Source: Chrysophaeum taylorii (lineage: Eukaryota; Sar; Pelagophyceae; Pelagomonadales; Pelagomonadaceae). From it: a stretch of 60,000 nucleotides of DNA. The stretch spans positions 1 to 60,000 of the forward strand of contig JAQMWT010000142.1 of assembly GCA_029834535.1 (NCBI GenBank), read 5' to 3'. The position numbers and the translations under genes were made by a program. Below, piece after piece: positions 1-60,000 of the stretch. The number at the start of each line of letters is the position of its first letter. Position 1 is the first letter of the stretch. The notes under the pieces were generated by a model. The model was not told where the DNA came from. It saw only the letters and a list, made by a program, of their open reading frames with translations, and searched no databases.

Positions 1-222
1 GGATCGGGAGAAGAAAGTGAAAGTGAGTACGAAGAGTTGACAAAATGAAAGTTCACTTGAATAAGTGAAGTGAATTAGTGATTAATCATTTAGTGAAAAT
101 GCAACGCTGAAAAAAACCCTCGTGCGGCATTTTACAATTCGGAAGCGTGGTAAGGGCTAGGGGTGATTGATTAAAAGCAAGACGTATGCCTGACACGACG
201 TAGATTTTGCGGCGAGCCGACG

Positions 223-879
223 ATGTTCCGGTGGTTTCTCGGTGGTCGGCAAAAGCAGACGCAGACGCCGTCCGACCCGCCGCAGGAGGTGCGTCGCGAA
301 TAGTCGTCGTGATGTGTCGGCAGACGGCGGAAGAGGAAGAGTATCGACGGCTTATGTCGAGGCTAGCGATACGTCGACTGATCGTCGAGGTGAAAGGCCC
401 CGAGCTCGACCGGGTACGCGTAATGGGCGTCGCCACCCGAGTTACGTGCAGGCCTTGGCCGAAGACGCCGTGCGCGAAGCGAGGAGTGCGGCAGCGCTGC
501 GGGGGGAAGTCCTGGTCGAGGACCCGGGCTACAACGACTCGGACGTCGAGACCGATGCCCTTGTCTACTATTCCGAAAAAAAGGCGGACGTCCTCAGACA
601 CCGTCGCCGACGTCCGCCGGCGCCGCCAGATGATGTGAGTTTGGGTCGATTCTTGAGTTCATGTCTTTCGCGTAGGAAACGAAGCCGTCGCGAGACGAGG
701 ACCGCCCGCCGAGATTCTTCCTCGCCGCATCCCGCGCCCTCGTTCTCGTCCTCCTGGTCACGCTGTGCGCCCGACGCTTCTTCAACCGACAGGCGTCGTC
801 GTCGCCTCGCGTCGACGTCGCGAGCAGCGATCAGGCTCATCTCAACCAAGGCCGACCTGTTAAATCCGCAGGCCCGTGA
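223..879 (+). CDS. Small predicted single-pass membrane protein, four exons
   Basis: I do not recognise this protein. The model joins 223-288, 324-413, 452-634 and 676-879, giving about 180 aa. All three introns are tiny (35, 38 and 41 bp) with GTGCGT, GTACGC and GTGAGT donors and CAG or TAG acceptors, and each removes a frame change or an in-frame stop. The N-terminal half is charged, with an acidic stretch (AEEEEYRRL) and an Asp/Tyr-rich segment. Exon 4 carries a hydrophobic run (FFLAASRALVLVLLVTLC) followed by arginines, which looks like one transmembrane helix near the C-terminus. The 3' end is uncertain: a further exon could use the Trp-rich frame beginning at 894 and ending at the TGA at 981. 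Evidence is splice-site logic only; no domain match is visible. Confidence 0.45.
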
Positions 880-1212
880 CGCGGCGCGCCGAGATGTCGT
901 TCTGGTGGTGCTGGTGGATGCGCAACGGCATGGCGGCGAACGAACGACCCAGCGACCTTGTCCGCCCAGGATCGGATCCATGAGATGTAGTAGGAAGGAG
1001 GCACCGAGTGAGGGACGTCACCACTTTCAGAGACGACGACGACGACGACGACGACGACAACAACGCTTTTGAGGTGCGAGGCAGTTTTATTTATAGCAGT
1101 AGTAGTAAAATGAGCATCGTCTGTGGTCGAAAGCGAGCGCGCGGCTTATATTATAATCCTCCCTCCTGTGTGTCAGAATTGCAAAACGACACCATATGCA
1201 GTAGAGAGCCCG
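880..1212. other. Convergent intergenic stretch
   Basis: No supported gene. It contains a short GAC-rich run near 1033-1062 and lies between two converging genes. Arginine-rich open frames here come from the trinucleotide repeat. Confidence 0.6.
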
Positions 1213-2487
1213 TTAGCACTGTGTGCCGAGGCCACCGACGTTGCCGAAGGACTGTCGTGACCGGAAGCAGGACTCGTACCAAGGTTTGTCGGTCTTGGAG
1301 GCACGGGGCCTTGGGGCGTGGTGTGCCTTGCTTCCAATGCAGTGCCAGTGTTCTGCGGTGACGGTCTTGCAGGGGTTGGCAATGCGGTACCCCGAACGGA
1401 GAAAGAATGTGGCGGCGCAGGCCTCGGCGTGGAGCATGTTCATGTAGATGTGGGAATCATCTGTCGAAGGGGGGGTGAGGGTCTGGTAGTTGGCGTCGGC
1501 GACGAGGGGGGCGCGGAAGACGAAGACGTCCCAGGAGACGCCGTAGTTCCGGCTCCAAAAGTCGCAGTGGCCGCGAATCGGGAGGGCATCGGTGTCTTCG
1601 TCGTGCGGCGAGGAGGTCGGCTTGCACTCGCGCACCCCGTAGGCACCGGTGGGCGCCGAGACGGAGAGCGCGAGGACGAGACCGCTCGAGCCGTCGCGGG
1701 GCTCGAAGTGGCGCGGATCGAGACGGCCGGCGTGGCGGAGGACGACGTCGGCGTTGGCCAAAGCAACGAGGTTGCCCTCATCAAACCGGTTGCTGTGTCG
1801 AATGAGGTCGAGGTAGGACGGTTGCCTTCCGAAGACCTCTGCCGTAATCTTCGTCGCGTCCATCGACGTCGCATCAAAACCGCGACGCCTTTGGATCTCG
1901 GCGACCTTTTCGCGGAGCTGCGTCGTCGCGTCGTCGTCGGCGACGTCCACCAGCACGTGGACCGCGTCGATCTGCGGAGATTTCGTGTTTTCGGCAATCG
2001 CGAGAGCGGACTCGATCGCGTGCAGACAACGGAGCTGTCGCGCCCGGGTCTCGTATTCGCACTCGACGTCGACGGGCAGCCGGGGCATCGAGGTGAGGAT
2101 CGTCAAGAAACGGTCGTTCCGCGCGCGCGCATCGCACACGCGATTCACGCCCTCGTCGAATCGCCGCACGAGAACGCGACCGTAAGCGTTCCACTCGCAC
2201 TGGCGCCGAGCGAACGAATCGCAGAACTGGTGCTCGCACTCGAGCGAGTCCCACTCGACAGCGTCCGTCTCTGACAAGTTCCCGTACGTCCGCATCGGCA
2301 CCGCGCGCGCTTGCAGCATCGCGCGCTGGCACCACCGAAACCTCGGAAGCGGCGTCGCGTTGAGCGCGGAGGGGCTCAGCGACACCGCCTCCTCGTACTC
2401 CACGACGAGGCGAGCCTCGTGGTCCAGCCGCACGCCGTTCCAATTCTTTCGCCGGCACATTCCAACCTTCACCACCAGGACGAACAT
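1213..2487 (-). CDS. Secreted glycosyltransferase-like protein, copy 2 of a tandem pair
   Basis: A 424-aa protein paralogous to its upstream neighbour (2568-4070). Both share the same blocks in order: WCQRA, a FGRQPSYLDL or GGQPSYLDL block, LVALANADVV, LALSVSAPTGAY, RGHCDFWSRNYGVSWD, NMLHAEACAA, NPCKTVTAEHWHCIG, and a final FGNVGGLGTQC. The QPSYLDL plus NAD(V)V combination resembles the 'RPT..dlf' and 'SNADI' blocks of uncharacterised GT-A-like sugar transferases, with Asp as a candidate metal or nucleotide-sugar ligand. The conserved cysteines suit a secreted or Golgi-lumen protein. I chose the Met at 2487 because it precedes a short hydrophobic segment (MFVLVVKVGMC); the open frame beyond it, to 3021, only mirrors the upstream gene. 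Substrate is unknown. Confidence 0.75.
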   Translation of the reverse strand: MFVLVVKVGMCRRKNWNGVRLDHEARLVVEYEEAVSLSPSALNATPLPRFRWCQRAMLQARAVPMRTYGNLSETDAVEWDSLECEHQFCDSFARRQCEWNAYGRVLVRRFDEGVNRVCDARARNDRFLTILTSMPRLPVDVECEYETRARQLRCLHAIESALAIAENTKSPQIDAVHVLVDVADDDATTQLREKVAEIQRRRGFDATSMDATKITAEVFGRQPSYLDLIRHSNRFDEGNLVALANADVVLRHAGRLDPRHFEPRDGSSGLVLALSVSAPTGAYGVRECKPTSSPHDEDTDALPIRGHCDFWSRNYGVSWDVFVFRAPLVADANYQTLTPPSTDDSHIYMNMLHAEACAATFFLRSGYRIANPCKTVTAEHWHCIGSKAHHAPRPRASKTDKPWYESCFRSRQSFGNVGGLGTQC

Positions 2488-2567
2488 AATATCGATCAGC
2501 TGTCGTCGTCGTCGTCGTCGTGTCATCCGTAGTAGTGTGTGTTCCCTTCTTCTTCGGTTTTTTTTCC

Positions 2568-4070
2568 TCAGCAGAGCGTCCCACGACCACCCACTTGGCC
2601 AAAGGCGTCCATCGTGCCAGAACAGCGACCGAGCCAGCCGGCGGTGCCCTTGGGGGCGACGTGGTGCATCTTGCGCTGCCCCATGCAGTGCCAGTGCTCG
2701 GCAACGATGGTCTTGCAGGGGTTGTTGAGGCTGTAGCCCGCCTTGAGGAGAAACTTTGCCGCGCAGCCCTCGGCGTGGAGGGCGTTCATGTAGGCCGGGG
2801 CCATGCCGGGGGGGGGGGTGAGGAGGGTGTAGTTGAGGTAGCGGGGATTGAGGGGCGCTTTGAAAAAAAAAGCGTCCCACGAGACTGCGTAATTCCGGCT
2901 CCAGAAGGCGCAGTGACCTCGCATGACGCCGTCGGCCTCGGCGCAGGCTTGCTCGGCGTAGGTGCCCGACGGTTCGGAGACGCTGATGACGAGAGCTAAA
3001 GTCTCGTTGTCGGATCGCCACTCGAACTCGGCAGAGTCGAGGTATTCGAGGCCGCGGAAGACGACGTCGGCGTTGGCGAGGGCGACGACGCCCTCGAGCC
3101 TCAGGCTCGCGTACTGGAAGAGGTCGAGGTACGATGGCTGGCCGCCGTACACCTCGGCGGTGACTTTAGCGACGTCCCTCCATGCGACTTGCTCGTCGAG
3201 AAGCGCGTTGTAGTGCGTGTGGCTCGCGTGGATCGCCCGTCGCAGCCATCGCGAGACGCTCTTGCCATCGTGGTCCGGTTCGCCCGGTTCCTCGACAAAG
3301 TCGAGAAGGACGCGCACGCTCTTGACGCGCGGGTTTTTAGCGTTGGCGCCGAGCGCGAGCAACATCTCGAGGAGGTGGTAGCACGTATCTTTCTGGGCGT
3401 TGAGACAGGCGTAGTCTCGCGGCAGGAACGGCAAGGTCGTCAGGAGCGTCACCTCGGCGGCACTTGACGCGCGTCGTCGACACCTGTCGTTCACGCTCGC
3501 GTCGTACCGCTCTGTCAGCCTCCTCCCGTACGTGGTCCAACGGCACGTTTTGTAGTCCGCGCGGTTCGTCCGCGACGGCCGGGGGGGCTCGACGGGCTCG
3601 TCGTCGGTTACCGCGACCGAAAGACCGCGGCGGCTCTTCGTGCTGCTACCCTGCCTTATTACTCCCCCGGGACGCGTCCGATTGTGCCTCGAATGGTGTT
3701 TGCCCCTCGCCTTGGTCGCGTCGTCGCGCGGGTTGATCGGCACCCCGATCGGCCTCTCCGTGACGTTAAGGCAGAACTGGTACACGCATCCGAAGTGATT
3801 CCACCGCTGGAAGTCGGACACCGACAAGTTTCCCCACGTCCGCAGTGGCACGACACGGCCTTGCGTGAACGCGCGCTGGCACCACCCAAAGGCGCTTCGG
3901 CTCGTGTTTTTGATGACGCGCGGCGAGAGCTGAGCTGCTTCGTCGTAGTCCATGACGAGTCGACTCCGGTAATTGATGTCGTGGGGGTTCCGGACCCGAC
4001 CCTTCGAGGAGACCCCCACTATCGCCACCACCCACCACGACCGAAACCTTGTCGTTGGGGAAAATCTCAT
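2568..4070 (-). CDS. Secreted glycosyltransferase-like protein, copy 1 of a tandem pair
   Basis: A 500-aa single-exon protein with an N-terminal hydrophobic anchor or signal (RFRSWWVVAIVGVSS). It shares every conserved block with the protein at 1213-2487, including GGQPSYLDL, VVALANADVVF, RGHCAFWSRNYAVSWD, NALHAEGCAAKF, NPCKTIVAEHWHCMG and the C-terminal GQVGGRGTLC. Copy 1 carries an extra basic, low-complexity insertion of roughly 70 residues after the first block. The two copies lie head to tail 80 bp apart, so they are a tandem duplication. Sequence divergence is high, with only the blocks conserved, so the duplication is old. The GT-A-like assignment is inferred from the NAD-type motif; a non-catalytic role is possible. 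Confidence 0.75.
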   Translation of the reverse strand: MRFSPTTRFRSWWVVAIVGVSSKGRVRNPHDINYRSRLVMDYDEAAQLSPRVIKNTSRSAFGWCQRAFTQGRVVPLRTWGNLSVSDFQRWNHFGCVYQFCLNVTERPIGVPINPRDDATKARGKHHSRHNRTRPGGVIRQGSSTKSRRGLSVAVTDDEPVEPPRPSRTNRADYKTCRWTTYGRRLTERYDASVNDRCRRRASSAAEVTLLTTLPFLPRDYACLNAQKDTCYHLLEMLLALGANAKNPRVKSVRVLLDFVEEPGEPDHDGKSVSRWLRRAIHASHTHYNALLDEQVAWRDVAKVTAEVYGGQPSYLDLFQYASLRLEGVVALANADVVFRGLEYLDSAEFEWRSDNETLALVISVSEPSGTYAEQACAEADGVMRGHCAFWSRNYAVSWDAFFFKAPLNPRYLNYTLLTPPPGMAPAYMNALHAEGCAAKFLLKAGYSLNNPCKTIVAEHWHCMGQRKMHHVAPKGTAGWLGRCSGTMDAFGQVGGRGTLC

Positions 4071-4154
4071 TGTGCTTTATTTTATTTTATTTTATTCGAT
4101 TCGAAAGGAGGGTAAGCCGCCGCCTCCCTTTCGTTGGGGGCCGTCGAAGATAAG
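4071..4154. promoter_or_regulatory. Short bidirectional promoter region
   Basis: Only 84 bp separate the start codons of the divergent glycosyltransferase-like gene and SF3B4. The interval has a T/A-rich run of TTTTA repeats at 4078-4099, unlike the GC-rich surroundings. A shared promoter is inferred from the spacing. Confidence 0.4.
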
Positions 4155-5111
4155 ATGATGTCGGCGACGGGTCCCATCGACCAGCGGAACCAGGATGCGA
4201 CATGTTACGTGGGGAACCTCGACGAACAGCTGTCGGAGGAACTGCTGTGGGAGATGATGCTCCAGGCGGGTCCCGTCGTCAATGTGCACATGCCGCGGGA
4301 CAAGGTGACGGGATCGCACCAGGGCTACGGGTTCGTCGAGTTTCGATCCGAGGAAGACGCCGACTATGCGCTCAAGGTGATGAACATGGTGAAGCTTTTT
4401 GGCAAGCCGATCCGGGTCAACAAGGCGTCGCAGGACAAGAAGACGCTCGAGGTTGGGGCAAATCTCTTCGTCGGAGGCCTCGACCCCGACGTCGACGAGA
4501 AGATGCTCTACGATACCTTCTCGGCCTTTGGGACCATCACCGAGACCCCTAAGGTTATGCGTGACCCCGACACGGGCAACTCCAAGGGCTACGGCTTTGT
4601 GTCGTACGATTCGTTCGAGGCGTCGGACCTCGCGATCGAGTGTATGCACAACCAGTACTTGTGCAACAAGCAGATCCAGGTCCAGTACGCCTTCAAAAAG
4701 GATTCCAAGACGGAACGACACGGTTCGCAAGCCGAGCGACTCCTCGCGGCGAACAACCCCCTCAAGATAAGGCCGAACACCATGTTTTCTGCCGGTCAGG
4801 CTTCTGCTGCGTTCGGGGCCCCGCCGCCCCCCCCGCCCCCCCAGTCGGCCTCGCTCGCCTCGATGGGGGGTCCAGCCTACGGCATGATCGCCCCGCCCCC
4901 GCCGCCGCCACCCCCGCCGGCGATGCCCGCCCAAATGCCGCCGCCCCCGCCGCCCGGAGGCCTGGTCCCGCCCCCCCCGCCGCCGATGATGATGCCACCG
5001 CCGCCCCCGCCGGGCGGTATGCTCGCAGGCATGGTCATGCCCCCGCCCCCACCACCGAGCATGCCGGTGATGATGCCTCCGCCGCCGCCGCCGCCGCCAC
5101 CACCTCGATGA
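4155..5111 (+). CDS. SF3B4: Splicing factor 3B subunit 4 (SAP49-like), two RRMs
   Basis: A 318-aa subunit of the U2 snRNP SF3b complex, which helps tether U2 to the pre-mRNA branch site in the nucleus. Two RNA-recognition motifs lie at about residues 15-93 and 102-181, with RNP1 octamers HQGYGFVEF and KGYGFVSY and RNP2-like CYVGNL and LFVGGL. The linker [13 protein letters not shown] and the segment ending in [12 protein letters not shown] are typical of SF3B4. After residue 210 comes a Pro/Met/Gly-rich tail with long proline runs, also typical. The start is the ATG pair at 4155; the open frame extends upstream only through a TTG. No intron is needed. Confidence 0.96.
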
Positions 5112-5369
5112 TGCTCATCATGGTGTGCCTGCCGAGACTAATAATAATAATAAATTGGTGCCTGCCCGCCATTTTTTTGAGAAATAAAATTACGACGACG
5201 AACGAGGGGCCCTCCCTCCCTACCTACCTACCTACCTACCTTACCCGCAATAAGTGAAGTAGAAACCCCCCACGTGTGGATAATAATCCATCATGTGGTG
5301 GAAGTTGTGCTCGCGATGAGACGAGGTCTCGTCGGCGCGTGTCGTCGTCGTCGGGTGTTAATTCTTCCG

Positions 5370-5370
5370 T

Positions 5371-5407
<37 letters not shown>
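5370..5407. repeat. (TGT)n microsatellite in the VPS52 leader
   Basis: About 12 uninterrupted TGT units lie roughly 40 bp upstream of the VPS52 start codon. A run of CTAC units also occurs at 5217-5240. Confidence 0.9.
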
Positions 5408-5443
5408 AAAGAGAAATCGTTTTTTTGATGGTGATTTGAGACG

Positions 5444-7546
5444 ATGATGCTGGAGCTGGAGGCGTCGAGTTTTGCGGCTGACCTCGCCGAGAGTCTGGAA
5501 AAAGATCCGATAATCGCCGAGGCGCTGCAGCGGCAGGTGTCGCTGAAGGACTACTCGAAGCAGGTCGAAGAGGAGCTAGCCGTGGTGGAGGCGGAGAGCG
5601 TGCAGGACTACGTGGAGCAGTCGTCGCGCGTGGCGAGGCTGCACGAACAGATGCGCGAGTGCGACGAGGGCCTCGAGGCGATGCAGGAGACGCTCGGCGC
5701 GTTCGGGCGGCAGCTCGGCGGGCTGGCCGAGGAGGTGCGTCGCGTCGAGGAGGCATCGACGGCGATGACCGTCAAGCTCCGGAATCGCAAGGCGGCCGAG
5801 CGGGGCCTCGCGGGATACCTGCGGCGTCTCGTCCTGCCGAGCGACGCGGAGGAGGTCGTGGAGACGCGCGAGGTGCTGGGCGAGGTGTTCGCGTCGTATG
5901 CGGCCGTCGTCGACGCGCGGATCGACGAGCTCGGTCGCGAGCCGCGGGATACGCGGCGATTCGCGACTCCGTCGGAGACCGCCGCGGGCGAGGAGGCGAG
6001 GCGACGGCTCGAGGGGCTCAAGTCTCGGATCGTGCGGCGCGCGCGCGACGCGCTTCTCGCGTGCATCGGCGAGCTCCGGACGCTGGCGGTCTCGACGCGG
6101 TTCGGGCCGGGCAGCACCGCGCCCCCCCCCGAGCGCGCGGCGCGCGTCGCGCGGCGCGAGAAGTTGGCGCTGTACGGCGGACCGGCGATGTCGTTTCTGG
6201 AAAAGAGAGCGATGCCGATCGCGACCGAGGTCCGGAGCGCGTACGTCGACGCCGCCTCCAAGGCGCTCCAGGCGCTCCTGAAGGCGTACAACGACGAGCT
6301 CGCCAAGCACGACCTCCTGCTCGCGAACAAGCACGACCTCGTGGCCGTCGAGGAGAGCGCGGTTAGGTCGACCGTCACGACGAGGGTGTCTCTTGCCAAG
6401 CGGGGCGACGCCTTCTCGATCGGGGACCGCGACGCCGTGCTGCGGGCCTTCGACGAGCCGGCGATCGAGGCGAGCGCGGCCCGCCGCGACAAGGTGAAAT
6501 TGCCCGTCGAAGCGCTCTTTCGGTCCTCGCTCAAGAGACTCCGGGACGCGGCAGCGTGCGAGCGGAACGTCGCCCGCGCCGTCTTCGGCGACGCCGTCGG
6601 CGAGGACGTCTTCCAGGCCGTCTTCCAGAAACCCGCCGCGGCGACGGTCGACCACCTCGAGGCGCGAGCCAAGGATTCCCACGACCTGGTCGGCCTCGCG
6701 CTCGTCGCCAAGCTCTGCGGCCTCGGCCGCGAAGAGGCCCGCGCTTCGAAATGTCCCCTCGATTCCTTCTACGACGCCTGCGACAAAATCGTCTGGCCGC
6801 GCGTCGAGGCGATCGTCGACGCCAACATAGACTCGGCCCGCAGAGCCAACCCGGCCAAGCTCGGGGGCCTCGGCGGCGTCTCTCCCCACTACGTCACGCG
6901 CAGATTCGCCGAGCTCGCCGCGGCCTCCTGCTTCATCCTCGACGACGCCCTCAAAACCCGCGTCACCGAGACGCTCCGCGACGAGGTCCTAACCCTCCTC
7001 GCGCGCCTCGCGAGCCACGAATTTTCCGACGACAAACCCAAGGACCGGGTGGTGTTTCTCGCCAATAATTACGACCAGGTTATCCTCGTCCTCGACCAGC
7101 GCCTCCGCGACCCCACGCCCCTCCGACGATTCTTCGACCATCTCCTCGCGCGCCAGCGCGACGCCTACGTCGACGCGACCCTCGACGAAAACCTCGGAGG
7201 CCTCGTCGCCTTCGTCAAGAAGACCGAGCTCGATTTCGCCAGAAAAAAAGACGGCCGTCCCCCCGACCTCGACCAACACCACGTCGAAAAACTCATCAGG
7301 GACTTCGCCGCCGCCTGGGAACCCCTCCTCGCCAAAATTAACAACGACGTCCTCGCCTCCTTCTCCAATTTCGTCAACGGCACCCAGGTCCTCAAGCAGG
7401 TCTTTACCCAGCTCCTCGTCTACTACACCCGCTTCCAGGACATTATTCGCAAGGCCTGGCGCCGACCTCCCCCCTTTGCGAAGGACCTCGTCTCCACCGC
7501 CACCATCCTCGTCGAGATTAAAAAATACACCCGTACCTTCTCCTGA
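5444..7546 (+). CDS. VPS52: VPS52, GARP/EARP tethering complex subunit
   Basis: A 700-aa single-exon protein matching the Vps52/Sac2 family. GARP tethers endosome-derived vesicles at the trans-Golgi and works with Vps51, Vps53 and Vps54. The N-terminal third holds the family signature: a coiled coil with YSKQVEEEL, QMRECDEGLEAMQETLGAF and MTVKLRNRKAAERGL. The helical C-terminal region contains ERDxxxLF-like rods and ends in a segment rich in aromatic residues (QLLVYYTRFQDIIRKAW). Its length fits the family. The start ATG at 5444 is the first in frame, and ATGATG doubles it. Codon use is extremely GC-rich. The large antisense frames over this gene are compositional. Confidence 0.9.
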   Translation: MMLELEASSFAADLAESLEKDPIIAEALQRQVSLKDYSKQVEEELAVVEAESVQDYVEQSSRVARLHEQMRECDEGLEAMQETLGAFGRQLGGLAEEVRRVEEASTAMTVKLRNRKAAERGLAGYLRRLVLPSDAEEVVETREVLGEVFASYAAVVDARIDELGREPRDTRRFATPSETAAGEEARRRLEGLKSRIVRRARDALLACIGELRTLAVSTRFGPGSTAPPPERAARVARREKLALYGGPAMSFLEKRAMPIATEVRSAYVDAASKALQALLKAYNDELAKHDLLLANKHDLVAVEESAVRSTVTTRVSLAKRGDAFSIGDRDAVLRAFDEPAIEASAARRDKVKLPVEALFRSSLKRLRDAAACERNVARAVFGDAVGEDVFQAVFQKPAAATVDHLEARAKDSHDLVGLALVAKLCGLGREEARASKCPLDSFYDACDKIVWPRVEAIVDANIDSARRANPAKLGGLGGVSPHYVTRRFAELAAASCFILDDALKTRVTETLRDEVLTLLARLASHEFSDDKPKDRVVFLANNYDQVILVLDQRLRDPTPLRRFFDHLLARQRDAYVDATLDENLGGLVAFVKKTELDFARKKDGRPPDLDQHHVEKLIRDFAAAWEPLLAKINNDVLASFSNFVNGTQVLKQVFTQLLVYYTRFQDIIRKAWRRPPPFAKDLVSTATILVEIKKYTRTFS

Positions 7547-8701
7547 CTGCTGCTGCTGCCTCTCGGTATGCTCTCTCGCTCGCCCCCTCATCAACCAACC
7601 GCCGCCGCCCAAAACTTCCGTATACTTCTTTATTGCCTTCCTCGCGACGCTTCTGCTGCTGCTGGTGGTGGTGGTGGCGGTGGTGGTGTTGCCTTACCTA
7701 CTACTACCTAGTAGTAATCCAATTTTATCCGAGCAGTTAAGTAAGTAATAATGCCCGTTTTCATTCATCTTACGGCCAACCCTCTTCATCGGACGAGGTG
7801 TCTCTAAAGGTCGACTGCTAAGAGGGGTGTGTGTGGGGGGGGGCATGAAGGAGGTGGGTGGTTTTGTGGGGTAGGAGGGATGTGCCTGACGGGCGTAGAT
7901 AGAGGTATGCGGGACCTAGTCGGGGTCATCGCCGAGTCGTGGGGCAGGCGAAGAGAGGACGGGCCCCGCCCGTAGGTCGTACGCATGCTGCCGCCGGACG
8001 TGCGTGCGACGAAGGGTGACGTCCTGCTGGGATCGGGCGGCCTGGGTGGGGCTCTTTTACCATTATAAGAACCGTGAGGTTCTAGATACGTTGTGCAAAA
8101 AGCCCACTCTGTCTACTCCTCCCTCGGTGTGGGCTCCACACATTTTTTTTAAACGGAAGAGGGAGAGGAAGCCCAGAACGATGCACATAATGTGCCAAAA
8201 AAAAAAAATTCCACATTGTGTCCAGCAATCGACGACGACGACGACACCACCACTGGCAAGACGCACGCTTCCCCCGCGGCGGCGGCGGCGGCGGCGGCTG
8301 CAGAAGTGATGAACCTCCAAACGTAGCACGCTGGCACTACTTGCCCCTTGAGCGAAGAGGGGTGCCGGCGCATTATGCCAAGGAGATAGTTCTTAGAGTA
8401 CGACGACGACCCGGGGAGAAAAAGAAAAAGAAAAACCCGCGCGTCGCGACAGCGCGCAAGACTGCAGCAGCAGCAGCAGCAGCAGCGGCAAAGAAATTCG
8501 ACGCGTTTTTATTGTCGAACGATGTCGCACGGATGACCACCACTAGGATATGTCGATACATAGGAGCACACATGAAGGCATCATCGAACAACACATAGAT
8601 TGTGCCAACGCGAGCCCGGCGCTATGCACAATGCGGGCGTTGATATGGCCAGCTTGTATGAATGTACTTCGAAGGAAGGAAGGAAGGAAGGGAGCAACAG
8701 C
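7547..8701. other. Intergenic region with simple repeats
   Basis: No gene is supported. It holds short GCT/GGT runs (7650-7690), one copy of a dispersed repeat (7803-8053), GCA and GGAA microsatellites (8465-8490 and 8672-8692), and a CGG run near 8276-8300. Confidence 0.6.
7803..8053 (+). repeat. Dispersed repeat element, copy A
   Basis: This approximately 250-bp sequence recurs in inverted orientation at 25330-25666. It starts with the core GTCGACTGCTAAGAGG, continues through TGAAGGAGGTGGGTGG and GATGTGCCTGACGGGCG, and ends near GGCCTGGGTGGGGCT. Copy B carries about 80 extra bases in the middle. Only the first roughly 70-bp core is also found at 43540 and 58870. Confidence 0.8.
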
Positions 8702-11700
8702 CTAAAACTTGAGGTCAGCCTTTTGACTCTCGAGCATCTCTGTCTCGGCCTCCTGGTGCAAAACGTTCTGCATCGTCAGGGCGTTATACTTGTTCTCAAA
8801 CTCTCGGGCTCGCGAAAAGAAGAAACACGAGAGAATAAGTGCCAGGACAACCAGAATGCAGCAAACGATGACAACGGCCACCAGCGCCCTATAGGTGGCC
8901 GTTTTTCCCTTTTTCTTTTCAGTTATGATGGTGGCTCCCGTAGTATCGTCGACAAACTTGTCAAAAACACCAAGGGCCTCGCAAGTATCCTGGGTTGCGC
9001 AAACTTCCTCGACTGTACGGCCGAGCGCGGTACCGGCCCCTCCATTGTCTGTCGAGATGTATTCACAGGTGGCAGTCTCCCAGCAGCTGCCGTCGTCGGG
9101 CCGCGGCGTGCCCTTCTCGAGGGTGTAGACGGTCGTGCGCCCGGCAAGCGGAGCGACGGCGATGAGTATCTCCTGGCCAATGGGGGAGGAGGCAGCGTCG
9201 ACGAAAACGAGATTTTCGGGTCCATCGTTGAGCGCGTAGGTGATCATATAGGTACCAAAGTCGGAATCATTTTCATCGGGGACAACGTCGCCGTTCCCGG
9301 TGAGCCAGTTCCGGACGTTGAGGAAGTCCTGATAGATCGGTAGCGTAGGATCAGAAACGTCGTACGTGACGATCCCGCCAGTACGTTCGAGGCTAATGAA
9401 GGCGAGGATGGTGCCATCGGACATCGTGCCAATAGAGACGCTCTCGGGTTCAGGACCCTTCGCATCCGACCTAAGAAGAAGACGGGCGGAGTGAGCGCCG
9501 CCGCCGCCGCTTGAAAAACGATACGGAAAACTTGCCTATCGTCGAACGCCGGTGGCGCCTCGTCTGAGTTAAAGGGGCACGTAGAAACGCAAGAATCGGG
9601 GGGCGGCTCGATGTCACAGCCGTCGCAGAGACCGCCAGCAACGTTCGACGTGATCTCCTCAAACTTGGAGCCCGAGTCGAACACCTGCTCGAGCTTTGTC
9701 AAACCATCCGTCATCTTCCAGATGGAAAAGGATCGCGCGCCGATCGAGTACGAGCCTCCAGGAGTGCCGGATGTGTCGGTAGCGTCGACGTCAGATGTGA
9801 GCGGCGCGACGGAGAAGCCACAGACGGCCGGGCCGCTCGCTCCAGTCCAGTTGCGATACGTCCATTTCTGCCACCACCGGACGTACGATTCGTACGCGCA
9901 GTCGGTGAGCTCCAGTTTGAAAAGGCACTCATGGACGCCGTTTTCGTACTCGTACGTAAAGAAGTCACAGGTTCCCGAGCCGGCGTCGGCGCACAACCCC
10001 TGGCAGGCCTCGGCACTGGTCATGGTTGGATCGACGTTGAAGTTGTCCAAGTACCACGAGGGGGGCTCCCAGTCAGCCGAGTTGACGGTGTAGGCATCGG
10101 CAGGCTGGGCCGCGTAGTTGCAAAGTCCATCAGTGAAGCCGCCGTAATCGACGCCCCTGTAGATGCAACTGAAGGTCGACGAATCCAGACCGGCGGACAT
10201 CTGCTCAGCGTCGCACGAGTTTATGCCGCACGCGTTGGACGCGAAGTCTGTCGGCTGGTACGTCGTCGTCAAGAGACGGCCGAGGAGCGTCTCGGCGGTA
10301 CAATCCGTGCACGTTGCGACGGGCGGGTCGCCAAGATCGCCGTACCTCGTTTCCTCGCCGTAGAGTCCGGTGCCGTCGACGGCCTCGGCCGTGCCAATGA
10401 TGTCCTCGCCGTCGCGCGAGTCGCCTTCGTTCGCCGTGATAATATAGGTGACGTCGTCTACGACGTACGCGGCGATCTGGTCGGGCATTGGGATGTGATA
10501 GGCAGAGACGCCGTCCCACGAGTTGGTGATAGCAATGTAGCCGTCGCGGTCCGAGGCGTCCATCGTGGCTTGGATGTAGCCATACCCTCCGAGATACGTG
10601 TACTGGCGCTCGGCAGTATCGAAAAAAGCGTACGCGTTGTTGTCCTGCATGCTGACGACAAAGTACGAACCACCAAGCACAAAGGCACCGTGTTCGGGCT
10701 CGAGGTCGAGGCTAATATCGTCAGCATTGGGACCGTAGAGGCGGACGTTGCGGCTGCGGTACTCGAGCGCTAATGACCAGGCGTACGGCGCGAAGTTGGC
10801 CTCGGTGAAGTTGTAGTTGGTGCAGTCGAAGTTAACGACGACCGGGTTGAAGTCGAGCGACAAATCACAGAGCGTCAAAGAACCCTCGTGGTCGAGCTGC
10901 CCGTCCTCGCGCGCTAAGCCTTCGTTGATACACGCGAGCATGGGTGTTTGTGACGTAACGCCCTCCGGTTTGACGCCTGCCTCGGTGCAACCAAGGTACC
11001 CGAGCGTGGAAGCGTCGTAGAACACGAGATAGCCGTTGGCCCACTCGTAGAGATGAGGCACGGCGGCCGCGACGACCGTGTTCTCATAATTGTCGAGTTC
11101 AATCGTCGCGACAGACTGCACCGACTCGCTTTGCACAGTGCCGCACGCGGCCGGGCCCGACGCTCCGTACCATTCCTGGTCGTACTCGTGTTGATCGTAC
11201 GAGGGTCCTTGCTCCCACACAACGTATGCGAGGCAGTCGCTGCCCAGGGATGCCGAGTACGATTCCTTGAGGTAGCACTCGTTGTGGCGAGTGGTCGTGC
11301 ATACGCCATCATCATCCGTTTCGCATTCGTTCTCGAACGAGAAATACGCACACGAAGCGTCCTCCGCGCACATCGCCTGGCAGGCATCGACGCTCGTCAT
11401 CGTCACGTCGTATGCGAGCTCAGGGGGTTCGTCCCAATCTTCGCAACACATAAATTCTTCGTTGTCGTGCACGATCTTGATCACAGTCGCGTAGCCACAC
11501 GGCGCGCCGTCGCCGCCAAAGTCCATCGACTCGTAGACGCAGTCTTCCTCGATGCAGTGAAATGACAGGTCAGCCGACACCGAGATTGTCCCGGCTTTGG
11601 TCGGGTTCGTCGGGTCTGAAAAGTCGATCACCTGCGAGACGACGATTTAACGAAATGTGGGGGGTCGCGCGGCGAACCTTCAAGTTGATCGACTGGGCCG

Positions 11701-12019
11701 AACCGACGAATGCCCGGTGCGTCTTGATGTCGTATGCGACGTTCTCCGCTGCGTCCGTGTTGTAATCGCCTTCCTGGTAGTCCGCGAGAAACTGCACACA
11801 CACAGGGGTCACACGTCACCAAGTGATCGAGACTCGACGCCCGTCGAAGAAGAAGCAGTTTTCTCGCGGATACAACAACTAGGTCAAAAAAAGAAGAGGC
11901 ATCCCAGGACAAGACAAACAACGGAGGACGCCGTAGTTTTGTTTGTCTACCCTGAGTTTGTAGACGTCCTGGGCACTTGCGCCCAGCAGCATCGAGGCCA
12001 ATGCCGCGCCACGAAACAT
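8702..12019 (-). CDS. MSP130-like / choice-of-anchor-I surface glycoprotein
   Basis: Four exons (12019-11951, 11791-11678, 11631-9536, 9470-8702) encode about 1,015 aa. Exon 1 gives a signal peptide (MFRGAALASMLLGASAQ). The beta-propeller signatures of the choice-of-anchor-I/MSP130 family are present: AENVAYDIKTHRAFV, DQIAAYVVDDVTYIITANEGDSR, LGRLLTT, and, after the third splice, DDRSDAKGPEPESVSIG and FISLERTGGIVTYDVSDPT. Two cysteine-rich modules, each ending in W-x-GASGPA-x-CG, interrupt the propeller at roughly residues 110-200 and 560-650 and resemble PAN/apple modules. A transmembrane helix (VAVVIVCCILVVLALILSC) precedes a short cytosolic tail. Introns are 159, 46 and 65 bp; the last is a GC-AG intron with donor AG/GCAAGT. 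The protein is predicted to be extracellular; in animals the family is linked to biomineral matrix, but no such role is shown here. Confidence 0.88.
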
Positions 12020-14326
12020 CGCGGCGGCAGATTAGTGATTGGAGCGAATCCCGACCTCTTCGTGGAAACTAGTAGTGAATTCGTATTATCACTTTTTTTA
12101 CGAAAGCAGAATAACTTCTAATAAGTAATTAACTTTCTGCGAGAGAAAATTGCACTTCAACAAGGCATCAGTCACTGGCGCCTCGGAGAGGAACGTGACG
12201 CTGTGTTGTCTCGGCGTACGTGCCTCGACAAGTTTATGACGGGCTGTAGCGGCCACAAGTCAACCTTACGGTTGACGCAGCCACGAGCACGCGTGCGATG
12301 ACTGCCCTCTCGCAAGATCGCCAACCAACTAACTATAGGCCAACCAAGTTCATGGGGCGTCGCCTAAACCCAACGCCGAAACGCGTGGCATCAGAATCGC
12401 AGGGTGTTTGGACGAGGGGCACCGAAAGGTGAGTCGGCGGAGCGTGATCATCAGTCTTGTCGCCATGCAACGCGGAGTCCGCGATGTGACCGGCAACCAC
12501 CTCCTCGTAAACTTTTCCTTCTGCGTCCCCCTGCCATACCCCATCCGTTCCGGCTTCCAACCGGCCCGCCCGGGAGGCGAATAGGTGCCAATCTACGCCG
12601 GGAGGGCGGATGCCCTCGCAAGGCGCAGGATTCATAAGGAATCGTCCTTTATCATGACCGTTCGGTCCGCCAACCTCGGGATGATATTTCCGGTGACTAC
12701 TCCGATTGACTGCGCTCATTGATTTTGCGGAAAAATGATTTTGGATGGATTTTACGGCGGTATGAGTTCTGAATAGGGGCTCGTGCTACTACCTGAACTT
12801 GACACCCTGTACCCAGCACCTCTGCTCAGGATGTCTCGGCGAGCTCAAGATTTCTTTGCGGTTTGCGCGCCCGGGGCCAGTTGCCGGCTCTGTTGTTGAC
12901 TGAGAGCCACCACAAGGCGACGTTTGTTTGGCGCCCCAAGTCAACACCCCCAAGTCAATATCTGTGCATCTTTCAGCTCCCAATTTTGTAGTGGTAGCCA
13001 CGTTTGAACGTGTGACATCGCGCCCCTCTCATCAATCGCGTCTGTGTCTTCTTCTCGTTATTGCTTCCCACCCATCATTCCGTGCTGAAATTTAGACTCT
13101 GCCCCTATCGCTCCTGATGCTCGTCTGCCATCGAGGTTCGCTCATCGCGCATAGTCCGACCTTCGTTTCGCCCCCCCCAGTTTCTCCTTTTAGCGCGTTG
13201 GAATTTTCGATATTTTTCGTTCCGTGTTCCTCTCGTGCACTCAGTGCTCCAAAACGCGAGTTTCTTTCATCTCGTTTTTACCAACTCGGGACATTGCGCC
13301 GTGGAACCTGCGAAAATAAAAATTATTGATAACGCGGCTACTTCGCAAAACCACGATCGTGCTGTATGCAAGGTGGGTCACCGATTCATTGACCTGACTA
13401 CTGCTTGTGGAGCCCGCAGAGAGTCCTTGCGCCGAGGTTCGCGAAAAAGCTGCGCAGCTGTCTACCTATTTTCTAAACTCACCAAAATAATATGATGTAT
13501 AGAGGCGACACTGCCCCCGGACCAAGTCCTAGCATCTCTGCTCCCCCCGAATAGAATAGCCAGCTACTTGCATTCTTCCTCCTCTATTTAGCCTCACAGG
13601 CGATATGGTGGCGACTAGCTCCTATGTTTGCCTTTCTTGCGACCCCTCAGGCTGGTTCTGTGAGTTTGGCGGCAGCTCGTCCTGCTTCTTTTTTCGCCGT
13701 CCTCTGCGGTCTCTTTTTCTCTCGCTCTGCGACCCTCCATTCTGGCACATTGATCCTGGGAGTTGCTTGCCAAAAAAAAAAGCGAACTAGCCAGCGAAGT
13801 ACGAACTATTGTCCCGTTTGACTACGAACACCTCGGGCCTGGGGGAGTGACTACGGATCCGCTGTAAAGTCTGTGCGCTGAGGTCGATGACAAAACCAGG
13901 CCGAACCAGCGAGCTCAAGAATTAACCAGCCTGCGCGTGATGCAAGCAGGATGCTTCCTAAATCCAGGCTAAGTCCAGAGCGTCGTTGTTGTTTGCCGAA
14001 ATCGCCCGACACCTTCGCGGCTACTCCACATAGTGTTGCGGGCAGGCCCGACCGCGTTGCTGTTGCTATCCTACGGCATTCATCGTCGCTGTATACTTGC
14101 TGCTAGCTCCTGCCCTACGTCGGCCTCTCAGAGCGATTTTCGGAGGCTGAGAGAGCTTGCTTGCGCCGAGGTGGGATCGCGAACGCCGAATTCACGGACT
14201 ATAGGTCAAAAACGCCGAACATGGTCATCATCATCCCTGGATCCCCCCCTACCTAGCCTGTTGTTTTGAGGGGCGTAAGAAGAAAGAAACGCCGCTAACG
14301 AGCCGTCAGAGTCCTCAAAAACAGCA
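12020..14326. other. Long intergenic region, one unrecognised open frame
   Basis: No gene is firmly supported. A 128-codon minus-strand frame starting with ATG at 12719 and ending at 12333 has mixed composition but no recognisable domain. A 7-bp-stem hairpin (GTCAACC...GGTTGAC) lies at 12259-12276. A pyrimidine-rich tract at about 13560-13790 ends in CCTGGGAGTTGCTTGCC plus an A-run and resembles the tract at 25910-26110 on the other strand. This looks like old transposon-derived sequence. Confidence 0.5.
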
Positions 14327-15627
14327 ATGATGCGGTTCGGTGGGCTCGCGGTCGTGAGCTTGGTGGCGCAGGCCGCGCACGGGGTGTTGTGGTCGTCGTC
14401 GAGAGCCCGCGGGCTGTTTTTGACGCGGCTTCGCGGCGGCAAGGTGGTCGACGAAGTGATCCAGCGGCGGCCCGACGATGCGATGACTGTCGACGACGAG
14501 GAGGGCGAGGTGTACGTGACGCTCCAGTTCGACCCGTTGCGGGCGTTGTACGACGTGTCCCGGCGCGTGCGGTGGGCGCTCGGACGAGCGTGGCGGACGC
14601 TGTCGCGGGTGGTATCGTCGGGGGTGAGGGGGCAGCGACGACGGCGAAGCAAGAACCGAATGCTCGCGCCCGAGGTCAACGCGACGCAGCTGACGACAGT
14701 CTCCGAGGCGATCGGTTCGGCGACCAAGGCGGCCAAGGTGTCCCGGCGGCGAGGCGCGCCGGTGCTCGTGTTGGCAGCCAAGCGCGACTCGCAGCGGAGG
14801 CGAATCGGCGAGTTGTTGCGCGAGGACGAGGCGCTGCGCGCCGCGGCGCACGGCATGGTGCAGTGGGACGCCGACGTCGAGGTGGCAGCCAAGGCCGTCG
14901 CGGACGCCCTGGGGGCGCGGCCGCGGGCCGACGCGTTCCTGGCGCTCGCCGTCCCGGGCGACGAGTACTCGCTCCGCGTCCTTGCCGTCAAGCGCGTCGC
15001 CGAGGCCGACGACGCTGCTTCCCTCGAGCGCTGGTTGAGCCGCGCGACCCTCGCTCACACGGCCGAAGTGGCAGTTCTCAAACGCGCCGCCGACGACGCC
15101 GCGCTGGTTCGCGCGCAGGCCGAGGAACTCGCGACGGCCGTCGAGGCCGACGAGGCCACGCGCCGCGAGTCCGAGCTGCGGCGCGAGGAGCGCCTGCTCC
15201 GCGAGGCCGCGGCGCGCGCCGCCGCCGACGCGGAGCGGCGTGCGGCCGACCGCCGCGCTGAAAAGGCCGAAGCGCTGCCGCCCGAGCCGCCCGCGACGGC
15301 CGATGCCTGCGTCGTCGCCGTCCGCGACCTCACCGGCCTCAAGCACGCGCGCCGCTTCCCGCCCGACGCCGACAGCAACACCCTTTTCGACTGGCTCGAC
15401 GTTCTCGGCCTCGACCTCGACGCCGTTGAAATAAAGCGACCCGGCAAGCCGGACCCCGTCCCCGTCGACAGACCCTTTGCTTTGTGAGAGACGCTCGCGC
15501 GTGCCTCGCCTCACCCTCATCCTCCCCTTGTAGGCGCGACGAGCTCGGCCGCCGCGTCTTGCTCGAGTGCGTCGAAAAAAAGAAAAATACCGAAGAGACG
15601 ACGACGACGACGACATCCGTCACGTGA
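14327..15627 (+). CDS. UAS/UBX-domain protein (FAF2/UBXD8-like) with N-terminal signal
   Basis: Two exons (14327-15483 and 15534-15627) with a 50-bp intron (GTGAGA donor, TTGTAG acceptor) encode about 416 aa. The N-terminus is a signal-like sequence (MMRFGGLAVVSLVAQAAHG) followed by an Arg-rich stretch with RLRGGK. A thioredoxin-like UAS domain follows at about 135-250 (APVLVLAAKRD, HGMVQWDADV, FLALAVPGDEYSLRVLAV), then an Arg/Glu coiled coil at about 275-325 and a C-terminal UBX domain (LTGLKHARRFPPDADSNTLF). The second exon completes the UBX domain (LRDELGRRVLLECVEK). UBX proteins recruit Cdc48/p97. A signal peptide on such a protein is consistent with the ER or the periplastid ERAD-like machinery of red-plastid algae; that location is inference. 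Confidence 0.75.
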
Positions 15628-15683
15628 GGACACCTCTGATGAATCGCCACACGTCCCTTCCTACCCTCCCTGCCCACGGGCGG

Positions 15684-15726
<43 letters not shown>

Positions 15727-16103
15727 GTCGTGGTGGTGGTCGTCGTCGTGTTCCCATGTGGAGGTAACTGCAAGGCGCGAGCCCTCGCGTGTTTCCGGGC
15801 CCACCTCTGCCTTGCGCCACGGAGAATACGCTGCTCGAGCTCGTCTCCGACGTCTGTGTCGTCGGCAGTACCTCGACCACCCTTCGAATTATAGCATGCG
15901 TGCGTGCACTGGGTGGGGCTCTCTCGAGAGTCAAGAGGGCGCTAAGTGCGTGTGCCCTGAAGTTCGGCGGAACGGCTCGCCCAGCAAGAATCGTTCCAAG
16001 AACATTTCCTTTAACGACTCGCCGCGTGCGTTTGGCTATGACGGCCGATTCGGTGGTCTCGGGTTGGCGAATAAGTACGCACTATTATACTATGAAATAA
16101 TCA
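15628..16103. other. Intergenic region with long CGT microsatellite
   Basis: No gene is supported. It contains (CGT)14 at 15685-15726 and otherwise unremarkable sequence ahead of the MFS gene. Confidence 0.6.
15685..15726. repeat. (CGT)14 microsatellite
   Basis: Fourteen uninterrupted CGT units. Similar GAC/GTC runs occur at gene ends through the window (for example 2502-2522, 31143-31168 and 34457-34479). Confidence 0.95.
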
Positions 16104-17817
16104 ATGCTGACTTTTTTGAGACACGGCTCTCGGTCAACCAGTTCCACGACGTGCGATAACACTTCCGCCGCCGCCGCAAAGGACGACAACAGCATGGACA
16201 CACTGCGCGGGGCATTCTCAGTCGTCGACGACGACGACGACGACGACGACGATATGAATGTGGACGATGGCGACATCGAACTCGGAAGCGTCGTGGTCGC
16301 GCAGAGTGAGCCGGAGAGCGCCGACGAAGAGACGGAGTTTACTCCGCCGGTAAAGGAGGTGGTGAGGCGTGCCCCGCTGATCGCGTTGTGTTTTGCCCTG
16401 TTTGCCAACTCGTACGCGCTCATGAATCCCGTGCCATACGCGGGGTTCATGGTCATCCGTTTCCACGTCGCGTCCGACGAAAAATCGGCAGGCTACTTTG
16501 CCGGACTGATCATGACGGCGTTCATGCTCGGGCGCTTCTTGTCGTCGTTTTATTGCGGAAGACTCTCGGACAGGATCTCGCGCAAGTTTGTTATCAGGAC
16601 CAGTCTCTGGAGTTGCGTGATCTTTCAGCTTGCCTTCGGCTTGTGCAGGACGTACCCGACGGCCCTGGCTGCGCGCCTTCTTTTGGGGTTCTTCAACGGA
16701 ATCGCGGGAGTTGCCAAAGCAGCCCTTCCCGAGCTCGTCCCCAAAGACGAGCAACAGACGGCCATGGGCTACGTCACGAACATGTGGAGCCTCGGCATGG
16801 TCGCGGGCCCTGCCGTTGGCGGCATCCTCGCCGAACGACAGAAAAAATGGCCGTATCTTTTACCAAACCTTATCGGCTCGTGCCTCGCTCTCGTCTCGCT
16901 CGCGGGCGTCGAGCTCTGGCTCCCGGGAAGACGTAGGAAAACCTACGCTCGTCTCGACACGAACGACGAAGAGGAGGTTGTTGTCGTCAAAAAAACAACA
17001 GCACCACCGGGCGAGGAGGTCGTTCCCGCCGAGGACGCGACGTACTGTCGTGCGATACCCGAGGCGTCGCGCTGGCCCGTTGGCATCTATTGCGTCTTTA
17101 GTTTCATTGGAATCGCCTACGACGAGTCCTATCCTCTCTGGCTGCTGGCACCAAGAAGTAGCGGTGGTCTTGCCATGAAAAGTGACTCGATCGGCATCGT
17201 TCGCGCTCGGCGTTTTCTTATGATTGTTTTTTCCGCCCGCGATGTAATACGCCCGCGCTCCTGCGCAGGTCATGGCTGTTACGGCCTGCGGCACGTTCGT
17301 CCTCATGTTTGTCGTCTTCCCGTTGATCTCGAAGCGCCTTGATTCTGCACAGCTTTTCAAGCTCTCCTGCACTGTCGTCGGTTTTGCTGTCTTCCTACCG
17401 CCGGCGATCGCCGCCGCGAGCACCCGCTTGGATCGTAGAGTCCTCGCTGGGTGTGACGCGCCAGGGTTTCTCACCTGGGCTCTCCTCCTCCCGCACAACT
17501 TGCTCTATCGCTTTGCTCTTTCCTGCTCATACACCGCGCTTTTCGTGTGCATCAACGACTCCGCCGACGCCGCCGTCCGGGGAGCAGTTAATGGCATCGC
17601 CATGAGCGTCGCCTCGGCTTTCAAGGCGGCGGGACCCTCGATGGGTGCGGCCGCTTTTGCGTGGTCCCTCAACAATAACCTGCCTCCACCCTTCGACCAT
17701 CGATTCCTTTTTCTGTGCTTAGGCGCAGCATCCCTGCTATCCGCGCTCCTCGCGAAGTATACCTTGGTGCCGGCTGCGGTACGCGTGCCACCACCGCCCA
17801 AATCACAGGGACGGTAA
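16104..17817 (+). CDS. MFS transporter, zinc-induced-facilitator (ZIFL) type
   Basis: Two exons (16104-17198 and 17269-17817) encode about 547 aa; the 70-bp intron has a GTTCGC donor. The acidic cytosolic N-terminus includes nine consecutive Asp from a GAC repeat. The first transmembrane segment is near LIALCFALFANSYALM, and the MFS loop motif GRLSDRISRK follows TM2. The AMKSDSIGI block, just before the splice, matches the mid-protein loop of ZIF-like members. Twelve helices are plausible, with a long acidic central loop (EEEVVVVKK). Plant homologues are proton-coupled exporters that move zinc chelators, potassium or auxin at vacuole or plasma membranes; the substrate here is unknown. A later ATG at 16194 (MDTLRGAF) is an alternative start. 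Confidence 0.85.
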
Positions 17818-18323
17818 CGACCTCTCGTTCAAGCGGCGGAGCGTCCTTCTTCGATAATAAATACCCGCACACACGTGTGTGCGTATGTGATCTTCGCCGC
17901 CGCCGCTTCTTCACAGCAAGAAGAAGAATATTATGTGGCAAGGAAGTTGAGAAGGCCCGCCCGCCGTCGCGTGCCAGCGCGGTCGGTCGGTCGGTCCCGA
18001 TGGAGCAATTATTATTAATCTCCTTGTTAAAAAACGACGGATGAGTTGAGTTAGCTTTGGTGGTTCAATAAAATCTGGGGCGAATGGCACTATCAACATC
18101 GAAGTGCGCGCGCGAGGGCGGGGAGGAAACGTCGGTCGCTTGCATCGCAGCAGCATATCGAAGAGATGAGAGTCGGTACAAAAAATTCCCAACGGCGCCG
18201 CGAGGATCAAAGAGATGAGAGTCCGCACGAAAAAAACGTTCCCGACACGCGAGTCGAGCAGGAAATAAAAGCGCGCGCGTTTTTGAGGCGGGAAGACGAG
18301 TCCGCGAAAAAACGCGGAGGCTG
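17818..18323. other. Convergent intergenic region with palindrome
   Basis: No gene. It holds a perfect 16-bp palindrome GCACACACGTGTGTGC at 17867-17882, an AATAAA at 18065-18070, and two imperfect direct repeats of AGAGATGAGAGTC with downstream A-runs (18164 and 18210). It probably carries the 3' ends of the two converging genes. Confidence 0.55.
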
Positions 18324-20789
18324 TCAGGCGACGGGGTTGTTGGGCCAGTAGAGGGTGTTGGCGATGTTGCTGGCGTCGTCCTCGATGGGGTCGTCGTCCA
18401 TCTCGTATTCGTAGGTCAGGACGAGAGGATGCTGGAGCGAGGTTCCTCGGAGGCAGGAGGGTCGGTTTGAGAACAATCCCTCGGGAAGGCCGGCGTAGGC
18501 GAGCGTTACGTGCTGCGGGAGGACGATCGGTTGAAAGGGCATGTCTTGGGCTTGGCCGAGCCAAGCGACGGCGTTGGTGGAGTCGACGCAGAGGGCGGTC
18601 GCTGCTTGGAAGAGGGAGTCGATGTGACACTCGAGGGCGAGGGCGACGAGACTCGCCGCGGCGCGGCTAGTTCGGACAGAACGGTGGAAACCCTCGATCG
18701 GGTAGTGGTGCATGGCGACGACGCGGCGAAGGAGGGCGAAGGGTTCGTCCGTCTCAGGAAGAATTTCTCTTCCGGTCGGGTCGTCGTCGTCGTCGTCGTC
18801 GTCGAGGTTTGATGAATAACGCGTCGCCGCCCGGAGGAGGCGTTCTATCGCGAGCGCGGGGACGATGCCGCCGTAGAGAGACTGGTCTCTTCCGAGGGAA
18901 AAGAAGGTCGCGAGCGCGAGAGCCGCGTCGGCGAGGGTGGCGAGGTCGCTGATACTGTTGGGGTCGCGCTGGACAAGAACGGTGCCGACCAGCTCCATGA
19001 ATCCCAGAAGCCAGCGAGTCGCGATCTCTGCCGCGCGCGAGACGCTGTCCGAGGCCACGTAGCGGACGTGGCGCATAGCGATCGCGTGGATCGCCGTGGC
19101 GACGAGGTCACCCTCGCGGAGCAAACCGGCCCGTATAGACGCGGCCGAGGTGGCCGACCACACTTCAAAGCTCTGGCCGCAGTGGAGCTCCCGTCGCAAG
19201 GATCGCCAGTCGTCGTCGAAGCCGTTGACGCGCTCGCTCTCGTCGTCGGCCAACACGATCGACGCCCACGCGTCGCCGCTCTCCGACCACAAGAGTCGGC
19301 GGAGGTCGAGCGTCGCAAAGTGACCCGCCTCGAGCGCTCGGACGAGCTGCGCGGCCTTGACGGTCGAGAGGACGACCTCCTCGTACGCGACGTCCGCGAG
19401 AAGCTTCTCGTCGCCGAGAAGATCGCGACGCCGCGCCTCGGGCCACTCCCTCAGCACGAAGACGGGCGCAAAGTCGCACCTCGGGCAACATCCAACGACC
19501 ACGCCGACGGGGATGCCGGTGCTCTGGACGAGGGGGGCCTGAGGCGCCGCGTCGACCTCGCGGACCGAAACGAGCGAATAATCGTCGTCGCGTTCCGATT
19601 CGCCCGCAAACAGGAACTCCTCGTCCGCCTCGTATACGTTGAGCCGCATCTCTCGCAGCGCCGCGCGCAGCCGCGCGCGGTCCAGCAGCACACACCGCTC
19701 GTCGCCACCACGAGAAAACGATGGAGGCTGCAACTCGGGCTGTCGACGCTCGGCGGCAGTCAGCCCGGAATCGGGCCAGTCCCAGAGACGATCGCTCTCG
19801 CGCGACTCGTCGTCGCTCTCGTCGCTGCTAAAATCGCTCTCCTCCTCCTCCTCGACGTCAGCGTCGTCACCACGACGACGACGACGACTACGCGAGGGCC
19901 TCTCGAGGACCGTGGCCTTGAGTCGCTCGAAGCTGGCGAGATCGTCGGCGCACGTCCGCGAGAAGGGCCGCGACCTCGCGACGTCGCGCGCGCCCAGACA
20001 AAAGCGCATCATGGTGTCGGCAAAGGCCCGGAGCGTCGCCTCGGGCGCGAACTTAATCCCCATGCGGTGGCAGAGGGCTCGCAGGCCCGCGCGCAACAGG
20101 CGTCCCGACCGGTCGTCCGGCCTCAGGAGCGCGTCCGAGCTGTTGGCACACTCGCATCTCGCCGCGTCGGGGTTGGGCGACGCGCCAGAGTCGCGAATGG
20201 TCGCGAGATCGCGCGGGCTAGCGCGGTCAACAGGACGAACGCATCGTGGCCGTGGTAAAGGGAGCGGCGGCAACCGCGCCCCGAGCCCCGACAGCCGGAG
20301 GGCGAGCTCGACGTCGCTCGCCCACACGAAGTGGCGCTTGTTGGTCGACGACACGTACGCGGCGTGTTGGGCTACCTGGCGCGTCAAGCTTTCCGCGGCC
20401 TCGTGGAGCAGCTCGCACGCCGACCGCGTCAGAGCCGGCGGCACGAAGCCCAACAGATGCGCGTGAACGACCGTGCGCGGCACGCGAAACCGCAGCGTCG
20501 CGATCGCCTCGATCGTCCGGCGCGCGCCGACCGTCGTCGCGATCCAGTAGTCCTCAAACACCATCCGCGCGAAGCACTCGAACGGTACCAGCAGCTCGGC
20601 CTCCTGCTGGTACCGTCCGATGCACTGGAGCGCTTGCACTTGGTTTCCCACGGCCTCGAACCGATGCGCGGCGGGCAGCCGCCGGACCGACGCCTTGCGC
20701 GCCCACTCGACCATGGTCCCCCGAGCCTCGCTCACCTTTTCGCGCTTGCCATCCGCTCGCTGCCGCTTGGCTTTGAAAGCGCCGGCCAT
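18324..20789 (-). CDS. Four-histone-fold fusion protein (H3-H4-H2B-H2A-like)
   Basis: An 821-aa single-exon protein. Residues 1-40 are a basic tail. Residues 41-168 align with histone H3: HRF..VG, ALQCIGRYQQEAELLVPF (compare H3 ALREIRRYQKSTELL) and ARMVFED, an extended loop 1, then CELLHEAAESLTRQVAQHA, NKR and ASDVELALRLSG in the alpha2-loop2-alpha3 position. Residues 232-290 resemble H4 (LRALCHRMGIKFAP matching IRRLARRGGVKRIS, then ADDLASFERL). An acidic linker spans about 308-335. Residues 556-660 fit H2B, ending in LRAATRYSSN, like the H2B C-terminal AVTKYTSS. Residues 681-790 fit H2A, with IVLPQHVTLA matching IIPRHLQLA. H3 and H4 similarity is clear by eye; H2B and H2A are weaker. Dimer partners are adjacent, as in giant-virus histone doublets. 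Acidic insertions (also eight Asp near residue 663) make simple DNA packaging uncertain; a nuclear role is inferred. Confidence 0.7.
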   Translation of the reverse strand: MAGAFKAKRQRADGKREKVSEARGTMVEWARKASVRRLPAAHRFEAVGNQVQALQCIGRYQQEAELLVPFECFARMVFEDYWIATTVGARRTIEAIATLRFRVPRTVVHAHLLGFVPPALTRSACELLHEAAESLTRQVAQHAAYVSSTNKRHFVWASDVELALRLSGLGARLPPLPLPRPRCVRPVDRASPRDLATIRDSGASPNPDAARCECANSSDALLRPDDRSGRLLRAGLRALCHRMGIKFAPEATLRAFADTMMRFCLGARDVARSRPFSRTCADDLASFERLKATVLERPSRSRRRRRGDDADVEEEEESDFSSDESDDESRESDRLWDWPDSGLTAAERRQPELQPPSFSRGGDERCVLLDRARLRAALREMRLNVYEADEEFLFAGESERDDDYSLVSVREVDAAPQAPLVQSTGIPVGVVVGCCPRCDFAPVFVLREWPEARRRDLLGDEKLLADVAYEEVVLSTVKAAQLVRALEAGHFATLDLRRLLWSESGDAWASIVLADDESERVNGFDDDWRSLRRELHCGQSFEVWSATSAASIRAGLLREGDLVATAIHAIAMRHVRYVASDSVSRAAEIATRWLLGFMELVGTVLVQRDPNSISDLATLADAALALATFFSLGRDQSLYGGIVPALAIERLLRAATRYSSNLDDDDDDDDPTGREILPETDEPFALLRRVVAMHHYPIEGFHRSVRTSRAAASLVALALECHIDSLFQAATALCVDSTNAVAWLGQAQDMPFQPIVLPQHVTLAYAGLPEGLFSNRPSCLRGTSLQHPLVLTYEYEMDDDPIEDDASNIANTLYWPNNPVA

Positions 20790-21051
20790 CCTCGCGAGGA
20801 CCCTCCTCGCTCACCACCCTCGTCGATTCATGACGCGGTCGTAGTAGGAGGAGTCCATCTGCTGCTTTTTTTCTGGTCTGCTTGGACAGGATTTTTCTAA
20901 TTCTTCCTTTTTCTTCTGAGCCCGAGTGGAATCAATAATGGAAGGTGTATGGAATGGATGGCTATATGGCTATGCTATGGAGGTGGCTATTTGGAGGATG
21001 GCTACAAAAATGAGTAGTTCGCTTCGAAGAAAGAAGTTTGGCTAGTTGTTA

Positions 21052-22108
21052 TTACTTCTTCTTCTTCTTGGGCGCGTGCGGTCCCAAGGAGGCTGTCCTC
21101 CCTCGTGAAGCGCCTCCGCTGAGCGCGGGCGAGATCCCCTTGGAGAGAATCTCGTTGAATGGGTTGTTTTCCTGCTGAGCTCCAAACGTCGCGGCTGGCG
21201 TCGGCCGACGCACAGGGACGGTCTTTGCGTGGTGGTTTGCCTCGACCTGTTGTGTTTTTTTCGGCCTGCGAAACTGCTGCTTGGATGGCGCGGTGGCATC
21301 CCGACGCTTGTCGACCGCGGACTGGGAGGCGAGAGCGGTCGCGGCGTGCCTGCGCGGTCATGTTTTTTTGTAAGTCACAACACGGAGACACGCACGCGGC
21401 TTTGGCAAAGTCGCGAGCGAGCGAGGTCGGCGGAGGCGGTGCCGTCGCCGGCTTCTTCGTCTCCTTCTGGACGCGCCCCGGCACCGGCGTCTTCGCGGGC
21501 GAGCGCTGGTTCTCGGGCAAGAAGGGTGAGAGCTGCGGGAAAGGATTCATCGCTCGTCGCGGCGGTCGCGAAATCTGGATGTTGTTGGACGTCTCGGGCG
21601 GGATGTCCGTCTCGGGCGGGGGCGGCGGCAGCGGCGGGTCGTTGGCAGGCGGCTTGTCGCTGGCGGGCGGCTTGCGTCGAGGCGTCGGTAGTCGCCGCGG
21701 CTTGGGAGGTGGGTCGTGTTGTTGTTGTTGTTTCGGCCTCTGGCGGTGCGCGGCGGCGCGAGAGGCCGTCGTCGCGAGCAATCTGTTGCTGGCGGAACCG
21801 GCGACGAGCTTCCTCTTGGGGGGGGCCGTCCGGCAGCCGCCCGTGTCGGGCCTCCGCCCCTTTAAGGACGGCGGGATTTTTTTTTCGGTCTCAAAGGCGT
21901 CGCGGTCACGGCTCGTGAGCTTGCGGTAAGCCACGACGAGGCTCTGGAGCTGTGCCGATAGAACGTCGTAGCTCGGCGGTGGATCGAGGTCGGCTTGGGC
22001 GCGGTGTCTCCGGAGCTCCTCGGCGAGCTCCTCCGACTCGGGCCTTTCGTTTTCATCCCTTGCCGAGCGCCAGAGCTCCATAGTGTCGCGCCGCGTGAAG
22101 ACGTCCAT
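21052..22108 (-). CDS. Proline-rich basic protein of unknown function
   Basis: Two exons (22108-21396 and 21349-21052) with a 46-bp intron (GTGCGT donor) encode about 336 aa. I do not recognise the protein. The N-terminus (MDVFTRRDTMELWRSARDE...) is charged and helical, with a likely coiled segment to about residue 75. The middle is low-complexity Pro/Arg/Gln-rich and probably disordered. The C-terminus reads NPFNEILSKGISPALSGG and ends with five lysines, a possible nuclear localisation signal. Splicing is preferred over reading through because the spliced frame gives this coherent, less arginine-biased tail. The protein is divergently oriented to the LPEAT-like gene, 247 bp away. Confidence 0.6.
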
Positions 22109-22355
22109 ATATGCTTTATTTTTGGCTTTGGCAGTTAGTTTTGTGCCGGAAACTTCCCCGCAGGATCCGCCAAAAGCAAGACTTCCGCCCACCACCACTC
22201 ACTCATCACTGTATGTCCATGTGATGGGCGTGGTGTGAGAAGAGGGATCCGTGCCGCGGTGCGGTGTTCCTCTCCCGCGCTTGTTGCTTTGCTCCTCTCA
22301 AGGATACTTCATCCCTCGCCTCGGGGCCTCCCTTCCCTCTTCCTGCTCGAGAATT
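22109..22355. promoter_or_regulatory. Divergent intergenic promoter region
   Basis: 247 bp between two diverging start codons. A TTTATTTTTGG stretch lies next to the minus-strand start. No specific factor site can be named. Confidence 0.3.
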
Positions 22356-24437
22356 ATGATCGAAGGTATCGCTCTCGCGGTGTGGTGCTTCCGGACCTTT
22401 GGCACGACCTCAGCGCTCTGGTACTGGGGTGTCGCGGCGGTGGTGACCTGGGCATTGTGCGGTTTTTTCTCGCGGGGACGGAACGACGAGTTCGAGGCGT
22501 TAGTTGCTCGACGCGAGCCGCCAGAGGAGGAGGAGGAAATGGCAGACGCGGCGGCGGCGTCGTCGTCTTCGTGCGGGCCGGCGATGCTCGACTGCCAGAA
22601 CACAAAGCAGGCGGGCGCGGACGAGGCGACGGTGATCGCGCACCCCTACGTGAGGCGGTCGAGTTCGGGCGGCAGCCTCGAAATCTTTGCCGAGGTACCG
22701 CGGTGCGACGTGAATCCGTGGGTCAACGCGACCTGGCGGGTGACGGCTTCCGAACGACTCAAGATAAGCCTCGGCGCGCCGTGGCTTATCCCCGCGCGCG
22801 TGGGTCTCATCCTCCTCGCGATTTTGAACGCGGTTGTCTTCGCCAACATCGCCACCTTGGGGTGGAACGGGCGGCCGAACGTCGAACCGCGCGGCCTGCT
22901 GCGATGGCGCCCCGCGTTCCTCGAGCGCGCGTTGCGCAACTTTCGCCGCGGCCGCTTGCGACGGGTCCGCGACGTGACGAGGGAGGGCGACCGGCTCGTC
23001 GGCAGCGACCAAGACGGCCGGCGGAGGCTCGTGCTGCCCGACACGGCGCCCGTGCCGCGGTGGCGGAAACTGCTCGGGCTGCCCGTCATGGCGAGCGTCC
23101 AGCTCATTCTCTGGGGCGTCGGATTTTGGCGCGTACGGGTCATCGGCCGCGAGCACCTCACGTCGGAGGCACGCGTCGTCGTTTGCAACCACGTCTCGAT
23201 GATCGAGCCGGTCCTGCTGTTGATGATCACCGGCGCCACCCCCGTTACTTCGTCCGAATTCGCCAAACTTCCGGGACTCGGCCCCGTCGGCCGTCTCTAC
23301 CAGCTCCTCTGGCTCGACCGCGGCAGCGTGCCGTCGCGGCAGGCCGTGATCGAAACCATCGGCCTGCGGTGCGCCGACCGCGAGTTTCCACCGGTCTTGG
23401 TCTTTCCCGAGGGCACCACCCTCAACGGCAGGGCGCTCATCTCGTTCAAGAACGGCGCCTTCGCGCCGGGCATGCCCGTTCAGCCAGTCGTCGCGCGCTT
23501 TCCGTACCAAGTCGTCTGCGGCCTCGGACTCGACTGCTCGTGGACTACGGCGGGCCCGCAGTTCGTCGAGCTCAGTATTCGCATGATGATGCAACCCTGG
23601 AACCGCCTCGAGCTCGAATTCCTCCCCGCGTACCGCCCTTCGGCCCGAGAGCGCGCCGAAGCCCCCCTCTTCGCCGCCAACGTCCGCGACGTCATGGCCG
23701 CCGCCCTCGAGGCCCCCACGACCGAGCACTCGTGGGCGGACATGTGGTTGAACATGACAGCCAGAAAGCTCGGCGAGCCCCCCCACCGCACCCTCGTCAG
23801 CCTCGGCGCCCTCAAGACCTTCCTCGGCGGCCGGACCTACGAGCGCGAGCGCGCCGCCAAGGCCCTCGAGCGTTTCGCGACAGCTGACGTCGAAAAGGAC
23901 GGCAAGCTCACGCTCCGCCAGTTCCGCGACGCCCTCCGCGGCGAAGACGACGACGACCTACCCCCGTTGCTCGCCCCCGAGCGCCTCCTCGACCGCGACG
24001 CCGTCGACGCCCTCTTCCGCCTACTCTCGCGCGGCAGCCAAACGGTCGACTTCTTCTCTTTCCTCGTCGGCTTCGCGCTCCTCGACGTCCCCGACGAATC
24101 AGACACCGACTCGGCCCTCCGCCTCGTCTTCGCGCTCCTCGACGTCGCCTGCGAAGGCGTAGTCCGCGAAAGTCGCGTCTGCGCCGCGTTCGAGGCCCGC
24201 CGTATCGGCCCCGTCTCCGAAGAAGACACTGAGTTTGTCGACGACGACGCCTTCGTGCGCACGGCCGCCCATGAAGACGACACTTTCCTCACCGAGGACG
24301 ACTTCGTCAAGTTCGTCAAGGCAAATCGAAGAGACATTCGACAAGCGCTCCTCCAACAACAGAACAACGCGCAAACGTTGCCGCCCGACGATGACGACGA
24401 CGAGGGCGACGACGAAATACCTACCATCGACGCTTGA
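22356..24437 (+). CDS. Lysophospholipid acyltransferase, LPEAT type, with EF-hand region
   Basis: A 693-aa membrane enzyme that probably transfers acyl groups from acyl-CoA to lysophospholipids in the ER (Lands cycle). Hydrophobic segments occur near the N-terminus (WYWGVAAVVTWALCGFF), near residue 185 (VGLILLAILNAVVFANI) and near residue 285 (MASVQLILWGVGFW). The PlsC-domain motifs are VVVCNHVSMIEP (HX4E in place of the common HX4D), then FPEGTTLNG and the block ISFKNGAFAPGMPVQPVV. The HX4E form and these blocks match plant LPEAT1/2 more than LPCAT. The C-terminal region has an EF-hand-like loop (DVEKDGKLTLRQ) and an acidic tail. The start is the first ATG in frame at 22356; the frame upstream has only GTG. 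Confidence 0.88.
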   Translation: MIEGIALAVWCFRTFGTTSALWYWGVAAVVTWALCGFFSRGRNDEFEALVARREPPEEEEEMADAAAASSSSCGPAMLDCQNTKQAGADEATVIAHPYVRRSSSGGSLEIFAEVPRCDVNPWVNATWRVTASERLKISLGAPWLIPARVGLILLAILNAVVFANIATLGWNGRPNVEPRGLLRWRPAFLERALRNFRRGRLRRVRDVTREGDRLVGSDQDGRRRLVLPDTAPVPRWRKLLGLPVMASVQLILWGVGFWRVRVIGREHLTSEARVVVCNHVSMIEPVLLLMITGATPVTSSEFAKLPGLGPVGRLYQLLWLDRGSVPSRQAVIETIGLRCADREFPPVLVFPEGTTLNGRALISFKNGAFAPGMPVQPVVARFPYQVVCGLGLDCSWTTAGPQFVELSIRMMMQPWNRLELEFLPAYRPSARERAEAPLFAANVRDVMAAALEAPTTEHSWADMWLNMTARKLGEPPHRTLVSLGALKTFLGGRTYERERAAKALERFATADVEKDGKLTLRQFRDALRGEDDDDLPPLLAPERLLDRDAVDALFRLLSRGSQTVDFFSFLVGFALLDVPDESDTDSALRLVFALLDVACEGVVRESRVCAAFEARRIGPVSEEDTEFVDDDAFVRTAAHEDDTFLTEDDFVKFVKANRRDIRQALLQQQNNAQTLPPDDDDDEGDDEIPTIDA

Positions 24438-25329
24438 TATTATCTTCTTGTTGTTGTTGTTGTCGGATCTCCCTGCCGGGCTGTCCTGCATGTACTCAGA
24501 GCGCAGCGCTCGGGCCGAAAAAAATGAATTTGATTTTTTTTCCGGTCCCGACCACATCTTCCTCACTTCTTCTGCTGAGGCACCTTTTTTGATGATGATG
24601 ATGATGATGATGATGACGACGACGACGGCCACCCCTCTGCTCCGCCTCTGGGCGCCTCGACGAGACCCGCCGTGCTATCGACAACTCTGCGCAACGAGGA
24701 CGTGACGCGACCGCCCTCCATGACCGTCTGTGTACATAAAACGCAGACCCCGGAGCCTCAACAACAACCGACGCCGGAGATAGGGAGGTGGGACCCCCTT
24801 TGGTCGTACTTCTTGGCTGTCATCAGCAGGAGCCTCGGGCGAAGAAGTAGCACCGAGCGCCGCGGGTGCGCTATCAAGTATCCTTTTGCAAAACGCGCAG
24901 ACTCCTGCTCGCATGCACAAAACCTGAGCCACCCTGCCCTCGGTGACTTCGTCCTCTTACGCTCGGTCTCAACTCGATGCGAGCTTCGTCGGTCGCGCAA
25001 TGTAGCGGCTGCCCCCGCGCTAGACGTGTGGGCCTAGAGTAAGAGCAACGAAGGTGCGTCTCGGAGGCACGCGCAACAAGAAAGGGGCTGCCTGCTCTCT
25101 ATTCGAGATTGGTCGGAAGTGTTTTTGAAGCAAAGTTCCTCGGGATGTCGTGAATGTAAACCCCTGAGCCCTCATGTCTCCAAAAAACGGACCACCTAAC
25201 CCCCAAGCCTACCCCAGTTGACCTTGTCGCCGACTCGGGTATAGCAGTGAAAAAATGGGTGGCTTCTCCGGATCTGCCTGAGTGCCCACATCATTTTCGC
25301 TACTTAAAGAGTAGGCTGTCACATCGGGC

Positions 25330-25666
25330 AGCCCCACCCAGGCCGCCGGCGCCCAACAGGACGTCACACTTCGTCGCGCATACGTCCGGCGGCAGTGTGC
25401 GTACGACCTACGGGCGGGGCCCGTCCTCTCTTCGCCTGCCCCGCGGCTCGGCGATGACCCCGACTAGGCCCCGCCTTTTAGGCAGCCCTCACGTCTTTAC
25501 CCCCAACAGTGGCAACACCCGAACGGAAAACCCGCTTTACAATACAGACAGACATTTCATAAGTACTTATCTCCGCCCGTCAGGCACATCCCTCATACCC
25601 CACAAACCCACCCACATCCTTCATGCTCCCCACACACACCCCCCCCTCTTAGCAGTCGACATTTAA
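25330..25666 (-). repeat. Dispersed repeat element, copy B
   Basis: Inverted relative to copy A at 7803-8053. The shared blocks on this strand include CCTCTTAGCAGTCGAC, CCCACCCACATCCTTCATG, GACCCCGACTAGGCC and GCCCCACCCAGGCCGCC. Compared with copy A it has an additional segment of about 80 bp (25480-25560). It is flanked by GACA-type repeats on the core side. Confidence 0.8.
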
Positions 25667-25870
25667 AGACAGACAGACATTTAAAGACAGAGAGACAAAC
25701 CTTTCGTTTGTACAAGTTGAGGATAGATTCGAGGAAATGCAAGCAAGATATGCTAAGATCGGCAAACACGTAGGAATCTCAGGTAAACGAGATTCAGAAG
25801 TATTCTGGTAGATGGAGATTCAAACGTGAGAATCTCCACGTTCAAGGCAAGAGGAAAAGCGGGGGGGAGG

Positions 25871-25871
<1 letters not shown>

Positions 25872-25907
<36 letters not shown>
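25872..25907. repeat. (ATT)n microsatellite
   Basis: Twelve units of ATT at the end of a purine-rich tract. It may be the 3' tail of a retroposed sequence. Confidence 0.9.
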
Positions 25908-26431
25908 GGATAGCAACTCCCAGGCTCAGAGAGCCAGAATGGATGATCGCACAAAAGAAAAGAAACACAAAAGAAGAGAAGGCCAAAGACGACCGCAAAG
26001 GAAGGCGATGGAGCAAAACCGAAAATAGCAGAGCAGACGGGAGAAACCCGAAGAAGCGGCAACGCAGTGAGCGGCGTGGTGAGAGCGACAAAGAGCGCAT
26101 GGTAGGATGAGGTGAAAGAGAGGCGTAGACGAAGGAGACAGCAAAAGGAGCGGATGAGTAAAACAGATGGGGCAGCATTATCTAGGTACTTATTACTGCC
26201 ACAACATTACGTAAATGTTAATATGCTATGACACTTACCCGTGCATCTCCATATCTAGTATCCTTACGTAACTCTTTTATCGCTACAAACGCACATCGTC
26301 ACATGGTAGCTGGTGTTCGTTCCGATCGAAAGACCTCTGGGTTATGGGCCCACTAACTCAAAAGCTATGTGAAAGGGCCACAGAATCGGTTGTACCACAA
26401 ACTACAGAAAATTGCCACTGAGGCCACTGAC

Positions 26432-26518
26432 TGAAATAAACAAAATAAAATAAATAAATAAATAAATTAATTAATTAATTAATTAATTAATTAATTAATT
26501 AAAAAAAAAAAAAAAAAG
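26432..26518. repeat. AT-only microsatellite (AAAT, TTAA and A runs)
   Basis: A nearly pure A/T tract: ATAAA units, then about ten TTAA units, then an A17 run. It is unusual in this GC-rich genome and borders the region with the copia relic. Confidence 0.9.
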
Positions 26519-26530
26519 AATGTAAATGAG

Positions 26531-26653
26531 CCGAATGAAAGGCCAACTAAACCGGACAAAACCGTATTGCCACAGAGCTCAGACACAGCCGAATGAAAGG
26601 GCCACTGAACCGAACGAAACGGACAAAACCGTATTGCCACAGAGCACAGACAC
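26531..26653 (+). repeat. Two-copy tandem repeat
   Basis: Two imperfect copies of about 60 bp share CCGAATGAAAGG and GACAAAACCGTATTGCCA (26531 and 26589). The second has a 9-10 bp internal addition. Confidence 0.75.
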
Positions 26654-26879
26654 TAAGGCTACGGACCCAAAAGGCGTACATATACGCGAAAACACCATAA
26701 AGGCCAATGAAAAGACTGTTAAACAAAGTCAATGTAACTCTTATGTATCATCGTGTCATTCCTCATATGTAAGCTTGTGCTATTTTTCGTTTGTTAGTTC
26801 ATTGTGTTTTCCTTCCCCTTTGTGTCGCTCACTCCTTTGTTTAGCTCACTCCTTTGTTGATCCCTAACATATCGAGGCA

Positions 26880-28414
26880 CGTCGCCTCGTATGTGCTGCG
26901 AGCGACGAAACCTCACAGTATGTTTTCATGGATGACAGCAGCGTTGTTTGTACGCATTACGCGAAGCTTTAGCTCGCACAAATCCCGAGCGACCTGGATG
27001 GCTGAATGCCATTGCCAATTAATGTTACAACTTGGATTTGTTTTGGCTGCTGGAATGTTGTTCTTGTTGGAAGATGCAGGCAATGTCTGCACCTTGAAGT
27101 GAACCTTACGCAAAAAGGGCTATACGCAGATTCACGGTGTTGATTTTCATGATCTATGTTGCTATTCGCGATTGGGATCTGTTGGATTTAAACTCTGCCT
27201 TCATCCAAGCGCCAATTGCAGAGGATATTTGTGTGTATGTCTGTGTGTGGCCACCTGAGGGATATTCGCCTACACAACCAAAAGACGGCTCAAAAATCCT
27301 CTACAAACTTAGCATATGGTTGCAAGCAAGCTTGTCGCAACCGGTGGATCTATCTTGAACGATTCCTTGTTAACGATTGTGGATTTACTCGAGGATCTGG
27401 CGACACGTGCAGCTACAAGCATAGAAATCAACTGCCCAGTTGTTTGCGCCTTGTTTTAGTTGTTGATGACCTACTTGTGGCTCATCCTCGCTATTGTCTT
27501 GGCCATTATCATGCCTTTATGACACGTCATTTACCGACCTAAACGAAATTGACCTGCGCACTTATGTTGACTTACACATTACCCGCGATCGTTCACGTCG
27601 CACAATTGATATCGATCAATCCCACACTCTCCGGGAAATTCCAACTGAACACCGATTCATCAATTCGAAACCAGAACTCACGCCTGCTCAAAAAGGTCTT
27701 CGACTTTCTGCCGCCGACTGTCCCCCAGATGGCTCCCCAGATCAATCTTACATGGCTCGTATTCCATATCGTCGTATTGTCGGTAGTTTGTTCTTTATTA
27801 CTGTTATGACACGCCCGGGCATTACCTGGATTGTATATCAGTGTGCGCGTTTTGCTGACAACCCTGTAAAGCCTCGTTGGCATGCTATGCGACATTGTCT
27901 CAGGTACCTTAACGGCACAGAAGATCTCGCCCTCGTTCTTGGCCGAAACTCTGAACTTCTTTTCTGTGGATACTCAGACTCAAGCTGGGCTGACAATCCT
28001 GATGACCGCCACTCTACGTCAGGCTACTGTTTCGCACTTGGTGGTTCTGTCGTTTCTTACTGTTCCAGAAACCAATACATTCTTGCACGATCTTCTTTCG
28101 AAGCTGAACTTCTCGCCCTGTATGTTGCCACTGCAGAACTTTCATGGCTTTTAAAGCTCTTTGACGATTTGACCTTCAACGAAAAACAGTCCCTATATAT
28201 GTATCAAACAACCGTCACTCAAGTTCGCCTCCAATGCATGACCCGTCGTACGCGCCACATAGACATTCGTTTCTACAGTGCTGCCGAATACCGTAGAGAC
28301 CGTATCATGGATCTCCAGCACATACCACGCCTTGATAATCTTAGCGACATTTTCACTCGGAGCACTGAAGCACACGTGTTCCTCCGCCTTCGCGCTCGTT
28401 TTCTTACTTCCTGA
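26880..28414 (+). mobile_element. Decayed Ty1/copia retrotransposon (RT and RNase H part)
   Basis: Three frames carry pieces of a copia-type pol. Around 26940-27100 lies the region preceding RT. At 27170-27350 is the RT start (DLLDLNSAFIQAPIAEDI, then PPEGYSP). At 27440-27480 is the catalytic block, read as VVDDLLVAH where active elements have YVDD. From 27494 to 28414 a 306-codon open frame carries the RT thumb region (PYRRIVGSLFFI, YLNGTEDLALVL) and the RNase H signatures SDSSWADNPDDRHSTSGY and SSFEAELLALY. Frame changes near 27300-27500 and loss of Tyr in YVDD show that it is dead. No gag, integrase or LTR pair was found by eye. Base composition is AT-richer than flanking genes. Confidence 0.85.
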
Positions 28415-30554
28415 TTTATACGGTCCCACCCCCTCCTCTTCTTTATGTTCCCACTCCCTCCTCTTCTTTCTGGGCAACTGTGACAACATACCGTGAGTCA
28501 TCTCTTTTCTTTCTTTTTCGGCACTCGCATACCGGCGCAAGTGATCAAGGTTGCTTCGAACCACTTGAGGAGCTAGGCGAGTTCGAACTGTCGATGCTGC
28601 TTACGTAGCCGCACGATGGTGATAGAAACTTCATGGCTGTGATCATTTGGCCGCCGTGGACGTGGATGCCTTCATTCGCAAAGGTCCGAGCCGCGTCGAC
28701 AAAATGAAGAAGGTCGGTAGCCGCAGGTTTGGGTCGTGCCATCACTCGCCCAGATATCGGTCTCGGAGACCATTACCGCTGCCATGAGCGATTCATTGCC
28801 CGTTTTTGCTTCGAGATGGACGAGGTAAAATGTCTGGCCGTCTGCCAACATGAACACTCGAGGCACGGGCTCTCTGTCCTTAGCGTAGTATCCCGAGGTC
28901 GCCGACAGCCACACAGTGCGTCTCGTCGAAACAGTCAATGTCGTTGCAGTATGACCGCTGCGAGTCCTGGTAGAGCTAGCTCCACGAGGCGCCACCACCG
29001 GAATGCTTCTCCAGATCTTAGTCCCCAGACGCGCACGAGTGTATCAACACCGCGCTGTCTGTTGCGTCGGCGGCTGAAGTGCTTGCCCGCGTCTTCGTCG
29101 ACAATGAACGGATGCCGACCGATTGAGACGCCACGCTTGTTCGTGATGTCGTCGTCATCTTACGGCCACTGGCCGGCAGTGATGTAAATCACGTCAGATG
29201 ATGATCGCGCCGCAGCGTCACTTCGACGCACTCGTACTTGCACCGATGCACGGCCTATAGGACGCCGTCGCGCCACGAAGATTTTGTTGTCAACTCGGAT
29301 GAAGGTCTGGAACACGAAAGCAAGCTCTACTCAAAATTTTCGCTGTCGGTGGAGAACATCTTCGCTTTGAGACCTGCGAGCGACATCTTTGGAAGACGCG
29401 AAGGCCAAAGGGATCAAAACATCGTCGTATGAATTTACAATAGAAAAGTTCGTTTCCCTGTCGATCGACAGCACGATTTGGTGCAGGCTCGCGCTGTTGG
29501 TCGAGGAAGTCCACCCGACCCGATGCTCCTGCTATATGAAACACACGCAGTGCACATTCTTCCGTTTTGGACAAAGGCATCGCCCAGTCGATGGGATTTC
29601 AAGTTTGCACTCGCCCGACTCGTTGCGGAAGGCGATGCCTATGGTCGTTCAATGACGAGAAGTGACACTGCAACCAAATCTGCGTTTGCTCAAGCCGTCA
29701 GTCGAGAGCTCCGTTGGTCCTCTCGGCCGCATTCGCCACGCACAGCCTCGGAAACACCATGAGCATCATGCTATCTGCCGCGCTTGGTTGTTGAAATACT
29801 TCTTAAGTGTGTCTGCTAACCTTCTTTTTGCCAGCCAGAGAGTATTATTGGTACCCGTTCCATTCTTTGGCTGCAAAGCTCTGGGAGGTTGATCATCGTC
29901 ACGTTGACGTCGCGTGAGTAAATACACACGCCCGGACGTCTGTCTTCGCGTGAACGAGGTACTCGCCGTTTCCCATCTTGTATTAACGAAAGTTGTCGCA
30001 AATCAGGTATGGCGGCACAGAAAAACATTCCCAACCCTCAGGTGACAAAGGGGGTACTCACCGACTCGCCCTAGACCTCACTGAACGAGGCCAACACGGA
30101 CTCTGGGTCGGTTATGCTCGCCACACCACGTGCTCACGCTCACCAAGCCTCTCAACTTGAGGATGGAGAGTCGATTTATGAGAGCAAGATACGCCTCTCT
30201 CGAGGGAGAGGTATGACATCACTAGGAAAGCAAGGAAAGGCGTTCCGTTGAACGGGTATCAAGCATTGAGAGAGGGGGGGTAGGTAAGCCTTAGCGGTCA
30301 GGAGTTGGCGCCACATCAGGCATCGACGTCAGCTTGAGAGCTGCTGTCTCACCCCCGTAAGGTTCGCGCCCTAGCTCCGATCTGGATATATATACACATA
30401 TTAAACAATTGAGCGCCGTAGGTCTTCATCTACTGGCGCAACCCTCAAACTCATGACGTACAGAACGGTGGGCGTCTGTGGATCTGAAGCGAGTATGTAT
30501 TATCGTCGTCGGCCGTGGGTGTGTGTTGTGCGACCACCCGATATAATATATAGG
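28415..30554. other. Gene-poor region with relics
   Basis: No intact gene is supported. It contains a possible BNR-type relic (28580-29190, minus) and scattered short frames (29400-29760) without recognised domains. Base composition is mixed. Confidence 0.5.
28580..29190 (-). pseudogene. Possible BNR/YCF48-like repeat protein relic
   Basis: Minus-strand fragments in several frames read like a cysteine-bearing BNR-repeat protein: YCNDIDCFDETHCVAVGD near 28920, TDIWASDGTTQTCGY near 28750, and a final GQMITAMKFLSPSCGYVSS near 28610. Frame changes between them indicate decay. The assignment rests on short motifs only. Confidence 0.25.
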
Positions 30555-30813
30555 CAGGGTCGGATAAGAAAGTTCGTACGAGCCGTTAACTATGTTTCAG
30601 TTTGTACTTAGACATACTCAACGGATCGCTGAGCTATGTTCATTTGTACTCAAGCAGTATGTGCCGCCATGCCGCGAGATCGTCGCGATGGAACTAGTCC
30701 CCATAGTGAAGTCGGCATCCTTTCGTCCCCTAACGCAAAAAAAGGAAAAAGCCCACGCGTTGTAGGACCCGTCGTTGCGGCGCGGGCTAGTCTCGTTTTC
30801 TTATCCGACCCTA
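30555..30813. mobile_element. 259-bp MITE with TIRs matching the transposon at 37722
   Basis: The left end AGGGTCGGATAAGAAA (30556) and the right end TTTCTTATCCGACCCT are perfect inverted repeats of 16 bp. The flanking heptamers ATATAGG and ATAGAGG agree at 6 of 7 positions and are read as a 7-bp target-site duplication. There is no coding capacity. The termini are the same as those of the 4.67-kb element, so it is a probable non-autonomous derivative. Confidence 0.85.
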
Positions 30814-31166
30814 ATAGAGGGTTATGTGCTCGCGGCCTTTTAAATTAAGATCCGGTCGGTGCCCAGGAAATAATATTATTAGTCGGGCGCGTGGTGTCGT
30901 GCGCGCCGGCGAGAACGGCGTCGATCATGATTTCAGTCGTATGTGCAGAGCGATCATATCAGAAAATATGGTAAGGTTGAAATCGGGTGGTGGTCTCAAT
31001 ATGGACACGCGGTGCGCGAGACCAGCGCGAGGGACGTCGCCGCCGCCGCACGATCGTGTGGTGTTGTGTGGATGTTCACGAAGTCAGGTCCAAAGCACGT
31101 ACAGATAATATTTTGGCCGTCGGCTAGAGATTTTCACGAAAGTCGTCGTCGTCGTCGTCGTCGTCG
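30814..31166. other. Intergenic region 3' of the F-box gene
   Basis: No gene seen. A CGT run at 31143-31168 sits at the 3' end of the F-box gene. Confidence 0.6.
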
Positions 31167-32732
31167 TCAGCGGACGAGGCGCGGCACGGATTCGAGCCAG
31201 CGTACGTTGGCGAGGTTGGAGATCATGGAAGTGGTGTCGCGGATCTGGGTGCCGACGTGAAGGCGCTGGGTGGGCGAGGGTCGATAGCAGGTCTGGTGGG
31301 TCTGCGGGATGCGGAAGAGGTGCCGCCAAACGAGCGAGACGACGGAGTGGCCCCAGGAACAGACGGAGTTGTTTTTATCCCGGAAGAAGACGCCCAAGTG
31401 AGAGAGGTCGCTGAAGACGACGTTGCAGGCGGAAAGGTTTGCGGGCCAAGCGCACGTGTCGGAAGCCACTGCGTTTCCGATGCACTCGGCGTCGGCGGGA
31501 ACAGCGCGCGCCCGAAGGCCGCGGAGCGCTAGGGTGCGAAGTTCTGCGGCGTCCCCGATCGCATCGAGGAAGGAAGGGAGGATCGTGGCGTCGGCTGTCG
31601 CCTCGAACTCGACGACGAGGCTCTCGAGCACCGGGCAGGCGAGCACCAGCTTCTTGGCGACCGATCCGGCGACGAAATCCGAGATAATCGAAGATTCCGG
31701 AACGTCGAAGAACGCGTCGTTCTCCGATCGGCGGCGGCGCTCGGGGAACCAGAGGCGAAAGGAGAAGGAGAGGGACTTGAGGTTCGAGAGCGGGAAGACC
31801 CGCGACGAGACGCCGTTGGGGTTAACGAGAACTTTTTTTAGGTCGGCGCGTTCGAGGTCGGGGAACTTGTTTCCGAGGTCTGCGCAGAGATAGTCGAAGC
31901 TCATGGACCGCGCGAGCTTCGTATCCGAGTAAGTTGCCCACGTCAAGACGCGGAGGATGCGGAGGCAGGGTCTCGCGTTGCGCGCTGTCGAGAGGGCGGT
32001 CGAGAACGCGTCGCACGTCGACTCGCCGAGATGGTCGACGCCGAGGCTCGCGAGGCGCGGACAGTGGCTGAGTAGCTCGGCAACGAGGCCGGGACTGTCG
32101 TTGTGGCACTCGAAGTCTTCAAGGCCCGGACCGAATTTCCTGGCGATCAGCCGAAACGCTGCCGTTTTGAACACGCGTCCTTTGATCCGGACGCTACGAA
32201 GCCTGGTCGTTTCCACGGGGATAGCAAACAGAAGTTTTCGCCAGCCGTTATTGTAGCCGACGCCCCCGGTCGTGCGTCCAGGCGAGTCTTCGAGCGCGAG
32301 CTGCTCGAGTCCATCGAGCGCCAAAGTCGATGCGAGTCGCGTCAGACTCCGTTCCGTTACCGTCGCCGTTTCGGACGCGACGCGCGGACTCCGGACGCGC
32401 TGCGACCGGAACGCGAGCGCCGACCACATGTCGCGGCGCTTCCGGAGCGCGAGCCAGGAACGCGACACGGAACAACACCCGAGGCGCTCTTGGGGCCCGA
32501 GAAACGCGAGACAAACCACGGTCAGCGTCTCGTCCCTAAACCAACGCGAGCCGCGGGGAGCAACTTTTTCGCTGCGGACTACGCGCGCCGCCGCGCATCT
32601 TTCCATCCTCTTGCGCTTGGCTGCGAGGCCCTCCGCGATGTTTCTCTTCTTTTTCGTTGTCGCCCCTTGCTCATCGATGATGGGAGTAGCCACGGCATAC
32701 TTCTCGCCCACGGCGCGCGCGGGGCTCATCAT
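31167..32732 (-). CDS. F-box/leucine-rich-repeat-like protein
   Basis: A 521-aa single-exon protein. A basic N-terminal region is followed by an F-box-like segment at about residues 62-105 (DETLTVVCLAFLGPQERLG, then VSRSWLALRKRRDMW), where the CR/SRSW pattern is typical. The remaining roughly 400 residues have irregular leucine-rich repeats (LEQLALEDS, LRSVRIKGRVF, CPRLASLGVDHLG, LKSLSFSFRLW, CPVLESLVVEF, LRTLALRGL). Such proteins act as substrate receptors of SCF ubiquitin ligases through Skp1; the target is unknown. ATGATG at 32732 marks the start. It is divergent to DIM1, 338 bp away. Confidence 0.75.
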   Translation of the reverse strand: MMSPARAVGEKYAVATPIIDEQGATTKKKRNIAEGLAAKRKRMERCAAARVVRSEKVAPRGSRWFRDETLTVVCLAFLGPQERLGCCSVSRSWLALRKRRDMWSALAFRSQRVRSPRVASETATVTERSLTRLASTLALDGLEQLALEDSPGRTTGGVGYNNGWRKLLFAIPVETTRLRSVRIKGRVFKTAAFRLIARKFGPGLEDFECHNDSPGLVAELLSHCPRLASLGVDHLGESTCDAFSTALSTARNARPCLRILRVLTWATYSDTKLARSMSFDYLCADLGNKFPDLERADLKKVLVNPNGVSSRVFPLSNLKSLSFSFRLWFPERRRRSENDAFFDVPESSIISDFVAGSVAKKLVLACPVLESLVVEFEATADATILPSFLDAIGDAAELRTLALRGLRARAVPADAECIGNAVASDTCAWPANLSACNVVFSDLSHLGVFFRDKNNSVCSWGHSVVSLVWRHLFRIPQTHQTCYRPSPTQRLHVGTQIRDTTSMISNLANVRWLESVPRLVR

Positions 32733-33070
32733 GCAGCAGTCGTCGTCGTCGTCGTCGTCGTCCTCCGACCTTTTTCTTCTTCTTCTTCTGCTTCGTCTTC
32801 AGCGCGATGCCAGCCACGAGTGGTACGTCGCGCCCGCCCCTGACCCGCGATTCTGTCAAAGCTTCCTAGAAAATACTCCATCACAACACTTCTACGGTCG
32901 TGGCTGTGGTCGTGGCGGTGTCCAGGATACAACGCTTACCCTCGTCATCAACCTTCTTCATCGAGACAAAATAAAACCTCGTGCCACTCGTTCACAAAAA
33001 ACACCCCCCCCCCTCGTAGCTATATATAGCTGTCAGTTGTCGTCGTCGTGTCCCTGGCGATACGACAAAA
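32733..33070. promoter_or_regulatory. Divergent promoter region with trinucleotide repeat
   Basis: 338 bp between the divergent starts of the F-box gene and DIM1. It contains (GTC)n at about 32740-32762 and TTC repeats. No TATA box at a fixed distance can be asserted. Confidence 0.3.
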
Positions 33071-33976
33071 ATGACAAAGAAACGCAAGCGCGACGACGGC
33101 GGGTCGTCGCTGCTCGCGGCCAACACCGACATCGGGCAGCACTTCCTGCGGAATCCCGAAATTGTCAAGGGTATTGTGGATCGCGCCAAGGTGTGCGCCT
33201 CGGACACCGTGCTCGAGGTCGGTCCGGGGACGGGGAACTTGACGGTCAAGCTCCTCGAGGTGGCCAAGAAGGTAGTCGCCGTCGAGATGGACCGCCGCAT
33301 GGTCCGCGAGGTCCAGAAGCGTGTCGAGGGCGACCCCCGCCGCCACAGACTCGAGGTTATCCAGGGGGACGTCCTCAAAACGGCGTTGCCATACTTCGAC
33401 GTCTGCGTCGCAAACTTGCCTTACCAGATTTCCTCAGCATTTCTGTTCAAGCTCCTTGCGCACCGTCCCTTTTTTCGCTCGGCCGTTGTCATGTTTCAGG
33501 AGGAGTTCGCGATGAGACTCTCGGCGAGGCCAGGCGACAAGCTCTACTGCCGCCTTTCTGTAAACACGCAACTCCTCGCTAAGATCCAGCAGCTCATCAA
33601 GGTCGGTCGCAACAATTTCCGCCCGCCCCCCAAAGTCGACTCGCGCGTGGTCCGCATCGAACTCCGCAATCCGCCGCCTCCCATAAACTTTGTCGAGTGG
33701 GACGGCCTCATCAAGCTCGCGTTCAACCGCAAAAACAAGCTTCTCCACAGCATCTTTACCACCAAGGCCGTCCTGCTCCAGCTCGAGACATCATGGAAGA
33801 CGTATGCTGCTCTCAAACAAGGCAACAACTGCTGCGAGGCCCCCGACATCAAGGGCCTTGTCGACGGCGTGCTCGACAACGACCGCTTCAAGGGCCAGCG
33901 GCCTGCCAAAATGGATATCGAGGACTTCCTCGCACTCCTCGCTGCCTTCAACCAGGCCGGTCTCCATTTTACATAG
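33071..33976 (+). CDS. DIM1: 18S rRNA dimethyladenosine transferase (DIM1)
   Basis: A 301-aa KsgA/Dim1 methyltransferase. It dimethylates two adjacent adenosines near the 3' end of small-subunit rRNA during ribosome assembly, normally in the nucleolus. A basic N-terminus (MTKKRKRDDGG) suits nuclear import. The SAM-binding motif I is VLEVGPGTGNLT, the acidic motif is VAVEMD, and the catalytic N-L-P-Y motif is in VANLPYQISS. The Dim1-type C-terminal domain carries LIKLAFNRKNKLLHSIF and ends in AFNQAGLHF, as in the eukaryotic family. Its length matches cytosolic Dim1, not mitochondrial TFB1M. It is a single exon with ATG at 33071. Confidence 0.97.
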   Translation: MTKKRKRDDGGSSLLAANTDIGQHFLRNPEIVKGIVDRAKVCASDTVLEVGPGTGNLTVKLLEVAKKVVAVEMDRRMVREVQKRVEGDPRRHRLEVIQGDVLKTALPYFDVCVANLPYQISSAFLFKLLAHRPFFRSAVVMFQEEFAMRLSARPGDKLYCRLSVNTQLLAKIQQLIKVGRNNFRPPPKVDSRVVRIELRNPPPPINFVEWDGLIKLAFNRKNKLLHSIFTTKAVLLQLETSWKTYAALKQGNNCCEAPDIKGLVDGVLDNDRFKGQRPAKMDIEDFLALLAAFNQAGLHFT

Positions 33977-33987
33977 GAGTAGCCGAA

Positions 33988-34022
33988 AGGACGGACGGAC
34001 GGACGGACGGACGGACGGACGA
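33988..34022. repeat. (GGAC)n microsatellite
   Basis: About nine GGAC units just after the DIM1 stop codon. Confidence 0.95.
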
Positions 34023-34153
34023 CGCGCTATTTGTGAAATGCGTGGTTCCTTGGGGTCCCGTGCTTGTTCTTACCTCCTCGGAAGGTAAAAAATAACGAGA
34101 GCTTACGAGCCATGAGTGGGCCTGCGCGTGCTGTCTTGTCTATGGTCCATCCA

Positions 34154-34977
34154 CTACTCTTTCCGCGGAGAAACGACTTCGTCGATGACGCCAAAGTCGC
34201 GCGCCTCCTCCGGCGAAAAGAAAGTGTCGCGCTCCATGACACGCCTGCGGCGACACACGTTGCCAAGTTCCCGGGATAGATGCCAGCGTGCACACACTCG
34301 ATGTCGGCGAGGTCCTGGTTAGTGTGATTGACGTAGAGGTCATTGAGTCTGCGCCTCGTGCGCAATATCTCCTCGGCGTGGATAGCGAGCTGCGAGCGGC
34401 GTTATGAGTGCGGCGCGAAAAAATTGGAAGAACTTTATGCGAAGAACTACTTTACACGACGACGACGACGACGACGACGGCGGCAACTCACATCGGATGC
34501 TTGGCCCTGGACGCCGCCGCTCGGCTGGTGCAACATGATCTGCGAGACGAAAGAATCACGGTTGAAGAGCAAGGACGCGGCGTGAACCTTGGCGTTGGGG
34601 AGCGCGCGGCGCATGCCGCGGTCGCCGGCGGCGAGGAGAAGCGAGCCCATGGAGGCAGCCTGGCCCAGGCAGAGCGTGGAGACGGGCGCGCGGACGTAAC
34701 GCATCGTGTCGTAGATGGCGAGGCCGGCAGTGACGGCGCCACCCGGGGAGTTGAGGTACATGTAGATGGGCGCCGAGGGGTCTTCGGCCTCGAGGAACAA
34801 GAGCTGCGCTGTGATGGTCGCCGCGACGTCGTCGGTCACCGGGCCGTTCAACATGACGATGCGCTCCTTCAACAATCTCGAGAAGATGTCGAAAGCGCGC
34901 TCGCCACGGCTCGTATTTTCGACGACAATCGGAATGAGTGCGGCAAGGCCGCGACGAGGCGCGACACGACGAAGCAT
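34154..34977 (-). CDS. clpP: ATP-dependent Clp protease proteolytic subunit (ClpP)
   Basis: Four exons (34977-34588, 34539-34492, 34389-34298, 34244-34154) encode about 206 aa. The introns are 48, 102 and 53 bp (GTTCAC, GTGAGT and GTGTGT donors); the first is in frame and stop-free, so unspliced translation would insert 16 residues before the catalytic His. The mature protein starts near [18 protein letters not shown]. The catalytic triad is visible: Ser in [11 protein letters not shown], His in MLHQPSGG and Asp in the MERDTFF block after the last splice. NSPGG and [15 protein letters not shown] are standard. The roughly 14-residue basic extension ([13 protein letters not shown]) suggests mitochondrial import more than bipartite plastid targeting. 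It is divergent to the NDK-like gene, only 67 bp away. Confidence 0.93.
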
Positions 34978-35044
34978 TGGATCAATGGGCGGCGGGTTAG
35001 CGACGCGCGCGGATAGATTCGCTGGTCCTGAGTCAGCGCTAACG
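34978..35044. promoter_or_regulatory. Very short shared 5' region of clpP and the NDK-like gene
   Basis: Just 67 bp separate the two divergent start codons, so the promoters must overlap each other or the neighbouring coding sequence. No motif can be named. Confidence 0.4.
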
Positions 35045-36296
35045 ATGACGTTCGGGGTCGTTTGCCTCGCGATCGCCGAGATAGTTGGCGCCGTCCAGGC
35101 GTTTGTCCCGCCGCCGCGGTGTCCGAACGCGCCCATCACGCGAATGCGCGGGGGAAGCGACGAGGATATCCCGAAGAACAGCGCGTTGGTCTTCGTGAAG
35201 CCGCACGCCGTGACGACGCCGACAATCGAGCTCGTCCGGAGCGAGCTCGAGAAGGCGGGGATCTTGGTGCTCGAGGAGGGCGACATCGCGTCAGAGACCA
35301 TTGATGAAAAGAAGCTGGTGGACCAGCACTACTACGCGATCGCGAGCAAGGCGACGATCACGCCGCCAGCAGAGCTCGCGGTCCCCGAGGACAAGTTCAA
35401 GGACTTTTTCGGCGAGGACTGGGCGACCGTGCTCGCCGACGACCGCGCCAAGACGGCCATCGATGCATCGAAAGCCCTCGGGCTCGACGGCGCGGCGATG
35501 GACGCGGCGTGGGGCGAGGCCAAAGCCGCGGGCAACATTATCAAGCTCGGCGGCGGCTTCTACTGCGGCCTCCTTGGCGAGGGGGACGACGCCCTCTATA
35601 CCTTCAACGCCTTCTACATGTCGATGCGCGACCGCTTCACGGCGCCCGGCGGTGAGTTGTTTGCCCGATGACGTACGAACAATAATCCTACTCGGATTTA
35701 TTTATGCCAAAACGGCCTACGTGTCGAAATAACTAACTCAGCTCATTCTGAGGGCACGCGCAGGCTCGATCCACTATTTCGTCGTCGAGTGGGACGCCGA
35801 AACGCTCCCCTGGTCGAGCTTCCGTGGGTCGCTCCTGGGCCCGACCGACCCGGCGAGCGCGCCACCCGACTCGATCCGGGGACAGATTTTTGCAAACTGG
35901 CAGGATCTCGGCCTCGCCGCTGAGCCGAACACGGGCGACAACGGTAATTGTATACCCACCGCCACGCGCACTGGTTTGTCATTTCAGGCGTCCACGCATC
36001 GGCCTCGCCCTTGGAGGGCCTAGCTGAGAAGATGAACTGGCTCGAGATCGACCCCGCCGACGATCCGTTCGGCGCTTACATCCTCAACGCCGGTCTTGGA
36101 GAAGCGACCCTTCGCCAGTGGGTCCTCGACCCGGTAAGGTGTATTACCCTTTTGCTTAATTAATTTATCGCAGGTCCTCACTCTCGAAGATGGCAGCAGA
36201 GGCTCGTTGTTCGACGCCCTCGAGGACAAGGACGCCAGCCCGTGCGCAGCCAAAATTGCCGCGCTCGTCAAGCAGCAAGATCTCGCACCGGTCTAA
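35045..36296 (+). CDS. NDK-like protein, probably plastid-targeted
   Basis: Four exons (35045-35651, 35764-35943, 35988-36133, 36174-36296) encode about 351 aa; introns are 112, 44 and 40 bp (GTGAGT, GTAATT and GTAAGG donors). The N-terminus is a signal peptide ending AVQA, immediately followed by FVPPPR: an ASAFAP-like junction with Phe at +1 that directs proteins into red-derived plastids. A nucleoside diphosphate kinase fold follows: [10 protein letters not shown] at the first strand, [17 protein letters not shown], and [12 protein letters not shown], where NDKs have NVIHGSDS, with the His as catalytic candidate. A long insertion (about residues 100-200) separates the first strand from the core, unlike the roughly 150-aa enzyme. 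Activity is therefore uncertain. Confidence 0.8.
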
Positions 36297-37721
36297 TAAT
36301 GCTAACTTCCGATGGAGCGATATCCTAGCTTTCCTCAACAGTCAGTCGATGGCTGGTATGAACATTGACTCAGTAGTTCTAAAAAAATCGAATGAGTTTT
36401 TTCGTGATCTCGTAAGATGCAAGAGTTAGGTCCTCGCCTGTCGGTTGCGTCCTCTCAGTGCGCCTCCCACATACTCGTTTTTAAACCAGGGCTACCAGAT
36501 ATTATTAGACAGGCGTGATGGGTCATATCAAAATATCTAACTAGAGCACCAACGACGTCTGCAGTTCGCTGGTGTACGAAGGGCAAAGCTTTGTCGCAAG
36601 GCGCCTTCCCTTTCGCAAATACCCCGTTTTTTTCGATGTCTCCAAGCACTCTCTTGCGCGAAGGCTAACCGCCCGCATCATTGTTGGTTCTAGCTCCGGT
36701 TCATGCGTGGAGCATGTGCTCCGGCTGTCTACACGGCATCACTCCCGTGTGCCTCTTTCATATAGAGTATTATACGCGCGCCTCTTCTATAGAAAAAGGG
36801 TTCGGCGGATAGAGGGAACTTCGTTCGAAAGCCTGGTATGCTGCGGAGAGCTCCGGCACATGTGACAATTCCCTTGCCTTAAAGATCAACATAGCATGCT
36901 GCCAAGCCCATAGGAGACTGAAGATGCTCCTTTATTCCGAACGACACCAAGGACATTCGCACCACATTCGAGAAGAAAAGGTGAGCATGACAATGACGAA
37001 CAGGACCAAGGAGTCGGTGACGCGCCATTTGATCTATATTATGACTAGCCCACTAAATATGGTGATTATGCAGGCAAGCCCCAGGAGCATCGTGGTGGAT
37101 GGAAAGGAAGAGGAGCGGAAGAGCAAAGGGGGATGCAGAAGTAGACAGCTAATGCGGAGGCAGGAGTAGAACGGAGAGAGGAAAGTGCAAGGAAAAGGAG
37201 CAAAAAGTGGTTGTCAAGAATAGCGCAAAGGTCGGCTACGATCAGACCGACGAAGGGGCAGGAAATGAGGGGGCTGGCGAAGAAAGTGTGCACAGAGAGA
37301 GATAGTGTAAAATTGCCCTATGCCAGGCTATGGAGATTGATAGGCAAGAGTACGGCTCAATAAAGCGGTTTCACTGCGATGTCATTTATACAAAACCGGG
37401 CGCCATAGGCTGCTACGGGCCTGCAAGGCCGCCGAGTGTCGTGAGAACACAAGCAAGACACCTGCCATCAGCATTCGCAGCGCAATCGACTAGGATGGCA
37501 AGAGCATCGGCCTGCCGGCAGCCGATCGCGTACGAACTTATAAGCGGCGTCAGTACCATCGGCAAGCGGGGGATCAGAAGAGCTTAGTACCTGCGTTGGC
37601 GTGCTCGTATATGTGGCTGTGGCATTTAGAACACCGACCCAGCCCTGTATGTTTTGAATACTTAAGGTCGGTAGACTTCGGCTTCATAGACCCCCTGCTT
37701 GATTCTCCATAGATCCGTTAC
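36297..37721. other. Intergenic region, no gene seen
   Basis: 1.4 kb without a convincing gene. The part at 36940-37310 is purine-rich on the plus strand, and its complement ends in CTCCTGGGGCTTGCCTGC, weakly like the tracts near 13790 and 25910. It ends at the transposon's target duplication CCGTTAC (37715-37721). Confidence 0.55.
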
Positions 37722-40700
37722 TAGGGTCGGATAAGAAAGCTCAAAACTAGGCCCTAGCCTACATTTCGAACACCAAACGGGAAACCCTCATTCAAAAGTG
37801 GATTGTCTCAGGCTATGTTTCAAACATAGCCTGCAAAATCACAAAATCGGCGTTCCGCCCATGGAATCGGCCGAAACGAGCAAAGAGTCGGCCCCGGGTC
37901 CTTCTGTAACCCCTGTGGACCCTTCGGTCCCGGCTGAGTTGACGAAAGTGTCGAAAAAACCCGCTGCCAAACGTCAACGGCGAAAAAACCTCTTGAGGGG
38001 AGAGTGCGTGTGCTGCGTAGCGAGGCTCGACGCCGACGAGACGGCCAGGGGCCAGCCGCTCGACCTGGAGCGACTCCTGAATATCGAGGGCGAGCTGCCC
38101 GACAAGTTCTACATGTGCTCGAAAATGTGCCGGGACGACTTCACCCCGAGCAAGCTACACACGACGAAGGGCGCGAAGGCCGTTCTCGCCCGGATCTCCG
38201 CGTCGCTAACTAGGACTCTCAAGACAACCATCCGCAGCGGGGACGAGGTCCTCATCGAGCACGACTTCTCGGCGGGGCACAACATCCAGGGCGGCAACGG
38301 CGTTGTCCTGGGCCTAATCTACAACAACACTGTGTGTCGGGTCGAGTCATACGACGTGAAAACGATTCAGCAGGGAGAGATCCGCGTCCCGTTCTCCCAC
38401 GTCAAGGCCAAGCCCACAAGGAGAACGACACCCCCCCGATTCGGCGACTACCACCCGGACGGCCAGCGCGTCCGACGCTTGGATCGAGTGGGTCATCGGT
38501 TATCTCCACACTGTCGTCGTCGTCGGACTCGAATGTGCGGATCTCGGAGCTCGAGAAGGAGGTGTCGAAACTCCGGAGCACGGTCGACAAGCTCACGGCG
38601 GCCAAGACGGCTCAGCACTCTCGCTCTGTCACCGCCGAACGCGAGACGAAAGAAGCCCACGCCGACGCCTTCGCCGCGGAAATGGCGGCCGCCAAGGCAG
38701 ACGCGGCGCGTCTCGAGGCCAAGTGGAAGTACGAGGACGAGGTCCGGGATGCCGCACGTCGGGAGGCACGGCTCCAGGTCCGCATCGAACGCCACCAGGC
38801 CTCCAATGAGAAGCAGCGCAACCGCGATGCCGCGAGGCTGCAGCGAGCCATCGACGAGCTCAACGCGACCAAGGCCCAGTCGAACGAGGCGGCGAGACAG
38901 GCTGCGGCGGCGGCCGAGTTTCGGGAGAGGAACCGACTGAAGAAATCGGACCCTCGGGCCATGCGACAACTCAAGAACAATTACGCCGCCCTCAACCAGG
39001 AAGCGAAGCAAATGGAGATAAAGCTCGCGGCTGCCGAGGACCGCGTCCAGGCCCGGGAGGAGGAGATCGAGCGGCTGCGGGAGCGGGTCGCGGTCCTCGA
39101 GAAGCAGAACGCCGAAGTGTGGGTACCGCGGAAGCCGTCCGGCAAGGGATCCGGCAAGGGCACTCCGTGGGACTCGAAGCTCAGGGTGCTGTGTATGAAA
39201 CTGCTCGCCTCGCGGGTTGCGCCTGCGGAAATCCCCGAGGTCCTGGTCTCGGTCGTCGAGGCGGTCGTTGGCCCGGAGCGAGTGCGTGACATGGAGCTCC
39301 CGTCCGCACGCTTCATTCGCGACCTGCGCTCCGAGATGGGTGTCCTTCACGAGGCCGCCGTCGCCCTCGCCGTGGGATACGGTGACGTCGTCGACGCGGC
39401 GACGGACGCGTCGCCGCTCGACGGCAAGGAGATCGCGACTACCCAACTTCGCGTCACACGCGGCGTCGTGACGGAGAACTGGACGCTTGGCGCGAGCGAG
39501 ATCTCCGACCAGAGCGCGCCTGGCGAGGCCAAGGCGATCAACGATCGGTTTGGTGACCTGAATCGAGCGCTCCAGCTCGTTAATCAAGTTTACCAGGAGC
39601 TCTACGGAGCCGACGCTGCTGCGGAGGCGCTCCCGGCCGCCGGCAGCGCCGGCGTGCAGAATCTCGCCGGCCGGGCCATCGTTACCGACAACGCCTCCGC
39701 CGCCATCGCATCGGTCCGCGAGCTCCAGGAGCATGTCCTCGCGGCGGTGCAGAAGGAGATCGGGGAAGAGCTGTGGAATTTGATGACGCAAGACGAGCGC
39801 GACGCGAAGACTCGTGTCTTTCACGGGAACTGCCAGCGACATCTCGGTACGTCGTGCCGTCCCACCAGCAATTTGTTGAGCAGGCAACACATGGCTCGAC
39901 GGCGGCGCCGCCGAGGAGGCCAAGATGCTCGACACGCTGCTGAAGGATAGCATCGAGAGCTCGGAGGCGAAGCACCTGCGCCTCACCGGCGAGTTGAACA
40001 AGGTCATTCATGCCTTGTCCAAGTGTATCGGCGAGGGCGTGGATCGCTACGGGAAGGGCTTCGGGACCCCTCTCCGGGCATTCCTCGAGGAGAAGCACCC
40101 GTCGGAGCTCTACCTCACGCTCGGCCGCACGGACAAGGGGACGCGGCAGGACGCGTGCACCAACGCGGCCTGGGTCATCTTCCACAACCTCCCGTTTCTC
40201 GTCGAGTTCCTCGAGAACGCGAGCTACGCGCCGCAGAACATCCTCAGGAACAACCTCTTCTCGACCTTGTCCTCGCAGGAGGTCGCCGGAGCCATTCGAG
40301 CCCGAGCGATCATCGACGACAAGCTCACGGTGCCTTTCCGATTTTTCGCCGCATCGGACGCCCTCGAGGGTTGGTCGGTTCTCGACATGGCGGGCGTTCT
40401 CGAGCGAGTGCATGCCTTCTTCCAAGTCTGCCAGGATAATCCACAACTCGTTGCGACCGCCGGTTACGAGGCCTTCGACACTGAGATCGCCACCTACGCC
40501 CAGTTCCTCGAGACGCGGGCCGGGTCGGCGAAGCTGTCCGTCGACGGCCAGTCCACGATCCGCGACGTCGCGGCCGTTCGGGCGCGGCTCTACGCTCCGA
40601 CTGACACCAATGATCCAGAGGCCAAGACCATGCTCGACGCGCTCCGGGCCTGGGGCCGCGGCATGCGCCGCACGTTCGAGGGGGCAGTCTATGCGCTACG

Positions 40701-42388
40701 TCGGCGACGGCGACCTCGCGGCGGTCAACCAGACGTCGGAGCTCCGGAGGGCCTTCGACGGCGCGCGGCGGAACTCGAACGAGGTCGAAGGCGAGTTTGG
40801 CGTATTGAAGTATTACAACGCCTCCTACGTCAACATGAGCGTCGTGAACTGCGTCGGGGTCGTCGCGTGCCAACGGGACCACATGTTCGACCGGGCCGCC
40901 ACGAGTTTTACGACCAAGCGCCGGCGACGCGTCGCCGACGAGGTCGCTGGTCGAACGACGACGAAGGCTCGAATGCGCGATCGAGTTGGTGGAGGACGTC
41001 TCGCCACGCTCGGCGACGACTTTCGAGGAGTGTTGATGGAGGCGGCTCGTCGTGGTCGGCAGAACCACAAGGAGCAGGCTGCCGCGCGCGCGGAGGCGGC
41101 GAAGGAGCACCATCGCCGTCGCGCCGCCGCGTTCGTCGAGAAGGCCCTCGAGCGCCAGGTGAACGACTACGCCAAGGCCCAGGAGGCCATGAAAGTCAAG
41201 CCTGTCGTCGACGAGCAGGCCCTCGTCGGGAGGACCCTGCTCTCGACGGTCAAGAAGCGACTTGATGCGGCACTTAAGCAGATCTCGAGCGACGCTGCGC
41301 GGTCGAAGGTCCTCAAGGAGAACATCGACAGGTACGTCGTCGGCATGGGCATGGGCGACCTCAAACCCAAGTCCTACACCTCGGGCAAGGACCCGACGAT
41401 CGGCTCGGCCGGTTCCAAGGCCAACATCGAATTCCTCACCGCGCACCTCGAGTACGTCTACGAGCAGATCAAGACCAACTCCCGCGAGTTGGTCGCCGAG
41501 GCGGTAGTCCCGGGCGAGCGCCGACGGCAGCTGCCAGTGCTCGGGACCGCGACGGCCCAGCGTCTCGAACTCGACGCGAGGCGGCACTTGAGCGTTGACG
41601 AGCTCAAGGCCAAGGTTGAGGAGTGCCGCGCCTTTCGCCATCCGAGGAAGCGGACGCGGACGAGTGGCCGCTCGAAGCTACCGACGATTGACGTGGCGTT
41701 GGTCGGGTCACGCGTCGAGGTTCTCTGGGAGTTGTCGGGGCACCCGGGCTGCTACTGGATGCCCGGCACCATCGAGGCGGTATCCGACGAGAACTCCAAG
41801 GACGGTCGCAAGAAACTCGGGCTGGGTTGGATCTTCGTTTCCTATGACGACGGTTTCAGCGGGTGGCTCCTCGCGAACCGCCCCACCTTCTTCAACGGCT
41901 CCAAGCCGGCTTCCTGGCGCTTCGTGTCCGAGGACAACGAATACGACGACGACGACGACGACGAGGAGGAGGAGGACGCGATGGACGTCGACGACGACGA
42001 CTACGCATAGCTGCGTTCGCGGGCCCCGACGCCGGTCTCCCGAGGACGCCCGGAAAGACGAGGACACTAGAACTGGCCCCAGCGAACAAAAGGCGCCGTC
42101 TAAACGCCCACACGACCCTCATTGGGCCTACGGACATTCCCGATGCGCCGGTTGTTGTATTTGGAGCCGATGGCGTCGTGCAGAGTAGAGCCACCTAGGC
42201 CCCCGCCTCCACCGAGGCGCCAAAATACCTCACTCCCAAGTAGATTCGCCAAATCGGCAGCTACGGACTTCGTTCCAAGATAAAATCGGCACCATTTTGG
42301 GTCAACTTGGCGACGGACAAAAAAGCCCGCCAATCCTTGGGGATTTTCGGCCCCGGCGCGGGACCCCCGAGTTCCTTATCCGACCCTA
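37722..42388 (+). mobile_element. 4,667-bp cut-and-paste DNA transposon
   Basis: The ends are TAGGGTCGGATAAG at 37722 and its exact inverse CTTATCCGACCCTA ending at 42388. With one mismatch the inverted repeat extends to 17 bp. A perfect 7-bp direct repeat, CCGTTAC, flanks the element (37715-37721 and 42389-42395) and marks its target-site duplication. The interior encodes one large transposase-like protein on the plus strand. The perfect target duplication implies recent insertion. I cannot assign it to a named superfamily. Confidence 0.93.
37861..42010 (+). CDS. Putative DDE-type transposase of the 37722-42388 element, with two frame breaks
   Basis: A protein of roughly 1,370 aa spread over three frames. 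The N-terminus has a Cys cluster (CVCCVARL ... FYMCSKMC), a likely zinc finger, then an SH3-like stretch (SGDEVLIEHDF). A coiled coil runs from about 38540 to 39120. The catalytic core has candidate acidic residues in DATDASPLDG (39400), AIVTDNASAA (39680) and VEGEFGVLKYY (40785), plus a HGNCQRHLGNTWLDGG block that forms only after removing a 37-bp intron (39847-39883, GTACGT...GAGCAG), and a GTRQD motif near 40145. The C-terminus has a Tudor/chromo-like segment (SRVEVLWELSG ... VSYDDGFSGW) and an acidic tail. Frame breaks fall at a C7 run (about 38424-38430) and a G5 run (about 40679-40683), so decay or sequencing error is possible. Confidence 0.75.
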
Positions 42389-43227
42389 CCGTTACTTTCA
42401 GTTTCCACCATACGAACCGACGCGGAAGATGACAAATTTGCCACGTTGATTGCGTTTCGGTGGGATAGAGCATGTCGGGGTGCAGATTATGCGTCTACGG
42501 TATACGGAACTTGTCAAGGCATATTTTTATGCGCTGATACGGGCTTGGGTTGAACGTCTTCATCATGAAGGTCTTCTCGTATCTCATTACTGAACGCGAA
42601 ATTTTCGGAGTGACCGCAAATGGGCCGCGCCAAATTGGTACGCATTGCGAGTCTTTGGCACAAACCATGGAACTATAAATTTAAATTTTACAGTGACCTA
42701 ACTTGGTGAGTGGAAGACAAGACAAAGTGTAGAAGAATCTGATATGCTCCCACTTCTACGGGGGGACTTTCCTGAATTCGTAGGTTCTTGACGGTACGCA
42801 CATTTTGATAAAGCCAAGTCACTTAGCTTGACTCGAGCCATGTCGAGTCACATGGTAAAGTCAAAGCTTTCATTTGACCGCCGCTCGATGCTCAAGTCAA
42901 GGCTCAAAAGGCACGACACGGGGCTCTACAGAGAAAATTTTCCTACAGGGGTCTTGGAGGCCGCCATGTTCTGGTCATTCTCGTCGGCAGGGATGGATGA
43001 GGGTCGCGGTCGACGATGTTGTCGTACTTGGAGCGCGCTAAATCCTTTAACACTCGATTTATGCTGACGACGACGATCATGTCGAGCACCTCAGAATCCA
43101 GCAGAGTGGCATAAAAATCTGCTGTAAAATCCCAAATGTAGGCATCCCGAATTAAGAATAGGGTCGAATTAAGGGGCTCGTCCTTCTGCTAGCCAGACCG
43201 CCAAGGGCAACGTCAAGGTCAAGGGTT

Positions 43228-43330
43228 TTAGAAGTAAACTCAAGGGATAGATGGCGGAGCGTGCGCTGATCAAAGCAGATTATAGATTGGCGGGGGTGAG
43301 AGCGTCGAGCGGAAAGGAGAGTGGGGTGAG
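43228..43330 (+). repeat. Dispersed repeat family 2, copy 1
   Basis: About 100 bp similar to 59712-59815. Shared blocks include GGTTTTAGA-GTAAACTCAA, TTAGATTGGCGG (here TATAGATTGGCGG) and GGAGAGTGGGGTGAG. I estimate three quarters or more identity by eye. Confidence 0.7.
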
Positions 43331-43539
43331 AAGAAGGAAGGTCGTTGACGCAAGCCGATTATAGGGGACGGCCAGACGATAGCCTAACCGTCAGGGACCC
43401 GGCGGCCGAGAGACGTAGGGGCCGTTGGCGTTTCTGTAAGTGTCTTGGCGCTGCCTGCGCGTAATGCCGTTGCTGGAGGTGGGCGGCGTCGAGGGTTTTT
43501 AAAGGTCGCTTGGGTGCTAGAAGGTGAGACAAGTCAAGA

Positions 43540-43609
43540 CCCCACACACCCACCCACATCCTTCATGCTCTCCACACACACCCCCCTCTTAGCAGTCGAC
43601 ATTTAGAGA
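43540..43609 (-). repeat. 70-bp mobile core, copy C, with 14-bp target duplication
   Basis: This core (complement starts GTCGACTGCTAAGAGGGG and ends TGGGTGTGTGGGG) lies between two perfect copies of GAGACAAGTCAAGA (43526-43539 and 43610-43623). The flanking direct repeat has the form of a target-site duplication. Confidence 0.75.
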
Positions 43610-43700
43610 GAGACAAGTCAAGAAAGTTTCCTTGACTCAAAGCTACAAGTTTACGAAAACCAGCTGGCCTTTCATTGAACGGCAGGCGTAACGAAGAAAG

Positions 43701-44861
43701 ATGATGTGGCTATTGGTTGTCGCGAGTGGCGCCGCTGCGTTCGTCGCAGAACCATTCCGCGGTTCTGTGCGGTTGGGTGCGTCTTCGGCGCCGTCGGAGG
43801 AGGCGTGGCAAGAGGTCTTCGAGAAGGCCGTGCTCGACGTGCGGACCGGTCCACGCGAGCGGATCGAAGCGCTGGCGTCGCTCGCTAGTCGCGTGGAAGA
43901 TGTGGCCCGAGACGTGCAAGAGGCGACCATGAGCCGCGACGTGACGGCGCTGTTCGCGCCCAAGGACCGCGAGGCCGTGCGCGCCGTCCAGCGCCAGGTG
44001 AGGGAGGACTTGATCCCGGCTTTGCGGTCGACAAAGCCGCGCGAGGCGGCGAGCAAGCTCGGCGAGGTCGTTAATCAAGCGATCCAGCAACCGATCCAGC
44101 CGTCCTCGGTGGACCTGGGGCGCCTCGCCGACGATCTTGCCGAGGAAATATCTAACGTGTACGCAACTCCGTCGCTGGAGCAGCCGAGCTTCGCGATAGT
44201 CGGAGGGCTCGGCGACGACGTCGAAGTCCGCACGTACGAGGCGTACGTGGCGGCGACGACACCCATGACAGGCGAGTCCGTGACGGAGGAGGCGGGCTTC
44301 TCGAGCGGCGTCGAGTTTGGTAAACTCGCGGGTTACGTATTTGGGCAAAACGATCGCGGCGAGCGCATCGGGATGACGACGCCCGTCGAGATCGATTTCG
44401 TCGATGGCATCGCGACCTCGATGGCCTTTTCGCTCCCACGACGCTACGGAACGGCCGTCGATGCACCTCTCGCCGATGCCGTCGCCCTCGAGAACCGCCA
44501 GCCGTTTAAGTGTGCCGCGTTGACCTTCCCGGGTCTGGCTACGACTGGCGAGGTTCGCCGCGCGCTGGCGCGTATCCGGACGGCGATCGACGAATCACCC
44601 GACTACGTCGCCAGGGACGACACCTACAAATTGCTGCAGTTCAATCCCCCCTACACCCTCCCTTGGAGGCGAACCAACACGCTCCTCGTAGCCCTCGACG
44701 AAAACATCGACAACGAGTCTATCACCGTGGTTGCGGCGGCGGCGGCGGCGGCGGCGTCGACCCAAGACCTCACCGCCGGTGGTGCGACCACAATTGTCAA
44801 CGATAGCGACGACGACGACGACGACGACGGGAAAGGCGCTCCCGGTGCGGAGAAGTGCTGA
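43701..44861 (+). CDS. SOUL haem-binding protein, probably plastid-targeted
   Basis: A 386-aa single-exon protein. The N-terminus MMWLLVVASGAAA is a signal peptide followed by FVAEP, giving the A-F-V-x-P junction expected for red-derived plastids. Residues about 30-150 are helical and charged. The SOUL/HBP domain covers roughly 165-335: VEVRTYEAYVAATT, FGKLAGYVFGQN, IGMTTPVEID, and YKLLQFNPPYTLPWRRTN. Family members bind haem or tetrapyrroles, and algal members occur in plastids or the eyespot. An Ala8 run and an Asp8 run mark the C-terminal tail and stem from GCG and GAC repeats. The ATGATG start is at 43701. Confidence 0.9.
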   Translation: MMWLLVVASGAAAFVAEPFRGSVRLGASSAPSEEAWQEVFEKAVLDVRTGPRERIEALASLASRVEDVARDVQEATMSRDVTALFAPKDREAVRAVQRQVREDLIPALRSTKPREAASKLGEVVNQAIQQPIQPSSVDLGRLADDLAEEISNVYATPSLEQPSFAIVGGLGDDVEVRTYEAYVAATTPMTGESVTEEAGFSSGVEFGKLAGYVFGQNDRGERIGMTTPVEIDFVDGIATSMAFSLPRRYGTAVDAPLADAVALENRQPFKCAALTFPGLATTGEVRRALARIRTAIDESPDYVARDDTYKLLQFNPPYTLPWRRTNTLLVALDENIDNESITVVAAAAAAAASTQDLTAGGATTIVNDSDDDDDDDGKGAPGAEKC

Positions 44862-45145
44862 TCCTTGTGTTTTTCGCATGCCGATGTCAATTTGCCGATG
44901 ATGTTCATTTGCCTACACCGACGAACTCCGGCGCACCACCTCCCGGCTTCCTGTGATTATTTGAAAATGCACGTGCGGAAGAATGTTATTAGTGTGCCGA
45001 TGTTCGCGAGTGCACGCCGTTCTACGACCCCGGGTAGATAAATTACGTTCACGTATTCCCACCCGCATTCGGTGCGTGCAAAACCAAGCTTGGTCTTTCT
45101 TTGGTGGTTCGAATTATAAAATCCACGGGAAGGGGACGTCTCAGA

Positions 45146-46302
45146 TCAGCGCCGGATGGTGTATTGGATCGTGTCAAAGCAGCTTATCGAGAGGTGCGGC
45201 CTAAGGTAGTTGCCGAGGGCGGTTTCGACGTGGGCGGAGAATATTCCGGCCTTGAGATAGGCGTGGTAGAACCTAGCGTAGATCCACATGGCCGAGACAG
45301 AGGCAATCGCCATGTGGTCTTGGACCCACGCGGGCGCGAGGGTGCCATTGGCCGCGCAGGGCCTCGTGTAAAGCTGAGAAGCCTTGATGTTGAGGCCGCC
45401 GCGCGGGTCGTACTTGGCCGGAACGATGAGGCGTTGCTTGTCGCGAACGATGCCGAGGATGCGAGCATCGAATTTCAGGGGCGCGAGGAGGTCGATGTCT
45501 GGTCTGAGTCGGACGACCTGCGCGCGCGCGATGGAAACGAAAAAAAAAAATCATTGTTCGTACGCACGAGATCGTAGAGTTGGCGGCGGCGGTCGACGAG
45601 CTCTCTGACCATGACGACGCCCTGCTGGACGAGCGCGAGGGTGCGCTTGACGCGGTTGATTTGAGCAAGATGATCCGGGTTTTTGTATCTCGCGAGGTGT
45701 GGGGACTGGCGGCGGAGGTCGCGCGGCAGGATAGCTCCAATCTCGGCTTCGCGGAACACGTGGTAGACGACCGCGCGCCAAGCGGGGCTCTGGTACGCTC
45801 CGTCGATGCGCTGCCACGTGACGACGGCGTCGGCGGAGGTCGAGTGCCTCGACTTGTCCCTGAAGCGGTGCGTGGCGGCGTCCTGGTTTTCGTACGTTGC
45901 AACAGCGAGGTCAAAGTCGCAGGACGCGGCGTTGGGTCCGAGCAGGAATCTGCGGATTGAGGCGCTCGTCTTCTCGAACGTCCGCATGTGTCCCGTGAGA
46001 AGCACGGCGACACACCTTCGGCCGCCACCGCCACACGGTTCCCCGAAACGCACCGTGTGCTCGTCGGTGAAAGAGTCAGTGCTGTTCCGCACGAGGCAGT
46101 CGGTGGCGCCGATAGACCCGCAGGGGCGCCGGCGACGACGCGCGCAGCACGCGTCGCGCGGACTTATGCACACTGGGGTGCCGCAGACCGGACATCGCGC
46201 GACGCAGCACAGTCTCCCGCTCCTATCAAGGCGCCCGTCCCGACAGAACTCGATGCGCCGCGCAGCCACGGTGGTGGCGAAGGCGACCACGATGGCCTTC
46301 AT
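45146..46302 (-). CDS. Glycosyltransferase-like secretory protein
   Basis: Two exons (46302-45568 and 45517-45146) with a 50-bp intron (GTGCGT donor) encode about 368 aa. The N-terminus MKAIVVAFATTVAA looks like a signal peptide. A cysteine-rich stretch (CCVARCPVCGTPVC) follows at residues 35-60. The block RRCVAVLLTGHMRTFEKTS and the later VVRLRPDIDLLAP, completed only by splicing, match the 'vAvllsGqlRtf...' and 'RlRPDi' patterns of uncharacterised eukaryotic glycosyltransferase-like proteins. WVQDHMAIAS downstream is also typical. Its probable site is the ER/Golgi; substrate is unknown. The start is the Met at 46302, because upstream in-frame codons lack a better ATG. It is divergent to the gene at 46396. 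Confidence 0.75.
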
Positions 46303-46395
46303 AAACGGCACTATCGTCTTCGGCGGCTCATAATATCCACACAAACATGACGTCACTGCCAGCGCATCTCCGACAAAGCACACTTCGAGTTATTT

Positions 46396-47212
46396 ATGCC
46401 AGCGCAGTCGGCGGCGGGGGTGCCGCCCTGGGCGCAGCGGCTTGCAGGGATCAGTAGTGGAGGGGACGTCGCGCCGCGGGTCCAACAAGTGGCGGGAACG
46501 GGCGGCGACTGGCTTTACGCTGCCGCGACGTCGGGTGGCTGGGAGATAGAGGAGGTCGGCGACGCCAGCACGCTGATCGCCGCCGTACGCCGTGACAACG
46601 AGGAGCGGCGGCTCGTGCGCAGTCGACATCGGCGGCGGCCGCGCGTCGAAGATGAGGAGGAGGACGACGACGATCAGGACGAGGACGAGGACCTCGACTC
46701 GAAACTGAACGCGTACGACCTCTGGATAACGACCTTGTCCGGCGAGAGGTGGGTCGTTCGCCTCCGTTTTGGTTGACCGACGCCGCAGGCATCACGACAC
46801 CCTGGCTATCGCCCCGGTGCTATTGGACCTCCTCCACAACGAGGCGTCGACCAACTCCAAGGTGCTCCTCGCAAAGCTCGCGGCGAGAATTGGTGCCGGC
46901 GAGGATCTCGTAACCTGCTTCGCTCCCCTTTTCACCGACGACGCCGTCGGCCGCTGGTTGTGCGACCCCACCAACTCGGCTTCTTTTGTGCGCGTACTCT
47001 TCAAACTCCCCGAGGACGGTGACGACGAAGCCCTCTGGGTCACGGGCGCCTTACGAGAGCCCGGCCACACGAGGCGCGGCGCGCCTCTCCCGAACAAATA
47101 TCCCTCGTGGAACGTTGGCGAGTGGGACATCAGGGATCTCAAGCAGGCCATCGCCCTCACTAGCCATCGTCCTTGTGATACACCGCCACGCCTCGCCATC
47201 CACCGCGCTTGA
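46396..47212 (+). CDS. Unrecognised protein, two exons
   Basis: Exons 46396-46748 and 46789-47212, with a 40-bp intron (GTGGGT donor, CGCAG acceptor), encode about 258 aa. I do not recognise it. The N-terminal half has Gly/Ala-rich sequence, an Arg cluster (RSRHRRRPR), then a long acidic run (EDEEEDDDDQDEDEDLDS). The second half looks folded: DTLAIAPVLLDLLHNEAS, LLAKLAARIGAGEDLVTCF, SASFVRVLFKLPED. It ends just after DIRDLKQAIALTS. No signal peptide is evident. It lies 93 bp from the divergent glycosyltransferase-like gene, so regulation may be shared. Confidence 0.6.
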
Positions 47213-47446
47213 CGACACTCTAGACCGGTCGAGCGAGCGAGCGAGCTCGACCGACCCACCCACCCACCCTTAGGATAGATGGAGAGCGGGACGTAAATTT
47301 GTTTCGCACTCGACGAACTTTTGTAGAGTGCGCGCGATCCGATGGTTGCTTTAATAAAAAAGAACTTTGTTTTCTTACGAGCGATGAGTACCGGATCTTG
47401 TGTTCCTTCCTTCTTGGTGGTGCAGTGATGTCAGGCCACGCCGGTG

Positions 47447-50400
47447 CTATCTCAAGCAGGATTCCGAGGCCGAGGGTGGAGTGAGGTCGAGTTGCGGCGT
47501 TTGAACGGCGCCCGACGCGCGTTGGTTGTGCACTGTCAAAAATAGATTCTTCGAAGCCTCATCCTGGACTTGACGACGAGCGTCGAGCACGCGTAGCATC
47601 CTAGGCGGCTCGTCGAGTTTTCTTGCTGCTGGCGGCGGCCCGTTGTTGTTGTTGTTGTTTTTCGGAGGCTGCTGCTGCTGTTGCTGCTGCTGCTGTTGGT
47701 AGGCGTCTCTCGTGACCGCCTGGCTCTTGCGGCGCGCCTCGCTCGCTCGACGCTTGGCGCGGTCGAGGAAGGCTCCTTCGTCGGGTACGGGAAATTTGAA
47801 GTCGTCCCGAAGCAAGGCAGCGCTCTTGAGGGCGTCGCGGCAGGCGAGGGCCGCCTCGCGGCGCGGCGGCAGGCGGGCCAAGCCAATGATGAGGCCCCGA
47901 AGCTCAACGTCCGAGGCTCCGAGAATTGCCGACGCGAGACGGTTTTTGGCGGGAGGCCCGTCGCTCTCTCCCCGAACGCGGTCCCCGGCGGCGATCTCTT
48001 CGATAAAGGTGACGCCCACAGCCGAGAGGGCGAGCAAGCCGGCGGCGAGGAACGCCTCGCCCGCGACGCCGGCCCACTCGGTTTCGAGCGCCCAGTCCGC
48101 GTCGACGCCCGACGCGGCATGGTCGGATTCGCCCGTGAAGATGAGTCGCGCGACGTAGGCGGTCACCGACGCGAACGCGAGCGTCTTGGCCGAGACCGAC
48201 GAGGCGACGAGAGCCGATAACTTGACGCCAAACGCCGCGCCTGCTGTCGACTGGGCCGAGCTCGACAACGCCATGGCGCTCTTGGCCGACGCGCCGAGCT
48301 TGGCCGACGCGCCGAGCGCACCCTTGGCCGCCGCGCCGCTAGCGACGCCCCCGGTCGCCGACGCGACGTACGACACGGCGAGCGTCGCGCCGCGCGGCGT
48401 TTCGCCGAGGGCGGAGACTATCTCGCGAACGCCTGCCGAGACGCCGTCTGGCAGCGCCGAGAGGACCACGCGCTCCCACAGCGCGTTCACGACCAGTTTC
48501 GCCAGAGGCTCGTACGCCTCGGGCGGGAGCGCCGCCAGCGTCTCGAGCGCCTTCTCGAGCACGAGCTCGGGCGACAGCTCGCGGAGCGTCGACAGCAACA
48601 ACGATTCGAGAGGAAGATCACTCTTCCCTTTCTCGCTCGCGAACGGCAACCACGACGTCATCCGGGCGCGGTCCAGGGTCTCGACGACGGGCTCGCTCGC
48701 GCCCGCGAAAATGATTTTGTTGTTGTTGGCGTCGTCGCCCGCGTCGGTACGTTTCTCTAGCAAGATACGTCGAAGCGACGCGATCGCTGCTTTGGCACGC
48801 GTGGTCGTGGTCTGCGATGCGCCATTAATATTATTATTTACAATGTCGTTGTTGTTGTTGTTGTTGTTGCTGGTAAAGGGTGGTTGTTGCGAGACAGTTT
48901 GCCGCTGCTGTAGCCGCTCGCGGCTCTTATCGTCGGGCGACCCCCCCGCCGCCGCTTTGGCAAACATTTCCGCGAGGTTAGCGAAACGGCTCGACTTCTT
49001 TTCGGCGGTGACGAGCGCATCGATGATCCCTCGCTTGACCCGGAACGGCGCCTCCTCCTTTGACAACAATCGGATTGCCTCGTCCGCCACGCGGTTCGGC
49101 TTGACGCCGTGGAGCAGCGCGTACGCTGTCGACCGGAGGATATCGACGTCGCAGCACTCGGCGGCGCGCGCGAGAGAGTGGAGAGCCGCGGCCGAGTTCG
49201 GACCGCGGTTCTTGTTGTCGGCGGCGGCGTCCAGAATCTTGGCGGCGAGATTGCGAAGCGCCGCCTCGGGCGCGGCGTCGACTAGGCTCGTCGCCGCCTC
49301 GACTAGTTCGTCAGGCGGGAGCGCTCGTACGAGCGCGACGGCCTCGTCGCGGACGAATTTTGCTGGCAGCGTTTCGACCAAAGAACGGACCTGCGCGGCC
49401 ACGAGGGCGGGCGGGAGGCGCTCGACGGCCTCGGCGACGGCCGACCGGGCCATCGCCTCGTCTGCCGTTCTCGCCGGGCTCGCCGGCTGAGGCGGTTGGC
49501 TCTTGCCGTTCGTCCCGAACAACCACGACGATCCAAATCGCTTGCGAAGACTAGGAAAGGACTTGCCGCGGTCCGTCGTCGGCAACACGAGTTGTTGATC
49601 GTCGACCTCTTCATCCTCGCGCGCGAGAACGCTGCTGCCTAACGGAGCGATCGGAAACAGCGTTGACGCGACGCGATCGAACGACTCCTGCGCTCTGCGC
49701 ATCTCGTTGCTGTTCTCGGCAAGCGCGGCCGCGAGGGCTGGTGTGCCGAGGAGGGCTCTGGCGCGCCCCTCCGAAAGCACCTGCACGGCGTCGGCGACTG
49801 CGCGTCGCCGCTCTGCCGCGGGAAGCGCGAGGAGAACCCGCGGCGCGAGCCACGCGGCCGTCGCGGCGTCCAGCTTCGAATTCAACAGCTTCTCTCGCAA
49901 AACAAGCACCGACTCGTTGGTGCCACCGGCACGCAGCTTGCTTCCGCCGGAAGACGAGTCGATCGTTCGACTCGCCGCGACGATAGCTGCCGGTGGCGGA
50001 GGTGCCCCCACGACGGCCGCGAGCACTCTCGGGGCGATCGTCTCCAGTCGGGCTGGTCCGACGCGCTTTACGGCGTTTCCGACGACCCGCTTCAGCGTCG
50101 GGGCGTCCGTCTCGCGAATCCATTTGTTCACCATAGTCTTTGCGACGCGACGCGGCACCAGCCGCGCGATCGCCACTTGACTCGTGTCGCGGACCACCTT
50201 GTCCAAATGGATTCCGTCGTGCTGCCGCTCCTTGCCCGCGCGCGGCTCCTCCTTACTAAACCTGTTAAAGAACAACGACCACAGGCCCTCGCTCTTTTTG
50301 GTCTCTTCTCCAACATTCCCCATAGTCGCATTCTCCATGTTTTTCAGCGCGAGCGCCGCCACAGCGGCCGCCTCTTGGCGCGTCTCGCCACGACTCTGAT

Positions 50401-50881
50401 CAGCGGCCATCCCGTCGCCTTCTCGGCGAGGCTTGTTGGTCCCCAAGATCGAGTTTGCGACCCACGCCGGCGCGGCAAAGAGCAGGATCGACTTGTGCTG
50501 GCGTGGCTGCAGGGTCTGACCCACGGCGATCAGGAGCGCCTTGAGGGCTTCTTCCGGCATAGCCTCGCAGACGCCGTTGAGCATCACTTTGAGCTCGTCG
50601 CCGGGCAACACTCCGAGGGCCATCACGCTCGACGCAATCACCGAGAGCGACTCCGCTTCGCGCAGAGTGGCTGCTTGCGTCGCCTCCGAGTTTTCCTCGG
50701 CGACCTGCCGCAGCCCGCGACGCTCCGTCGGCGCTTGCAAAGAAGACGACACGCGACGATCCGTCGGAGCTTGCACAGGAGACGACACGCGTCGCGGTGC
50801 CGTCGATATCATCACCCGAGGCACGGTGTCGATCAACGCCGCGCCGGGTACCAAGGCAAGCACACAATAATACAACACCAT
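47447..50881 (-). CDS. Large secreted or membrane protein of unknown function
   Basis: A 1,144-aa single-exon protein that I do not recognise. The N-terminus (MVLYYCVLALVPGAALIDT) is a signal peptide. Much of the body is helical with repeated Leu/Pro/Glu patterns (AVERLPPALVAAQVRSLVETL, and similar phrases such as ALVRALPPDELVEAATSLV, TLRELSPELVLEKALETLAALPPEAY), suggesting alpha-helical repeats of about 30-35 residues. Near residues 890-1000 are Ala/Ser-rich hydrophobic stretches (GVASGAAAKGALGASAKLG, then LAAGLLALSAVGVTFIEE) that could be membrane-associated. Poly-Asn (about residue 690) and poly-Gln/Asn runs near the C-terminus come from trinucleotide repeats. The PVQAPTDRR and SLQAPTERR phrases near residue 40 are a small internal duplication. 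Confidence 0.65.
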   Translation of the reverse strand: MVLYYCVLALVPGAALIDTVPRVMISTAPRRVSSPVQAPTDRRVSSSLQAPTERRGLRQVAEENSEATQAATLREAESLSVIASSVMALGVLPGDELKVMLNGVCEAMPEEALKALLIAVGQTLQPRQHKSILLFAAPAWVANSILGTNKPRREGDGMAADQSRGETRQEAAAVAALALKNMENATMGNVGEETKKSEGLWSLFFNRFSKEEPRAGKERQHDGIHLDKVVRDTSQVAIARLVPRRVAKTMVNKWIRETDAPTLKRVVGNAVKRVGPARLETIAPRVLAAVVGAPPPPAAIVAASRTIDSSSGGSKLRAGGTNESVLVLREKLLNSKLDAATAAWLAPRVLLALPAAERRRAVADAVQVLSEGRARALLGTPALAAALAENSNEMRRAQESFDRVASTLFPIAPLGSSVLAREDEEVDDQQLVLPTTDRGKSFPSLRKRFGSSWLFGTNGKSQPPQPASPARTADEAMARSAVAEAVERLPPALVAAQVRSLVETLPAKFVRDEAVALVRALPPDELVEAATSLVDAAPEAALRNLAAKILDAAADNKNRGPNSAAALHSLARAAECCDVDILRSTAYALLHGVKPNRVADEAIRLLSKEEAPFRVKRGIIDALVTAEKKSSRFANLAEMFAKAAAGGSPDDKSRERLQQRQTVSQQPPFTSNNNNNNNDIVNNNINGASQTTTTRAKAAIASLRRILLEKRTDAGDDANNNKIIFAGASEPVVETLDRARMTSWLPFASEKGKSDLPLESLLLSTLRELSPELVLEKALETLAALPPEAYEPLAKLVVNALWERVVLSALPDGVSAGVREIVSALGETPRGATLAVSYVASATGGVASGAAAKGALGASAKLGASAKSAMALSSSAQSTAGAAFGVKLSALVASSVSAKTLAFASVTAYVARLIFTGESDHAASGVDADWALETEWAGVAGEAFLAAGLLALSAVGVTFIEEIAAGDRVRGESDGPPAKNRLASAILGASDVELRGLIIGLARLPPRREAALACRDALKSAALLRDDFKFPVPDEGAFLDRAKRRASEARRKSQAVTRDAYQQQQQQQQQQPPKNNNNNNGPPPAARKLDEPPRMLRVLDARRQVQDEASKNLFLTVHNQRASGAVQTPQLDLTPPSASESCLR

Positions 50882-51451
50882 GTTGTTGTGACGAATCCGC
50901 CACCACCGAGTCGTGACGTGGAAGGGTTTTTTGGCCTCCTACGTCAGCATGAGCTGGTGACATGTAACCCTTACCCGCTTTCAAGAAAGGCGGCCCATTT
51001 GTTTTTCGGCGCGGTCGATATGACTGGACCGCGGCGACACCTCATCAATATGAACGCCAGATCCTCGAGAAGTGCGATCGTAACTTGCCACACTTATTAT
51101 TCTAAGCCAAATTTTCCCAGGAACAGGGGGGGTACGTACCCCGCGCCCGAGGTGGATAATGCGAATTTCGCACTTGACTGGTACATGTGCTCCCAACCGT
51201 GCATACACAGTAGTCCGTGGCGGTCGAGGGAGGGCTCATGTTGCGGTGATTACACGCGACTCCCTTTTTCCCGCAGTGGCACATCTTGTATCCGAGCTTC
51301 GGATTTCCGGCTCGGCTAGTGTATAAATGATGATGGCCTCATGCAGCAGCAAGGGGATTGGAAGAGACGGGGCGGGAACTGGAGAAAACAAGATAATGAG
51401 AGCTGAGGCCTTGAAGAAGAAGACGAAAAACCAACGTTACATGCCCTACTA
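50882..51451. other. Intergenic region
   Basis: 570 bp with no supported gene. It separates two genes on the minus strand and should hold the promoter of the 1,144-aa protein and the 3' end of UNC119. Confidence 0.6.
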
Positions 51452-52240
51452 CTAGATGTAGTCTGACTCCTTGGACCAAACAACTTCATCGTCGTCTTCG
51501 TGCTTTGACTGGGACTTTGAACCTGCGGGTCGTCCTCCTCGGGTAGAAGTGGAGCCCTTCGACTTGGCTTCGGCCTTATCGTCGCCATAAACGGTGGCGG
51601 AGGAGCCTTCTTTGGCCTGCTTAGCCTGGCGCTTGGCTGAGCGCTTCTGTTCGTACTTGTGTTCGTAGGACTTGCACTGTGCGTGGGCGTCCTCACGGAT
51701 GTACTTGTAATAGGCCTTGTTGTGCATAACAAGACGGCCAGCAACAAAGTAGAAAGAGTCAGAGGATGTTTCGTAGGGATGGGCTATCATGTTGTCGACG
51801 AGGCTCGGCTCCAACGGCGGCATAACGTAAACGGCATCCCACGTGTTCTTCGACCCAGGAATGCAAAACCCAAAGTCGAAGTCGTACGATTTGATGAGCT
51901 TGTCGCGGAAGTAGTGGCGTTCGATCATGCGAAAGTCACGGAGCGGCTCGTCGCCAACGGAGAAGACGAGTGATGTTGCAATCCTCGGCAGCTTGAGGAA
52001 GTCTTCGCTCAACTCGTAGTTAATCTTTCGTAGGCTGTCGGGGTTACGCGGGTCATGGGCCGCGTAATCGATAGGCAACGGCCGCTCGCGAGAGACTTCG
52101 AATATGGTCTTCTTCGTCTCATAGTCCTGAATCACAAAGCTCAAGAACTCGATCCCATATTGGTTCGCGCTCAACGGACACAAGAATTTCTTCGTCGGCG
52201 CACTCAGTGAGAGCACCGTCTCCGGTGTCACGAGTGCCAT
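51452..52240 (-). CDS. UNC119: UNC119-like lipid-binding chaperone (PDE6-delta fold)
   Basis: A 262-aa protein with the UNC119/PDE6-delta beta-sandwich. It binds N-terminal acyl groups of cargo proteins and shuttles them to cilia or membranes under Arl GTPase control. Signatures include LCPLSANQYGIEFLSFVIQD, FSVGDEPLRDFRMIERHYFR, LIKSYDFDFGFCIPGSKNTW, then HPYETSSDSFYFV and RLVMHNKAYY, all near-diagnostic for UNC119 over PDE6-delta. The C-terminal 60 residues are a charged Lys/Ser/Glu tail absent from the animal protein. The start is the ATG at 52240 (MALVTPET); upstream of it the frame opens only with TTG. Confidence 0.95.
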   Translation of the reverse strand: MALVTPETVLSLSAPTKKFLCPLSANQYGIEFLSFVIQDYETKKTIFEVSRERPLPIDYAAHDPRNPDSLRKINYELSEDFLKLPRIATSLVFSVGDEPLRDFRMIERHYFRDKLIKSYDFDFGFCIPGSKNTWDAVYVMPPLEPSLVDNMIAHPYETSSDSFYFVAGRLVMHNKAYYKYIREDAHAQCKSYEHKYEQKRSAKRQAKQAKEGSSATVYGDDKAEAKSKGSTSTRGGRPAGSKSQSKHEDDDEVVWSKESDYI

Positions 52241-53050
52241 GCCGCTGGTCCGCCACTGCCGACGCTCAACGCCTCGCTCCGCGACGAAATCAACAGCGCC
52301 GGGCGTCCCCAATTTATTGACTAGCGTACACCTACTTCGGAACTTTTTTCGTTAGGAAAGCTTTGTGAGCCTCTATTCCTGTACCCTGGTTGATAGTGCC
52401 CTCCGCACCCCGCTTCTTCGACAGCGTCCCCTCGACTATGGCTCAGTGTGTATACCGTGAGTAATAATAACAAGCTTGAAGGCCGATATTTCGCTCGAAA
52501 AGGGTTATCTAAACGTTTCTCTCTCGAGCTCGAGCTCGACTCTCATCCGCTGGCCATTTGCTATGTTGCTGCAGCGCAACGGAACAACTAGTGCGTCCGT
52601 CTAGAATACAACAACGGCTACGACTACGACTCAGACGGCGAGAGGCGAATACTTCGCAACTGAGCCTACATAGGGGCCACACGTAGGCGGCGCCCTCCAC
52701 GCGATGAAAATAGGGTCGCGGCGCGTCGGAGACCAAAACATGACCCCGAGAAGGAGTTTCATAGACATCATATGAGAAAGCGCGTGTGCTTTTCTCCTTT
52801 ACAACACTGTGCTTATCTAGGGGTATATAACATTGAGGGGGGGGGACCCAACCTGATGTCCGATGCAGTGAGGAGTGGCTGCAATAGAGATAGTGGTCTG
52901 TGTTCACCGTGCACCCTAAACCCCATTTGTGGCAAGGGGAAATGCCTCGGGCATTAAGGTCAATCGATGCCCAAAAAGAAGCGACAAGCGATGATGAGTT
53001 GGGTGCAAGCGACAGCATACTTCGCATTATCTCTCTTGGATGTAAGTCAA
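52241..53050. other. Intergenic region
   Basis: 810 bp without a supported gene. A CTCGAG-rich patch lies at 52523-52540, and the composition is otherwise mixed. Confidence 0.55.
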
Positions 53051-56000
53051 TCAGGCCGGCTCCTCGTTTATTCTAGAATCCATTTCTTTATAAGAATCGG
53101 ATCGTGACCAAACTGTTTCATTGTTTGAGACAGCCATCCAGATAAACACAAGGAACAAGGCAAGAAGGATGCCGCCAGTAAAGGCAAGAACAACAGACAC
53201 AATAAGGATTGCGCGAGTGAAACTTTTGGACTTTTTCTTCTTTGAATCCGCCTGCGACGTGTCGATGTCGACGCTTGCGATGCACACGCCGTCGGTGCAC
53301 TCGAGATCGACGCCGCACAGATCAGCGCCCTCCACGCAGGCTTCGCCCTCGCTTAAGAATGCCGACGACAGGAGAACCGTGCGGCCGTTCAGCGGCTGCA
53401 CGGGCCGGTAGTTGGAGGGATTTGGGAAGATGGACTGGAAGTACGCGTACTGCGAGGGCGAGATGGTCGACGTCTGCTGCATGACAAACCACTCGACGAG
53501 CTCCGAACACGGCGGGGTTGTCAGACTCCCATGGTAGCGATAGAAGTCTCCCGCTAAGATGTCAGAGAAGAAGGACAGATCCACGTTGCCCGAGATGGCG
53601 GTGCCTTCGTCACTCTCGACTGTCGGCGCTTCCTCGAACGCAATCGACTGCAGGAACTCGTTGTCGACATCATCCTCGGTCAGCTCGAAAAAAATACCGA
53701 CGACGACGTAGTCTCCCGCCGCAGACGAGTGGACGATGTGCATTTCGGCGTCGTAGTGCTCGCCGTCAACCGTGTGCTCCGAGAGCAAGTGGAAGTGGAA
53801 CTGACTTACGGCGAAGGCCGTGTCGCCAAGCGTCGCGTTGCCAAAGTGGCCTTCGACCTCGAGATTATGGCCCGTGTTGAGTATTTCCAGGCCATCGAGG
53901 GCGACGTAGTCGTGCTCAAGCCTTTCACCGGCGGAAGTCAGTGCCTCGCTCGGCACAATATCGATCGGGGATTGGTAGTCGCCAGCACAGTCCGTCCAGG
54001 CGCTACAGTTCGCCCACTGGTCCGGACCCAAGCATGCTTCACAATCCTCGCCGTAGGCATCCTTGCCATCTTCGTAACCGTACTCGCATTCTTGTTCCTC
54101 ATCGTCAACCGTGCCGTCGCTCCCCGTGCACACACCGTCGGTGCACTCGAGATCGACGCCGCACAGATCAGCGCCCTCAACGCAGGCTTCGCCCTCGCTT
54201 AAGAATGCCGACGACAGGAGAACCGTGCGGCCGTTCAGCGGCTGCACGGGCCGGTAGTTGGAGGGATTTGGGAAGATGGACTGGAAGTACGCGTACTGCG
54301 AGGGCGAGATGGTCGACGTCTGCTGCATGACAAACCACTCGACGAGCTCCGAACACGGCGGGGTTGTCAGACTCCCATGGTAGCGATAGAAGTCTCCCGC
54401 TAAGATGTCAGAGAAGAAGGACAGATCCACGTTGCCCGAGATGGCGGTGCCTTCGTCACTCTCGACTGTCGGCGCTTCCTCGAACGCAATCGACTGCAGG
54501 AACTCGTTGTCGACATCATCCTCGGTCAGCTCGAAAAAAATACCGACGACGACGTAGTCTCCCGCCGCAGACGAGTGGACGATGTGCATTTCGGCGTCGT
54601 AGTGCTCGCCGTCAACCGTGTGCTCCGAGAGCAAGTGGAAGTGGAACTGACTTACGGCGAAGGCCGTGTCGCCAAGCGTCGCGTTGCCAAAGTGGCCTTC
54701 GACCTCGAGATTATGGCCCGTGTTGAGTATTTCCAGGCCATCGAGGGCGACGTAGTCGTGCTCAAGCCTTTCACCGGCGGAAGTCAGTGCCTCGCTCGGC
54801 ACAATATCGATCGGGGACTGGTAGTCGCCAGCACAGTCCGTCCAGGCGCTACAGTTCGCCCACTGGTCCGGACCCAAGCATGCTTCACAATCCTCGCCGT
54901 AGGCATCCTTGCCATCTTCGTAACCGTACTCGCATTCTTGTTCCTCATCGTCAACCGTGCCGTCGCTCCCCGTGCACACACCGTCGGTGCACTCGAGATC
55001 GACGCCGCACAGATCAGCGCCTCAACGCAGGCTTCGCCCTCGCTTAAGAATGCCGACGACAGGAGAACCGTGCGGCCGTTCAGCGGCTGCACGGGCCGGT
55101 AGTTGGAGGGATTTGGGAAGATGGACTGGAAGTACGCGTACTGCGAGGGCGAGATGGTCGACGTCTGATGCATGACAAACCACTCGACGAGCTCCGAACA
55201 CGGCGGGGTTGTCAGACTCCCATGGTAGCGATAGAAGTCTCCCGCTAAGATGTCAGAGAAGAAGGACAGATCCACGTTGCCCGAGATGGCGGTGCCTTCG
55301 TCACTCTCGACTGTCGGCGCTTCCTCGAACGCAATCGACTGCAGGAACTCGTTGTCGACATCATCCTCGGTCAGCTCGAAAAAAATACCGACGACGACGT
55401 AGTCTCCCGCCGCAGACGAGTGGACGATGTGCATTTCGGCGTCGTAGTGCTCGCCGTCAACCGTGTGCTCCGAGAGCAAGTGGAAGTGGAACTGACTTAC
55501 GGCGAAGGCCGTGTCGCCAAGCGTCGCGTTGCCAAAGTGGCCTTCGACCTCGAGATTATGGCCCGTGTTGAGTATTTCCAGGCCATCGAGGGCGACGTAG
55601 TCGTGCTCAAGCCTTTCACCGGCGGAAGTCAGTGCCTCGCTCGGCACAATATCGATCGGGGACTGGTAGTCGCCAGCACAGTCCGTCCAGGCGCTACAGT
55701 TCGCCCACTGGTCCGGACCCAAGCATGCTTCACAATCCTCGCCGTAGGCATCCTTGCCATCTTCGTAACCGTACTCGCATTCTTGTTCCTCATCGTCAAC
55801 CGTGCCGTCGCTCCCCGTGCACACACCGTCGGTGCACTCGAGATCGACGCCGCACAGATCAGCGCCCTCAACGCAGGCTTCGCCCTCGCTTAAGAATGCC
55901 GACGACAGGAGAACCGTGCGGCCGTTCAGCGGCTGCACGGGCCGGTAGTTGGAGGGATTTGGGAAGATGGACTGGAAGTACGCGTACTGCGAGGGCGAGA

Positions 56001-57540
56001 TGGTCGACGTCTGATGCATGACAAACCACTCGACGAGCTCCGAACACGGCGGGGTTGTCAGACTCCCATGGTAGCGATAGAAGTCTCCCGCTAAGATGTC
56101 AGAGAAGAAGGACAGATCCACGTTGCCCGAGATGGCGGTGCCTTCGTCACTCTCGACTGTCGGCGCTTCCTCGAACGCAATCGACTGCAGGAACTCGTTG
56201 TCGACATCATCCTCGGTCAGCTCGAAAAAAATACCGACGACGACGTAGTCTCCCGCCGCAGACGAGTGGACGATGTGCATTTCGGCGTCGTAGTGCTCGC
56301 CGTCAACCGTGTGCTCCGAGAGCAAGTGGAAGTGGAACTGACTTACGGCGAAGGCCGTGTCGCCAAGCGTCGCGTTGCCAAAGTGGCCTTCGACCTCGAG
56401 ATTATGGCCCGTGTTGAGTATTTCCAGGCCATCGAGGGCGACGTAGTCGTGCTCAAGCCTTTCACCGGCGGAAGTCAGTGCCTCGCTCGGCACAATATCG
56501 ATCGGGGACTGGTAGTCGCCAGCACAGTCCGTCCAGGCGCTACAGTTCGCCCACTGGTCCGGACCCAAGCATGCTTCACAATCCTCGCCGTAGGCATCCT
56601 TGCCATCTTCGTAACCGTACTCGCATTCTTGTTCCTCATCGTCAACCGTGCCGTCGCTCCCCGTGCACACACCGTCGGTGCACTCGAGATCGACGCCGCA
56701 CAGATCAGCGCCCTCAACGCAGGCTTCGCCCTCGCTTAAGAATGCCGACGACAGGAGAACCGTGCGGCCGTTCAGCGGCTGCACGGGCCGGTAGTTGGAG
56801 GGATTTGGGAAGATGGACTGGAAGTACGCGTACTGCGAGGGCGAGATGGTCGACGTCTGATGCATGACAAACCACTCGACGAGCTCCGAACACGGCGGGG
56901 TTGTCAGACTCCCATGGTAGCGATAGAAGTCTCCCGCTAAGATGTCAGAGAAGAAGGACAGATCCACGTTGCCCGAGATGGCGGTGCCTTCGTCACTCTC
57001 GACTGTCGGCGCTTCCTCGAACGCAATCGACTGCAGGAACTCGTTGTCGACATCATCCTCGGTCAGCTCGAAAAAAATACCGACGACGACGTAGTCTCCC
57101 GCCGCAGACGAGTGGACGATGTGCATTTCGGCGTCGTAGTGCTCGCCGTCAACCGTGTGCTCCGAGAGCAAGTGGAAGTGGAACTGACTTACGGCGAAGG
57201 CCGTGTCGCCAAGCGTCGCGTTGCCAAAGTGGCCTTCGACCTCGAGATTATGGCCCGTGTTGAGTATTTCCAGGCCATCGAGGGCGACGTAGTCGTGCTC
57301 AAGCCTTTCACCGGCGGAAGTCAGTGCCTCGCTCGGCACAATATCGATCGGGGATTGGTAGTCGCCAGCACAGTCCGTCCAGGCGCTACAGTTCGCCCAC
57401 TGGTTCGGACCCAAGCATGCTTCACAATCCTCGCCGTAGGCATCCTTGCCATCTTCGTAACCATACTCACAGTGCACACCCTCATCGAGCGCGCGGTGTG
57501 CTGACGCCAATGCCAAGGCGAAGCCGATGATCGAACGCAT
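53051..57540 (-). CDS. Membrane-anchored protein with five alpha-carbonic anhydrase domains; one-base frame break
   Basis: Reading from ATG at 57540: a signal peptide (MRSIIGFALALASAHRA), then five alpha-CA domains of 282 aa per repeat, a Cys-rich linker after each, a lysine cluster and a transmembrane helix (AILIVSVVLAFTGGILLALF) with a short cytosolic tail. In each domain the zinc ligands are visible (QFHFHLL and AEMHIVH; in domain 1 His121, His123 and His140), as are the proton-shuttle His in NTGHNLEV and the gatekeeper Thr in SLTTPPCSE. CO2 hydration outside the cell is the likely role, in inorganic-carbon supply. One C is missing at about 55020, in the linker after domain 3, so the frame runs into a stop at 54784; domains 4 and 5 lie in the other frame with no start of their own. 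With that base the product would be about 1,496 aa. Real mutation and assembly error cannot be separated here. Confidence 0.9.
53300..57530 (-). repeat. Five tandem 846-bp repeat units
   Basis: The sequence TTGTCAGACTCCCATGG recurs at 53518, 54364, 55209, 56055 and 56901, a period of 846 bp except one interval of 845. Units differ at only a few bases: CAT versus CAG codon after FVM (units 1-3 His, units 4-5 Gln), GATTGG versus GACTGG at the domain start (T in units 1 and 5), and Asn versus Asp in GPNQW (unit 1). Confidence 0.97.
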
Positions 57541-58613
57541 CGTGCTGCAACACTAAATGGGTGGTCGAGATCGAAAGGTTCTTCTTCGAAAAGGTCCGTG
57601 AGGATGTGCGGAATGAAACCAAATTTGATGTTCCTGTAGCTCACCTTCTGAAGTTCTCGTAATACTATTTTTTTGTGACGTGGTGTATCCGTTAACGGAC
57701 ACCAGTTCGGGTTGAATAATAATAATAATTCTAATAATTCTTATTCTGCGCGTGTTTGAAGTACCAACATTACCTAGAGGGTATGGGTAGAATCAACATA
57801 GTCTGCATTGTCTCTAGCCCTGTTGAGAGAGACGTTCTCCCTTGCTTCCCCAAGCTTGAGAGACTGGACCGGGACGGAAGGTGTTCAAGGTTGGTATTAG
57901 CGCCGCAGAGGCCACCAAACATGTGCTCAAGACCCTTCGTGACCCCTTGAGGCACAGAGACCGTCGATACGACTGGTGGCAGTTTTGCTTTCCGCCTTGG
58001 TTTCAGCCCATCATCCAAGAGAGAACGAGGTATGCCCTGCGCGCCGAGGCGATGGGCCCAGCGAGCATCGATATGCGGGGACTCACTGCGGGAACTCGCG
58101 AGGTTATCGACCCTACATTAGCGCGATGCACATGTTGGTCGGCTTTATGCACGCTTCAGAACAACCAACCTGACTTGGCATCGATCAAGCGCTCCGAGCC
58201 TCGCGGAGAGCGTCTGCGTCTGCGGACAACTGTCGGAAATATCGTTCTCACCGCAGTCGCCCACCTTATCGACCGTCTTATGCCGCAACGTGAACACCGA
58301 TGAACAACGAAAGTGGTCATTGCGCACCCCTGAATATTATAGTAACATCGACCAGCCTTCCCCTAATATTCGACTCGCAGCAACGAGGCAGCAGCGAGGC
58401 AGGTCACGCCGTAGGTATATGTCGATAGATCGACGATGTGGAGGCCCTCGGGGACTGCCACGAGTGCGCGTAAATACGGGCTAGCGGGTAGAGTCCGCGT
58501 CGGGCACGGCATGTGCGTAGCAATCCGCTTTGTCCCGGACAAGTTACAGGAGACACTTTACCCAGTAAATTTGTACAACTTTCAAGGCAAAAAGTTTCCA
58601 TCAAAGACAGTAT
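57541..58613. other. Intergenic region 5' of the carbonic anhydrase gene
   Basis: No gene is supported. A (TAA)n-like run is at 57715-57740. Open frames at 57880-58300 lack recognisable domains. Confidence 0.5.
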
Positions 58614-59104
58614 CTTAACTACTAATCGACAGATGTTTGTTTGTCTGTTTGTCTGTCTGTCTGTTTGTCCCTCGATTTAGGGTAAGGATCAGGTAGGCGC
58701 GAGAGTAAGGATCAGGTAGGCGCGAGAGCCAGACAGTGATCCTCCAAGCCGTCTACGGCGACCTCGCAGACTATTTCCACGACCCGCGGCGGCTCTTTCA
58801 GCGCGCCATTCTCACGCCCCCTTAACTACTAATCGACAGATGTTTGTTTGTCTGTTTGTCTGTCTGTCTTTAAATGTTGACTGCTAAGAGGGGGGTGTGT
58901 GTGGGGAGCATGAAGGATGTGGGTGGGTTTGTGGGGTAGTCTGTCTGTTTGTCCCTCGATTTAGGGTAAGGATCAGGTAGGCCCGAGAGTAAGGATCAGG
59001 TAGGCGCGAGAGCCAGACAGTGATCCTCCAAGCCGTCTACGGCGACCTCGCAGACTATTTCCACGACCCGCGGCGGCTCTTTCAGCGCGCCATTCTCACG
59101 CCCC
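58614..59104 (+). repeat. Tandem duplication, second copy carrying an insertion
   Basis: Copy 1 (58614-58820) and copy 2 (58821-59104) start with CTTAACTACTAATCGACAG and end near GCGCCATTCTCACG. Copy 2 is longer because a 70-bp mobile core sits inside its TGTC-rich stretch (58870-58939). Both hold two GTAAGGATCAGGTAGGC repeats and the start of the helicase relic. Confidence 0.9.
58870..58939 (+). repeat. 70-bp mobile core, copy D, nested in the duplication
   Basis: TTAAATGTTGACTGCTAAGAG to TTTGTGGGGTAG, matching the cores at 7803, 25600-25666 and 43540. Comparison with the uninterrupted copy 1 shows insertion within TGTCTGTC, with a duplication of at least 6 bp (TCTGTC). Confidence 0.85.
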
Positions 59105-59530
59105 GTCGAAACGATGTTGTCGATGCTGACAACGCGCGCATGACCGCGGCCTTTTTTTCCCGGAGACGAGGCGTCGGAGTTCTTTTCGGCCGACTAGGTT
59201 GGGACGGAAGACGACGCCTCGCTCTTTACAGTCGAGTTTTCGACTCCCTGACAACCAACGGCATGATGACTTTGATCGCGAGCTTAAAGTCTTCGCAACC
59301 TCGACCCGTCGCACGGCCACTGCATCGGTACCAGATACATGATCGATCGTGTCGTTGTCACCGAGGCTCCTCCAACCTGTATCCCGTAAGGCCCGCCGAC
59401 GCCAAACGATCACCAAGAGCCAGGGCCAGACGCCCCGCGAGGTCGGCGTCCTCTTGGCGAAGCCCGTCTTCTGCCACGTCCAGCTCTACGTGGCTCTCTG
59501 TCGATCGGCAACCCCGAGGATATCCTCTTC
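59020..59530 (+). pseudogene. PIF1/Helitron-type helicase C-terminal relic
   Basis: The frame at 59020 reads VYGDLADYFHDPRRLFQ and RAILTPRRNDVVDADN, like the 'ERAILaPtN..V..iN' block of PIF1-like helicases in Helitrons. In another frame near 59400-59520 comes ITKSQGQTPREVGV and PVFCHVQLYVALCRSA, the conserved 'NKSQGQTL..VGv' and 'FsHGQLYVAlSR' block. Frame shifts and substitutions between them show it is inactive. Helitron ends were not located. Confidence 0.8.
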
Positions 59531-59606
59531 TGAGTCGACGACTCCACCCTACCCCACACGTGCTGCGCAATACCAATAAGCCCCCTCCCGGCGTCTACAC
59601 GCGCAC

Positions 59607-59935
59607 TGTAGGTGAACTTACTGGGACCAGGTGAACTTACTGGGGTTTGAGATTGGGACTAGGTGAATATAGTGACCAGGTGAACTTACTGGGACCAGGT
59701 GAGCTTACTGGGGGTTTTAGAGTAAACTCAAAGGTTAGCGGCGTGTGCGGATCGAAGCAGCTTAGATTGGCGGAGGCGACAGCGACGAGCTCGAAGGAGA
59801 GTGGGGTGAGTGGGTGTGAGCACGAGTGGGCTTACGCCGAACTTACTGGGGTTAGAGATTGGGACTAGGTGAGCTTACTGGGACCAGGTGAACTTACTGG
59901 GGTTAGAGATTGGGACTAGGTGAACTTACTGGCCT
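59607..59935 (+). repeat. Minisatellite of AGGTGAACTTACTGGG units
   Basis: About ten imperfect copies of AGGTGAACTTACTGGG, some with a GGTTAGAGATTGGGACT spacer, form higher-order units. The array is interrupted by repeat family 2 copy 2 (59712-59815). Confidence 0.85.
59712..59815 (+). repeat. Dispersed repeat family 2, copy 2, inside the minisatellite
   Basis: Matches 43228-43330 across GGTTTTAGAGTAAACTCAAA, TTAGATTGGCGGAGG and GGAGAGTGGGGTGAG. It lies between AGCTTACTGGGG and GAACTTACTGGGG minisatellite units, so it was either inserted there or is part of a larger unit. Confidence 0.7.
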
Positions 59936-60000
59936 GCACTTGTTAGTTAGTTAAGTTACGGTGAACGAAGCTCGTGAGAAGGCTCTTCGTAAACAACGTC

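Follow-up and report, generated by a model that had tools for sequence, protein, structure and literature searches.

An H3-Like Segment in an Acidic, Lineage-Restricted Candidate Histone-Fold Protein Family of an Alga

Results and Discussion

The protein P0001, encoded by one uninterrupted 821-aa frame on the minus strand at positions 18324-20789 of the window (the whole 60,000-nucleotide stretch of DNA analyzed here), contains an N-terminal segment (residues 52-168) whose H3-like character is supported by sequence, with several methods in agreement (table 1). P0001 is conserved in a homolog (herein P0002), is acidic overall, and is single copy beside ordinary histone genes. An original prediction, made from the DNA letters and their translations, had read it as a single polypeptide joining all four core histones in the order H3-H4-H2B-H2A. 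The single polypeptide was recovered as an open frame that aligns end to end with P0002, and the motifs quoted in that prediction are present in P0001; of the proposed order, one H3-like fold holds by sequence and an H4-like partner is plausible, whereas the H2B and H2A readings fail by sequence. P0001 is best called a histone-fold protein family, as far as its sequence indicates, and not a histone quadruplet.

Table 1. Features of P0001 and their positions in the window
Feature	Positions	Strand	Description
P0001, whole protein	18324..20789	-	821-aa open frame; one genomic place; full-length alignment with P0002
H3-like block 1, residues 52-82	20544..20636	-	Resembles H3 helix alpha-N and helix 1 (RYQ..ELL, FAR)
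Inter-block stretch, residues 83-121	20427..20543	-	About 30 residues more than H3, at the position of loop L1; gaps in Smith-Waterman and hhalign alignments
H3-like block 2, residues 122-168	20286..20426	-	Resembles helix 2, loop L2 (KR), and helix 3 (SDVELALRLSG); Pfam Histone, PDB profile, shuffles
Candidate second histone fold, H4-like or TAF-like, residues 226-297	19899..20114	-	Weak hhalign match; Bromo_TP in P0002
Acidic linker, residues 308-333	19791..19868	-	Much reduced in P0002
Conserved central region, residues 421-545	19155..19529	-	C-C-P-x-C motif; 57/123 identical to P0002
Segment originally read as H2B, residues 546-661	18807..19154	-	Histone support not found
Run of eight Asp	18780..18803	-	Absent from P0002
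Candidate helix 1-loop 1-helix 2, residues 683-734	18588..18743	-	Inside the segment originally read as H2A; closer to CENP-A/H3 than to H2A

Host Genome and Genomic Neighborhood

The GC content of the P0001 frame at codon positions 1, 2, and 3 (0.70, 0.50, and 0.82) follows the pattern that a GC-rich genome would be expected to give its coding frames, and a search of the full assembly (70.8 Mb in 697 contigs) found the protein at one place only. The host is an alga, as indicated by 84 matches to the chlorophyll a/b-binding family in this genome; neighboring matches of equal or near-equal score at C88, C539, and C533 look like tandem arrays.

Conventional histones are encoded by the same genome. 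There are 55 matches to the Pfam Histone family at E <= 0.001, P0001 not being one of them, and open frames for H2A, H3, H4, and H2B lie together within one stretch of 6.5 kb (L010). A further H3 of ordinary size, labeled CENP-A-like from its sequence, is found elsewhere (L012; C57:23500-24800, open frame 445-894 on the plus strand). The presence of the canonical set together with a separate CENP-A-like H3 indicates that P0001 is not needed for packaging. We also considered P0001 as the CENP-A of this genome and rejected the idea, given that an 821-aa chain is not an H3-sized single domain and that the CENP-A-like H3 at L012 is a separate gene. An in-frame intron appears to separate HAK from RVTIM in the L012 frame, which is a candidate for the centromeric histone of the alga.

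Among 18 other open reading frames of the window searched against Pfam, eight have a match at E <= 0.001 and ten have none. The matched frames belong to ordinary cellular families, the neighbors including Vps52, an MFS transporter, an acyltransferase, an rRNA dimethylase, a SOUL protein, and carbonic anhydrases, and no viral family occurs among these eight. No tRNA was found in the window, nor any Rfam family at the gathering score. Several neighbors have features of their own: two overlapping frames of 918 and 642 aa at 53051-57540 (minus strand) carry three and two eukaryotic-type carbonic anhydrase stretches per chain, respectively; a 728-aa frame at 22251-24437 (plus strand) has an acyltransferase domain and weak EF-hand matches; and two long frames, at 47447-50881 (minus strand, 1144 aa) and 40010-42010 (plus strand, 666 aa), have no Pfam match at E <= 0.001.

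A Single Homolog and the Pattern of Conservation

P0002 (753 aa, 39% identity over 95% coverage) is the one homolog found. In protein searches that each scored only the roughly 8000 candidates sharing most words with the query, both the whole of P0001 and the two-row alignment returned P0002 alone, and a 260-aa N-terminal fragment returned no protein at E <= 0.01. Aligned end to end with MAFFT, the two proteins are 43% identical, with identity highest in the second of the four originally proposed histone segments (38/69; segments are numbered here 1 to 4 from the N-terminus), in the H3-like segment (66/136), and in the central region (residues 421-545; 57/123). Identity is lower in the two C-terminal segments (44/111 and 38/93) and in the acidic stretch (11/34), and little of the basic tail at the N-terminus of P0001 is conserved (8 of 28 aligned residues identical).

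No relative was found in the bacterial and archaeal contigs scanned, or in a viral contig collection scanned five times with P0001 or its parts as query. Two scans of the viral contigs with the H3 and H2A of this genome as queries also returned nothing, although viral histones have been published, which suggests that the viral scan is insensitive; absence from viruses is hence not established. P0001 is best called a lineage-restricted orphan family, new and unplaced, with an H3-like domain.

Evidence for an H3-Like Segment

The original assignment of residues 41-168 to H3 is borne out by Pfam, by a PDB profile search, by hhalign, and by shuffling. Cut out of the protein, the H3-like segment matches the Pfam Histone family at 2.8e-6 (28.0 bits; cut-off 26.4); in the context of whole P0001 the match covers residues 121-166 and falls just under the cut-off (1.3e-5, 25.9 bits), and whole P0002 reaches 22.3 bits. 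Searching the PDB with the single P0001 sequence gave nothing significant (E 0.3 for the best hit, an H3/CENP-A chimera, and E 0.4 for CENP-T). With the segment's two-row profile, 163 PDB sequences were retrieved at E <= 10, the lowest E being 1.6e-4, and the best 60 of these 163 are all H3, CENP-A/CSE4/cnp1, doublets (H4-H3, Delta-Gamma), or "histone-domain" entries. Alignment by hhalign with the H3 of the same genome extends over 88 columns (E 4.2e-4, probability 34%), and NCBIfam gives an archaeal-histone match, under the cut-off (E 0.0054 and 0.013), to this segment only.

Pairwise comparisons were assessed with 3000 shuffles across 50 comparisons (five histones, five segments, and two proteins) and with control windows across 15 comparisons (411 windows from other frames of the window and 136 from the eight Pfam-supported frames); both tests used one sequence per histone, all from the same genome, and segment limits that had been set by eye ahead of the tests. 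By Smith-Waterman alignment, residues 41-90 match the genome's own H3 with a score of 55 (z 8.0) that none of the 3000 shuffles reached, and match the CENP-A-like H3 with a z of 5.2, whereas z lies between -0.8 and 0.6 for H4, H2A, and H2B; block 1 of P0001 is thus H3-specific. For residues 101-177, the H3 score was likewise reached by 0/3000 shuffles, but the H2B and H4 scores also stand out (6/3000 and 47/3000), so that block 2 is histone-like rather than H3-specific. The corresponding blocks of P0002 are less clearly of the H3 type: block 1 is much weaker against H3 (118/3000), and block 2 places H2B (2/3000) slightly ahead of H3 (18/3000).

The best alignment with H3 can be had only with long gaps between helices 1 and 2, where P0001 has some 30 extra residues. 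It is possible to read the same sequence as a continuous histone fold that would start near residue 102, with block 1 as an N-terminal addition; we prefer an interrupted H3, block 1 being the part of P0001 that matches H3 most strongly.

The Remaining Histone Assignments

Residues 232-290 had been assigned to H4, an assignment that the alignment statistics do not confirm. The H4 of this genome is the best of its four own histones in hhalign, and the match is in register over helix 1 (18 columns, E 0.025, probability 1.9%). The H4 score of segment 2 was nonetheless reached by 339/3000 shuffles in P0001 (316/3000 in P0002) and by 104/411 and 22/136 control windows. A PDB profile search with this segment returned no histone, and Pfam returned no family at E <= 10 for segments 2, 3, and 4 of P0001. 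Segment 2 of P0002 matches Bromo_TP, which we take to be a histone-fold family, at E 0.17, under the cut-off and behind an unrelated DUF (E 0.062). We consider an H4-like partner fold plausible for residues 226-297.

The H2B reading of approximately residues 556-660 does not hold by sequence: 1602/3000 shuffles reach its score, and neither Pfam nor the PDB profile search gives a histone there. The H2A reading of approximately residues 681-790 does no better against H2A (392/3000 shuffles; 77/411 control windows), and this segment scores higher with the CENP-A-like H3 (score 47), a score reached by 5/3000 shuffles and by none of the control windows (0/411, maximum 41; 0/136, maximum 38). The match of segment 4 to canonical H3 is weaker (76/3000 shuffles; 15/411 and 2/136 control windows). 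In P0002, H3 also gives the best score for this segment (33/3000), but in a register that differs from that of P0001, and Pfam reports CBFD_NFYB_HMF at E 0.29. As one of about 50 comparisons, the resemblance of segment 4 to CENP-A/H3, and not to H2A, is at most suggestive. Internal repeats between the segments of P0001, of the kind that internal duplication would leave, were not found. The original prediction had staked the four-histone reading on significant matches to histone folds in the H4, H2B, and H2A segments; by sequence, none of the three gave one. Neither the order H3-H4-H2B-H2A nor the proposal that two molecules could form an octamer-like particle is supported.

Structure prediction gave models of very low confidence (mean AlphaFold pLDDT of 33.4 for the full-length protein and 39.0 for residues 34-300), probably because only two sequences are known. 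Helices in the full-length model fall at residues 122-149/156-166, 227-243/250-272/277-295, 581-608/613-635, and 709-746/758-766; their lengths are weakly compatible with histone folds in several places in both halves, and the C-terminal half is predicted, at low confidence, to be helical with one weak histone-like stretch. Foldseek and VIA were applied to these low-confidence models, and in a structure comparison of the model of the N-terminal half H3 chains ranked among, and not above, unrelated helical proteins.

Charge, Linkers, and the Central Region

Nucleosomal core histones are strongly basic and lysine-rich, and neither protein is so as a whole (P0001, pI 5.37 and 1.2% Lys; P0002, pI 5.52 and 2.5% Lys). 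Overall, P0001 does not resemble a histone that packages DNA. On their own, its segments 1 and 2 are mildly basic (pI 8.65 and 10.63; net charge +2 and +6), and since loop L2 of the H3-like segment also keeps the KR of H3, the N-terminal half may contact DNA.

The acidic linkers had been put forward as a hint of a chaperone role. A histone chaperone with acidic tracts would be expected to conserve such a tract; the acidic linker of P0001 is much reduced in P0002, and the Asp run is absent from it. Asp runs of at least six residues occur in seven stop-free frames of the window that are 150 codons or longer, the P0001 frame included, and acidic linkers may be a habit of this genome. Linkers that are not kept in the homolog and are common in the window are no argument for a chaperone. 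Other frames with such runs lie at 16101-17339, 43692-44858, and 24579-25034, all on the plus strand. The Asp-run linker gave the sole PHROGs match (E 0.03). For the conserved central region no known family was found: over residues 366-545, which include it, Pfam matches do not go below E 0.13 and the PDB gave none that was meaningful.

A Proposed Non-Packaging Adaptor and Its Alternatives

We tentatively favor, at a little under an even chance, the explanation that P0001 is a lineage-restricted, non-packaging adaptor or scaffold built on an N-terminal H3-like histone fold, probably with an H3-H4-like pseudodimer. The protein would probably be nuclear, and its H3-like fold would pair within the chain with residues 226-297, as in double-histone-fold proteins. 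Protein docking, more than DNA wrapping, would be favored by the residues added at loop 1 and by the acidic, lysine-poor character of the chain. A complex acting in chromatin or transcription would be recruited or held through the conserved central region and C-terminal half, and DNA packaging would not be the role. The C-terminal half possibly holds one further histone-like unit of the H3/CENP-A type; an H2B-H2A pair there is not established. Several results sit uneasily with this explanation: the fold of every segment is sequence-based or a candidate, both AlphaFold models being of very low confidence; the H4-like partner is significant by neither shuffles nor control windows; segments 1 and 2 are themselves mildly basic, with the KR of H3 kept in loop L2; P0002 is weaker in its H3-likeness, with a block 2 slightly closer to H2B; and the model of the N-terminal half does not single out H3 chains. 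An elaboration that we consider decidedly improbable would place H3-H4-like and C-terminal H3/CENP-A-like pseudodimers around the new conserved domain of this acidic chain, making P0001 a non-packaging nucleosome mimic that occupies the histone-binding surfaces of the chromatin machinery.

An unlikely reading that nevertheless deserves serious weight is that P0001 has one H3-derived N-terminal domain, the rest of the chain being unrelated and the other three "histones" reflecting chance resemblance among amphipathic helices. Clear significance is confined to segment 1, segments 2 and 3 fail against shuffles and control windows, the suggestive match of segment 4 is one among some 50 comparisons, and internal repeats were not found, all of which this reading accommodates; however, a lone H3-type fold would need a partner, and histone-fold families are among the weak matches that segments 2 and 4 give. 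The converse possibility, that P0001 is a true four-histone-fold protein with H3-H4 and H2B-H2A pseudodimers so divergent that only H3 is visible, and with two copies forming an octamer-like particle, seems to us improbable. The helix lengths of the low-confidence full-length model, the weak CENP-A/H3 match of the last segment, and the CBFD_NFYB_HMF match of its P0002 counterpart (E 0.29) are in its favor, but H4, H2B, and H2A are without a significant match, the last segment resembles H3/CENP-A and not H2A, the chain is acidic and almost without lysine, and about 250 residues, with an acidic stretch and the conserved central region, separate the two halves, compared with median linkers of 12-56 aa in the viral quadruplets (PMC11222145).

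It would surprise us greatly if P0001 were a viral histone repeat captured (endogenized) from a giant virus that has since lost its packaging role. Viral histone triplets and quadruplets do exist (PMC11222145, PMC9145170). The PDB profile search did retrieve H4-H3 and Delta-Gamma doublets at E 0.0021-0.0037, but H3 and CENP-A chains that are not doublets score equally well or better; we presume the doublet entries to be viral. The five scans of the viral contig collection gave no relative, in what appears to be an insensitive search, and the eight neighbors with a Pfam match include no viral family.

Comparison with Known Histone-Fold Systems

Giant viruses encode fused histones, including quadruplets of the H2B-H2A-H3-H4 and H2B-H2A-H4-H3 types (PMC11222145, PMC9145170). 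In the Nucleocytoviricota quadruplets of Irwin and Richards (2024), it is reported that all four core histones are recognized, with median linkers of 12-56 aa, and that quadruplets of two of three configurations gave nucleosome-sized protected DNA in Escherichia coli (PMC11222145). P0001 shares with them the proposed series of histone-like segments in one chain, but only one of its four histones is recognizable, and it is an acidic protein of 821 aa with about 250 residues, including a conserved central region, between its halves. Viral histone quadruplets being already published (PMC11222145), the novelty is lowered; a literature search of restricted scope found no four-histone chain in eukaryotes, an absence that is not firm. 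Should the histone folds of the C-terminal half be real, P0001 would be an unusual eukaryotic chain, one that carries more than two of them. The case also cautions against naming histones from short motifs.

Like CENP-A and other H3 variants, the H3-like segment of P0001 matches H3 and CENP-A chains best (among the best 60 of 163 PDB profile matches), but P0001 differs from them in its length of 821 aa and in the approximately 30 residues added between helices 1 and 2. A likeness to the TAFs of TFIID and SAGA is hinted at by the weak Bromo_TP match of P0002 segment 2 (E 0.17), but this match is under the cut-off, and the one Bromo_TP match and one TFIID-18kDa match of the genome lie elsewhere.

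Double histone folds are also known in non-nucleosomal eukaryotic proteins, namely SPT3, SOS, and ABTB2/Cca3, and the histone folds of SOS are described as lacking the electrostatics for nucleic-acid binding (PMC13088155 for both points). Compared through Pfam and PDB only, P0001 and P0002 differ from these proteins in having no ankyrin, BTB, Ras-GEF, or SPT3-type (TFIID-18kDa) Pfam domain. By analogy, P0001 may be a cytosolic interaction module like the histone domain of SOS. P0001 would share with this group a divergent histone fold in a protein that is not nucleosomal, and it offers a modest pointer to the way in which folds of the H3 type come to be used in proteins that do not package DNA.
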